A stretch of 45,384 nt of DNA from Novosphingobium sp. (GTDB lineage: Bacteria > Pseudomonadota > Alphaproteobacteria > Sphingomonadales > Sphingomonadaceae): contig JAGREN010000091.1 of the NCBI GenBank assembly GCA_020446505.1, positions 1 through 45,384 on the forward strand, given 5' to 3'. How positions within the stretch are numbered: the stretch's first letter is position 1; the number at the start of each line of letters is the position of its first letter. The notes below the pieces were generated by a model. It was not told the DNA's origin, ran no database searches, and saw nothing but the letters and a program-made list of their open reading frames with translations. Below are positions 1-45,384 of this stretch, piece by piece. The translations under genes and the position numbers were made by a program.

Positions 1-673
<673 letters not shown>

Positions 674-1135
674 ATGTTCGAAAGTAAGACGAAATTCCGG
701 CGCGCAATTCTGGCAGTTGCTCTGGCAACAGTCGGGCTGGCTGGCGCCACCACGGCTCAGGCCCGCGATGGCTATCGGGATCGCGGTGACGATGCCGCAA
801 TCGCCATTGGCGCTGGTATCGTAGGTCTTGCCATCGGCGCACTTCTCGCGGACCGGGACGATCGCTATTACCGCGACAGCCGCTGGTATTCGCAGCGCCG
901 CTACGTTCGGGTGCGCGGCTACCCGGACTATTACTACTATTACCCGAACAACCCGCGTCGCTACTACCGCGACCGGTACTATGACCGGAACTATGGCGCC
1001 TACTATTCCGGGCGCAGCTATTACCGCAACTATGATCGCCGCTGGCGCGACGACTATCGTGGGCGGGATTATCGCTACCGTGATCGCGGCTATCGCTACA
1101 GCGACCGCGATTACAGGTACCGCGGGGGCTATTGA
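674..1135 (+). CDS. Secreted glycine-zipper protein with Tyr/Arg/Asp-rich tail
   Basis: The protein has 153 residues. ATG 674 was chosen because AGGAGA lies 8 bases upstream and gives a clean signal peptide: basic n-region, hydrophobic core around residues 12-24, cleavage near AQA-RDG. Residues ~40-60 form a glycine-zipper-like hydrophobic segment (AIGAGIVGLAIGALLA), as in 17-kDa surface-antigen-like proteins. The remaining ~90 residues are almost only Tyr, Arg, Asp and Gly, with repeated YRDR/RDYRYR units, resembling RcnB-type periplasmic proteins of sphingomonads. It is probably envelope-located. Its function is unknown, and no catalytic motif is visible. A strong hairpin follows the stop codon. 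Confidence 0.8.
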   Translation: MFESKTKFRRAILAVALATVGLAGATTAQARDGYRDRGDDAAIAIGAGIVGLAIGALLADRDDRYYRDSRWYSQRRYVRVRGYPDYYYYYPNNPRRYYRDRYYDRNYGAYYSGRSYYRNYDRRWRDDYRGRDYRYRDRGYRYSDRDYRYRGGY

Positions 1136-1143
1136 CCCCGCGT

Positions 1144-1187
1144 GACGGGAAGGGCCCGGCGTGGACCAGCCGGGCCCTGCTCCCGTC
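1144..1187 (+). terminator. Long GC-rich hairpin after the 674 gene
   Basis: An inner perfect 10-bp stem (AGGGCCCGGC at 1151-1160 with GCCGGGCCCT at 1169-1178) sits inside an outer perfect 7-bp stem (GACGGGA 1144-1150 with TCCCGTC 1181-1187), with a 2-base bulge. It lies 9 bases after the stop codon. No T-run follows, so termination is inferred from position and stability; it could equally stabilise the mRNA end. Confidence 0.5.
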
Positions 1188-1246
1188 AGGATAAGTCGAT
1201 CCAATCACTCGCCAAGCCAGCCGCTTGCCGTTATGGGGCGCGGGCC

Positions 1247-2404
1247 ATGCAGACCGCAGACCTCCGCATCGCCCTGTTTTCGGGCAACTACAATTACGTT
1301 CGCGACGGCGCCAATCAGGCGCTGAACCGGCTTGCAGGCTATCTCCTGCGGCAGGGTGCCAAGGTGCGGGTCTATTCGCCAGTCGTCGACAATCCGGCGT
1401 TCGAACCGACTGGCGATCTCGTGAACGTATCCTCTGTGACGATCCCTGGACGCAGCGAATACCGGGTGCCGTTGCGCATTCCAGGGAAAACAAGGCGCGA
1501 TCTCAGGGACTTCGCACCTAACGTTGTCCATCTCTCTTCGCCCGACCCTGTTTCCCATGCCGCGCTGAAATGGGCGCGCAGTCAGGATTTGCCGGTCCTC
1601 GCTTCAGTGCATACGCGTTTCGAGACCTATCTAAGATACTACAACATGGCCTGGGGCGAGCCTGTGATCGAGGCGATCCTGCGCAGGTTCTACCGTCGCT
1701 GCGACGCCCTGGTCGCGCCATCGGAATCGTTCGCACAGGTCCTGCGCGAGCAGCGCATGAATTACGATATTTCAATCTGGTCGCGCGGCGTAGACAGAGA
1801 GCTGTTCAATCCGGCCAGACGCTCGCTCGAATGGCGACGATCGCTTGGAATATCAGACGACGAACTTGCGATCGGCTTTCTTGGTCGCATCGTGATGGAA
1901 AAAGGCCTCGATGTTTTTTCGGACACGATTGACGAGCTGAGGCGTCGCGGCCTTGCCCACAAGGCGCTCATCGTCGGCGAAGGGCCGGCGAGGCGTTGGC
2001 TTGAGGCGAGAATGCCGGAAGCCGTTTTTGTCGGCTTCCAGACTGGCGAAGATCTTGCCCGCGCTGTGGCCAGCATGGACGTCCTGTTCAATCCCTCGGT
2101 GACCGAGGCATTCGGAAACGTCACTCTCGAAGCCATGGCCTGCGGCCTGCCGGTCGTTGCTGCCGAAGCGACCGGAAGCCAGAACCTCGTCGATGATGGC
2201 AATTCCGGCCGCCTTGTCCGGCCCGGCGCAGTCCATCAGTTCGCCGAGGCGCTCAGGTCATATATCGAGCAGCCAGACCTGCGCATCCGCCACGGCGAGG
2301 CAGGCGAAAGACGCGCGCATGATTTCTCTTGGGACAGGATCAACCAGGTGGTTGCGGACACTTACCTTCGCCTGATCCGGCAGAAATCCGCAAGCAACCG
2401 CTGA
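1247..2404 (+). CDS. GT4-family glycosyltransferase
   Basis: This 385-residue protein has the GT-B fold of retaining glycosyltransferase family 4 and probably acts at the inner membrane face on a nucleotide-sugar donor. The N-terminal acceptor domain starts LRIALFSGNYNYVRDGANQA and includes the family-typical VHTRFETY segment near residue 123. The C-terminal donor domain has GFLGRIVMEKGLD and the EX7E motif EAFGNVTLE, followed by AMACGLPVVA. This pattern resembles GDP-mannose-dependent mannosyltransferases (MgtA-like). The donor and acceptor cannot be read from sequence. ATG 1247 is preferred because the family N-terminus begins just after it; an upstream in-frame extension to 1142 would overlap the hairpin at 1144-1187 and is unlikely. 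Confidence 0.88.
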   Translation: MQTADLRIALFSGNYNYVRDGANQALNRLAGYLLRQGAKVRVYSPVVDNPAFEPTGDLVNVSSVTIPGRSEYRVPLRIPGKTRRDLRDFAPNVVHLSSPDPVSHAALKWARSQDLPVLASVHTRFETYLRYYNMAWGEPVIEAILRRFYRRCDALVAPSESFAQVLREQRMNYDISIWSRGVDRELFNPARRSLEWRRSLGISDDELAIGFLGRIVMEKGLDVFSDTIDELRRRGLAHKALIVGEGPARRWLEARMPEAVFVGFQTGEDLARAVASMDVLFNPSVTEAFGNVTLEAMACGLPVVAAEATGSQNLVDDGNSGRLVRPGAVHQFAEALRSYIEQPDLRIRHGEAGERRAHDFSWDRINQVVADTYLRLIRQKSASNR

Positions 2405-2413
2405 CATGCGCAT

Positions 2414-2869
2414 TCAGCGCAGATGGCCTCGTTTGACCATCGAGCGCGCGTAGAGAATCAGCCCGATCAGGACGATCCAGATCACCGCCATCATCGACCA
2501 GTTGGCGGCGCTCTGTTCCATGCTCTCGATCGGCGTGGCAATCCCGTAGAGCGTGCTGACAAACAGGCCGAACAGGGAAATGAAAAAGGCGATCACGGCC
2601 AGCCGCTTGCGAAGCAGCAACAGGATCGAGCCCAGCACCGAACCCCACACCCCCAGGGCCCAGGCTGCGTCCATCCACGCCGGATAGGCCGCGAAATGCG
2701 CGATCACCGCATCGACGCTCACGCCCATCGATTGCGCTGCCGCAGCAAGGTACTCGCGATTTTCCATCTGGGTGGCCGTATAATCCCAGGCTCCGAACGC
2801 GTTCCACAGCAGGCTCAGGATGCCAACCAGCCACAAGTGCCATGGCGTGCGCGCCTGAATGCTGGTCAT
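2414..2869 (-). CDS. Small four-helix membrane protein, unknown function
   Basis: The protein has 151 residues. ATG 2869 is favoured by GAGGAGA about 6 bases upstream. Hydrophobic segments occur at about residues 11-28, 68-86, 90-108 and 125-143, so four membrane spans are expected, with a short helical loop (AAAAQSMGVSVDAVIAHF) between the first two. The end reads ARSMVKRGHLR. It converges on the glycosyltransferase with a 9-base gap and diverges from rarA. It looks like the conserved hypothetical inner-membrane proteins of sphingomonads; I cannot assign a role. A longer upstream extension in this frame would run into rarA and is rejected. Confidence 0.75.
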   Translation of the reverse strand: MTSIQARTPWHLWLVGILSLLWNAFGAWDYTATQMENREYLAAAAQSMGVSVDAVIAHFAAYPAWMDAAWALGVWGSVLGSILLLLRKRLAVIAFFISLFGLFVSTLYGIATPIESMEQSAANWSMMAVIWIVLIGLILYARSMVKRGHLR

Positions 2870-2952
2870 GTGGGTCTCCTCTCGCAACCAAGGCATAATG
2901 CTCCTTGCCCGGCGCGATGGCAATTCGCGCGCCCGATGCCTATCAAGAGAGG

Positions 2953-4278
2953 ATGGCCGACCTGTTCGAGGATCAACCCGCCGCTTCGTCCGGCCCTGCC
3001 CTGCCCAGCGAGGATGCACCGCTGGCGGACAGGCTTCGTCCGGCTGCGCTTGGTGAGGTCGTCGGGCAGGAACACCTGACCGGTCACGACGGGGCCATCG
3101 GGCGCATGGTGGCATCGGGGCGCCTGTCCTCGATGATCCTGTGGGGACCTCCCGGCACGGGCAAGACCACGATCGCGCGCCTACTCGCCGATGCCGTGGG
3201 CATGCGCTTTGCCGCGGTGAGCGCGGTCTTTTCCGGCGTTGCGGACCTCAAGAAGGCTTTTGCCGAAGCCGAGGTGGCGGCCAAAGCGGGCCAGCGCACC
3301 CTGTTGTTCGTGGACGAAATCCACCGTTTCAACCGCGCTCAGCAGGATGGCTTCCTGCCTTTCGTCGAGCGCGGCACGGTCACGCTCGTGGGCGCGACAA
3401 CCGAAAACCCCAGTTTCGCACTGAACGCCGCACTCCTCTCGCGCGCGCAGGTGCTGATCCTGCATCGGCTCGACGCAGCGGCGCTTCGGGTACTGCTCGA
3501 ACGTGCCGAAGCACTCGAAGACAGGCCTCTGCCTATCGACGACGACGCGCGCGAGGCGCTGATTGCCTCGGCCGACGGCGACGGTCGTTTCCTGCTCAAC
3601 CAGGCTGAAACGCTCTATGCCGCCAATATCGAACAGGCGCTGGATGCGCCTGCGCTTGGCAAGCTGCTGCAACGCCGCGTCGCGGTATACGACAAGGATC
3701 GCGACGGGCACTACGGCCTGATCTCCGCTCTCCACAAGGCGCTGCGCGGTTCGGACCCGCAGGCCTCGCTCTACTATCTCGCCCGGATGCTGACCGCAGG
3801 CGAGGAGCCGCTTTATGTGTTGCGGCGCATGACCCGGTTCGCCAGCGAGGACATCGGCCTGGCCGACCCGCAGGCTCTCACCCAGTGTCTCGCCGCCAAG
3901 CAGGCCTATGAATTCCTCGGCTCGCCCGAAGGCGAACTGGCTATCGTGCAAGCCTGTCTCTATCTCGCCACCGCGCCCAAATCGAACGCTGCCTACATGG
4001 CGCAGAAAGCCGCATGGCAGAGTGCGAAGGAAACCGGATCGCTCTCCCCTCCGCCACATATCCTCAACGCGCCGACCAGGCTGATGAAGGAGATCGGTCA
4101 CGGCCAGGGCTATGCCTACGATCACGATGCGGCAGACGGGTTTTCCGGCTCGGACTATTGGCCGGAAGAGATGGTTCCGCAGACCTATTACGAACCGGTG
4201 CCGCGCGGCTTCGAACGTCAGGTGATCGAGCGCCTCGAATGGTGGGAGAGGAAACGCAGGGAACTGCGCGGGACGTGA
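2953..4278 (+). CDS. rarA: Replication-associated recombination protein A (AAA+ ATPase)
   Basis: This 441-residue AAA+ ATPase of the RarA/MgsA/WRNIP1 family acts at stalled replication forks. Walker A GPPGTGKTT is near residues 65-73 and Walker B LLFVDEIHRF near 117. The sensor region GATTENPSFALN and the family-specific C-terminal domain (Y-Y-L-ARML-AGE, RRM-RFASEDIGLADP) follow. The start MADLFEDQ matches the usual alphaproteobacterial N-terminus, which is why I prefer ATG 2953 over ATG 2917 or 2920. GAGAGG abuts the start. The stop TGA overlaps the GTG start of the next gene, so the two are translationally coupled. Confidence 0.95.
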   Translation: MADLFEDQPAASSGPALPSEDAPLADRLRPAALGEVVGQEHLTGHDGAIGRMVASGRLSSMILWGPPGTGKTTIARLLADAVGMRFAAVSAVFSGVADLKKAFAEAEVAAKAGQRTLLFVDEIHRFNRAQQDGFLPFVERGTVTLVGATTENPSFALNAALLSRAQVLILHRLDAAALRVLLERAEALEDRPLPIDDDAREALIASADGDGRFLLNQAETLYAANIEQALDAPALGKLLQRRVAVYDKDRDGHYGLISALHKALRGSDPQASLYYLARMLTAGEEPLYVLRRMTRFASEDIGLADPQALTQCLAAKQAYEFLGSPEGELAIVQACLYLATAPKSNAAYMAQKAAWQSAKETGSLSPPPHILNAPTRLMKEIGHGQGYAYDHDAADGFSGSDYWPEEMVPQTYYEPVPRGFERQVIERLEWWERKRRELRGT

Positions 4279-5144
4279 CAGCGAGCCACTTTTCGCATTT
4301 CGTTGCGATCGACTGGTCCGGCGCCAGGGGTGAGCGCCTGCCCGGAATTGCCCTGGCCATGTGCGAGCCGGGAACGGCAGCACCCAGGCTGATCCGCCCG
4401 GAACGGCGCTGGTCGCGCGCCGACGTGCTGGACTGGCTGGTGACCGATCTGCCCGAAAACGCCGTAGTCGGGCTAGACCTCTCTCCGGGCCTGCCGTTTA
4501 TCGACCGCGGAAGCTACTTTCCCGGCTGGCACGCTTCGCCCGGATCGGCGCGCGAACTCTGGGCCATGATCGACGCAATCTGCGCGAACGACCCTCATCT
4601 TGCTGCCAGCAGCTTTGTTGCCCATCCCGATGCGCGAGAGCATTTTCGCCACGGCAAGGACGATTGCGGAATGCATTTCCAGCCCGGATCCGGAAGGCTC
4701 CGGCTGACAGAAGAGCGGCAGAAACTTCACCGTCTTGCACCATCGAGTTGCTTCAATCTCGTCGGCGCAGCGCAGGTCGGCAAGTCGAGCCTGACGGGCA
4801 TGCGACTCCTGCACCGCATCTCGGCAACCCACGCAATCTGGCCGTTCGACCCGCTACCCGACACAGGGAGCGTCGTGGTCGAAATCTACACCAGCCTCGC
4901 GGCACGAGCCGCAGGCATTCGCGCAGGCCGCAGCAAGATGACCGATGGCGAAGGACTGGATCGGGCGCTGAGCGAAGTCGCAAGCGAGCCCCACGACCCG
5001 CTGGAACGCTACAGCGATCACGCCACCGACGCGATCCTGACAGCAGCCTGGCTGCGCTCGGTCGCTCATGATCCCGCACTATGGCGACCTGAAGGACTGG
5101 AAGCTGTCGCCCAGACCGAAGGCTGGACCTTTGGCGTCCGCTGA
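4275..5144 (+). CDS. DUF429-like RNase H-fold protein
   Basis: The protein has 289 residues if GTG 4275 is used; this start overlaps the rarA stop as GTGA. Near the N-terminus is FVAIDWSGARG, then VVGLDLSPGLPF around residue 62. These acidic beta-strand motifs resemble the RNase H-like fold of DUF429 proteins, whose activity is not established. A C-terminal helix has DPLERYSDHATDAILTAAWL, a second conserved acidic block. Coupling to rarA suggests a nucleic-acid-related role, but that is inference from position only. The fold assignment is tentative. Confidence 0.7.
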   Translation: MTASHFSHFVAIDWSGARGERLPGIALAMCEPGTAAPRLIRPERRWSRADVLDWLVTDLPENAVVGLDLSPGLPFIDRGSYFPGWHASPGSARELWAMIDAICANDPHLAASSFVAHPDAREHFRHGKDDCGMHFQPGSGRLRLTEERQKLHRLAPSSCFNLVGAAQVGKSSLTGMRLLHRISATHAIWPFDPLPDTGSVVVEIYTSLAARAAGIRAGRSKMTDGEGLDRALSEVASEPHDPLERYSDHATDAILTAAWLRSVAHDPALWRPEGLEAVAQTEGWTFGVR

Positions 5145-5159
5145 CCAGATTGTGGCGCC

Positions 5160-5204
5160 GCATCACTTTTTGCGAAAACCGGTTCCCACTTTTTCACGTG
5201 ATGC
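5160..5204. repeat. Palindromic intergenic repeat, copy 1
   Basis: The element begins GCATCAC and ends GTGATGC, a perfect 7-bp terminal inverted repeat. Its core contains TTTTTGCGAAAACCGG and TTCCCACTTTTTC. It is nearly identical to the copy at 5222-5267; the differences are one A fewer in the A-run and A versus G in TTTTTC(A/G)CG. The core resembles dispersed intergenic palindromes I associate with alphaproteobacterial genomes; that part is recollection. Confidence 0.85.
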
Positions 5205-5221
5205 AGGCCCTAATTGCCGTC

Positions 5222-5267
5222 GCATCACTTTTTGCGAAAAACCGGTTCCCACTTTTTCGCGTGATGC
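5222..5267. repeat. Palindromic intergenic repeat, copy 2
   Basis: This is the second direct copy, with the same GCATCAC/GTGATGC ends and the same orientation as copy 1, separated from it by 17 bases. It ends 17 bases before the tRNA gene. Its T-rich halves could act as a terminator for the DUF429-like gene, or the pair could be a REP-like element; the sequence alone does not decide. Confidence 0.85.
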
Positions 5268-5284
5268 TCTATGGGGGCCTTCGC

Positions 5285-5360
<76 letters not shown>

Positions 5361-5472
5361 TTATTTCAATGGCTTAGATCGTTATGTCGATGCGCCCACT
5401 CGTAGCGGGGTCCCAACTGGGTCACAGAGTGCGAACCATAGTCTCGCTTGCTTCCCAACCAGAAACGTAGCC

Positions 5473-5952
5473 TTATTTTTTGGCATTCTTCGCTTTCTTG
5501 TCCTTTGGTCGTCCACTGCTCAAGTCCAGAACGACGACGTCGATCAGCGGGCGTCTTGCCTCCGGTATGCGCTCAATGAGTATTTCTCGCATTTGCTGGG
5601 GCGTTGTCGATGCGGGAAGGGCATCGGGGTGAACACGCAAACGACGCCCTGTGGCTGAGGGTTGATCGCCGAACCACAAAACACAATAGATACCACGTTG
5701 TTCGGATCGCCAATCGATCAGGTATTGGAGATCAAGTTGGCCCATGGCTGCGTCCCATACGTCCTTATGCCATTGACCCTTAACCTCCATGGGCAGCTGC
5801 ATCTGGTCCTTAGCATAAGCTAGGTCAGCGCGCTTGTTTTCCGGCATGTCCGCTTCGGTGATCCGCGAAACTTCGTAGCGGGCTAGCTCCGGTCCGACCA
5901 TTCCGGCCAGATTAACGCGTAGCGTCATTCGTACTGGGGCAAGATAGCGCTT
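5473..5952 (-). pseudogene. Orphan C-terminal fragment with PD-(D/E)XK-like signature
   Basis: The frame is open from a TGA at 5955-5953 to the stop at 5475-5473; the only ATG (5928) would give 151 residues. Counting from that Met, D35 in RADLAY and E48-x-K50 in LPMEVKGQW fit the D...ExK pattern of restriction-endonuclease-like nucleases. GQLDLQYLIDWRSEQRGIYC and VLWFGD then give a hydrophobic core, and the tail is Lys-rich. The fragment begins abruptly, has no ribosome binding site, and abuts an IS6 transposase scrap on the opposite strand. I read it as the 3' end of a larger, disrupted gene, perhaps of a defence-type multidomain protein. The nuclease fold is a suggestion from the motif only. 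Confidence 0.5.
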
Positions 5953-5994
5953 TCAGACGAACGTGACCACTTGCCCGCTGCCCTGCTAGCGCGA

Positions 5995-6078
5995 GTTGCG
6001 GCCGTGACCGAACTCGGGAATGCCGAAAAGCAGGAGATCGGCCGCTGGGCCAACAATCGGACTGAGAACTCACATCTG
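5995..6078 (+). mobile_element. IS6-family transposase remnant
   Basis: The plus frame running through 6004 encodes VTELGNAEKQEIGRW followed by ANNRTENSHL. This matches, from memory, the DDE-domain end of IS6/IS26-type transposases, where an N-N-R-x-E-N-S-H block carries the last catalytic Glu. Homology stops after SHL, and the usual PFRRRERAM continuation is absent. No start codon, no other transposase parts and no terminal inverted repeats are seen. It is a short internal scrap left by deletion or recombination. Confidence 0.6.
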
Positions 6079-6476
6079 GGCGCAGTCATAGGGATGGCCA
6101 GCGCTGAGCCGAGCGGAAAATCTGAGCGGATAAGCAAGTCCTCATAGCGATGATAACTACACGCTGATCTGCCCAAGTTTGACGCGTCTTTTTTTTGACC
6201 GGTGAGCGACAGCCTCCCACTGCATATTTCCAGGAACTCGGATTATTGTAGAATCCAGAAACGACGCATTTCTGCCATTCGCAGTTCGATGCTCGGAAAC
6301 ACAGTTGTCAATACAGCAGCCTGACGCGCCACCATAAGGTTGACAAGATCCCTTCCACATCATGCGTCTCGGCACACGAATGTCGCGCTCTGCGCGCCCC
6401 CGATCAAAAGCCGTCGCGACCTACCTCAGAACTCGATAGGTATCCCTGCTAGCAAGGCTTACCAACCTTCTGCGCA
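6079..6476. other. Non-coding, decayed intergenic stretch
   Basis: About 400 bases hold no frame I can support. Open frames here are short, lack ribosome binding sites and have no recognisable motifs. The base composition is visibly less GC-rich than the flanking housekeeping genes. Together with the transposase scrap and the orphan nuclease-like fragment it looks like eroded mobile DNA. Confidence 0.5.
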
Positions 6477-7037
6477 TCAACCCGGGCTGGCCTGTTCAAG
6501 CCGAGCCAGATACGCGCTGAGTGCCTCAAGGATCGGAGCATCGTTCGTATGAGCCACGACCGCCGGCAATTCCTGATGGGGAACCAGGTGAACCGCCTGA
6601 GATTCCCAACCCATGTCTGCTGGACTTCCTCCAAGCCGACGACCTACGTAGTAGCGCGTGAAACTGGTCGAGCGCGTAACGTCGACGAGAAAGCCTGTCA
6701 GTTCGATCTTAAGCCCGGCCTCCTCGTACGCCTCCTTGAGGCCATTGGCCCGGATCGAGAGCCCGTCCTTCCACGAAAGGGTGACTTTGGCAAAGGTAGC
6801 TTCGTAACCGCCAAATTGGTTGCTTGGCGATACCGCCCAGACCCGTCCATCCGGTTCGAGAACCACGACACCCGATGCCGGCCTCTTGCCGACCGGAACT
6901 ATAAATTCTGGCTCATCGAAAGCAGCGCCGCTTACCAGCAGGTGGCCACGATGCGAGCTCTCGCATGAACTGCAATTTCTTGCGGATTCACAGCCACTCA
7001 CACAACCTACAGCAGGCTCGACACGGCAAAGGGCCAT
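6477..7037 (-). CDS. Nudix hydrolase
   Basis: The protein has 186 residues if the ATG at 7037 is used. A Nudix box is visible: G-x5-E is relaxed (GLSIRANGLKEA), but the core KEAYEEAGL fits REUXEEXGU and supplies the metal-binding glutamates. Upstream, ASGVVVLEPDGRVWAV is the usual first strand pair of the fold. The family hydrolyses nucleoside diphosphates linked to another moiety; the substrate is unknown. The N-terminal ~35 residues contain six cysteines and little family similarity, and no good ribosome binding site is present, so the start is uncertain (a TTG at 7046 is also possible). The real domain may begin near residue 38. Confidence 0.72.
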   Translation of the reverse strand: MALCRVEPAVGCVSGCESARNCSSCESSHRGHLLVSGAAFDEPEFIVPVGKRPASGVVVLEPDGRVWAVSPSNQFGGYEATFAKVTLSWKDGLSIRANGLKEAYEEAGLKIELTGFLVDVTRSTSFTRYYVGRRLGGSPADMGWESQAVHLVPHQELPAVVAHTNDAPILEALSAYLARLEQASPG

Positions 7038-7114
7038 GTGAGGCAAGCTCGCCGAAAGCTGCCACCGTCGCTACGGTCCTTCGTCGGTTTTCGCGCTTCT
7101 CGCTTTCTTGCCCC

Positions 7115-10100
7115 CTAAGCGATGAGCGGAGCAGCGGTGTTGGTGATGATCTGTGTTCCGATGGTCATGGTGTCGGTGTCGCTCAGGTAGACGAGGTCGC
7201 GGCTGTCGTTGGTGAACGCGAGTGTCGTGCCCGAGGCGCCGCCGGGGATATGCGCATCGAGCGTGGCGCTGTCGAGCACGGCCGAGGCGCTGTCGCGCAC
7301 CGCGGTGAACGCGCTCGTCGCGGCATCGAAGCTCAGCGTGTCGTTGCCGTGCCCGAAGGTGTCGTCGAAGGTGAACGTGCCGTGCAGCATGGTGACCTGT
7401 TCCGACCCGGACGTGCCCATGACGGCAAAGCTGCCGCCTGCCGTCACTTCGCCGCCCGCTGCAAGCTCCAGCCCGGCCACGAGCGCCGGGTTGCCGGTGC
7501 CGGGCAGAGCGATCGCCTGGGCCGGCGCGACGATCCCGGTCAGCGCCTCGGTCAGCACCTGGGTGCCGATCAGCGCGGTCCCGGTATGCGGGTCGAGCGC
7601 CAGGGTGCGCGCTCCGTCGTCGAAGGCGAGCAGCACGCCGGAAGCCCCCAGCGGGATCAGCACATGGGTGTCGCCGTCGGTCAGCAGCGCCGACCCGCCC
7701 GTCTCGACGATCCGCCAGTCGCTCGCATCGCCTGCCAGCTCGATCAGGTCGCCGCCGCGATAGACCAGCGCTCCGGGCGAGAGACCCTCGGACGCAAGGC
7801 CCGAGCCGATCAGCCCCGGCGCGGCGCCGATCGCCTGGCTGCCGATCGCGAAGCTCTCGCCGTCCGTCGTGGTGAGCTGCAAGGTGACGTCGGCAAACTC
7901 CAGCGTCACGCCGCCGTCTGCCGCAAAGGCCGGGATGCGGATATAGGCGCCTGCCGCGGACGTGAGGATCACGCCTGCAACCGTGCTCGCCACGGCATAG
8001 TCGGTGGACGGGCCGAGGATCACCAGCGTGTCGTTGTCGCGCACAAAGGAGGCATCGAGCACGACATTGGCATCGGCTGCCAGCGAGATCCGCTCGGCCG
8101 CATTGGTGCCGATCACTTCGGAAGGCGAGCCGCCCGGCACCGGGCCGTAGGTCTGGGTACCGCCCGGAATGAACAGCCGCGCCAGGCTCGTGATGGCAGC
8201 AGAGCCGTCGAAGGTGATCAGCCCCGGCAGATCGAGCACCGTGACCTGCTGGAAGCCGGCGGTCCCCATGTAGAGGCCGGTGCCGCCAAGCTCGCTCACA
8301 TGCCGGTCGGGCGCATGGACCGTCCAGTCGGCCGTGTCGGGCAGGTCGAACACGGTCACGTCCACCGTACGGCTGGCCGTGCCGCCCTTGCCGTCGCTCA
8401 CGCTCACGATGAAGCTGTCGGTGCCGACATAGCCTGCCGCAGGGGTATAGACGAACAGCCCGCCGCTGCCGCCCGTCACCGTGCCGTGGGCGCCACTGGT
8501 TGCCGCAAAGGCCAGCACGTCGCCATCGGGATCGCTGGCAGCAACCGCGAGCTGGACCGCGATGTCCTCCAGCGTCGTCACCAGCGCCACCGGCGCGATC
8601 GTCGGTGGCTGGTTGGTCGGACTGACGCTGCCGCCGACCACGCCGGTCACAGTGACATGGGCGCTGGCACTGCCGTCCGTCGACGAGATCGCGTAGTCGA
8701 ACCCGCCGGTGCCGACAAAGCCCGGCGTCGGCGTGAACACCACCGTGCCACCTGTCAGCGAGACCGTGCCGCCCGTCGCATTGCTCAGCGCGATCAGGGT
8801 GAGCGGATCGCCGTCGAGGTCGAAGTCGTTGGCCAGCAGCGTCGCCACCGGGATCTGGGTCGCCAGGCCCGCTCCTGCCGCCGCGACCGTATCGTCGATC
8901 GCCACCGGCGCATCGGGCACAGGCGTGATCGTCACGCTCACTGCCTGCTCGATCACGCCGCCATGGCCGTCGTCGATCAGGATGATGAAGCTGTCGCCGC
9001 CGTTGAAGTTGCCGAACGGGGTATAGACGAAGCTGCCACCGGCAAAGCTGACCGAGCCGATCTGCGGCTCGCTGCCAGGCTTGAGCGAATAGGCCAGAAC
9101 ATCGCCGTCCGCATCGCTCGCCCCGATCGCAACCGGCGCGCTCGGCGTATCCTCGTCGGTCACCACGCTGTTCGTCGCAGGCGCTACAGGTGGATCGTTC
9201 ACAGGCGTGACGTTGATCGAAACCGTGCCAGTGGCCGTTCCGCCGTTGCCATCCGAGACGGTGTACTCGAACGAGGCAGGACCATTGTAATTTGAAGCAG
9301 GCGTGAAGGTGATACTCCCGCCGTTCAGCACCACCGAGCCGTGCGTCGCCGCCCCCACCGAGACAATCGTCAGCGTGTCGCCGAGGTCGACATCGCTGTC
9401 GTTGGCAAGCAGAGTCGCCGCCGAAATCACTCCGGGCGTGTCTTCGGCAATCGTAACGCTGTCGCCAATTGCGACGGGATCGTCGTTAACAGGGGTGACC
9501 GCCACGTTGGCAAGGGCGATCGGGCTCACGCCGATGCCGTCCGACACGGTGAAGCTGATCGTGCGCGCGGTGCCCGGATTGTCGGAGATCGAGGAGAAGG
9601 CGATCTGCCTGAGGATCGCCTGATACTCGCTGGGGCTGGCTGCACCGGTAAGGGTCATTGAACCGGTCGCGGCATTGAAGAGCCAGGAAATCGCACCCGA
9701 CGTCCCGCTGGTCGCCCCGCCGATGGTCAACTCGTCTTCGCCGATGATGAAGCCGGAGGTGAAGGACACGGCCACGCTGGCGATATCGCTGTCGGGATCG
9801 GTCAGGCGAGCATTGGGTGCCAGCACCGTGGCGCTGGCGTTCTCGACATAGGCAGCATTGACATCGATGCCGGGGTTCATGGGACCGGTGCCGTTGAGAT
9901 CGAGCCGCGGCAGGTCGTTGACCGCCACGACCTGGACCGTAGAGGTCGCCGTATCCGACCCGCCATCGCCATCGGTAATCGTGAACTCGAGCGTGCGGTC
10001 GCCCGGCGTCGGATTGTCGCCACTTGCATTGCGATAACCGATCAGCGGCAGCACCAGGCTGACACGGTCCGGCGTCGCTTCCGCGTTGAAGGTAATGACA

Positions 10101-12700
10101 TAAGGGTTGCCGTTCGTGCCGCCTGCGTAGGTGCCGATCACGACATCGAAGCCTGTGCCGCTGGCAGCCGCGGTAATGGTGATATTGCCACCCGTCGTCT
10201 GCACGATCGCACCGCCGACCACGCCGAGCTGATCCTGCGCAGGGACGCCGCCCGCGACGATCTCGACCGTCAGCGTGCCGCCGTCGAAGTTGGCACTGTC
10301 GGCATCGGTCACCAGGGCGTCGCCGCCATCGTCCGCCGCCCGAAGGAAATCACCCTCGGTAAAAGTGACGACATCCCCGTCGAGTCCCGACAGAACGGGG
10401 TCGACGATCAGTTGCTGAAGCTCGAAGGCACCGAGGTCGGAGAAGCTGGCGCCGTTGTTGGTAACAGCGGCCAGATCGACACGGCCAAGTCCGCGCGCAT
10501 CGTTCGTGGGGAAACCCGTGACCGTGTCGTCGCCCTTGTCCAGTGCCGGGTTCGTCGCATCGGCCTTCAACGCCACTGTCTGAACCGGTCCGCCGTTGTC
10601 GGCAAGCACGCCCGCATCCACCCCGTGCATCGTCACGGTCGACGCAAAGATATCCGCCGCCGTACCGCCGATGATCGAGGCCGTGTTGACGATGGTCGGG
10701 GCACCTGCATTCGGATCAGTTCCAGCATAGTTGCCGACAATAAGCGAATTCGAGGTATAAAGCGCACCGTTGGTATGCAGCCCACCGCCAACTAGACCGG
10801 CATAGTTGCCAGTTATGGTCACGTTGTTCGCGTAGATCGAACCGCCCGTAAGTTCGACGCCACCGGATATTGACCCGGCGGAGTTGCCGTAGATCGTCGT
10901 ATTTGTCAGGGTCAGTGTCCCACTGGTCAGGGTGACGCCGCCGCCAACCGATCCTGCGTAATTGCCCGATATGGTCGAGCCAATGATATCCAGCGTGCCG
11001 CTGGTCATTTGCACGCCGCCGCCAATACTGGTCACCGAATTATCGGAAATAGTGGAGCCAACGATTGTAAGGGCACCGTTGGCAACTGCGATTCCGCCAC
11101 CAATGCTTCCACCTGTATTGCCTGTGATTGTCGAACTCTTGACAGTAAGGTCGACCACTGCCCCGCCGATGCCGGCAACGCCAATAGACCCGGTGACGAC
11201 AAGGCCTTCGAGAACCACTGGCGCCGTGGTGGCGACATTGATCGCGCCTGAACCCCCGTTGGCATTAAGAGTAACATCTGGCTTGCCATCGTCGTCGAGG
11301 TCGCCATCGATCGTTACTTCGTCGGTGATCGAGAGCTGGCCGCCGGTCAGCGTGATCGTGCCCCCGGGTGAAAGCGCCGCCGCAAAAGTGATCACATCCG
11401 CTCCGGCCAGCCCGTTTGCGTAAGTAATCGCCTCACGCAGCGACGTCTCGCCATCCAGGGGATCGACCGTGTCGGTGAGGATCGTGACGACCAGCGACGG
11501 TGTTTCCACGCCCGCCACCAGTTCGAAGGCGCCAAGATCGCGGAAATTGGCGCCATCGTTGCCCAGGCCGGGCAGGTAGAGCGCTGCCTCGCCGCGTGCG
11601 TCGGCCGCAGTCGCCCCGGTGCCCGATGTATCGAGCGCGGGATTCGCGGCATTGGCCTTCAACGCCACCGTCTGCACCGGACCGCCGTTGTTGGCGAGTT
11701 GACCGCCAGTGGCACTTGGCGAGGCACCGTCAATCGCGGCGAAGACGTCAGCCGGATTACCTGACACGATCTCGGCGGTGAAGGACTGGGTGCCGCCGTT
11801 GTTGTTGATCTCGTTGCCGCTTCCCAAGGCAAGGTTGCCGAGCACGATCGAGTTTTTTACTTCCAGATCGCCCACATGGTGAATGCCGCCGCCATTTATG
11901 TTGGCCTTGTTTCCCGTGAAGGTCGCGTTGAAAAGCTTGGCAATGCCGTCGCTGTAAAGGCCGCCGCCGTCGGTGACTGCCGTGTTGTTCGCGACCGTCG
12001 TATTTGTCAGAACAGTGGTGCCGCCGTTGTAGGCGTCGATTCCGCCACCAGTGGAACTCGAGTTATTGCCTGAGATGGTGCTTGAAGTGGCGTAGAATGA
12101 AGAGCCATTGCTTTCGACACCGCCCCCGTGGAGGGCCGTGTTGTTCGAAACGGTCGTATTGTAAATTCCGATGGTGGCATTGAACGCCATCAGGCCGCCG
12201 CCATCGGCGACTGCAGTGTTGTTCGAAACGACACTGTCGTAAACCTTGAGCGTGCCGCCATCCCTTACATGGACCCCGCCGCCGTTGTTGGTGCTGCTGG
12301 TGTTGCCGTCGATCACGCTATTGCGGATCGTCAGTTCGGTCGTCACGGCGTTGATACCGCCACCTGGGCCGGCGACATTGCCGCCAGTTACGGTCAGGCC
12401 TTTTAGCGCGGCGCTCGTCGTGTCGATGAGGAAGACCCTGCTCGCGCCGCCTGCGTCAATCGTGATGTCAGGCGTGGTGCCATTATCGATCGTTACCGGG
12501 TCCGTGATCGAAAGCTGGCCACCTGTCAGCGTGATCGTGCCGCCTGCCGAAAGCGCGGGGGCAAAGGTGATTGCGTCCAGTCCGGCAGTTGAGTTGGCGA
12601 TGGAGATCGCTTCGCGCAGGCTCAATCCGGTGCCACCAGGAGCGCCGACAGAGGCACCGGGATCGTTCTCGTCTACCAGAGTAGTCACGACAAGTGACAA
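7115..12700 (-). CDS. Giant CSLREA / beta-helix / cadherin-like repeat adhesin
   Basis: This 1861-residue protein is probably exported and surface-associated. Residues ~1-400 form module 1: a CSLREA-type head (VVTTLVDEND...SLREAI), a right-handed beta-helix of GGG-rich rungs, and a choice-of-anchor-Q-like end (NPALD...DLGAFEL). Residues ~404-775 repeat the whole module. Residues ~780-1070 are Ig/cadherin-like. About four tandem cadherin-like repeats (NDxP-VA...D-DGDxL...Y-P-YxGxDSF) follow to ~1450, then a ~400-residue C-terminal region of TFDD..LSF-type repeats. There is no N-terminal signal peptide, as in type I secreted proteins; no RTX nonapeptides are seen. Start is TTG 12700, with an in-frame TAA 9 bases upstream and no Shine-Dalgarno. 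No secretion genes are adjacent. Confidence 0.85.
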   Translation of the reverse strand: MSLVVTTLVDENDPGASVGAPGGTGLSLREAISIANSTAGLDAITFAPALSAGGTITLTGGQLSITDPVTIDNGTTPDITIDAGGASRVFLIDTTSAALKGLTVTGGNVAGPGGGINAVTTELTIRNSVIDGNTSSTNNGGGVHVRDGGTLKVYDSVVSNNTAVADGGGLMAFNATIGIYNTTVSNNTALHGGGVESNGSSFYATSSTISGNNSSSTGGGIDAYNGGTTVLTNTTVANNTAVTDGGGLYSDGIAKLFNATFTGNKANINGGGIHHVGDLEVKNSIVLGNLALGSGNEINNNGGTQSFTAEIVSGNPADVFAAIDGASPSATGGQLANNGGPVQTVALKANAANPALDTSGTGATAADARGEAALYLPGLGNDGANFRDLGAFELVAGVETPSLVVTILTDTVDPLDGETSLREAITYANGLAGADVITFAAALSPGGTITLTGGQLSITDEVTIDGDLDDDGKPDVTLNANGGSGAINVATTAPVVLEGLVVTGSIGVAGIGGAVVDLTVKSSTITGNTGGSIGGGIAVANGALTIVGSTISDNSVTSIGGGVQMTSGTLDIIGSTISGNYAGSVGGGVTLTSGTLTLTNTTIYGNSAGSISGGVELTGGSIYANNVTITGNYAGLVGGGLHTNGALYTSNSLIVGNYAGTDPNAGAPTIVNTASIIGGTAADIFASTVTMHGVDAGVLADNGGPVQTVALKADATNPALDKGDDTVTGFPTNDARGLGRVDLAAVTNNGASFSDLGAFELQQLIVDPVLSGLDGDVVTFTEGDFLRAADDGGDALVTDADSANFDGGTLTVEIVAGGVPAQDQLGVVGGAIVQTTGGNITITAAASGTGFDVVIGTYAGGTNGNPYVITFNAEATPDRVSLVLPLIGYRNASGDNPTPGDRTLEFTITDGDGGSDTATSTVQVVAVNDLPRLDLNGTGPMNPGIDVNAAYVENASATVLAPNARLTDPDSDIASVAVSFTSGFIIGEDELTIGGATSGTSGAISWLFNAATGSMTLTGAASPSEYQAILRQIAFSSISDNPGTARTISFTVSDGIGVSPIALANVAVTPVNDDPVAIGDSVTIAEDTPGVISAATLLANDSDVDLGDTLTIVSVGAATHGSVVLNGGSITFTPASNYNGPASFEYTVSDGNGGTATGTVSINVTPVNDPPVAPATNSVVTDEDTPSAPVAIGASDADGDVLAYSLKPGSEPQIGSVSFAGGSFVYTPFGNFNGGDSFIILIDDGHGGVIEQAVSVTITPVPDAPVAIDDTVAAAGAGLATQIPVATLLANDFDLDGDPLTLIALSNATGGTVSLTGGTVVFTPTPGFVGTGGFDYAISSTDGSASAHVTVTGVVGGSVSPTNQPPTIAPVALVTTLEDIAVQLAVAASDPDGDVLAFAATSGAHGTVTGGSGGLFVYTPAAGYVGTDSFIVSVSDGKGGTASRTVDVTVFDLPDTADWTVHAPDRHVSELGGTGLYMGTAGFQQVTVLDLPGLITFDGSAAITSLARLFIPGGTQTYGPVPGGSPSEVIGTNAAERISLAADANVVLDASFVRDNDTLVILGPSTDYAVASTVAGVILTSAAGAYIRIPAFAADGGVTLEFADVTLQLTTTDGESFAIGSQAIGAAPGLIGSGLASEGLSPGALVYRGGDLIELAGDASDWRIVETGGSALLTDGDTHVLIPLGASGVLLAFDDGARTLALDPHTGTALIGTQVLTEALTGIVAPAQAIALPGTGNPALVAGLELAAGGEVTAGGSFAVMGTSGSEQVTMLHGTFTFDDTFGHGNDTLSFDAATSAFTAVRDSASAVLDSATLDAHIPGGASGTTLAFTNDSRDLVYLSDTDTMTIGTQIITNTAAPLIA

Positions 12701-12701
12701 T

Positions 12702-12890
12702 GTCGATTACGACGCGCCGGACTTCGACACGCAACTCGGTGTGCGCGGCCTTCACAAGGTTCACAAGAAGGTCGAGCCACGCCCGCGCGAGACGATCCTG
12801 CCGCCAGACCTCTTCGAACGGTACTCCAACATGGCCTTCTGGCGCGACCTGCAGAACTGCAAGGCCTACAGGCTCGTCCAGCAGCAATAG
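12702..12890 (+). pseudogene. 5'-truncated gene fragment, family not recognised
   Basis: A plus-strand frame encodes ~62 residues (VDYDAPDFDTQLGVRGLHKV ... NMAFWRDLQNCKAYRLVQQQ) ending at TAG. Its codons are strongly G/C in third position, like a genuine gene of this genome, and it contains an aromatic, charged, protein-like sequence. No in-frame start codon or ribosome binding site occurs at its left end, which coincides with the first codon of the adhesin on the other strand. I take it as the C-terminus of a gene broken where the adhesin segment joined. I do not recognise the family. Confidence 0.5.
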
Positions 12891-12950
12891 GCGGAACAGG
12901 CCGCATCGGTCTGCGATGACCAGCGCGGACTAAGTCCCGCTCGCGTCAGG

Positions 12951-14183
12951 TCAGGCGTGTTTGCCGAGAACGATCGGCAGCCCGGCAACACCGCGCACGT
13001 TGGTGACCGCGACGCGCGTGGCGCGATCAGGGAACACCTTCCAGTCCGGGAAGCGCGTGAACAGTTCCTCGAAGGCAATGGCGATCTCGCGCTGGGCAAG
13101 GTGAATGCCAAGGCACTTGTGCACGCCGAAGCCGAAGAACACGGTGCGGCTGTCGCTATCGCGATCGATATCGAACACGTCGGGGTTAGGGAAAGCGCGC
13201 GGGTCGCGGGTCGCGGAGCCAGTCGCCAGCATGACGCGCTTGTCTGCCGGGATTGTCACGCCATGGAGCGTGACTTCGCGGGTCGTGCAACGCCCCTGAA
13301 GCTGCGACGGCGGGTCGAAACGCAGCACTTCCTGAACGGCCTGCGGTATCTTCGACAGGTCGTTGCCCAGCTTGGCCTTCTCCGCCGGAAACAGCTCCAT
13401 GGCCATGGCACCGCTGGGGATCGCCTTGGCGACTGTCTCGTGCCCGGCGATGGCCATTTCGAGGAAGCGCATGGCGATCTCGTCATCGCCCAGCTTGTGC
13501 ATGACGCCTTCGTCGTCTTCCAGCTCAAGCGCGATCAGCAAGGAAACCGGATCGTCCTTCGGGTTTTCCCGGCGTTCCTGCACCAGCCCGTAGAACAGGC
13601 CGAACAGGCCCACGTTGGCTTCCATCTGCAGGTCTTCGGTCGAACCTTCGCCGCGCGCCAGGAACTTGTTGGCCTGATGATGCACTTCGGCGCGCAGCTC
13701 CTCGGGGATGCCGAGCAGTTCGCTGATGACGTAGAGCGGCAGTTCCACCGAGAACTCAGTCACCATGTCCCATTCGCCATCGGGCCCGTGCTTCTCGTAA
13801 GCCCTCTCGAGCAGGGCAACCGCACGCTGGCGAATGAACGGATCGAGCGCTTCCATGCGCTCGCGGCTGAAGACCTTGGTCATCATCGCCTTGGCCCAGC
13901 CGTGGTCGGGCGCATCCTTGCCGAGCAGGATCATGCCGGCATTTTCCTGCCGCTCGATCGTCACGCCAGCCGCGTTTGAGTAGATCTTGGCGTCGCGGTG
14001 CGCCTTCCACACGTCCTCGTACCGGCTGAGGATGTAGAAATCCATTTCCCTGTGATGGAAGACTGGCGCGTTTTCGCGCATCCATTCGTAGAACGGATAG
14101 GGATCGAGCGCATATTCCATCGAATAGGGATCGAACACGAAGTCGCCTTGTCTCGTGGCGGTTGCGCTCAGTTGCTCAGCCAT
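12951..14183 (-). CDS. Cytochrome P450
   Basis: This 410-residue soluble class-I-type P450 is a heme monooxygenase that needs a separate ferredoxin and reductase, neither of which is in the window. The I-helix motif AIAGHETV keeps the acid-Thr pair used in oxygen activation. The EVLR motif is the K-helix ExxR. The heme loop FGFGVHKCLGIHLA places the thiolate ligand at Cys357. The N-terminus DPYSMEYALDPYPFYEWMRE is typical of bacterial CYPs. ATG 14183 has GGAGAGAG upstream. It lies at the edge of the catabolic cluster and would be expected to start substrate attack by hydroxylation. The substrate is unknown. Confidence 0.95.
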   Translation of the reverse strand: MAEQLSATATRQGDFVFDPYSMEYALDPYPFYEWMRENAPVFHHREMDFYILSRYEDVWKAHRDAKIYSNAAGVTIERQENAGMILLGKDAPDHGWAKAMMTKVFSRERMEALDPFIRQRAVALLERAYEKHGPDGEWDMVTEFSVELPLYVISELLGIPEELRAEVHHQANKFLARGEGSTEDLQMEANVGLFGLFYGLVQERRENPKDDPVSLLIALELEDDEGVMHKLGDDEIAMRFLEMAIAGHETVAKAIPSGAMAMELFPAEKAKLGNDLSKIPQAVQEVLRFDPPSQLQGRCTTREVTLHGVTIPADKRVMLATGSATRDPRAFPNPDVFDIDRDSDSRTVFFGFGVHKCLGIHLAQREIAIAFEELFTRFPDWKVFPDRATRVAVTNVRGVAGLPIVLGKHA

Positions 14184-14319
14184 GAATTACTCTCTCTCCT
14201 GACGCGGACCCGTCATGCCGCAATCGTCTAACCACTTCTTGCCAGACAGCCCATGCCCGAGTCCACGGCCCATTGGCGTCAGGAGCAAACGACGCTCTCG
14301 CGATGTTGGCCAATCGGCA

Positions 14320-15597
14320 TCATGTTGCAGTTTCGACCCAGTCTCGCGCCAGCGAGCGCGCTGCCAGAACCATAAGCACTCCTGCGACCAGATAGAGGCC
14401 GAGGCCCCACAATATCGCCATGCGCAGGCTTTCCTCGCCGTAGGCAGGCGCCAGCGCATCCGACAGCGCCCCCAGCGCATAGATTCCCGCGGCCAATCCA
14501 ATGAGGTTGTTGATGAGGAGAAAAAGCGCCGATGCAGTCGCGCGCGCAGCTGGTTCGACAAGGTGCTGCACTGCCGTCAGCACTGGCCCGAGCCAAACGT
14601 AGCTTAGCCCTTGAGGCACGAGCAGAAGCAGAAAGGCAACCGGCAGACTTTCGCTTGAGACCCCCGTAGCCCACAAGGGCGCGCTTGCGGCATAGGCAAT
14701 TGCAGGTAGCCAGGCATACCAGCCACGGTTGCCCTGCCCCAGCCGATCAGCCAGGCGTCCACCGATGAGAATACCGGCAACGCCGCCGATCAGCAGTACG
14801 CCGGACAGGAACAGGGCCGTATCGAACAGCCCCACGCCGAAGCTGCGCTGCACGAAACTCGGCAGCCAGAAACTGATGCCGTAGCCAATCGACGAACCTG
14901 CGGCCGCACCGAATGAAAGGAACCAGAACGAAGGCTTGCGCACCAGCAGGCGCAGCGTCGCTCCAAGCCCCGGAGCCTGAGACGACGACGCTGACGCGAC
15001 TGGTTCTGGCCGGTCCTTCACCAGCAGTCGGAACAGGGGCGCGAATATCGCCCCGGCCAAACCGATCACGATGAAGGCAACGCGCCAGTTGATCTGTTCC
15101 GCGATGTAGCCCCCTGCCAGCAGCCCGAATGCGGAGCCGAGAGGGATACCAAGCGAGTAGATGGCAAGCGCGCTGGCGCGACGCTCGGGCGCAAACCATT
15201 CGCCGATGACGGCATAGCTTGGCGCAACGCCTCCTGCCTCGCCCACGCCAACGCCAAGACGGGCAAGGAAAATCTGCCAGAAGGATGTCGCCACGCCGCA
15301 CAGCGCGGTGAACATGCTCCATGCAACCAGGCACCATGTGATGACTCGCACACGGCCCGTCCGGTCGGCGAGAGCTGACAGCGGTACTGCCAGCGTCGAA
15401 TAGAGAACGGCAAAGGCAAGACCGCCGAGCAGGCCCATCTCGCCATCCGACAGCTTCAGCTCTGACTGGATCGGCGCAGCCAGGATAGAAAGCAGCATCC
15501 GGTCGAGGAAATTGAACACGTAGACGCCAAGCAGCATCGCAAGGACAATGCCTGCCCGCCGATCATGCTTTGCTGCGTCGATGCGCTGTCCGCTCAT
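14320..15597 (-). CDS. MFS transporter
   Basis: A 425-residue, twelve-helix major facilitator. Residues ~20-50 contain [20 protein letters not shown], and the loop after TM2 reads [14 protein letters not shown], the family G-x3-D-R-x-G-R-(R/K) motif between TM2 and TM3. [11 protein letters not shown] in TM4 is the conserved R-x3-G-x-G-EA signature. GRLADRLG repeats the loop motif after TM8. These features resemble the Spinster/organic-acid-like MFS branch common in degradative clusters, so import of the growth substrate is a reasonable guess. ATG 15597 was chosen because upstream in-frame sequence is hydrophilic and overlaps the divergent operon. It diverges from the 15701 gene by 103 bases. 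Confidence 0.88.
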
Positions 15598-15700
15598 GGT
15601 GCGGTCGTCTCTGGGCGACGTATCGCCGCTTGGAAAGCCCGAATTGATCGGGCAAGGAGTGCGCGCAAGCCGACCCGCCGAGTCTGCCAATGGAGAACTC
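15598..15700. promoter_or_regulatory. Divergent promoter region with two operator-like dyads
   Basis: Between the MFS gene and the beta-oxidation operon are two perfect dyads: GGCGA-CGTA-TCGCC at 15614-15627 and GCCCGA-ATTGA-TCGGGC at 15637-15653. Their position between divergent catabolic genes fits operators for a dimeric regulator. The TetR gene at 25243-25917 is the only regulator in the cluster. Binding is inferred, not shown. GGAGAA at 15692-15697 serves the rightward start codon. Confidence 0.45.
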
Positions 15701-17746
15701 ATGTCTGTCATCACTACCCATCGCGACGGAGAAGTCCTCGTCGTCGTATCCGACAACCCGCCGGTCAACGCGCTGAGCGCAGGCGTGCGTGAGGGACTCT
15801 ACGCAGCAATTCAGGAAGCGAACGGGGACGATACCATCAAGGCCGTCGTCGTCAGGTGCGACGGGCGAACTTTTTTTGCCGGAGCCGATATCACCGAGTT
15901 CGGCAAGCCGACTGGTGCGATCGGTCTCAATCCTGTGATCGATGCGATAGAAGATTGCCCGAAACCTGTCGTCGCCGCGATCCACGGGACCGCCTTGGGC
16001 GGCGGGCTCGAAGTCGCACTAGGCTGTCATTATCGGGTCGCCGTGCCTTCGGCCAAACTCGGCCTTCCGGAGGTCAAATTGGGCCTCATTCCCGGCGCGG
16101 GCGGCACGCAACGCCTGCCGCGCGTTGTCGGCGTCGAAGCGGCCCTGCCGATGACGACCAGCGGCGACCCGATTTTGGCCAGGCAGGCCGAAGCAATCGG
16201 CCTCGTCGACAAGCTGGTGAGCGAAGACTCGCTTGAGGCAGACGCCGTCGCCTTCGCCCGCAGCGTCATCGGCAAACCGCAGCCCGTTTCCAGTTCGCGC
16301 ACGGACAAGATTGCCGGCACCGATCCCGGTGTGTTCGATGCCTTCCGCAAGGCGAATGCACGCAAGCTCAAGGGCTTCGACGCGCCCGAAGCGGCAATCA
16401 AGGCTGTTGAGATCGCCACCAGGTATCCCTTTGCCGAAGGTCTGCAGATGGAGCACGACCTTTTCCAGCCGCTGCTTGCAGGCAGGCAATCGGCAGCGTT
16501 GCGCCATCTTTTCTTCGCCGAACGCGCCGCGAACAAGATCGACGACCTGCCGAAAGACACGCCGATCCTTCCAGTCACCAAGGTCGGCATCATCGGTGCA
16601 GGCACCATGGGCGGCGGGATCGCCATGAACTTCCTGTCGGCGGGCTTTCCCGTCACCATGGTGGAGCGCGAACAGGCGCCGCTCGATCGCGGCGTGGCGA
16701 CCATCCGCAAGAACTACGAGAACACGGCAGCCAAGGGCCGCCTGACCGCCGAGCAGGTGGAAAAGGCGATGGGTCTGCTGACCCCTTCGCTCAACTTCGA
16801 AGATCTTGCCGATTGCGACCTCGTGATCGAGGCGGTGTTCGAGCGTATGGACATCAAGAAAGACGTGTTCGGCAAGCTCGATGGGATCTGCAAGCCCGGC
16901 GCGATCCTCGCCACCAACACCAGCTATCTCGATATCAACGAGATCGCGACCGCGACCAAACGTCCCGAAGCGGTGATCGGCCTGCACTTCTTTTCGCCTG
17001 CCAATGTCATGCGCATGCTCGAAGTGGTACGCGCCGCCAAGACGGGGCCTTCCGTTCTCGCCACCTCGATGAAGATCGCCAAGACCATCGGCAAGGTCGC
17101 GGTCGTGGCAGGCGTTTGCCACGGCTTCATCGGCAACCGCATGCTTGCCGCTCGCCAGCAGCAGGGCGAGGCATTGCTTATGGAAGGCATTCTGCCCGCG
17201 CGCGTGGACAAGGTGCTGACCGACTTCGGTTTCCCCATGGGGCCCTTCCAGATGTCCGACCTTGCCGGACTCGACATCGGCTGGACCAAGGAAACTTCGG
17301 ACCCCACACGCGTTCGCGACGTGCTGTGCGAACGCGGTCGCCTTGGCCAGAAGACCGGCAAGGGCTTCTACGACTATGCCGCGGACCGCACGCGCACGCC
17401 TTCTGAAGAAGTCGACGCGCTGATCCTCGAATATGCCGAAAAGTCAGGCCACAAGCGCGACGACCTAAGCGACGAGGAAATCCTCGAACGCCTGCTTTAC
17501 CCGATGATAAACGAAGCCTGCCTGATCCTCGAGGAAGGCATCGCCCAGCGCGCCAGCGACATCGACGTGATGTACGTTCACGGCTACGGCTGGCCGAGCT
17601 ACACCGGAGGGCCGATGTTCTGGGCAAGCACTGTCGGCCTCGACACAATCGTTGCGGGGCTTGAGAAATACGCCGACAAGTGGCCCGATCTCAAGATTTC
17701 CGCCTTGCTCAAGGACAAGGCAGCCAAGGGCGAAGCGTTCGCCTGA
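15701..17746 (+). CDS. Fused enoyl-CoA hydratase / 3-hydroxyacyl-CoA dehydrogenase
   Basis: The 681-residue protein joins two steps of beta-oxidation. The N-terminal crotonase domain has the oxyanion segment [17 protein letters not shown] and the catalytic glutamates at ~103 (GGGLEVAL) and ~123 (LPEVKLG), followed by [12 protein letters not shown]. The C-terminal dehydrogenase starts with a Rossmann loop [10 protein letters not shown] near residue 297 and has [11 protein letters not shown], which carries the catalytic His. Two HADH C-terminal repeats follow. The length fits the short FadB/FadJ-like class; specificity for a long fatty acid is not implied. ATG 15701 has GGAGAA upstream. It is the first gene of a five-gene operon. 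Confidence 0.93.
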
Positions 17747-17792
17747 GCATCAAGAAATATTACCCTGTTTCCCCTGGAAGGATACAATTGAA

Positions 17793-19199
17793 ATGAGCGA
17801 ATTCAAGCAGTTGATTGGCGGCGAACTGGTAGGCGGCGCACGCGAGATGGACGTCGTCAATCCTGCGAACGGCAAGCCCTTTGCCAAGTGCCCGGTCGCC
17901 GACGAAGCCCAGCTCAACGAAGCCGTCGCCGCCGCCAGGGCCGCGTTCCCGGCTTGGGCCGCCAAGTCGCAGGACGAGCGCGCCGAACTCATCAACAAGG
18001 TCGCAGACGCGCTCGGCGAGCAGACCGCCGATCTCGCTCGCCTGCTCACCACCGAACAGGGCAAGCCGCTCGATCAGGCGGGCATGGAACTGATGGCCTC
18101 GGGCTTCACCATGAAGACCTTTACCGGGATGCGCCTCGAGCCGCGGACCATCCAGGAAAACGAGAAGCAGAAGGTCTACGAAATCCGCAAGCCGCTCGGC
18201 GTCGTCGCAGCGATCACGCCGTGGAACTTCCCGCTGATGATGGTCGTCCACAAGGTCGCCCCGGCCCTTCTCGCCGGCAACACCGTCGTGGTGAAGCCCG
18301 CAGCGACCACACCGCTCACCACGCTCAAGTTCGGCGAGATCTGCCAGAAGATCCTGCCTCCGGGTGTCGTCAACGTGATCTGCGACCAGAACGATCTGGG
18401 CGACAAGCTGACCAGCCACCCCGATGTCGACAAGATCTCGTTCACCGGCTCGACCGCCACCGGCAAGAAGGTGATGGAAGCCGCTTCGCGCGCCGTGAAG
18501 CGCGTGACTCTCGAACTGGGCGGCAATGACGCGGCCATCGTGCTCGACGATGCCGATCCGGTCGAAACCGCGCAGAAGGTGTTTCAGGCCGCCATGGCCA
18601 ATGCCGGTCAGGTCTGCCTCGCGGTCAAGCGCGCCTACGTTCCCGGCAAGATCTACGACGCCTTCTGTGATGAACTGGCTCGCCTCGCTGGCGCGGCCGT
18701 GGTTGACGAAGGCACAGCGCAGGGAGCGCAGATCGGCCCGGTGCAGAACCAGATGCAGTACGAAAAGCTCAAGGGCCTGCTCGAATCCGCCAAGGCCGAA
18801 GGCAAGGTCATCGCTGGCGGCAATGCCATGGACCGCGAAGGCTTCTTCATCGAGCCGACCATCGTGCGCGACGTTACCGAAGATGCGCGGATCGTGCGGG
18901 AGGAACAGTTCGGACCGGTCCTGCCAGTGCTGCGCTATGATGAAATCGAGGACGTACTCGTGCGCGCCAACGACACCGACTACGGCCTTGGCGGCTCGGT
19001 CTGGGGCAAGGACATCGAGCGCGCGACCAAGGTCGCCGAGCGGGTCCAGTCGGGCACAGTCTGGGTCAACCAGCACATGGCGCTGGCGCCGAACATTCCG
19101 TTCCGCGGTGCCAAGCAGTCGGGCATGGGTGCCGAACTCGGCCCTGAAGGCCTCAACGAGTTCACGCAGGCCACTGTAATCAACGTGAAGCTCACTTGA
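17793..19199 (+). CDS. NAD(P)-dependent aldehyde dehydrogenase
   Basis: A 468-residue ALDH-superfamily enzyme that oxidises an aldehyde to an acid. The catalytic nucleophile is Cys275 in NAGQVCLA and the general base Glu241 in LELGGND. The Rossmann NAD contact FTGSTATGKKV and the PWNFPLMMV segment are also clear, and the length is just below the usual ~480-500. The start MSEFKQLIGG at ATG 17793 is preceded by GGAAGGA; an upstream in-frame extension runs into the previous gene's end and is unlikely. It lies 46 bases after the hydratase/dehydrogenase in the same operon. Substrate unknown. Confidence 0.93.
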   Translation: MSEFKQLIGGELVGGAREMDVVNPANGKPFAKCPVADEAQLNEAVAAARAAFPAWAAKSQDERAELINKVADALGEQTADLARLLTTEQGKPLDQAGMELMASGFTMKTFTGMRLEPRTIQENEKQKVYEIRKPLGVVAAITPWNFPLMMVVHKVAPALLAGNTVVVKPAATTPLTTLKFGEICQKILPPGVVNVICDQNDLGDKLTSHPDVDKISFTGSTATGKKVMEAASRAVKRVTLELGGNDAAIVLDDADPVETAQKVFQAAMANAGQVCLAVKRAYVPGKIYDAFCDELARLAGAAVVDEGTAQGAQIGPVQNQMQYEKLKGLLESAKAEGKVIAGGNAMDREGFFIEPTIVRDVTEDARIVREEQFGPVLPVLRYDEIEDVLVRANDTDYGLGGSVWGKDIERATKVAERVQSGTVWVNQHMALAPNIPFRGAKQSGMGAELGPEGLNEFTQATVINVKLT

Positions 19200-19225
19200 T
19201 CCAGCACCGGGAGAAATGATGTCGG

Positions 19226-19576
19226 ATGGTAAAGCCTGACGACAGAATCTGTGATGGCCCGCTCGGCGATGTCGGCACGAAGATGCTGCACGAAGACGAG
19301 CGGGTCCGCATCTGGGAAGTCGATCTCCAGCCCGGCGAGGCCACGGCCCCTCACCGGCATGAGCATGACTACATCCTGATAATCGTCGAAGGCGACCGCA
19401 TCGCCGCCGTGCCGCACGTCGATGCCACCGGGCCTTCGGCGTCCTATATCGAGGCGGAAATTGCGCCCGGCAGCTATGTCGTGATGAAGAAGGGTGGGAC
19501 CGAGGCTGCGGTAAACGTCGGCTCGAAACGATATTTCGAATACCTGATCGAGTTGAAGGACAGATCGTCCGATTAG
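19226..19576 (+). CDS. Small cupin-fold protein
   Basis: 116 residues forming one cupin barrel. The first metal motif is recognisable as PHRHEHDYILIIVEGD (H-x-H-x3-4-...-E-x-G), and the second half has IAPGSYVVMKKGG followed by a FEYLIEL strand. Small cupins of this kind may be metal enzymes or sensors; the role is unknown. ATG 19226 is 11 bases from GGGAGA, rather far. The closer ATGs at 19216 and 19219 share another frame and stop after seven codons (TGA 19237-19239). Third gene of the operon, 26 bases after the aldehyde dehydrogenase. Confidence 0.78.
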   Translation: MVKPDDRICDGPLGDVGTKMLHEDERVRIWEVDLQPGEATAPHRHEHDYILIIVEGDRIAAVPHVDATGPSASYIEAEIAPGSYVVMKKGGTEAAVNVGSKRYFEYLIELKDRSSD

Positions 19577-19606
19577 CCTGCCATACCAAGGGGGAGAACA
19601 TAACAG

Positions 19607-20485
19607 ATGAGCGAAAGGCCAGTCCTTGCGGCAGACAAGCTGCTCGGTTTCAGCGCACCGCGCACGGCATCCGAATGGACTGTGCGGCAGACGATCCTCT
19701 ACAATCTCGGCATTGGCTTCGGTGCTGCCGCAATCGAGGACGACAGCCTGCTTCGCTTCGTTCTGGAGGAGAACACGTCGACCTTCCCGACGATGACGGC
19801 CGTGATGGGCTCGTCCGGCGTAGGCACGGTGTTTTTCGATCCGGCATACGGCATCGACTATCGCATGATCGTCCATGGCGAAGAGGCAGTCGAGATTTTC
19901 GCGCCGCTGCCAGCCGAGGGACAGATTCTCTGCGACAGCGCCATCGAAGGCGTGTGGGATCTCGGAGAAGCCAAGGGCGCGGTCCTTTTGCTCAGCAGGC
20001 GGCTTTACGATGCTGATGCGAAACTGCTTGCCAAGGGCACAACCACCACCATGCTTCGCGGCAACGGCGGCTATGGCGGCAGCGCCGAAGGTGCCCCTCG
20101 CGCCCGGCCCACCCCAGACCGCGCGCCGGACGGCAGCGCCAGTTCGATCACGCGGCCAGAGCAGGCTCTGATCTATCGTCTTTCGGGCGACACCAATCCG
20201 CTGCATTCGACGCCCTCAGTGGCGCGAGCGACAGGTTTTCCCGCACCGATCCTGCACGGCCTGTGCACCTACGGCGTTTGTGCGCGGCTGCTTGTACGCG
20301 CGCTTGCCGGTGGGGATGAGACAAGGCTCACGTTCTACAAGATCCGGCTTTCCAGCCCGGTCTATCCCGGCGAGACGATCCGGGTGGAATGGTGGGACGA
20401 AGGCAGAGGCACCTATGCGTTCCAGGCGAGAGTCGAGGAACGCGACGTCGTCGTGGTAAAGGGCGGCGAAGTTCGTTTCGCCTGA
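19607..20485 (+). CDS. MaoC-type enoyl-CoA hydratase (double hotdog)
   Basis: The protein has 292 residues with two hotdog halves, like the hydratase-2 part of peroxisomal MFE-2. The N-terminal half has VLEENTSTFPTMTAVMG. The C-terminal half contains the hydratase-2 motif YRLSGDTNPLHS near residue 190, with catalytic Asp and His, then GFPAPILHGLCTYG. It hydrates a trans-2-enoyl-CoA to the (3R)-hydroxyacyl-CoA, opposite in stereochemistry to the crotonase domain two genes upstream. GGGGGAG lies before ATG 19607. Having both stereochemical hydratases in one operon suggests a branched or ring-derived acyl-CoA. The exact substrate is unknown. Confidence 0.88.
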   Translation: MSERPVLAADKLLGFSAPRTASEWTVRQTILYNLGIGFGAAAIEDDSLLRFVLEENTSTFPTMTAVMGSSGVGTVFFDPAYGIDYRMIVHGEEAVEIFAPLPAEGQILCDSAIEGVWDLGEAKGAVLLLSRRLYDADAKLLAKGTTTTMLRGNGGYGGSAEGAPRARPTPDRAPDGSASSITRPEQALIYRLSGDTNPLHSTPSVARATGFPAPILHGLCTYGVCARLLVRALAGGDETRLTFYKIRLSSPVYPGETIRVEWWDEGRGTYAFQARVEERDVVVVKGGEVRFA

Positions 20486-20523
20486 CCACGCAACGAGTAT
20501 CCAAACAAGGAAACAGCACAATC

Positions 20524-21204
20524 ATGGAAATCGCACGCAGCCTGATCGAGGAACTGGAAACGTTCTCGACCCCCTCGATCCTCAACGGCCTCAAGCGGCT
20601 CGGCCTTCCGGTCGAGAAGCTGGAAACGATGGACCGGCAGGCAATCGGGTGCATGGCTCCCGGCCTTGGCGCGCGCTGCGGCCTCGCCGTCACGCGCAAG
20701 ATCGCGACCCGCCGCAGCGGTCCGGCCGGTGGCAGCTTGCAGGCCGGACCCGATCAGGGTCTGCTGGCCGCGCCCGGCCCTCGCTTTCTCGTTGTGCAGA
20801 ACGTGGGCGACTGGCGCGGTCCGGTGTCGTGCTGGGGCGAATTGACGGCGCATATCAACGTCGCACTCGATTGCCGCGCAGGCGTGACCAACGGCCCGGT
20901 GCGCGATGTGCCCGAAATGGAACGGGTCGGCTTTGCGACATGGTCCAGCGGCATCGGTCCGGGCGGAGGCCACGTCGACCTGCTAGCGATCAACGAAACG
21001 GTCACGGTTGGCGGCGTCGTGGTCAATCCGGGCGACCTGATGCATGGAGACGCACACGGGGTCGTCAGGATTCCGGCCGACATGGCTGCCGACCTTCCCG
21101 ACGCGATCCGTGCTGCCGAGGCGCGCGAGCAGAAGCTGTTTGCGGTCTGCCGCGATCCGAACTTCACCCTCGAGAAACTGGTCGAGGCGATGAAGCAGTC
21201 CTGA
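20524..21204 (+). CDS. RraA-family aldolase-like protein
   Basis: The protein has 226 residues. The family includes 4-hydroxy-4-methyl-2-oxoglutarate / 4-carboxy-4-hydroxy-2-oxoadipate aldolases, oxaloacetate decarboxylases and the RNase E inhibitor RraA. The metal and substrate motif appears as NGPVRDVPEM (Arg-Asp pair) near residue 125, and GDLMHGDAHGVVRIP forms the conserved GD-x4-D-x2-G block near 175. The N-terminus (FSTPSILNGL) is typical. In this catabolic operon an aldolase releasing pyruvate or oxaloacetate is the sensible reading, rather than RNase control. ATG 20524 has AAGGAAAC upstream. It is the last gene of the operon, ending at a hairpin. Confidence 0.85.
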   Translation: MEIARSLIEELETFSTPSILNGLKRLGLPVEKLETMDRQAIGCMAPGLGARCGLAVTRKIATRRSGPAGGSLQAGPDQGLLAAPGPRFLVVQNVGDWRGPVSCWGELTAHINVALDCRAGVTNGPVRDVPEMERVGFATWSSGIGPGGGHVDLLAINETVTVGGVVVNPGDLMHGDAHGVVRIPADMAADLPDAIRAAEAREQKLFAVCRDPNFTLEKLVEAMKQS

Positions 21205-21216
21205 CCGGGCGGGCAT

Positions 21217-21251
21217 GAAAAAGCCGCCGGTTCCGTGTGAGAACCGGCGGC
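21217..21251 (-). terminator. Terminator between convergent genes
   Basis: A perfect 11-bp stem, GCCGCCGGTTC (21223-21233) with GAACCGGCGGC (21241-21251), has a 7-base loop. Read on the minus strand it is followed by TTTTTC, so it is a classical intrinsic terminator for the SnoaL-like gene ending at 21273. On the plus strand it lies just after the RraA-family gene without a T-run, and may also stop that operon. Confidence 0.85.
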
Positions 21252-21272
21252 CATTCACTCATGTAACCGCTG

Positions 21273-21881
21273 TCAGGGAATGACCTTCGAGGCGTCCTTT
21301 GCCTGCTGGCCTTCCCAGGTCCAGGGCTTACGGTCGTCCATCGGCGGCAGTTCGTTCAGAGGCGAGGAACCACCTTCGAACTGATCGACCTTGAAGCCGA
21401 ACCCGCCATCGATGGTGGTTTTCCGAATCTTCCAGCCCTTGTCGGTGCGCACGTAGGTGTTGGTGCGCAGCGACAGGCCGACCGACGGTTTGGCCCCGCG
21501 GAACTGGAACATGCCGAGCTGCACCGCCTTGCCGGTCGCTTCGTCGCCGTTCACCTCAACCGCTTGCGAGACGCATACCTGGAAAACGTAGGGCAGCGGT
21601 CCGGCATCGCCGTAGAAATAGTCCCAGTACTCAGTGTATTGCTCACGACCCTTCGGTCCCTTGCCCGGATCGTGCAGGCCCTTGACCTCGAATGTCGCAT
21701 CTTCGGACAGTTCGTCGAGGCATTCCATCTTGCCTGCCTGCGATCCACCGAAACCGCCGCAGCAATTCCAGTGAAAGCGGTGAAAGCAATCTTCGATCTC
21801 GCGCACGTCTTGCAATTCGCGCAAGCGCTTTGCCTGATCCGCGACCTGCGCCTCCAGCGCGGCCAGCCTGTCTTCGCTCAT
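21273..21881 (-). CDS. SnoaL-like (NTF2-fold) protein 1
   Basis: 202 residues: an N-terminal coiled coil (MSEDRLAALEAQVADQAKRL, heptad Leu/Ala), then an NTF2/SnoaL-like cone fold with VREIEDCFHRFHWNCCGG, a conserved TEYWDYFYGDAGPLPYVFQ block and a basic strand DKGWKIRKTTIDGG. The end reads NELPPMDDRKPWTWE. NTF2-fold proteins may be isomerases, cyclases or dehydratases on small alicyclic substrates. No Asp-His pair can be assigned by eye. ATG 21881 is preceded by AGAGAGG. It is co-directional with, and clearly paralogous to, the next gene upstream, so the pair is a tandem duplication in one transcript. Function unknown. Confidence 0.8.
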   Translation of the reverse strand: MSEDRLAALEAQVADQAKRLRELQDVREIEDCFHRFHWNCCGGFGGSQAGKMECLDELSEDATFEVKGLHDPGKGPKGREQYTEYWDYFYGDAGPLPYVFQVCVSQAVEVNGDEATGKAVQLGMFQFRGAKPSVGLSLRTNTYVRTDKGWKIRKTTIDGGFGFKVDQFEGGSSPLNELPPMDDRKPWTWEGQQAKDASKVIP

Positions 21882-21914
21882 TTCAATTCCTCTCTTGGCT
21901 AATGCTCAAAATAT

Positions 21915-22502
21915 TCAGGAGCCGGCCTTGGCAGCATCCTTCGCCTGCTGGGCTTCCCAAGTCCACGGCTTGCGATCGTCCATCGGGGGAAGTTCGTTGA
22001 GCGCATGCTGGCCCGGAGCCAGTTCTTCGACATGGAAACCGAGTCCGCCATCGATCGTGGTCCGGGTGATCTTCCAGCCCTTGTCCGTGCGCTTGTAGTA
22101 ATTGCGGCGAGTGGCCAGGTTGAAGGCAGGCTTGCCGCCGCGGAAACCGAACAGGCCGATCATTACGCACCAGCTTTCGGCGACGTCGCCCGTAACCTCG
22201 ACGAACTCCGAAACGGCCGCCTGAAACACATAGGGCAGCGGGCCGGCATCGCCATAGAAATAGTCCCAGTACTCGGTGACCTGCTCGCGCCCCTTGGGGC
22301 CCTTGCCCGGCTCGTGCAGACCCTTGACTTCGATCGTCGCATCGTCGGCAAGGCTGTCAAGCGCTTCCATGCGCCCGGCCTGCACGCCGTTGTAGCCGCC
22401 GCAGCAGTGCCAGTTGAACTTGCGCGCAGCGTCGGTGATCTCGCGCACGTCCTCCAACTCCCTTACGCGGGCTTCCAGTTCGGCCAGCTTCGAATCGCTC
22501 AT
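21915..22502 (-). CDS. SnoaL-like (NTF2-fold) protein 2
   Basis: 195 residues from ATG 22502, chosen for AGGGAGA 8 bases upstream; the 8 residues of possible upstream extension overlap that site. It aligns with the neighbour at 21273 over the whole length, sharing the N-terminal coiled coil, the WHCCGG block, KGLHEPGKGPKGREQ, TEYWDYFYGDAGPLPYVFQ and the terminal NELPPMDDRKPWTWE. Differences concentrate in the strand region (FGFRGGKPAFNLATRRNYYK versus FQFRGAKPSVGLSLRTNTYV), which would line the cavity, so the two may act on different intermediates or form a heteromer. First gene of the pair, divergent from the aldehyde dehydrogenase at 22691. Confidence 0.8.
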   Translation of the reverse strand: MSDSKLAELEARVRELEDVREITDAARKFNWHCCGGYNGVQAGRMEALDSLADDATIEVKGLHEPGKGPKGREQVTEYWDYFYGDAGPLPYVFQAAVSEFVEVTGDVAESWCVMIGLFGFRGGKPAFNLATRRNYYKRTDKGWKITRTTIDGGLGFHVEELAPGQHALNELPPMDDRKPWTWEAQQAKDAAKAGS

Positions 22503-22690
22503 TTTTTCATTCTCCCTTTCAGGCATCCTAATTGCGTTAACTCAAAACACGCCCACCCCGATTCGCGACCGGGACACGCGCATCTCATAAAATCCGGCTC
22601 ATCGCCTGCAAACCATAGCCTTGCGGAAAGTAACACGCTTGGCTAGTGGAGAATCGAGCGATGCCCTGAAACTAGCTATAGAGTGAACCC
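22503..22690. promoter_or_regulatory. Divergent intergenic region, SnoaL pair / aldehyde dehydrogenase
   Basis: This 188-base gap between divergent genes must hold two promoters. I see no long dyad like those at 15614-15653. GCTAGT (near 22641) and ACTAGC (near 22671) form a loose inverted pair. The ribosome binding site before ATG 22691 is poor (AGTGAACCC), in contrast to AGGGAGA on the minus side. Confidence 0.35.
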
Positions 22691-24151
22691 ATGTCGATAG
22701 TGGCCCCACGGCTTGATTTGCTGCCGAAGTCCGATTTCATCATCGGAAAGACCGTTAACGGAGGGGGCGTTCGCGAATACGACCACCTCTATCCTGCCGA
22801 TGCCAAGCTGACCCGCAAGGTCGCCGTCGCCGGCAAGGAAGAAGTCGACGCCGCCGTGCGCGCTGCTCGCGCCGCCCTGCCCGGCTGGCGCGCCACTCCG
22901 GTGAACGAGAAGCGCAAGATGATGCTGCGCTTTGCCCAGCTCATCCGCGAGAATGGAGAGCGGCTGAAGCGCGTCGTCAATGCAGAGAACGGCGGCATCT
23001 ACCACCAGCTCGACTGGTTCGTGGAATGGGACGCCGACCTGTTCGAATACAACGCCGGCTATGCCGACAAGATTTGCGGCGAAGTGGTTCCGATCTGGCC
23101 GCAGCAGGCTTTCGATTACACCATCGACGAGCCCTATGGCGTGATCGGCATCCTCGTTCCGTGGAACGGTCCGGTCATTTCGTTTGGCCAGATGATCGCT
23201 CCTGCCATGGCAGGCGGCAACACCTGCATCATCAAGCCGACGGAGTTCGCGCCCTACTCCTGCCTGTTCCTGGGCGAGCTCGCCCTCGAGGCCGGGATTC
23301 CCGAAGGCGTCATCAACGTGATCCCCGGCAATGTCGAAGCCGGCGAGGCGATGACCCGGCACCCCGGCATCGACAAGCTGCACTTCACCGGCAGCGGCAA
23401 TACCGCGCGCAAGATTTTGCAGGGTGCGGCCGAGAACCTGACGCCTGTCGGCCTCGAACTGGGCGGCAAGTCGGCCCGTCTCGTATTTCCCGACTGCGAT
23501 TGGGAACAGGCGGTCCAGACCGTGGTGATGACGGCGGTCGCCAATGCCGGCCAGGCCTGCATCGCTGGCTCGCGCGCGCTGGTGCACGAGTCGATCTACG
23601 TCAAGTTCCTCGCCGACTGCCAGGCGCTGGCCAACCAGATTCCGATCGGCGACCCGAACTCGACCAGCACGGTCATGGGTCCGATCGCGCACCGCCTCCA
23701 GTACGATCGCATCATGTCGATGCTCGATCATGCCCGCAGCGAGGGCGCGGACTTCCTGTCGGGCGGCGAAGCGGCCGGCGGTGACCTTTCCGACGGCTAC
23801 TTCATCAAGCCGACCCTCATCAACGATCCGGATGCCAAGCTGGAAATCACCCGCGAGGAAGTTTTCGGCCCGGTCGTCAGCCTCATGCCGTTCAAGGACG
23901 AGGACGATGGCGTCGCCAAGGCAAACGACACCGTATTCGGCCTTGCCGCCTACATCGAGAGCACCAATATCAAGACGGTCCATCGCGTCGCGGCCAAGCT
24001 CGATGCAGGCAACGTTCTGGTCAATGGCGCAGGCGGACTGCCCACGGCGGCGCCGTTCGGCGGCCACAAGCAGAGCGGCGTCGGCCGGGTCGGCGGCATC
24101 TGGGGCATTCGCGAATTCATTCGCACCAAGAATGTCCACATCGCGATGTAA
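22691..24151 (+). CDS. NAD(P)-dependent aldehyde dehydrogenase 2
   Basis: A 486-residue ALDH-superfamily enzyme with catalytic Cys290 in NAGQACIAGSR and Glu256 in LELGGKS. The coenzyme segments PWNGPVISFGQ and FTGSGNTARKI are intact, and the C-terminal AAPFGGHKQSGVGRVGG is typical. It is only distantly like the aldehyde dehydrogenase at 17793, so the cluster encodes two separate dehydrogenation steps or two aldehyde intermediates. It is followed after 78 bases by a VOC gene on the same strand, probably the same transcript. Substrate unknown. Confidence 0.93.
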   Translation: MSIVAPRLDLLPKSDFIIGKTVNGGGVREYDHLYPADAKLTRKVAVAGKEEVDAAVRAARAALPGWRATPVNEKRKMMLRFAQLIRENGERLKRVVNAENGGIYHQLDWFVEWDADLFEYNAGYADKICGEVVPIWPQQAFDYTIDEPYGVIGILVPWNGPVISFGQMIAPAMAGGNTCIIKPTEFAPYSCLFLGELALEAGIPEGVINVIPGNVEAGEAMTRHPGIDKLHFTGSGNTARKILQGAAENLTPVGLELGGKSARLVFPDCDWEQAVQTVVMTAVANAGQACIAGSRALVHESIYVKFLADCQALANQIPIGDPNSTSTVMGPIAHRLQYDRIMSMLDHARSEGADFLSGGEAAGGDLSDGYFIKPTLINDPDAKLEITREEVFGPVVSLMPFKDEDDGVAKANDTVFGLAAYIESTNIKTVHRVAAKLDAGNVLVNGAGGLPTAAPFGGHKQSGVGRVGGIWGIREFIRTKNVHIAM

Positions 24152-24177
24152 TTGTGCTATATCTTTGTGCAGAGACG

Positions 24178-24209
24178 GTGCGCCGTGCGAAAGCCACGGC
24201 CCGGCGCAC
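24178..24209 (+). other. GC-rich hairpin upstream of VOC gene 1
   Basis: GTGCGCCG (24178-24185) pairs with CGGCGCAC (24202-24209) across a 16-base loop, 20 bases before the ATG of the first VOC gene and touching its ribosome binding site GGAGAAGGAG. There is no T-run. It could dampen read-through from the dehydrogenase gene or mark an mRNA processing site. Sequence evidence is the dyad alone. Confidence 0.4.
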
Positions 24210-24229
24210 AGGAGAAGGAGTAAACTATC

Positions 24230-24631
24230 ATGGCTAAAGCGAAACTGCGCCACGTTGCCATCAACTGCGAGGATCTCGAAGGCGAAGCAAAGTTCTTCAA
24301 GGATGCCTTCGACCTTGAAGAAGTTGGGCGTGCCGGCGACGTCACCAAGTCTGGCGCGATCTACATGAGCGACGGCGTGATGAACATTGCGCTCATTCGC
24401 ATCGAAGATCCGAATTTCCCGAATTATAACCCTCAGGGTCTCAACCACATCGGTTTCGTCGTGGAAGATCTCGACGCCGTGATCGATTCGGCCGAAGCCG
24501 CCGGAGCCAAGTCTATGGTTGACCGCGACAACAAGGACGCGGGCGTGACCTGGGAAATGAAGATGAAGTCACCCAGCGGCAAGTTCGACTTCGACCTCTC
24601 GGACCACGGCTGGCCGGGCATCAAGCTCTGA
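24230..24631 (+). CDS. VOC-superfamily protein 1 (glyoxalase/dioxygenase fold)
   Basis: 133 residues with two beta-alpha-beta-beta-beta modules of the vicinal-oxygen-chelate fold. Candidate metal ligands are His in KLRHVAI near residue 8, His in GLNHIGFVV near 70, and an acidic residue in the final strand FDFDLSDHGW. A single chain of this size would normally dimerise to complete the metal site. VOC proteins include glyoxalase I, extradiol dioxygenases and epimerases such as methylmalonyl-CoA epimerase, so the reaction is open. GGAGAAGGAG precedes ATG 24230. It follows the aldehyde dehydrogenase and has a close paralogue 206 bases downstream. Confidence 0.82.
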   Translation: MAKAKLRHVAINCEDLEGEAKFFKDAFDLEEVGRAGDVTKSGAIYMSDGVMNIALIRIEDPNFPNYNPQGLNHIGFVVEDLDAVIDSAEAAGAKSMVDRDNKDAGVTWEMKMKSPSGKFDFDLSDHGWPGIKL

Positions 24632-24680
24632 TCCGGTACTAGTTCGACTGCCCGCCAGGATTGGCGTGGCACGACCAGCG

Positions 24681-24715
24681 GGGCTGCATGCGCAAGGGCG
24701 CGTGCGGCCCTGTTT
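24681..24715 (+). terminator. Intrinsic terminator after VOC gene 1
   Basis: A 13-bp stem with two G-U pairs (5' arm 24681-24693, 3' arm 24698-24710, loop AAGG) is followed by TGTTT. It lies 50 bases after the VOC gene and separates it from its paralogue, which should therefore have its own promoter in 24716-24830. Confidence 0.6.
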
Positions 24716-24837
24716 GCGTCTGGGGGCGGGAAGCCTCGATCAGCTAAAAGAAATTACTCTTTTCACCCTTGGGTTGATATCGCGCAATTTCGCCGGAGCC
24801 GCTCCGTCCTAGTGTCGTTCGGGAAAGGAGAGCTGTC

Positions 24838-25233
24838 ATGGCCAAACCGAAACTGCGTCACGTCGCTATCAAAACCGATGATGTTCACAAGGAAGCCGCG
24901 TTCTGGAGCAAGTCCTTCGACCTCGAGCAGGTCGGCGGTCACGGAGACGTCGCTGTCTTCCTGAGCGACGGGGTGATGAACCTCGCGATCATCAAGATCC
25001 CCGAGGACATGAAGGATTTCCCGAACTACGACGCCCCCTATGGCCTCAACCATATCGGCTTCGTCGTTGACGATATCGATACACAGGTTGCCAAGTGCAG
25101 CGGCGAGGGCGCGGTAGCGACTGTCGATCCGAACCATCGCGACGCTGGCGCAACCTGGGAAATGAAGATGCGCTCGCCGAGCGGCATCGACATCGACCTG
25201 TCCGACCACGGCTGGCCGGGCATCACCCTCTGA
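24838..25233 (+). CDS. VOC-superfamily protein 2
   Basis: The protein has 131 residues and aligns end to end with the VOC protein at 24230. Shared blocks are KLRHVAI near the start, LSDGVMN, GLNHIGFVV, TWEMKM-SPSG and the terminal DLSDHGWPGI. The same His/His/acid positions are kept, so both copies should bind metal if either does. It has its own GGAAAGGAG site before ATG 24838 and lies behind a terminator, suggesting separate expression. It converges on the TetR gene with a 9-base gap. Reaction and substrate unknown. Confidence 0.82.
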   Translation: MAKPKLRHVAIKTDDVHKEAAFWSKSFDLEQVGGHGDVAVFLSDGVMNLAIIKIPEDMKDFPNYDAPYGLNHIGFVVDDIDTQVAKCSGEGAVATVDPNHRDAGATWEMKMRSPSGIDIDLSDHGWPGITL

Positions 25234-25242
25234 GGCGAACCG

Positions 25243-25917
25243 CTACTGTCCGATCATGGCGCCGACAAGGAGGTCGATCAGCCAGTCGATCTCCTTGCGT
25301 CTTGTGGCATCGACGGACCGCTTACCCGACAACACGATGTCGAGGTGCATGCCGCGCAGGAACAAGGTCAGGGCTTTTGTGGGCTCGTCTATGTTCGTGA
25401 TCGGCGTCCCGGAACGCTCGGCATAGGCATTGATGACGTTCTTGATGCCAGCGCGAGACGCTTCCGAAAGTGCCTCGCCAGCCGCACGCAATTCCGGAAA
25501 GCGGTGCGATTCGCCGTAGATCAGCCGCACGATCCCATAGTGCTCGGCATCGAGGCCGATCTCCAGGCTCCGGTACGAAAACTCGCGCAGCATGTCCGCG
25601 AGAGGACGCGAAGGCGCTTCGACCGCGCGAATGCGGTCGCTAAGATCGCCTTCGACCATCTTCTTCATCATGGCGATGAAGAGGTCTTCCTTGGATGCGA
25701 AACGCGAATAGAGCGTCGTCTTCGAGACCCCGGCGGCCTTGACGATGGTCGCCATCGAAGTGCCGCCGTAACCTTGCTTGAGGAACTCGGACAACGCGAC
25801 GCGGACCAGTTCCTTTTCGATGTCAGCGACTTCTTCCAGACGCGGCCTGCCACGCGTGCGCCGACGCGGCGCGCGTGTCGCAGCTGGTTTTCGCTTGGTG
25901 GCACTCGTCGCAGTCAT
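25243..25917 (-). CDS. TetR-family regulator
   Basis: The protein has 224 residues. A Lys/Arg-rich tail of ~30 residues (ATKRKPAATRAPRRRTRGRP) precedes the DNA-binding domain, where the helix-turn-helix reads TSMATIVKAAGVSKTTLYSRFASKEDLF, the classical TetR signature. The C-terminal ligand-binding domain is helical and ends in WLIDLLVGAMIGQ. ATG 25917 has GAGGGGCG upstream and is preferred over a TTG at 25944. As the only regulator in the catabolic cluster, it is the best candidate repressor, with an acyl-CoA or the substrate as ligand; that is inference. The basic N-terminal extension is longer than usual. Confidence 0.9.
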   Translation of the reverse strand: MTATSATKRKPAATRAPRRRTRGRPRLEEVADIEKELVRVALSEFLKQGYGGTSMATIVKAAGVSKTTLYSRFASKEDLFIAMMKKMVEGDLSDRIRAVEAPSRPLADMLREFSYRSLEIGLDAEHYGIVRLIYGESHRFPELRAAGEALSEASRAGIKNVINAYAERSGTPITNIDEPTKALTLFLRGMHLDIVLSGKRSVDATRRKEIDWLIDLLVGAMIGQ

Positions 25918-26050
25918 GTCGCCCCTCGACCCGGGAACCGTCAAGAACCGACTGCACCCTTGAGCGGCTTAACAGAAAGCGGGCCGCGCGGGCAAATCGC
26001 AAGCTCCTGACCTTGGTGGCAAAAGCGGATTGCCGGGGTATAAAGTACGA

Positions 26051-27331
26051 ATGCATGACCTTACCGCATTCGATGCAGCGGCAATCCTGATCGTTCTTGC
26101 CGCACTGCTCGGCTATCTCAATCACGTCTGGCTCAAGCTGCCATCCACTGTCGGGCTGACGGTGATGGGCGCCGTCGCCTCTGTTCTGGTGGTGCTGTAC
26201 GATCGCGCCCTCCCCTCCAGCATGCTGGCCGAAAATCTCACCGCCTTCCTGAGTGGTGTCGATTTCCACAAGACGCTGATGGAAGGAATGCTCTCGTTCC
26301 TGCTGTTCGCAGGCGCAATGCATGTCGACTGGCAAGACATGCACAAGGGACGCTGGCCGATCCTGGTGTTCAGTACGGTAGGCGTACTGATCTCGACCGC
26401 GATCGTCGGGTTTCTGTTCCATTTCCTGACCCGCGCGCTTGGCGTCGAAGTGCCTCTGTCATGGTGCTTCGTGTTCGGCGCACTCATCAGCCCGACCGAT
26501 CCCGTCGCCGTGATGGGCGTGATGAAGCGGGCCTCCGTGCCGGAAACGCTGCAAGCCACGGTTGCAGGCGAAAGCCTGTTCAACGACGGTGTGGGCGTTG
26601 TCGTTTTCTCCATCCTGCTTGCCATCGCGATGGGAACGGAACCTTTCAGCCTGGCGGGAGCAACGCTCGATTTCCTGCACGAAGCAGGTGGCGGCGCCTT
26701 GCTCGGCCTTGTGTCGGGCTGGATCGCCTATCGCATGATGCGCTCGATCGACGAATACAACATCGAGGTTCTCATCAGCCTCGCCGTGGTGATGGGCGGC
26801 TACAGCCTCGCAATGGCGCTTCATGTCAGCGGCCCGGTGGCAATGGCCGTGGCGGGCATCATCATCGGCAATCAGGGCGTTGCCTATGCCATGAGCGACA
26901 CGACGCAGGACTACCTCATCAAGTTCTGGGCGCTGGTCGACGAGATGCTCAACGCCGTGCTGTTCCTGCTGATCGGGCTGGAAGTCATCATCCTCGCGCT
27001 GGAAGCGCGCTACGTCCTGGCTGGCTTCGGCGCGATCCTCATTGCTCTGGCGGCACGGATCATCTCGGTCGGGCTGCCGCTTCGCGCCATGCGAGGGATG
27101 ATCGATATGGGGCCGCTCGCGCTTCCCACCTTGGTGTGGGGCGGTCTGCGCGGCGGCATATCCGTCGCACTTGCGCTATCCCTGCCCGAAAGCGAGATCC
27201 GCGCCGAACTTCTGGTTGCAACCTATGCTGTGGTGCTGTTCGCAGTCGTCGTACAGGGCGGCACCATCGGCAACCTGATCGAGCGGATCAAGGCGCGGCA
27301 GATGCTCGACACGGAGATCTCGAATTTATGA
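26051..27331 (+). CDS. CPA1-family Na+/H+ antiporter
   Basis: A 426-residue polytopic membrane protein of the monovalent cation:proton antiporter-1 (NhaP/NHE) family. Core transport residues are visible in ALISPTDPVAVMGVMK (TDP motif) near residue 145 and GESLFNDGVGVVVF (ND motif) near 180. A conserved Arg-containing segment LVWGGLRGGISVALALSLP lies in a late helix. It exports Na+ or K+ in exchange for protons. ATG 26051 was chosen over TTG 26030. The stop overlaps the start of the DUF389 gene (ATGA), so the two are translationally coupled, which suggests a joint role in ion or pH homeostasis. Confidence 0.92.
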   Translation: MHDLTAFDAAAILIVLAALLGYLNHVWLKLPSTVGLTVMGAVASVLVVLYDRALPSSMLAENLTAFLSGVDFHKTLMEGMLSFLLFAGAMHVDWQDMHKGRWPILVFSTVGVLISTAIVGFLFHFLTRALGVEVPLSWCFVFGALISPTDPVAVMGVMKRASVPETLQATVAGESLFNDGVGVVVFSILLAIAMGTEPFSLAGATLDFLHEAGGGALLGLVSGWIAYRMMRSIDEYNIEVLISLAVVMGGYSLAMALHVSGPVAMAVAGIIIGNQGVAYAMSDTTQDYLIKFWALVDEMLNAVLFLLIGLEVIILALEARYVLAGFGAILIALAARIISVGLPLRAMRGMIDMGPLALPTLVWGGLRGGISVALALSLPESEIRAELLVATYAVVLFAVVVQGGTIGNLIERIKARQMLDTEISNL

Positions 27332-29046
27332 GTACCGATCCGCAAACTGTTGACCTGACGACAGCGGGGACTGACGAAGCGAATCCCCTGCCCGTCGGCC
27401 TTTCGGACCGTATCCCGAAAGACGCCGTCATGCGCCGGGTTCGCGTGCTCTTGCGGTTTATCCGGATGAAGCTCGGCAAGGCGATCCTTCTGCCGCAACT
27501 GGGCTCGACCGAAGCCCGGGAACTGCGCCACGCGGTCGATCACGATGGCGAACTCACGACAGGCTACATGCTGATGTGCGCGCTGTCCGCAGGCATCGCC
27601 ACGCTGGGCCTGCTGCAATCCTCCACCGCTGTCGTGATCGGCGCCATGCTTATCTCGCCGCTGATGAGTCCGATTGCTGCCCTGGGCTTCGGCTTTGCCT
27701 CGATCGACGGTCACCGGATCAAGAAAGCCGTCCGGGTCGTCGCCATCGGTGCGGCTATCGGCATGCTGACGGCGGTGCTGCTGACGTGGATATCCCCGAT
27801 CCGCAACGCCACGCCTGAAATCCTCGCGCGCACCGAGCCGACACTTCTCGACCTTGCAGTCGCGTTGTTTTCGGGAATTGCCGGAGGGTATGCGACCGTG
27901 ATCGGCAAGGGCGGTACGGCCATCGGCGTGGCGATCGCGACTGCCCTGATGCCGCCGCTGGCAGTCGTGGGCTATGGACTCGGCGTCTTGCAGGTGCAGT
28001 TCGCGCTCGGCGCGCTGCTGCTGTTCCTCACCAACCTCGCGGCGATTACCCTCAGCTTTGCGATAATTGCCCGGCTGAGCGGAGCGGCGCGACCGCTGTT
28101 CGCCGTGGAATGGAAGCCGCGCTACGTTGCAATCATCGGCGCTGCCTTCCTCGTGCTCGCCGTTCCCCTGACGATGACCCTGTCACGCCTGTCCAGGGAA
28201 GCGACCATGCGCATGGCTGCGAAGTCGGCCATCGTCGAGGCCTGCGGCGGCAAGAAGGCCGACATTGCCCAGCTTGAGGTCAACTGGCCGCTTTTCGGTG
28301 ATCCTTCGGTAGACGCTCTTGTCGTGGCCCCAACCTATTCACCGAATGCCGAAGCTCTGGCGACGAAGCAGATTTCGGCGAGAATGGGGGCCACCGTTCT
28401 CGTCAATCTGCAGCAGCTTCAGGCTGCCGACTTCCAGTCCCAGACGAAGGCCATGGTCGATGCCGCGATGGAGCGCACGGCGGCAGGCATTGCGGCTGAC
28501 GTGCCGCCCTACGACCGCATCAGGGCGAGCATCGGGCTGCCGACGCACGGCATCTGGGCCAACCGGGCAGAGCGGCGGCTCTATGTCGAACCGATCCCGG
28601 CGCCAGGCTGGAAACTTGTCGACTATGCCGAGGTGGAGAACTCGGTGAATGCCGAAAAGAGCGCGTGGAATGTCCGCATCCTCCCGCCAGCGCAGGAGCA
28701 ACTCCGGGTCTTGCTGAAAGCGGGCAAAGAGGCCGACGATACGGCGATCTCTCCCGAAACCGCGGTCTGGGCACTCAAGCGCTGGGGGCTGGGTTCGGTT
28801 TCCGTTAAGGCTCCTGCAGGCGCAGAAACCGACGCGCTGGTCGCCAGGCTCAAGCAGGCTGGCTTGACGGCAACGGTCGACAGCGAGGATCTGCCGACTC
28901 CTCGCGAGGGGCAAAGCCTGATCGCGACAATCCGCGTCTATGGAAAGAGCCCGACCGAGCGAGCCGAAGAAGCCCGAAAGGCGGCAGAGGCAAAAGCGGC
29001 GGCGGAAAAGGCCGCTACCGAGGATTCGGATGCGAAAGCGCCCTAG
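27328..29046 (+). CDS. DUF389 membrane protein
   Basis: 572 residues. The DUF389 core at ~60-270 has glycine-rich helices including LGLLQSSTAVVIGAMLISPLM and SGIAGGYATVIGKGGTAIGVAIATALMPPLAVVGYGLG, the family hallmark. Six or so membrane spans are followed by a ~270-residue periplasmic or cytoplasmic domain and an Ala/Glu/Lys coiled-coil tail. The family is widespread with no settled function; transport is often suggested. The ATGA overlap with the antiporter shows tight co-translation. The C-terminal domain, with its repeated alpha/beta pattern, is longer than in the minimal family members I know. Confidence 0.85.
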   Translation: MSTDPQTVDLTTAGTDEANPLPVGLSDRIPKDAVMRRVRVLLRFIRMKLGKAILLPQLGSTEARELRHAVDHDGELTTGYMLMCALSAGIATLGLLQSSTAVVIGAMLISPLMSPIAALGFGFASIDGHRIKKAVRVVAIGAAIGMLTAVLLTWISPIRNATPEILARTEPTLLDLAVALFSGIAGGYATVIGKGGTAIGVAIATALMPPLAVVGYGLGVLQVQFALGALLLFLTNLAAITLSFAIIARLSGAARPLFAVEWKPRYVAIIGAAFLVLAVPLTMTLSRLSREATMRMAAKSAIVEACGGKKADIAQLEVNWPLFGDPSVDALVVAPTYSPNAEALATKQISARMGATVLVNLQQLQAADFQSQTKAMVDAAMERTAAGIAADVPPYDRIRASIGLPTHGIWANRAERRLYVEPIPAPGWKLVDYAEVENSVNAEKSAWNVRILPPAQEQLRVLLKAGKEADDTAISPETAVWALKRWGLGSVSVKAPAGAETDALVARLKQAGLTATVDSEDLPTPREGQSLIATIRVYGKSPTERAEEARKAAEAKAAAEKAATEDSDAKAP

Positions 29047-29062
29047 CAGCGATTGCCGAATC

Positions 29063-30424
29063 CTACCTGCGACCAGTGGCGAGGCGCGCTGACTTCGCCT
29101 GATCCCAATCGGAAAGGCTGCCACTCTGCGGCACGGGCGGCGCAAAAACCTTCCTGGGCCTCGCCGACGGCAAGGTTCGAACCAGATCGAAGGCGCTGGT
29201 ATAGTCGTCGAACTGTTCGCCGACTTCGTGGGCATCGAGCCCGAAGGCGTCCAGACTGTATCGATGCGGATGGCGATGCAGTTCACGCCCCGAACTGGCC
29301 ATGTAGCGAGTCATGGCCGGCAGAGCAGGCTCTATATCCTTGTCGAGGAAGTGGTAGATGTTTCGCATGACACCCTGCCAGTCCCGCTCCATGTCCGAAT
29401 AGCTGACGTCGATGCGTCGCCGCTGGGGAATGGACTTGCGCGCGGCGCGCATTCTTCCGATCTGCAAGTCGGTCTTGCGCAGCCATTCGCGCCCGATGGC
29501 GGCAGGGTCGACACGGTCGGAATGGATGATCGTCTGGTTCCACACCAGCGAACACGAACTGCCGACCACGGCGCGCGGCTCGCGATGCGTGAAAATGATC
29601 CGTGCATCGGGAAACACGGCAAGCAAAGCTGGCAAGTCCAGCATGTGCTGCGGGGTCTTGAGGACCCACGGTCGGGAATCGTCCTCGCCGCGCGCCCAGC
29701 CGATCAGGCGCAGCAGCATGGCCATGGTGCGATAGGCTGGCGTGGCGTCCTGCCCCTCGGCCCACCGACCGTAGGAAGGCACTTGCCACTGTGCTTCGTG
29801 CTTCATGCCCCAGATCGAGCGGACGAGCAGACCCAGTTCCTCTTCGGGTTCGAACGGTCCCGAAGGGTGGATAACGGCGGTACTCGGATTGAAGGCATGG
29901 ACAGCGCCCATCGCCAGACGCGCCACGATCCAGCGCCGGTCCCTGGAACCCGGCTTGAATCCGGGCGCGGGGACCGGATTGATCGTCTCGAACGAGCGCA
30001 TATGCGCGAAACGCGTGTCGGACGCGATAAGGCGGTGAAGCCGCGTCGTGCCAGAACGCATGGGGCCAACGACTACGACCGGACGCTTCAGCGACCGGCT
30101 CGCGATTGCCGGGTTCTCGCCAAGGATCGCCTGCATGAACAGACGATCCTTCAGCACCTTTCGTAGCTGACCTTCCGCCGCAAACAGGCCAAGTTCGTTC
30201 AGCCCTGCCTCTTCTCGCAACGCATCGAGAAGCTGCTTCAAAGGCGCCCTGAACCACGGGTCGCCGAAATCATCGAGTCCGGTTTGCCTGCACAGTCGGT
30301 CGAGAATTGCCTCGCGATCAAGTTGAGGCACACGCGAAGCGCGCGTGCGCCAGGTGGCGCGCAGGGAGACATTGGCCACGGAAACCAGGCGCGAACGTTT
30401 CGAAAGCTGTGCGGTTGCGATCAT
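29063..30424 (-). CDS. PAPS-dependent sulfotransferase-like protein
   Basis: The 453-residue protein starts at ATG 30424, preceded by GGGAGG; an upstream in-frame extension overlaps the SLC13 gene and is rejected. The 5'-phosphosulfate loop VGPMRSGTTRLHRLI is near residue 120, with the P-loop-like G-x-x-R-S-G-T-T. The 3'-phosphate-binding segment appears as FTHREPRAVVGSSCSL with its conserved Arg and Ser. This matches the Sulfotransfer_3-type family of bacterial proteins of ~400-450 residues. It would move sulfate from PAPS to an unknown hydroxylated acceptor. It sits downstream of, and in line with, an SLC13 permease. It converges on the DUF389 gene with 16 bases between. Confidence 0.85.
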   Translation of the reverse strand: MIATAQLSKRSRLVSVANVSLRATWRTRASRVPQLDREAILDRLCRQTGLDDFGDPWFRAPLKQLLDALREEAGLNELGLFAAEGQLRKVLKDRLFMQAILGENPAIASRSLKRPVVVVGPMRSGTTRLHRLIASDTRFAHMRSFETINPVPAPGFKPGSRDRRWIVARLAMGAVHAFNPSTAVIHPSGPFEPEEELGLLVRSIWGMKHEAQWQVPSYGRWAEGQDATPAYRTMAMLLRLIGWARGEDDSRPWVLKTPQHMLDLPALLAVFPDARIIFTHREPRAVVGSSCSLVWNQTIIHSDRVDPAAIGREWLRKTDLQIGRMRAARKSIPQRRRIDVSYSDMERDWQGVMRNIYHFLDKDIEPALPAMTRYMASSGRELHRHPHRYSLDAFGLDAHEVGEQFDDYTSAFDLVRTLPSARPRKVFAPPVPQSGSLSDWDQAKSARLATGRR

Positions 30425-30495
30425 TCGCCTCCCGAAAGCCCTGACGAGCCCTGATTGTTCCTGACCGGGGCGCACATGGCAAGGCCGGGTTCGGA

Positions 30496-32283
30496 CTAGA
30501 TCCCGTAGAACAGCACCAGAAGGACCGATAGGGACACGACCATGATCCCCACCAAGGGCACACCCGAGCGAATGTAGTCGGCGAAGGAATAATCGCCTTC
30601 GGTAAGGATCATCATGTTCGTCTGGTAGGCGACCGGCGTCGCGTAACACAGGTTGCACCCGAACAGCACCGCAAGCACGAGCGGCTCTGCAGGCAGCCCC
30701 AGCGTGCCAGCGAGATTGAAGGCAATTGGCGTGCCGACTGCCGCCGCGGTCGTGTTCGACGCAAAGTTCGTCAGAATGGTCACGAACAGCATGATGCAGG
30801 CCAGTACGGCCTCCGCAGGCAGATATTGCAGGCCACTGGCCAGCAGCAGGCCGAGCCATTCCGCCGCGCCGGATTCGAGCACGAACCGGCCCAGTGCGAT
30901 AGAGGCCGCGACAAGCACGATTACCTTGGCCGACAAGGCCCGGCCAACACGGTCGAAGCGAACGCATCCGGTAGCGAACATCAGGATCGCGCCAGCCAGC
31001 GAGGAAATGGCGATGGGCACGAGGCCGACACTCGCGAGGCCGACTGAGCCAGCCATGATCGCCAGCGCCAGACGCGCCTTCGCAGTCCGCGGCATTTCCG
31101 TACCGCCCTCGAGCATGAGCAGGCCGTCGTTTGCGGCGATCATCCGAAGATCATCGGGAAGCCCCATCATCAGCAGCACGTCGCCTTCCGCGACCCGCGC
31201 ATCGGGGCTGCGCTCTCGCGTTTCGCCGATGGGCTGGCGCGCCTGATGCACACCGAGAATGGCAACGCCTTCAAGGCCGGCCGTCTGCGGCGTGAGCCCG
31301 ATCAGACGGCTATCGGGCGCAACGAGCAGTTCGGCGATCAGCAGGTCCTCGCCCAGTCGCGACGACGTGTTGCGGAGCCGCTCGATCAGCCAGGCCGGCG
31401 CCAGGGTCGCGCCAAGCTTGCGGGCGGCTTCCTGCAGATCGCCCAGCGGACCTTCCAGCCAGATGCGCCTTTCGACATTGCCGCGCGAACTGGAGGGGAG
31501 CCTTGCCACGATGCCGTCAGGCATCATGCCGCGAACTTCCTCGATCGTCTTTCCGACAATCGACGAAGCCGGATCGATGCGCAGCTTGGCCAGAAAAGTG
31601 CGGTGATCGGGCGCGATCGCCGATGTGTTGTCGGGCAGCAGCTTGGGCATAACCAGCCACATGTATGGCAGGGCCACCAGCGCCGCGATCAGCACGATCG
31701 GCGTAAAATGAAATACGCCGATCGGCTTCATGCCAAGGTCGTTGGCAATAGAGACAACCAGCAGATTGGTTGACGTGCCGATGGTTGTCGCCATGCCGCC
31801 GATCAGGATCGCAGCATTGACGGGTATCAGGGTCTTCGATGCCGCCATGCCTCCGCTCAGCGCCAGTTGCGTCATGATCGGAATCATCAGGACAAGCACC
31901 GGCGTGTCGTTGATGAACATCGACAGGAACAGGCAGGCAGTCAGCGTGACGAGCAAGCCGATCTGCCTGTTGAACAGCCAGATACGATTGAGTGCGCGGG
32001 CCGCCGGATCGAGCGCGCCTGTCACCACAAGCCCGCGCCCGAGGATCATCAGCGAGCAGATCGTCACCAGCGCGTAGTGCCCGAACCCCTCGAAGGCGAG
32101 GCGCAGGCCGTAATACTTGTCCATCTCGGGCAGCGGCGCGACGTAGAGGCCCAGTGCAATCGCCGCGACCGTGAGCAGCGAGATGATCTCGACCCGCAGC
32201 TTTCCGTTCGCAAAGGCGTAGAACATCGCCATCGCCAGAACCATCGCGCCGATGGCGTGCGGACTTGGCGCAATCATCTGCAT
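30496..32283 (-). CDS. SLC13/DASS permease with TrkA-C domains
   Basis: The 595-residue inner-membrane carrier has two transmembrane halves separated by a soluble insert. Substrate/sodium motifs of the family appear as FINDTPVLVLMIPIM with GTSTNLLVVSIAND in the first half, and NFASNTTAAAVGTPIAFNLA in the second. Residues ~215-395 contain two regulator-of-K-conductance C-terminal (TrkA-C) domains, for example IVGKTIEEVRGMMPDGIVA and LEGVAILGVHQ. SLC13 proteins with paired RCK_C domains are commonly sulfate or dicarboxylate permeases. With a sulfotransferase next, sulfate is the attractive guess. It starts 21 bases after the GNAT-nitrilase stop. Confidence 0.9.
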   Translation of the reverse strand: MQMIAPSPHAIGAMVLAMAMFYAFANGKLRVEIISLLTVAAIALGLYVAPLPEMDKYYGLRLAFEGFGHYALVTICSLMILGRGLVVTGALDPAARALNRIWLFNRQIGLLVTLTACLFLSMFINDTPVLVLMIPIMTQLALSGGMAASKTLIPVNAAILIGGMATTIGTSTNLLVVSIANDLGMKPIGVFHFTPIVLIAALVALPYMWLVMPKLLPDNTSAIAPDHRTFLAKLRIDPASSIVGKTIEEVRGMMPDGIVARLPSSSRGNVERRIWLEGPLGDLQEAARKLGATLAPAWLIERLRNTSSRLGEDLLIAELLVAPDSRLIGLTPQTAGLEGVAILGVHQARQPIGETRERSPDARVAEGDVLLMMGLPDDLRMIAANDGLLMLEGGTEMPRTAKARLALAIMAGSVGLASVGLVPIAISSLAGAILMFATGCVRFDRVGRALSAKVIVLVAASIALGRFVLESGAAEWLGLLLASGLQYLPAEAVLACIMLFVTILTNFASNTTAAAVGTPIAFNLAGTLGLPAEPLVLAVLFGCNLCYATPVAYQTNMMILTEGDYSFADYIRSGVPLVGIMVVSLSVLLVLFYGI

Positions 32284-32304
32284 GGGGCTTTGCCTGTTCC
32301 CGCG

Positions 32305-33939
32305 TCAGCCATGGGTCGTGCCGCCTGCCTCGCCGCCGCCAGTGGGTGGAGCGGAGCGCGTGCGCGGAGCACGTTCCGTCCACTCGACCCGGTAAAGGTC
32401 GAAGCGCCTGTCGCGCAGGTTCTGCACGGCTCCGGCCTGCCGACTGGTCAGCAAGTCGTCGAGCGACAGGTCCGCGATGGCAATCGTTTCCGTATTGGGT
32501 GCCGTATCCGCCGCAACCCCGTCGCGCGCGAAGGGGAAGTCCGATGGCGTCAGGATCGCGCTTTCCGCATAGTGGACGTCCATGTTCTCGACGTTAGGCA
32601 GGTTGCCGACCACTCCCGAAGTCACGACGTAGCACTGGTTCTCCACCGCCCTCGCCTGACAGCAATACCGCACCCGCAGATAGCCGCGCCGCTCATCGGT
32701 GCAGAACGGCACGAACAGCATCATCGCGCCCTGGTTGACCAGATGGCGCGCCAGTTCGGGAAACTCGCTGTCGTAACAGATCATCACCCCGATCGGCCCA
32801 CAATCGGTCGGTATCACGCTCGCGCCATAGCCGCCCTGGATATTCCACCAGCGACGCTCGGACGGCGTGGGATGCAGCTTTTCCTGACGGTGGGTCGAAC
32901 CGTCGCGCAGAAAGATATAGCTGATGTTGCGGATTTCGCCCTTGGCGACGCGGGTGGGATGCGATCCGCCAATGATGTTGATGTTATAGCTGACCGCCAT
33001 GCGCTCCATGAACTTGCAGAAGCGCTCGGTATAGTTCGCCACCTTGTCGATGGCTTCGACAGGGCCGAGCTTCTTCTCCTCGATGGACAGCAGCTCGAGC
33101 GTGAACAGTTCTGGAAAGAGCACGAAATCCGCGCTGTAATCGGCCGCCACGTCGATCCAGTATTCGACCTGCGCCTCGAACTCGTCGATGGTGGCGATGC
33201 GGCGCATCTGGAACTGCACGGTCGCCACGCGGACCGAGGACGGAAGCCGCTCCTTGAAGCCTGCGATCTTCTTGCCGGTGTCGCGCGGTGCGATGGGGTT
33301 GGTCCAGAACATCAGCACGGCATTGCCGCCCGATTCCTTGTCGGTCGGGATATAATCGGGGAGGATGCCGCGCGGCTCGTACCCCTCGTTGAGCTGAAAG
33401 CTGATGACCGTGTCCTTGACCTTGTGATCCAGAACGGCCTGCAGATAGTCTTCGGGCGTCGGATAGGCGCGCTTGCGCCGAGAAAAGCCGGGCATGCGGC
33501 CCGCAAAGGCAATGCCCTTGAGTTCCAGTTCCTGACAGAGTTCCTTGCGCTTGCGATAGAGCCGCTGGCCGATGCGCAACCGCCGATAGCCGGGATCGAC
33601 GACCACTTCGAAGCCGTAGAGTACGTCACCGCCATCGGCAGGCGGGCGCCCATAACCACCCGCGCTGATCTCCTCCCAGTCGTGCGGCGCGAAGGCCTGT
33701 TCCTCGGTCAGCACCATCGTCGCGCAGTGGCCGACGATAGTGCCCTCGTACTCGGCGACGAACTGACCTTCGGGAAAATTGTTGATCTGCCCCCTTATCT
33801 CGGCCCGCGTGAACGCATCGCCGCGACCGTAAACCTTGACCGAAAGCCGCGCGATAGCGGGCGCGTCACCGGCTTTTGCGGGACGGATCAGGAGCTTCGC
33901 CTTGCTGGCCGGAATTTTGGGAGAAGAAACTTTAGCCAT
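32305..33939 (-). CDS. GNAT acetyltransferase - carbon-nitrogen hydrolase fusion
   Basis: 544 residues. The N-terminal ~200 form a GNAT domain: AKLLIRPAKAGDAPAIARLS at the start and VVVDPGYRRLRIGQRLYRKR as the acetyl-CoA motif (R/Q-x2-G-x-G/A equivalent). From ~235 a nitrilase-superfamily domain follows, with the Glu-Lys-Cys triad: Glu in LFPELFTLELL near 275, Lys in QEKLHPTPSE, Cys in MICYDSEFPE near 388. This fused architecture is a known family, of unknown substrate. It is the first gene of a minus-strand run to SLC13 and sulfotransferase. ATG 33939 is the only good Met, although no clear ribosome binding site precedes it. Confidence 0.9.
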   Translation of the reverse strand: MAKVSSPKIPASKAKLLIRPAKAGDAPAIARLSVKVYGRGDAFTRAEIRGQINNFPEGQFVAEYEGTIVGHCATMVLTEEQAFAPHDWEEISAGGYGRPPADGGDVLYGFEVVVDPGYRRLRIGQRLYRKRKELCQELELKGIAFAGRMPGFSRRKRAYPTPEDYLQAVLDHKVKDTVISFQLNEGYEPRGILPDYIPTDKESGGNAVLMFWTNPIAPRDTGKKIAGFKERLPSSVRVATVQFQMRRIATIDEFEAQVEYWIDVAADYSADFVLFPELFTLELLSIEEKKLGPVEAIDKVANYTERFCKFMERMAVSYNINIIGGSHPTRVAKGEIRNISYIFLRDGSTHRQEKLHPTPSERRWWNIQGGYGASVIPTDCGPIGVMICYDSEFPELARHLVNQGAMMLFVPFCTDERRGYLRVRYCCQARAVENQCYVVTSGVVGNLPNVENMDVHYAESAILTPSDFPFARDGVAADTAPNTETIAIADLSLDDLLTSRQAGAVQNLRDRRFDLYRVEWTERAPRTRSAPPTGGGEAGGTTHG

Positions 33940-34008
33940 GAAGGCTATGTAAGCCGCGCGCGAAATCAGTCCAGCTTTGCCGTTGCAGCTTCGCTTCAGG
34001 AACTGTAT

Positions 34009-34023
34009 GTTCCTTAAATGTTC
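34009..34023. promoter_or_regulatory. LexA-like (SOS) box GTTC-N7-GTTC
   Basis: GTTC (34009-34012), CTTAAAT (seven bases), GTTC (34020-34023) matches the direct-repeat LexA operator known in alphaproteobacteria, including an AT-rich centre. It lies 24 bases before the GFA gene start and about 70 from the divergent GNAT-nitrilase. It overlaps a separate dyad AGGAAC-TGTAT-GTTCCT (33998-34014). One such match could occur by chance in a window of this length. Confidence 0.45.
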
Positions 34024-34046
34024 TCATCGATTCTGAGGTAAAGGGG

Positions 34047-34445
34047 ATGATCCACGAAGGTGGCTGCCAATGCGGTGCAGTGCGATATGCGATTGAAGAC
34101 GGCGCCTACCGTACCGCTCTTTGTCACTGCCGTGACTGTCAGAAGAGCGCCGGTGCGCCCTTTGTCAGCTGGACTGCGGTTCCTGGGGAGCGTTTCCGGA
34201 TCACAAGGGGTGAGCCTGTCACGCACAATTCGTCCGGTGCTTCGATGCGCAGTTTCTGCGGCACTTGCGGCACTGGCCTCTGGTTCATCAACGAGGAGAT
34301 GCTGCCGGGCATAGTCGACATCCAAACCGCGACGTTCGACGATCCTGACTCCTTTCCAGCGCAGAAACAGGTGCAAGTCGCAGAGCGCATTGGATGGATG
34401 GCAACAGCACACGATTTGCCCTCGTTCGATCGCTTTGGCGGATAA
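34047..34445 (+). CDS. GFA/CENP-V family zinc protein
   Basis: 132 residues of the Gfa-like zinc fold. The metal cysteines are in GCQCGAVRY near residue 7, CHCRDCQKSAG near 26 and CGTCGTGL near 71, the usual two-site pattern (CxC, CxxC, CxxC). The founding member was described as binding glutathione and helping formaldehyde trapping, but most relatives have no proven activity. GAGGTAAAGGGG lies directly before ATG 34047. A LexA-like box sits 24 bases upstream. It is not in an obvious operon, being followed after 62 bases by a small lipoprotein gene on the same strand. Confidence 0.9.
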   Translation: MIHEGGCQCGAVRYAIEDGAYRTALCHCRDCQKSAGAPFVSWTAVPGERFRITRGEPVTHNSSGASMRSFCGTCGTGLWFINEEMLPGIVDIQTATFDDPDSFPAQKQVQVAERIGWMATAHDLPSFDRFGG

Positions 34446-34507
34446 ATTTCGCCAGACCGGGAAACATTTGGCCGCGGTCTCGTTGATAGGGGCAGAGGAA
34501 CCCTATT

Positions 34508-34789
34508 ATGTCAGCTGTTGTTTTTGCCCTTGCCTTGTTCGGATGTTCTGACGACGCATCCTATTGCGAACGCCTTTCCGACAAGGCGCAGCAGTTCGAA
34601 TCGCGCGTGCAATGCGAGATGGCGATCGATGCGGCCTTCGAAACCGATCTGGTCAAGCGCGCAGACTATCCGACAGTCATCGGCAAATGCATGAATCAGG
34701 GCCATTGGGCCAGCCTCGGCAACAAGCCCGTCGATCTTTCCGAGCCCGTTATCCGCGTCGCGGCGCGGGCGCTCCGCACGGAAAGCTGA
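34508..34789 (+). CDS. Small putative lipoprotein
   Basis: 93 residues with lipobox ALFGC, giving a candidate lipidated Cys13. The mature part has further cysteines (YC, QC, KC), which could form disulfides in the periplasm. No family is recognised. The start is fixed by an in-frame TAG at 34487-34489 and by GAGGAA before ATG 34508. The signal is unusual: the n-region MSAVVF has no Lys or Arg, so lipoprotein export is not certain. It converges on queF with a 7-base gap. Confidence 0.65.
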   Translation: MSAVVFALALFGCSDDASYCERLSDKAQQFESRVQCEMAIDAAFETDLVKRADYPTVIGKCMNQGHWASLGNKPVDLSEPVIRVAARALRTES

Positions 34790-34796
34790 CCGGCTG

Positions 34797-35258
34797 TCAG
34801 CCCCTGCCGCGATAGGACGCAACGCCCTGATCCGGCACCCAGAGTCCTTCCGGCACAGCGCCCGATTGCCAGAAAACGTCGATGGGAATGCCGCCGCGCG
34901 GATACCAGTATCCGCCAATTCTCAACCAGCGCGGGGCCATCTCTTCGAACAGGCGCTGACCGATGCCGACCGTCACGTCCTCGTGAAACCCGGCATGGTT
35001 GCGGAACGATCCGAGAAAAAGCTTCAGGCTCTTCGATTCCACGATCATCTCACCCGGCGAATAGTCGATCACGAGATGCGCGAAATCGGGCTGGCCGGTT
35101 ACCGGGCAGAGCGAGGTGAATTCAGGTGCTGCGAACCGCACGAGATAGAGCGAGCCAGCCCGCGGATTCGGCACATAGTCGAGCACCGCTTCTTCCGGAC
35201 TGGCCGGAAGCGCGCTGGTTTGCCCAAGGTGGATCGGTCTGGCTGGCTCGTCGCTCAT
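34797..35258 (-). CDS. queF: 7-cyano-7-deazaguanine reductase QueF
   Basis: The 153-residue NADPH-dependent nitrile reductase converts preQ0 to preQ1 in queuosine tRNA-modification synthesis. The thioimide-forming Cys51 is in [14 protein letters not shown], with the catalytic Asp58 seven residues later. The QueF motif [20 protein letters not shown] (NADPH/substrate binding) follows. Length and motif order fit the unimodular YkvM type. ATG 35258 was chosen because upstream sequence is not family-like. No preQ1 riboswitch or other queuosine gene is seen nearby. It is divergent from the metC gene, with very little room for both promoters. Confidence 0.95.
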
Positions 35259-35323
35259 CGGGAAAGTCCATGCCCGCGCCGGTCGCACTAGACAAGACCG
35301 TCATTCTCGCCAAACTGCCGCAA

Positions 35324-36547
35324 ATGGCCGACAAGTCCCGCAAAGATAGCGATCCGCCGATTGGCACTGGCACGAGGCTCGTTTCTGCCGGTCGCCGCGC
35401 GGAATGGACCGGCCCTGTCGTCAACCCTCCGGTCTGGCGAGCGAGCACGCACCTCTACGAGGACATGACCGCCCATCGCGAAGGCCCTCGTCACAACGAG
35501 GATGGACGCTTCTTCTATGGCAGGCGCGGCGCGCCGACCCAGTGGGCCCTGGCCGAGGCCCTGACCCAGCTCGAACCGGGCGCGGCCGGAACGGTGCTCT
35601 ACCCTTCAGGTGTTGCCGCCATTGCCGGAGCCCTGCTCGCTGTCCTGCGCCCCGGCGACGTCCTGATGATGGCCGACAACGCCTACGATCCGAGCCGGGC
35701 AATGGGCCGGGGGCTGCTCGCCGATTTCGGCATCGAGACACGCTTCTTCGATCCGCGGGACCTATCCGCGTTCGAGGCCTCGTGTTGCGAGCGGACCAGG
35801 GCTGTGCTGCTCGAATGCCCCGGCAGCCTGACCATGGAAATGTGCGACGTGCCGGGGCTCGCCCGCGCCGCGCGCAAGCGCGGCATCGTCTCCCTGCTCG
35901 ACAACACCTGGGCCAGTTCACTCGGCTTCCCTGCCCTGGCACGCGGTGTGGATATTGTCGTGTCGGCCCTGACCAAACACGTCGGAGGTCATTCGGACCT
36001 GATGATGGGCGCGGCCAGCGCCGGACCGAAGTTCTATCCGGTGCTCAGAAAAAGGGCGCAAAATCTTGGAATCGTTGTTTCTCCCGACGATGCGTCCCTC
36101 GCCCTGCGCGGCCTGAGAACGCTTCAGGTCCGGCTTGATCGTGAAACCTCTAGTGCACTTGAGGTTTCAGAATTTTTAGCGGGGAGGTCCGAAGTCGCTC
36201 TCGTCATGTGCCCGATGCTGCCGGGATCGCCAGGTCATCATATCTGGACCCGTGACTTCACCGGCGGCTGCGGGCTGTTCAGTTTTGTCTTTCGTGGTGG
36301 CACCGCGCAGAGCCGGGACGCATTTATTGACGCGCTGGAACTGTTCGGGATCGGCTACAGCTGGGGCGGCTTCGAGAGCCTTGCCGTGCCCGTCGACCCT
36401 GCCCCGCTCCGCTCGACGATGCAGTGGCCGCCCGAAGGTCTTGCCCGCAAGGACCGCTTCGGCGTGCGTCTGTCGATCGGACTGGAAGACCCGGCCGACC
36501 TGATCCGGGACATCGAACAGGCTCTGAACAGGATGACTGCCGAATGA
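35324..36547 (+). CDS. metC: Cystathionine beta-lyase (Cys/Met-metabolism PLP enzyme)
   Basis: A 407-residue fold-type-I PLP enzyme of the MetB/MetC family. The Schiff-base lysine is Lys218 in SALTKHVGGHSD. Other family signs are TLEL-like YGRRGAPTQWALAEALT near residue 60 (substrate/PLP contact), YPSGVAAIAGALLA and DNTWASSLGFPALARGVDI, in which the Asp contacts the PLP ring. It cleaves cystathionine to homocysteine, pyruvate and ammonia. MetC is preferred over MetB by overall look; this is not certain. An alternative start, ATG 35270 with GGGAAAG, would add 18 residues but leave only 11 bases to the divergent queF start. Its stop overlaps the next gene (ATGA). Confidence 0.87.
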   Translation: MADKSRKDSDPPIGTGTRLVSAGRRAEWTGPVVNPPVWRASTHLYEDMTAHREGPRHNEDGRFFYGRRGAPTQWALAEALTQLEPGAAGTVLYPSGVAAIAGALLAVLRPGDVLMMADNAYDPSRAMGRGLLADFGIETRFFDPRDLSAFEASCCERTRAVLLECPGSLTMEMCDVPGLARAARKRGIVSLLDNTWASSLGFPALARGVDIVVSALTKHVGGHSDLMMGAASAGPKFYPVLRKRAQNLGIVVSPDDASLALRGLRTLQVRLDRETSSALEVSEFLAGRSEVALVMCPMLPGSPGHHIWTRDFTGGCGLFSFVFRGGTAQSRDAFIDALELFGIGYSWGGFESLAVPVDPAPLRSTMQWPPEGLARKDRFGVRLSIGLEDPADLIRDIEQALNRMTAE

Positions 36548-37608
36548 CCGTGTCAGCCTCCCCTCCGACAGACTTACCCTCCGAAAGCGCTTCGCCCATA
36601 GCCACCACGACGCCTGTGTCGGCTCCGAGCACCGAGGTCGCCGACGAGCCCGTCAAGGGAGCGGAAGGCATCAAGGACGCGGTATCGGAGAAGAGCAAGA
36701 CCGCAGGTTCGATTGTCGAGACCATCGACAGCTTTGCCCTGCAGGCCGGATCGTTCCGGCTCTCGGCCTGGGACGTCCTGATCGTCGGCTTGGTAATTGT
36801 CGGCGTCTTCGCCTTCGCCAAGATCGGAAGTCGGGCAGCGCACAGCGCACTCTCGCGCGCCACGCGACTCGATCAGGCACAGCAGGTGCTGTTCGAAAAG
36901 CTGCTCACGCTTGCGATCTGGGTGGTCTCAATCCTCATCGGCATCGACATTCTTGGCATCGACCTGACGGCGCTTGCCGTATTCTCCGGTGCCTTTGGCC
37001 TCGCCATCGGTTTCGGCCTGCAGAAGACCTTCGGCAACCTGATAGCGGGGATCATCCTGCTGATGGACAAGTCGATCAAGCCGGGCGACGTCATCGCCAT
37101 TGCCGATCAGGCTGGGAACGAGACTTTCGGCCAGATCCGCAAGATCGGCATCCGCGCCGTTTCGGTCACGACTCGCGACCAGCGCGAATACCTCATTCCG
37201 AACGAGAATCTGATGATAAATCAGGTTGAGAACTGGTCCTATTCGTCCCGCAACGTGCGCATGCAGGTCGAAGTCGGCGTCTCCTACGAGGCCGACCTCG
37301 ACCGGGCCGAAGAGCTGATGCTTGAAGCCGCGCGCTCGGCCAAGCGCGTGCTGGAAACGCCGCCACCGACGGTCTGGCTCAAGGAATATGGCGACAGCTC
37401 GGTCAACTTCACCATCCATTGCTGGATCATGGATCCGGAGGAAGGCGTGGGCAATGTGCGCTCTGACGTCCTCAAGAAACTCTGGTGGCTGCTCAAGGAA
37501 AACAACATCGAAATTCCGTTCCCGCAGCGCGACCTGAATCTGAAGGGCAACGAGGAATTCAAGCAGTTGATCGAGGTGCTCCGAGGCTCCTCCGACGCGA
37601 GCCGATGA
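36544..37608 (+). CDS. MscS-family mechanosensitive channel
   Basis: 354 residues. After a ~70-residue Ser/Pro/Ala-rich tail come three membrane helices (about 78-98, 118-140, 143-165). The pore helix has the glycine-alanine pattern AVFSGAFGLAIGFGLQKTFGNLIAGI, the MscS hallmark. The cytoplasmic beta domain follows: DKSIKPGDVIAI, GQIRKIGIRAVSVTTRDQRE and LIPNENLMINQVENWSYSS. The C-terminal alpha/beta cage domain ends near 340. It releases solutes under hypo-osmotic shock. ATGA overlap with metC indicates translational coupling, though no functional link is obvious. Confidence 0.93.
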   Translation: MTVSASPPTDLPSESASPIATTTPVSAPSTEVADEPVKGAEGIKDAVSEKSKTAGSIVETIDSFALQAGSFRLSAWDVLIVGLVIVGVFAFAKIGSRAAHSALSRATRLDQAQQVLFEKLLTLAIWVVSILIGIDILGIDLTALAVFSGAFGLAIGFGLQKTFGNLIAGIILLMDKSIKPGDVIAIADQAGNETFGQIRKIGIRAVSVTTRDQREYLIPNENLMINQVENWSYSSRNVRMQVEVGVSYEADLDRAEELMLEAARSAKRVLETPPPTVWLKEYGDSSVNFTIHCWIMDPEEGVGNVRSDVLKKLWWLLKENNIEIPFPQRDLNLKGNEEFKQLIEVLRGSSDASR

Positions 37609-37702
37609 TGTGGAATTTCACGCCCTTTCAACCGTGCTGATTCCGCTTTCCGGCACTGAAAAACCAGCGTAATAGGCGTCCGGCACATCTAGGACGCATC
37701 CC

Positions 37703-38907
37703 ATGAAAACAAGGCGCTTTATTGCCGTCGCTCTTACCGGGGGGCGCTATTTTCCGTGGCTATTCCGCTCGTAGCTCAGCAGAAACCGGCATCGGGTCCC
37801 GTCGCGCGATACGACATGCGCGCAGGCACCGTTTCAGGCATGGGCGGCATGGGAGGTGGCGGCATGGGAGCCGCGATGGGCATGATGTTCGGGGGAGGCG
37901 GCAACAAGGCCCAGCACGAACTCTACTTGCGCATTGGTTCCACCCAAGGCCCGACCAAAGGCAACCCCAAGGCCGACCATTTCATGCCGCCAAACGCCAA
38001 GCTCGGCAAATCGGTCGCGCTCGTGACTCCGCGCGAGGAAAAGGCGCCTGACATGCTGCCCGAAAAGCCGAAGGGCCGCTTGCTGATCTTCTGGGGCTGC
38101 GGCGAACATGTCGGCAAGGGCCAGCCGATCGTCATCGACTTCGCCAGGGTTGCGGCCGGACAGGTTCCACCCGGCCTGTGGAACAGCGCGGTCATTCGCG
38201 ACTGGGGACCGAATGCACAGAACAGCCGCACTTTCGCGCGCTGGCCCGCTGAGGACGGCAAATATGTGAAGGCGGACAGCTCGCTTCCCGGCCCCCACCG
38301 CATCGCGTCCAACTACGCGCCGGAAATCAGCTTCACGCTGACCAAGGACTTCATGGCGCCGCTTTCGGTGCGCACCGGATCGCTGCCAAGCGGCGCGACC
38401 CGCACCAACTGGACGGGCATTCCGGACGCCACGGGCTATCTGGTCGGACTGTTCGGCGGCAAACAGGGGCCGAACGGCGAAATGGGCGACATGGTCATGT
38501 GGACCAGCAGCGCCACTCGCCAGTTCGGTGGCGGCCTGGCCGACTGGCTCTCGCCCGGTCAGGTTGCGGGCCTCATCAAGGACAGGACTGTCCTGCCGCC
38601 AGCGACCACCAGTTGCGCCATCCCGGTCGAGGTCAACAAGGCCGCGCCGGATTTCAAGGTCGGAACGCTCACGGCCTTCGGGCCTGAAGAAGATTTCTCC
38701 TATCCGCCGCGGCCAGCGACCGGACCGTGGAATCTGCAATGGACCGCGCGCGTGCGTCACCGCTCGACCACCAGCTGGATGAACATGCAGGGCATGTCGA
38801 TGGGCGCGAACCAGGGCGCAAGCCAGTCCAATCCCGAATGCAAGAAGAGGGGCGGATTGGGCGGTATGCTTGGCGGTGCGCTTGGCGGAGGTGGCAACGG
38901 TTGCTGA
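37703..38907 (+). CDS. Gly/Met-rich exported protein, signal peptide split by a frameshift
   Basis: As written, ATG 37703 encodes MKTRRFIAVALTGG and then reads to a stop at 37772. The main frame (383 residues from GTG 37756) begins AIPLVAQQKPASG. Adding one G to the run of six at 37739-37744 joins them as a perfect signal peptide, MKTRRFIAVALTGGALFSVA, continuing IPLVAQ. The mature protein has a GMGGMGGGGMGAAMGMM segment, a middle domain with GRLLIFWGCGEHV and TARVRH strands, and a GGLGGMLGGALGGGGNGC tail. Family not recognised; probably periplasmic or outer-membrane associated. It may be a sequencing error, a real null allele or slippage-based switching. Confidence 0.75.
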
Positions 38908-38923
38908 GCTGAGAGCCAAAATT

Positions 38924-38944
38924 TAATGCGATCTATTCGCATTA
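38924..38944. promoter_or_regulatory. Fur-like operator upstream of the TonB receptor
   Basis: A perfect dyad TAATGCGA-TCTAT-TCGCATTA (8-5-8, 21 bases) lies 4 bases upstream of a TTGACA at 38948-38953. Size and AAT-GC...GC-ATT symmetry resemble alphaproteobacterial Fur boxes, and the downstream genes (siderophore receptor, piuC) are classic iron-repressed genes. A -10 is not clear: CAATAG at 38971-38976, spaced 17 bases, is a weak match. Confidence 0.7.
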
Positions 38945-39005
38945 GCGTTGACATAATCGCGAATCAGTCTCAATAGCACCCTCACAATTTCGAGGGGACT
39001 TCTGC

Positions 39006-41321
39006 ATGACCGATATTCGTCAACCCGCCGCTGGCGGGAATGCCTCTTTGCGGCCTGCCGCCAAGCAGGGAACGATACTCGCCGGCGCGCTCGCGGCTGC
39101 GTTTCTGCCTGCTGTGGCTTGGGCGGATGAAGCTGCTGACGAGAACTCGCGTCGCTCGGACATAATCGTCGAGGGGCAGCGGGCTGGCGATGCGAACCCG
39201 AATGCCGACCCCGAGGCTCCCTACAAGGTCAACCGTTCGTCGGATTCCCGGTTTACGGAAGAAGTGCGTGACACACCCAAGTCCATCACCATCATTCCCA
39301 AGGAGGTGATCGAGGACGTTGGCGCGACAAGTTTCCGCGATCTGGCGCGCACGACGCCCGGCGTGACGCTGGGCACCGGCGAAGGGGGCAACGCATTCGG
39401 CGACCGCATCTTCATCCGCGGCTTCGAGGCGCGTAACGATATCTACATCGACGGCCAGCGCGATCCCGGCGTCTCCAGCCGCGAGGTCTTCGCCATCGAA
39501 CAGGTCGAAATCGTCAAGGGGCCGTCAAGCGCCTTCATGGGTCGCGGCACGACCGGCGGCTCGGTCGGCCTGCAATCCAAGCGAGCGCAGACCGGCAACG
39601 ATTTCCTCGTCGCCGAAGCTGGAGTCGGAACCGAAAAATTCCGACGCGGCACGATCGACGCCAATTATGAACTGGCGAGCGGTCTCGCGCTGCGTGTCAA
39701 CGCGCTCTACCATTCGGCTGACGTTCCCGGCCGCGATTACGTCGATTCCGAAAGGTACGGCGTCGCGGGCGCACTCGGCTGGCGCGCGACCGATAGTCTC
39801 TCTTTCGCGCTCGACTACTACCATTTCCGGGCGGACGGCATGAGCGACTTTGGCCAGCCGTTCGACCCGGCTACGGGCGAGCCCTATGCCGTCAATCCCG
39901 ACAATTTCTACGGCGCGGTCGGGCGCGATTTCCTTGAGAACGAGGCCGATGTCGGCACTTTCGCGGTGCAGTGGGATCCGGTCGAGGCGCTCTCGCTGCG
40001 CAGCCAGACCCGCTATGGCGAGGTTGACAATCGTTACGTCGTAAGCGTGCCGCGAACGCCTCGCGTTGTTTCCAGCGATCCGGCAGAAAACGCCACAGAT
40101 CTGGCCGCCGGCTTCACACCCGGACAGTTGGTCGTCGACACCGGTTCGCCGCAGCGCAACGCGACAACTGAATATGTCGGCAACATCACCACGGTTTCAG
40201 CCTCGCTCGATACTGGCGGCATCGCGCACACGCTCGTCTTCGGCGGAGAATTCAGCCGCGAAACCGTTACCAATCGCCGTTATGCCTTCCCCGCCTTTGT
40301 CGAAAACGAGGCCGGCACGCAGATCGGAACGCCGAGCGGGTTCACCCGCGACCTGTTCGATCCAGACCCGGTGCTTGGATTCCGCATTCCAGCCGTGCTC
40401 GATACGAACGCCACGCCTGCGGTTACGCGAGTGGAAAGCTGGTCGTTGTTCGCCATCGACACGATCAAGTTCTCGCCGCAGCTCGAACTTTTGCTCGGTG
40501 GCCGTTTCGATACATTCGAAATCGTATCGACCGGCGAATCGCGCGGTACGCCTTTCGCGGCCCGAGCCAACTTCGACTTCTTCAACGGCCAGGCGAGCCT
40601 GCTCTACAAGCCGGTCGAAGCGGTGAGCCTCTACGCCAGCTACGCCACCAGCTCGAACCCGAGCGGCGAGCAGCTCGATTCCAGTAGCCCGACTTATGGC
40701 GGCCTCGTCGGGGTCGAAAGCCTCGAGCCGGAGCGCAACAAGGCTTACGAGATCGGCGCCAAGTGGGAACTTGCCGACGGACATCTGCTGCTCACCGCCG
40801 CCGCCTTCCGCATCGACAAGACCAATGCGCGCGAAAACCTCGGCGGCGGCGTCTATGCCAATGTCGGCAAGCAGCGCAGCGAAGGGTTCGAGTTCGGCGT
40901 GAACGGCAACGTGACCTCGCGCTGGTCGATCTATGGCGGCTACACATATCTCGACGCCAGGGTTGAGGCGAGCGAGGCCAACCCTGATAGCGTGGGCCGA
41001 CGCTTCGCCAACGTGCCCCGGCATTCCTTCTCGCTGCTGTCGAGCTACGCCCTCACCGACCAGTTCACTGTCGGCGCTCAGGCCTTTTATCGCAGCCGGA
41101 TCTACGGCGGCACGGCAGAAGCGAACGACAACTCCGTACCCGGTTACTGGAAGTTCGACGCCGTCGTCCGCTATCGTCCGAGCGAGTCCATCGAAATTCG
41201 CGCCAACGTGCTGAACCTGTTCGACAAGCGCTATTACGATGCGATCTATCGCTCGGGCTCACCCTTCAGCTATGTCGCGCCCGGACGCTCGGCGACGCTG
41301 AGTGTCAGCTTCACCATGTAA
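39006..41321 (+). CDS. TonB-dependent siderophore receptor
   Basis: 771 residues. A signal peptide with a long n-region (hydrophobic core LAGALAAAFLPAVAWA near residues 25-40) precedes the mature start DEAADENS. The TonB-box-like RRSDIIVEG follows, then a plug domain (~85-190) with VRDTPKSITIIPKEVIED, RIFIRGFEARNDIYIDG and EIVKGPSSAFMGRGTTGGSV. The barrel ends in the outer-membrane Phe motif SVSFTM. The plug signature is that of the catecholate-type (Fiu/CirA-like) siderophore receptors. GAGGGGAC lies upstream of the ATG. A Fur-like dyad precedes it, and piuC starts 12 bases after the stop, so both form an iron-regulated operon. Confidence 0.95.
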   Translation: MTDIRQPAAGGNASLRPAAKQGTILAGALAAAFLPAVAWADEAADENSRRSDIIVEGQRAGDANPNADPEAPYKVNRSSDSRFTEEVRDTPKSITIIPKEVIEDVGATSFRDLARTTPGVTLGTGEGGNAFGDRIFIRGFEARNDIYIDGQRDPGVSSREVFAIEQVEIVKGPSSAFMGRGTTGGSVGLQSKRAQTGNDFLVAEAGVGTEKFRRGTIDANYELASGLALRVNALYHSADVPGRDYVDSERYGVAGALGWRATDSLSFALDYYHFRADGMSDFGQPFDPATGEPYAVNPDNFYGAVGRDFLENEADVGTFAVQWDPVEALSLRSQTRYGEVDNRYVVSVPRTPRVVSSDPAENATDLAAGFTPGQLVVDTGSPQRNATTEYVGNITTVSASLDTGGIAHTLVFGGEFSRETVTNRRYAFPAFVENEAGTQIGTPSGFTRDLFDPDPVLGFRIPAVLDTNATPAVTRVESWSLFAIDTIKFSPQLELLLGGRFDTFEIVSTGESRGTPFAARANFDFFNGQASLLYKPVEAVSLYASYATSSNPSGEQLDSSSPTYGGLVGVESLEPERNKAYEIGAKWELADGHLLLTAAAFRIDKTNARENLGGGVYANVGKQRSEGFEFGVNGNVTSRWSIYGGYTYLDARVEASEANPDSVGRRFANVPRHSFSLLSSYALTDQFTVGAQAFYRSRIYGGTAEANDNSVPGYWKFDAVVRYRPSESIEIRANVLNLFDKRYYDAIYRSGSPFSYVAPGRSATLSVSFTM

Positions 41322-41333
41322 CGGAGCCTGCAA

Positions 41334-42017
41334 ATGCTGGTCGCAATTCCCGATGTCCTGAGCAGCGAGCAAGCTGCGGCCCTGCGCAGCGAAGTGGCGG
41401 CGGCTGACTGGATTGACGGCAATGCGACCAGCGGCAGCGGCTCGGCCAGCGTCAAGCGCAACCGTCAGCTTCCCGAAGACTCGCCCGCGACCCGCGCAGC
41501 ACAGGACAAGGTTACGGCGGCGCTGATGGCAAATGCCGCGTTTCTGTCAGCCGCCCTGCCCCACTCGGTGTTTCCTCCGCTGTTCAACCGCTATGGCCCC
41601 GGCGAAGAGTTCGGCCTTCATGTCGACAATGCGATCCGCTTCCATTCCGGCAGCGGCGCCCGCATTCGCACAGACCTGTCCTGCACCCTGTTCCTCACCG
41701 ATCCCGCCGATTACGAGGGAGGAGAACTGGAAATCGAGGGCAGCTTCGGCATGGTCCGGCACAAGCTGCCAGCGGGCCATGCCCTGCTCTATCCCTCGAC
41801 CAGCCTGCACCGGGTGACGCCCGTGACCTCCGGCGAGCGCATCTCCTGTTTCTTCTGGCTGCAATCGCTGGTGGCCGACAATGCCGCTCGCGAAATGCTC
41901 TATGACCTCGACCAGAGCGTTCAGGCGCTGAGCGCGGACCGAGGGAAGACGGACGCACAGGTGCTGCGGCTCACGGCGCTCTATCACAACCTTGTGCGAC
42001 GCTGGTCGCAGGTCTAG
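41334..42017 (+). CDS. piuC: PiuC, Fe(II)/2-oxoglutarate-dependent PKHD-type hydroxylase
   Basis: The 227-residue member of the PKHX family of non-heme iron dioxygenases has metal ligands His96 and Asp98 in HVDNAIR and His159 in SLHRVTPV. Arg169 in SGER is the expected 2-oxoglutarate contact. The end, LRLTALYHNLVRRWSQV, is also typical. It is nearly always found next to a siderophore receptor, as here. Its substrate is not established; a role in ferric-siderophore handling is proposed for the family. GGAG precedes ATG 41334. Full length for the family (~226). Confidence 0.96.
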   Translation: MLVAIPDVLSSEQAAALRSEVAAADWIDGNATSGSGSASVKRNRQLPEDSPATRAAQDKVTAALMANAAFLSAALPHSVFPPLFNRYGPGEEFGLHVDNAIRFHSGSGARIRTDLSCTLFLTDPADYEGGELEIEGSFGMVRHKLPAGHALLYPSTSLHRVTPVTSGERISCFFWLQSLVADNAAREMLYDLDQSVQALSADRGKTDAQVLRLTALYHNLVRRWSQV

Positions 42018-42052
42018 CCCGCTCGGCAACACATGCGAGAGGAGTTGCCGCA

Positions 42053-42838
42053 ATGACAGACTACAAGGCCATGTTCGACCTGACCGGAAAGGTCGCCATC
42101 GTTACCGGAGCGGGCGGACGGCCCGGAGGGATCGGACAGGCCTATGCCTCTGCCCTGGGCGCATTCGGCGCGAAAGTGGTCGCGGTGGACGTGAACGGCG
42201 ATGGTGCAGCCAAGGCGGCAGAGGATCTCAAGGGCCAGGGAATCGACGCGATTGGCGTGCAGTGCGACGTTTCCGACGCTTCCTCCGTCACCGGGATGGT
42301 CGCACAGGCCAAGGCCGCGTTCGGCAAGGTCGATATTCTCGTCAACAACGCGGCGCTGATGCTGGAGGCAATCGGCCATCCGCTTTGCGCGATACCGCTC
42401 GCGGAATATGAGAAGATCATGGCGGTCAATGTAACCGGGCCGATCCTGTGCGCGCAGGCCGTTCTGCCCGGAATGCGCGAGGCGGGCTGGGGCCGGATCG
42501 TCAATCAGCTCTCCTCCGGCGCGTTCCCCGCGCAATCTGTCTATGGCGTGAGCAAGCTGGCGCTCCTTGGCGTGACCACGACGCTGGCGCAGGAAGCCGG
42601 TCGGTCCGGCATCACCGTGAATGCGATCGCACCGGGCGTCACTGATAGTGGCGCGGGTCTGACCTTGCGCGAAAACCCCTCGGAATATTCGAAAATGTGG
42701 GAAATGATGTGCCCGCTTTCCTATCGCGGCCAGCCGGATCAGTTGACCGGTGCCATGCTCTACCTGTGCTCGGAAGCTGGAAGCTGGACCACTGGTCAGG
42801 TCATCCACGTCGACGGCGGCGCGGTGATGATACCGTGA
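42053..42838 (+). CDS. Short-chain dehydrogenase/reductase
   Basis: A 261-residue classical SDR. The coenzyme loop is TGAGGRPGGIGQAYA near residue 19 (TGxxxGxG with a longer insert), NNAALM is the NNAG equivalent near 100, and the catalytic residues are Ser in NQLSSGAF, Tyr164 and Lys168 in YGVSKLALL. The acidic residue after beta-2 (VAVDVNGDG) favours NAD over NADP. The end DGGAVMIP is typical. GAGAGGAG precedes ATG 42053. It lies 35 bases after piuC and may be read from the same promoter, although no iron role is apparent. Substrate unknown. Confidence 0.9.
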   Translation: MTDYKAMFDLTGKVAIVTGAGGRPGGIGQAYASALGAFGAKVVAVDVNGDGAAKAAEDLKGQGIDAIGVQCDVSDASSVTGMVAQAKAAFGKVDILVNNAALMLEAIGHPLCAIPLAEYEKIMAVNVTGPILCAQAVLPGMREAGWGRIVNQLSSGAFPAQSVYGVSKLALLGVTTTLAQEAGRSGITVNAIAPGVTDSGAGLTLRENPSEYSKMWEMMCPLSYRGQPDQLTGAMLYLCSEAGSWTTGQVIHVDGGAVMIP

Positions 42839-42941
42839 AGCACGGATTTCCGGGCGTCCGGTGGGCGGCCTAAAGCACATCTAACACCCGGTGCAGGAAT
42901 TGTGGTTGGCATGTTGCGTCGCAACGGGCCATTTCGGTGCC

Positions 42942-43712
42942 ATGGAAAACTCACCTGCAACAACAGGCACGGTCTATCTGGTCGGCGCCGGCCCCGGCGA
43001 TCCCGACCTGCTGACCCTGCGCGCAGCGCGGCTGATCATGCAGGCCGGGCTGATCGTGCATGACGGTCTGGTGAGCGAAGATATCCTCGCCATGGCAGGG
43101 CCGAAAGCGCGCCTCGTCTCGGTAGCCAAGCGCCGCTCACGCCACACCATGGCGCAGCACGCGATCAATGACCTGCTGGTCGCCGAAGCCAGAGCCGGAA
43201 AGCAGGTCGTGCGCCTGAAGGGCGGCGATCCGTTCGTGTTCGGACGCGGCGGCGAAGAGGCAGAGGCGTGCCACGCTGCGGGCGTTCCTGTCGAGGTCGT
43301 GCCGGGTATCACCTCGGCGCTCGGAGCGGCAGCGGCAGCGCAGATTCCGCTCACCCACCGCGCCAGTGCATCCGTGGTCAGCTTCGTTGCCGGACAGTGC
43401 AAGGGACTGACGGAGCAGGACTGGTCGGGACTGGCTGGCAAAGGGCGAACGCTCGTCATCTACATGGGCCTCGCCAGCGCGCCGCTGATTGCCGAAAAGC
43501 TGATCGCCGACGGACTTTCTCCCGCCATGCCCGTCGCGGTGATCGAGAATGCCACGAGCAAGGCGATGCGCCTATTGCGAGCGCCGATTGCCCAGCTCGG
43601 CGAACTTGTAAATCGAGAGCGTGTGAAGAGCCCGGCGCTCATCATCGTCGGTGAAGTCGCGAGCGATGCGGAAGATGAACTGCACGCGCTCGCCATGGAG
43701 TACGCCCAATGA
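42942..43712 (+). CDS. cobA: Uroporphyrinogen-III C-methyltransferase
   Basis: A 256-residue SAM-dependent methyltransferase that makes precorrin-2, the precursor of siroheme needed by sulfite reductase. The start has VYLVGAGPGDPDLLTLRA, the family SAM loop. RLKGGDPFVFGRGGEEAEA near residue 87 and VVPGITSALGAAAAAQIPLTHR near 121 are the diagnostic blocks. Only the methylase is present; it is not the CysG fusion with dehydrogenase/ferrochelatase. ATG 42942 is chosen by alignment with the family start; the ribosome binding site is weak. It begins the cobA-DUF2849-cysI operon, 10 bases before the next start, which fits a supply of cofactor for CysI. Confidence 0.95.
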   Translation: MENSPATTGTVYLVGAGPGDPDLLTLRAARLIMQAGLIVHDGLVSEDILAMAGPKARLVSVAKRRSRHTMAQHAINDLLVAEARAGKQVVRLKGGDPFVFGRGGEEAEACHAAGVPVEVVPGITSALGAAAAAQIPLTHRASASVVSFVAGQCKGLTEQDWSGLAGKGRTLVIYMGLASAPLIAEKLIADGLSPAMPVAVIENATSKAMRLLRAPIAQLGELVNRERVKSPALIIVGEVASDAEDELHALAMEYAQ

Positions 43713-43722
43713 AGGTTTTGAC

Positions 43723-44019
43723 GTGAAAATTCTGACCGGAAACGATCTGAAGAGCGGCGCTGTCGTCTGGTGGGACGGTGAAGCCTGGTCGAAATACGTC
43801 AATTCGGCTGCCGATGTGGGCGATCGCGGCGAGGCAATCATCGCCCGCGAGGAAGGCGCGCAGCGAGTTTTCGCCGCCTATGTGATCGACGGCGAACGCA
43901 ATGCCGAAGGCGTGCGCCCGGCCCACATCAAGGAGCGTATCCGTGCGCTCGGCCCGACCGTGCGGCCCGACCTTACTCTCAAGCCCGGCGATGCAGATGC
44001 CGGCAACTGGGTGATCTGA
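43723..44019 (+). CDS. DUF2849 protein of the sulfite reductase operon
   Basis: The protein has 98 residues and begins with GTG 43723: (M)KILTGNDLKSGAVVWWDGEAW, typical of DUF2849, with GAAGG ~8 bases upstream. It continues with VGDRGEAIIAREEGAQRVFAAYVIDG and PAHIKERIRALGPTVRPDL. The family has no known activity but in alphaproteobacteria is regularly located between cobA/cysG and cysI, so a helper role in sulfite or nitrite reduction is inferred from context. Its stop overlaps the cysI start by one base (TGATG), so they are translationally coupled. Starting at the upstream ATG would overlap cobA and is rejected. Confidence 0.88.
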   Translation: MKILTGNDLKSGAVVWWDGEAWSKYVNSAADVGDRGEAIIAREEGAQRVFAAYVIDGERNAEGVRPAHIKERIRALGPTVRPDLTLKPGDADAGNWVI

Positions 44020-45384
44020 TGTACAAGTACGACCAATACGACCAGCAGATGGTGGACACGCGCGTCGCGGAGTTCCGCGATCAGGTGCGCCGCCGCATCG
44101 ACGGCTCGCTGACCGAGGAACAGTTCCGTCCGCTGCGCCTGCAGAACGGCCTTTACCTGCAATTGCACGCCTACATGCTGCGCGTGGCAATCCCTTATGG
44201 CACGCTCAACTCGCAGCAGATGAAGCTCCTTGGCGACATTGCCGACAAGTACGACCGCGGGTACGGCCATTTCACCACGCGCCAGAACATCCAGTACAAC
44301 TGGATCAAGCTGGCCGAGACGCCCGACCTGCTCGCCGAACTGGCGAGCGTCGAGATGCATGCGATCCAGACCAGCGGCAATTGCATCCGCAACATCTCGT
44401 CCGACCAGTATGCAGGCGCTGCGGCGGACGAGATCATCGATCCGCGTCCCTATGCCGAACTGCTGCGCCAGTGGTCGAGCTTCCACCCCGAATTCCTGAC
44501 CTTGCCGCGCAAGTTCAAGATCGCCGTGATCGCCAGCGATACCGACCGCGCAGCCATGAAATTGCACGACATCGGCATCCAGATGGTGAGGAACGGCGCT
44601 GGCGAGATCGGCGCGCGGTTCTTTGTCGGCGGCGGCATGGGCCGCACGCCGATGATCGCGCCGATGATCCGCGACTTCGTGCCGATCGACCAGCTCATCA
44701 CCTATTCGGAGGCCTGCCTGCGCGTCTACAACCGCTACGGCCGGCGCGACAACAAGTACAAGGCGCGCATCAAGATCCTCGTCCACGAGCTGGGCAAGGA
44801 GGAATACACGCGACAGGTCGAGGAAGAATTCGCGCACTTGCTCTCGCAGGGGATCGAACCGCCTCTGGCCGAGATCGAGCGCATCAAGACCTTCTTCACC
44901 GATCCGCCGTTCGAGGCAGGCGCGAGCGACAATCTCGATCTGTCCGACCCAGATTTCCGCCTCTGGGTGGAGCGCAATTGCCACGCCCACAAGCAGCCGG
45001 GCTACATGATCGCCACGGTCAGCCTGAAGCCGGTCGGCGGTATTCCCGGCGATGCCAGTTCAGACCAGATCCGGCTGATGGCACAGCTCGCGAAAGACTA
45101 CAGCTTCGACGAACTGCGCGTCACCCACGCGCAGAACATCGTGTTTCCGCATGTCAGGAAGGCCGATCTCTACACCGTGTGGAAGGCTCTCGACCAGGCG
45201 GAACTCGGCATTGCCAACCTCGATACGCTGGGCGACATCATCGCCTGCCCCGGCCTCGACTATTGCAGCCTTGCCAATGCGCGCTCGATCCCCGTCGCGC
45301 AGAAGATCTCCGAACGCTTCGGCTCGGCGGAGAAGCAGGCCGAGATCGGCGAACTGAAACTCAAGATTTCGGGCTGCATCAATG
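44019..45384 (+). CDS. cysI: Sulfite/nitrite reductase hemoprotein CysI (cut by window edge)
   Basis: The first 455 residues of the siroheme-[4Fe-4S] reductase that makes sulfide from sulfite. The N-terminal parachute domain has RLQNGLYLQLHAYMLRVAIP and YGHFTTRQNIQYNW, the substrate/siroheme segment. The first cluster motif is ACPGLDYC with Cys410 and Cys416; the second begins at Cys453 in SGCIN, where the window ends. No auxiliary ferredoxin or flavoprotein is visible. It is probably a sulfite reductase because of the sulfur operon, but ferredoxin-nitrite reductase is a relative that cannot be excluded. Confidence 0.93.
   Translation, partial: MYKYDQYDQQMVDTRVAEFRDQVRRRIDGSLTEEQFRPLRLQNGLYLQLHAYMLRVAIPYGTLNSQQMKLLGDIADKYDRGYGHFTTRQNIQYNWIKLAETPDLLAELASVEMHAIQTSGNCIRNISSDQYAGAAADEIIDPRPYAELLRQWSSFHPEFLTLPRKFKIAVIASDTDRAAMKLHDIGIQMVRNGAGEIGARFFVGGGMGRTPMIAPMIRDFVPIDQLITYSEACLRVYNRYGRRDNKYKARIKILVHELGKEEYTRQVEEEFAHLLSQGIEPPLAEIERIKTFFTDPPFEAGASDNLDLSDPDFRLWVERNCHAHKQPGYMIATVSLKPVGGIPGDASSDQIRLMAQLAKDYSFDELRVTHAQNIVFPHVRKADLYTVWKALDQAELGIANLDTLGDIIACPGLDYCSLANARSIPVAQKISERFGSAEKQAEIGELKLKISGCIN

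Follow-up and report, generated by a model that had tools for sequence, protein, structure and literature searches.

A cluster of thirteen genes described in a Novosphingobium sp. genome (contig JAGREN010000091.1, positions 12951–25917 of the 45,384-nucleotide stretch analysed, hereafter the window) is confirmed as real, and twelve of them, all but the cytochrome P450 gene, form a block that is kept in the same order, within contig limits, in three other sphingomonad genomes. We see about an even chance that this block is one module of a CoA-dependent route by which a specialised sphingomonad degrades a carboxylate that is methyl-branched or alicyclic (steroid- or terpenoid-like). The enzymes are of known kinds, and their combination matches no characterised operon found, as the preliminary description had proposed.

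All 13 genes were recovered at the positions first assigned to them (Table 1), the region running from the P450 stop codon at 12951 to the TetR ATG at 25917, with corrected start codons for MFS (15597, minus strand), the ECH–HCDH fusion (15701) and ALDH1 (17793). Pfam identified the P450, MFS, 3HCDH–ECH fusion, both Aldedh, MaoC and RraA-like families, as well as the two SnoaL_4, the two VOC and the TetR proteins, in agreement with the initial assignment; the cupin survives as a weak domain match (19.8 bits, cut-off 27.2). Same-strand neighbours are separated by 26–78 bp, the short spacing originally noticed, with two exceptions (206 bp between VOC1 and VOC2, 136 bp between MFS and P450). The divergent gaps measure 103 bp for MFS|ECH and 164 or 188 bp for SnoaL_a|ALDH2, depending on the SnoaL_a start. 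The divergent promoters first suggested rest on gene orientation, which is indeed divergent, because a sigma-70 scan found promoter-like sites at chance level (2 found, 2.3 expected). Terminator-like sites, taken as a class, likewise number no more than chance predicts (11 against an expected 11.5), the hairpin between RraA and SnoaL_b having the longest stem of the 11 listed.

Table 1. Genes and terminator-like hairpin of the cluster in the window, with supporting matches (percentages are identities).
Feature	Position	Strand	Support
Cytochrome P450	12951..14183	-	PF00067 2.7e-28
MFS transporter	14320..15597	-	PF07690 9e-53; 80-83% in G016, G012, G740 (G012, G740 copies partial)
Fused enoyl-CoA hydratase/3-hydroxyacyl-CoA dehydrogenase (ECH–HCDH), FadB type	15701..17746	+	3HCDH_N 2.7e-63, ECH_1 7.5e-39; 84-86% in G016, G012, G740
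Aldehyde dehydrogenase 1 (ALDH1)	17793..19199	+	Aldedh 1.1e-154
Small cupin-like protein	19226..19576	+	Cupin_2 E 6.4e-4, below cut-off; 85-89% in G016, G012, G740
MaoC hydratase, peroxisomal hydratase-2 type	19607..20485	+	MaoC 2.3e-26, MFE-2 hydratase N 1e-14
RraA-like/HMG-CHA aldolase family protein	20524..21204	+	PF03737 8e-19
Terminator-like hairpin between convergent RraA and SnoaL_b	21222..21252	-	13-pair stem
SnoaL_4 protein b (SnoaL_b)	21273..21881	-	PF13577 4.3e-8; 67% to SnoaL_a
SnoaL_4 protein a (SnoaL_a)	21915..22526	-	PF13577 1.9e-6; alternative ATG 22502
Aldehyde dehydrogenase 2 (ALDH2)	22691..24151	+	Aldedh 2.8e-146
VOC protein 1 (VOC1)	24230..24631	+	Glyoxalase_4 3.6e-11
VOC protein 2 (VOC2)	24838..25233	+	Glyoxalase_4 1e-7; 61-63% to VOC1
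TetR-family regulator	25243..25917	-	TetR_N 3e-15; 58-77% in G016, G012, DC_out238

Genomes G016 and G012 keep the order of the block. G740 (HKST-UBA125), whose contig ends on both sides, keeps it from MFS to VOC1. In all 36 usable of the 39 gene pairs (13 genes against G016, G012 and G740, some G012 and G740 copies being partial), dN/dS lies between 0.03 and 0.17, showing, at the level of sequence comparison, strong purifying selection on all 13 genes. The three pairs set aside were ALDH2/G740, which gave no value, TetR/G740, which had no match at the contig end, and VOC2/G740, whose value of 0.456 was dropped because the G740 contig ends inside VOC1 and paralogues were compared. Gene order common to four genomes and low dN/dS bear out the coherent catabolic block first perceived, and the clustering is, overall, more than chance. 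The genes are also rare: with the own genome counted, SnoaL orthologues (family profile) occur in 2 of 397 family genomes, VOC1 orthologues in 2 of 298 genomes, and one genome of the 299 from the phylum has RraA at E<=1e-60. A pattern-based scan of 84,980 species genomes for SnoaL gave 13 loci, two of which belong to one MAG labelled Chol11.

Conservation and rarity bear on the idea of a detoxification island, in which the ALDHs and VOCs would clear aldehydes and dicarbonyls and the other genes would be unrelated neighbours. Genes for TetR, MFS, ALDH and VOC proteins are common in stress responses, orientation points to several transcription units, and no shared operator was recognised across these units. 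However, the common order, the recurrence of a core in another genus and the great rarity of the genes in the family, unlike general stress genes, argue against this explanation, which we judge very improbable.

The recurring core is smaller (ALDH2, VOC1, SnoaL and RraA) and is found in two further sphingomonads, G076 and DC_out238, at 56–89% identity. In both, a lipid-transfer thiolase (Ltp) and a ChsH2/DUF35 OB-fold protein adjoin RraA. G076, which belongs to another genus, carries ALDH2, VOC1, MFS, MaoC, Ltp, DUF35, RraA and SnoaL within 4.9–13.3 kb; five shared core genes are 52–63% identical to those of the window, and its MFS, on the opposite strand, is unrelated to the window MFS (27–32%). 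The order in DC_out238 is a partial Ltp at the contig end, then DUF35, RraA, SnoaL_a, ALDH2, VOC1 and TetR. SnoaL is divergent from ALDH2 in Blastococcus/Trujillonella as well (51–52% identity), at loci that also encode P450s and whose scanned proteins include Ltp, ChsH2-OB and acyl-CoA dehydrogenases.

Ltp, DUF35, ligase and acyl-CoA dehydrogenase genes are all missing from the window block itself, and an Ltp thiolase-fold protein with a DUF35 partner is present elsewhere in the same genome. One such Ltp, on C109, was considered as a partner moved out of the block and rejected, because an orthologue (86%) of this separate copy also exists in DC_out238. The Ltp–DUF35 pair further resembles the benzoylsuccinyl-CoA thiolase BbsAB, so the label 'aldolase' is not certain. 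DUF35 genes are most numerous in three block genomes (14, 12 and 12, followed by 9, 8 and 8) within a panel of 61 genomes, and common descent of the three may be the source of these high counts.

With regard to the P450, its solved relatives include 7wex (183.6 bits), CYP125MRCA (181.6), CYP130 (174.1), a vitamin D hydroxylase (172.8) and CYP124A1 (167). Orthologues at 90–91% identity are present in G016, G012 and G740. It is not a fixed neighbour: the P450 adjoins MFS in the window only, four genes intervene within the block locus of G012, and in G016 and G740 the orthologue lies on a contig other than the block's, contig ends leaving the distance open. Nor is the P450 confined to genomes with the block; relatives occur in G071 (63 and 58%) and G314 (52 and 43%), both without a SnoaL match, and DC_out238 has the smaller core but not this P450. 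In G016 and G740, the orthologue faces an AMP-binding ligase, part of an acyl-CoA ligase operon, and a truncated AMP-binding ligase stands beside it in G012. The window draft genome yielded no orthologue of this ligase (best match 39%); AMP-binding enzymes and six Fer2 domains are encoded outside the block. The first interpretation is therefore upheld in part: a conserved catabolic block with both hydratases stands, and the reported lack of an acyl-CoA ligase and a thiolase is true of the window block but not of the system, relatives carrying a ligase beside the P450 orthologue and Ltp with DUF35 beside RraA.

If the block is a CoA-dependent carboxylate module, we infer the following course. 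Uptake of the substrate, or of an intermediate, would fall to the MFS transporter, hydroxylation to the P450, and conversion of aldehydes into acids to ALDH1 and ALDH2. Enzymes encoded elsewhere, a ligase and acyl-CoA dehydrogenases, would then yield an enoyl-CoA, to which either MaoC (R) or the FadB-like fusion (S) would add water. C–C cleavage would be the task of RraA, of a lipid-transfer/DUF35 aldolase or thiolase acting in trans, or of both; branched acyl-CoA might be epimerised by the VOC proteins, and the ring part might be the target of a lyase or isomerase activity of the SnoaL pair, the cupin-like protein having a presumed role and TetR presumably controlling the gene set. The fusion combines ECH and 3HCDH domains in one chain and reaches 478.5 bits against FadB, below the equivalog cut-off of 870; MaoC has the MFE-2 N and MaoC domains, both above the Pfam cut-off, its closest solved structures by sequence being 3khp (2e-50) and 1s9c (1.1e-48). 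By family, the two hydratase stereochemistries claimed at the outset are thus both represented (S-type and R-type). The ALDHs, MaoC, RraA, VOCs and the ligase all fall below the cut-offs of named NCBIfam models (ALDH1, 458 bits against 615 for aminobutyraldehyde DH). That RraA would release a C3/C4 keto acid is suggested by its family only, and RraA is not known to act with CoA esters.

Several of these matches could instead suggest aromatic meta-cleavage, with a VOC protein opening a catechol, an HpaE-like ALDH2 oxidising the semialdehyde and RraA as a LigK-like, pyruvate-releasing aldolase; we regard this as decidedly unlikely. The top model of ALDH2 is HpaE (390 bits, cut-off 638), that of VOC1 catechol 2,3-dioxygenase (26 bits, cut-off 320), and two His and an Asp (H8, H73 and D122) are invariant in six VOC1/VOC2 sequences. 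RraA matches the solved structures 3k4i (9e-11) and 3noj (3.6e-8), and shares with LigK (4-carboxy-4-hydroxy-2-oxoadipate aldolase) the fold family and the Arg–Asp pair, aligned with that of the CHA aldolase 3noj; however, it scores 47 bits against the LigK/PcmE cut-off of 304.5, and the neighbouring genes differ. VOC1 and VOC2 are single modules of 131–133 aa, and the VOC1 model (pLDDT 71) matches methylmalonyl-CoA epimerases first, with no extradiol dioxygenase among the 50 matches listed. Weak NCBIfam matches of VOC1 include both epimerase and dioxygenase kinds, and the two VOCs reach 24.6 and 20.2 bits against the methylmalonyl-CoA epimerase model TIGR03081 (cut-off 114.95), a likeness in fold only. 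Pfam revealed no family of decarboxylases, tautomerases or 2-oxo acid hydratases among the block genes, nor the LigAB family of protocatechuate 4,5-cleavage, and the FadB fusion, MaoC and the Ltp–DUF35 neighbours are CoA enzymes.

Both SnoaL proteins are above the Pfam SnoaL_4 cut-off, and the predicted structure of SnoaL_b (pLDDT 80; best Foldseek E 2.1e-7) has an NTF2 fold, the nearest solved folds being LinA, LdpA and bile-acid 7alpha-dehydratases including BaiE. These lyases share the domain with the pair and the fold with SnoaL_b, but at 15–20% identity to SnoaL_b. LinA, BaiE/Hsh2 and LdpA use a catalytic His, whereas no histidine is invariant among 16 SnoaL relatives, a result that counts against such a residue here, alignments to the usual SnoaL_4 proteins being too weak to place the site.

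This likeness raises the question whether the block could be a diverged version of a module, for side chain or ring, from a steroid pathway already known (for bile salts, sterols or estrogens), which we consider unlikely. The accessible part of PMC12175502 describes NTF2-like steroid dehydratases (Hsh2, BaiE) and an EthD domain in Hsh3; the G076 core holds an EthD protein and an OYE-type flavoenzyme beside SnoaL, and the top NCBIfam model of the P450-facing ligase is the steroid-24-oyl-CoA synthetase CasG (316.8 bits, cut-off 750). The estrogen-degrading edc cluster of the sphingomonad Novosphingobium (Caenibius) tardaugens, as far as its accessible description goes (PMC7793797), likewise has divergent operons with TetR, a P450 without ferredoxin, ECH, HCDH and MaoC genes, and ChsH2-like and Ltp genes, the latter two found here in relatives only. 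It also has EdcB, an indolepyruvate ferredoxin oxidoreductase (IOR), acyl-CoA dehydrogenases, thiolases and a TonB receptor, whereas the window block has ALDHs, the SnoaL pair, small VOCs and RraA; neither 'SnoaL' nor 'aldehyde dehydrogenase' appears in the main text of that paper (PMC7793797). The block holds no EdcB-type extradiol dioxygenase, its VOCs being single-module, and neither the IOR EdcC nor the receptor is among the block genes scanned, a TonB receptor lying 13 kb away at 39006. The steroid C3 side-chain module ChsH1–ChsH2/Ltp2 (Sal2) shares a MaoC hydratase fold with the block, and its Ltp and DUF35 components adjoin the core in G076 and DC_out238; the window block, in contrast, lacks these as well as a heteromeric acyl-CoA dehydrogenase and has a MaoC made of one hydratase-2 chain, and no CoA ligase dedicated to such a retro-aldolase module was found in it. 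Sphingobium Chol11 and related bile-acid degraders are themselves described, in the accessible part of PMC8399759, as lacking Sal2/Ltp2 homologues, and none of the 13 SnoaL loci comes from a strain recognised as a studied steroid degrader.

RraA and the Ltp/DUF35 pair are neighbours in DC_out238 and G076; the block of the four block genomes retains RraA without the pair. It is a long shot that, in this lineage, an RraA-family aldolase took over the C–C cleavage for which relatives use the lipid-transfer/DUF35 pair, and that the SnoaL pair, lacking an invariant histidine and perhaps with an unrecognised active site, acts on a compound whose degradation is unstudied. If the block is indeed one CoA-dependent catabolic module, the locus would mark a group of sphingomonads, so far from MAGs only in the SnoaL scan, with small genomes (2.6–3.2 Mb) and, in those counted, a wealth of DUF35 genes. 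Bile-acid side-chain degradation in sphingomonads is described as unresolved in the accessible part of PMC8399759; whether or not bile acids are its substrate, the locus would give a definite starting point in the search for such chemistry, offering a short, expressible gene set with which the substrate may be found.

The locus under study comprises 13 genes, listed in the table with the features around them. Pfam backs the identity of every gene, that of the cupin weakly; the gene list of the preliminary description was right. Inspected by eye, the catalytic motifs, namely the heme Cys of the P450, the Cys and Glu of both aldehyde dehydrogenases (ALDHs), those of the FadB-type fusion and the D..NPLH motif of MaoC, appear intact. 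The window is contig C116 of a genome (G000) of 3.18 Mb in 178 contigs, estimated as 94% complete.

Features of the window and their positions
Feature	Position	Strand	Content
Open frame beside the P450	7115-12700	-	1861 aa, repeated bacterial Ig/cadherin-like domains; directly adjoins P450
Catabolic locus	12951-25917		13 genes, five transcription units judged from orientation
Unit 1		-	MFS, P450
Unit 2		+	ECH-HCDH, ALDH1, cupin, MaoC, RraA
Unit 3		-	SnoaL_a, SnoaL_b
Unit 4		+	ALDH2, VOC1, VOC2
Unit 5		-	TetR
Genes after TetR	26051-32283		Na/H exchanger, DUF389, Sulfotransfer_3, CitMHS
Right flank	34059-45382		largely collinear with G016
Receptor and following genes	39006-42838		TonB-dependent receptor, then PKHD-type 2OG-Fe(II) hydroxylase, SDR

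The 12 genes from MFS to TetR, the P450 excluded, form a block whose order is identical in two relatives (G016 and G012), and is the same from MFS to VOC1 in HKST-UBA125 (G740), where the contig ends on both sides. These block-bearing relatives are Novosphingobium and Sphingomonadaceae MAGs, and block identities range from 74-97%. Between the window and the three, dN/dS lies at 0.03-0.17 in all 36 usable gene pairs out of 39; left out were ALDH2/G740, which gave no value, TetR/G740, without a match because of the contig end, and VOC2/G740, whose value of 0.456 compares paralogues, since the G740 contig ends inside VOC1. Pairs with two sphingomonads carrying a smaller core, DC_out238 (G741) and G076, are more distant, include paralogues, reach up to 0.74 and were not counted.

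DC_out238 has a shorter version, TetR-VOC1-ALDH2-SnoaL_a-RraA, followed by a DUF35 (OB_ChsH2_C) gene and a lipid-transfer thiolase (Ltp) fragment at the contig end. In G076, which belongs to another genus, an OYE-type flavoenzyme, EthD, ALDH2, VOC1, MFS, MaoC, Ltp, DUF35, RraA and SnoaL are found within 2.0-13.3 kb, the MFS being unrelated and on the opposite strand. The flavoenzyme (Oxidored_FMN + Pyr_redox) and the EthD-domain protein adjoin this core on contig C8 (L030:1989-4769). Another protein with an EthD domain, Hsh3, has been described as a 7beta-hydroxysteroid dehydratase (PMC12175502).

Outside the sphingomonads, the face-to-face arrangement of SnoaL and ALDH2 (51-52%) persists in four Blastococcus/Trujillonella loci with P450s nearby, and ten proteins scanned there include Ltps, ChsH2-OB, acyl-CoA dehydrogenases, TetR and an MFS. 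In the Acidobacteriota and Actinomycetes loci, SnoaL lies near a P450 38-39% identical to that of the window, with an Ltp and two amidohydrolases as neighbours (Pfam on L022; same clusters in L023 and L024). Of the gene pairs observed across these loci, SnoaL-ALDH2 has the widest spread, recurring in sphingomonads and Blastococcus/Trujillonella, with RraA, VOC1 and MaoC added in sphingomonads.

The locus is rare, all counts including its own genome. Relatives of SnoaL are present in 3 genomes of a 61-genome near panel (own, G012, G016), and a sample of 397 genomes from the family, searched by profile, gave 2 (own, G076). VOC1 was found in 2 of 298 genomes (own, G076). For the P450, the threshold E<=1e-90 left 4 genomes of 298 (own, G071, G076, G314), and for RraA, E<=1e-60 left a single one of 299 sampled from the phylum. 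A pattern-based SnoaL scan of named genomes yielded 58 candidate stretches, of which 13 loci were retained. Four of these are block or core loci of sphingomonads, two are additional SnoaL copies in two of those MAGs, four come from Blastococcus/Trujillonella strains, one from an Acidobacteriota MAG and two from Actinomycetes MAGs. At 47%, the two additional copies (L025, L026) are more distant members of the SnoaL family; they have other neighbours, among them P450 and ALDH genes with low identity and, in L025, luciferase-like, zinc-ADH and SDR genes. A plasmid origin is without support, since plasmid records gave no SnoaL match and RraA matches all below 60% identity (35% for the best-ranked).

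The preliminary description had placed the P450 in the cluster. This holds for the window, where P450 and MFS are adjacent, but the true orthologues (90-91%) in G016, G012 and G740 lie on other contigs; at E<=1e-60 none was found in DC_out238 or in the one Blastococcus genome tested. In G016, another P450 (28%) and an SDR adjoin the MFS of the block. There and in G740, the genes facing the orthologous P450 encode an AMP-binding ligase, a third SnoaL_4, an SDR and a sulfotransferase (by Pfam on G016:C55, L085; by 70-90% similarity on G740:C158, L084). In G012, the P450 contig ends inside the MFS where the block contig begins (window 14709 and 14705); in that genome the block thus has as direct neighbours the P450 with a truncated ligase, an amidohydrolase, the other P450 and an SDR. 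In the 94% complete draft of the window genome, no ligase orthologue was found (best match 39%). This is most simply read as a once larger ancestral locus of which the window genome keeps a trimmed version. A tight link between P450 and block is spoken against by G071 and G314, which hold P450 relatives (63, 58, 52 and 43%) yet no SnoaL match. Among NCBIfam models, the ligase scores best against steroid-24-oyl-CoA synthetase; its 316.8 bits fall far short of the cut-off of 750 and do no more than hint at the substrate class.

Relatives have the ligase facing the P450 and Ltp-DUF35 beside RraA, and the absences noted earlier (acyl-CoA ligase, thiolase, ferredoxin, classical ring-cleavage enzyme) look like a property of the trimmed version and not of the system. 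The window genome has 14 DUF35 genes, and Ltp adjoins DUF35 in all ten examined, which lie in several other catabolic-looking clusters (contigs C79, C81, C98, C109, C122). Acyl-CoA dehydrogenases, CoA-transferases, amidohydrolases, P450s and Rieske proteins, mostly read by eye, surround several of them. DUF35 genes are present in 41 genomes of a 61-genome panel. In it, the block genomes G000, G012 and G016, sphingomonad genomes of 2.6-3.2 Mb, rank as the top three with 14, 12 and 12, followed by 9, 8 and 8; the chance of this for three given genomes would be 1 in 35,990 under independence, which overstates the case as the genomes are relatives. Of the Ltp-DUF35 pairs of the window genome, the one on C109 resembles the in-block pairs most: its thiolase is 58% identical to the G076 thiolase and 67% to the fragment in DC_out238, and its DUF35 46% and 50% to their respective counterparts. 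Orthologues of this thiolase occur in the three other block genomes (94-95%) and in DC_out238 (86%). A mere move of Ltp-DUF35 to another contig was rejected, since DC_out238 has both the C109-type and the in-block copies; the C109 thiolase is thus a resident paralogue and not the lost partner, and it could serve the block.

Intergenic alignments of the window with up to four relatives reveal, by eye, no motif common to all regions as a shared TetR operator; conserved blocks do occur within individual regions, for instance at about 22530-22548 and immediately upstream of ALDH2. The collinear right flank suggests the same chromosomal site as in G016. The genes after TetR are found likewise in DC_out238, and in G016 and G012 the sulfotransferase directly follows TetR. 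The product of the long open frame beside the P450 is likely a large surface or secreted protein.

With regard to the less familiar proteins, the SnoaL_b model (pLDDT 80) folds like LinA, LdpA and bile-acid 7alpha-dehydratases. Invariant residues among 16 SnoaL relatives include Asp25, Cys40, Asp61, Tyr98 and a GDxGPLPYVFQ loop, and no His, so that SnoaL may be a lyase with a different active site, or a binding protein; alignments of the family profile with two usual-kind SnoaL_4 proteins, made to place the active site, were both too weak. The VOC1 model best matches methylmalonyl-CoA epimerase, and an epimerase-like VOC1 would suit a branched acyl-CoA. VOC proteins might instead cleave rings, as the modest model confidence (pLDDT 71) and split, weak NCBIfam matches would allow, but the model favours epimerases. 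RraA retains the Arg-Asp pair of its family.

Among the characterised sphingomonad loci that were found, the edc estrogen cluster comes closest. It likewise relies on redox partners encoded elsewhere (PMC7793797), and its diagnostic genes are missing here. The Ltp2/ChsH2 side-chain module is also missing from the window, but a pair of this type adjoins the core in DC_out238 and G076. Sphingomonads that degrade bile acids, Chol11 for example, are described as without Ltp2/Sal2 (PMC8399759), and the block lineage therefore seems to differ from this type too. Searches of open-licence papers turned up no cluster with this gene set.

The locus is real, conserved and rare, catabolic and made of known enzyme kinds, and as far as could be found uncharacterised. 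In the mechanism that we propose, the P450 would oxidise a methyl or ring carbon and an ALDH would turn the aldehyde into an acid; enzymes encoded elsewhere would activate the acid with CoA and dehydrogenate it, and the product would be hydrated by MaoC (R) or by the fusion (S). Either an Ltp-DUF35 enzyme would then cleave a tertiary or branched 3-hydroxyacyl-CoA or RraA a derived 2-oxo acid, and the VOCs would epimerise. Of this, gene families and linkages are observed; the substrate class, a steroid-, terpenoid- or other alicyclic acid, we infer, and to the overall reading we give about even weight for and against.
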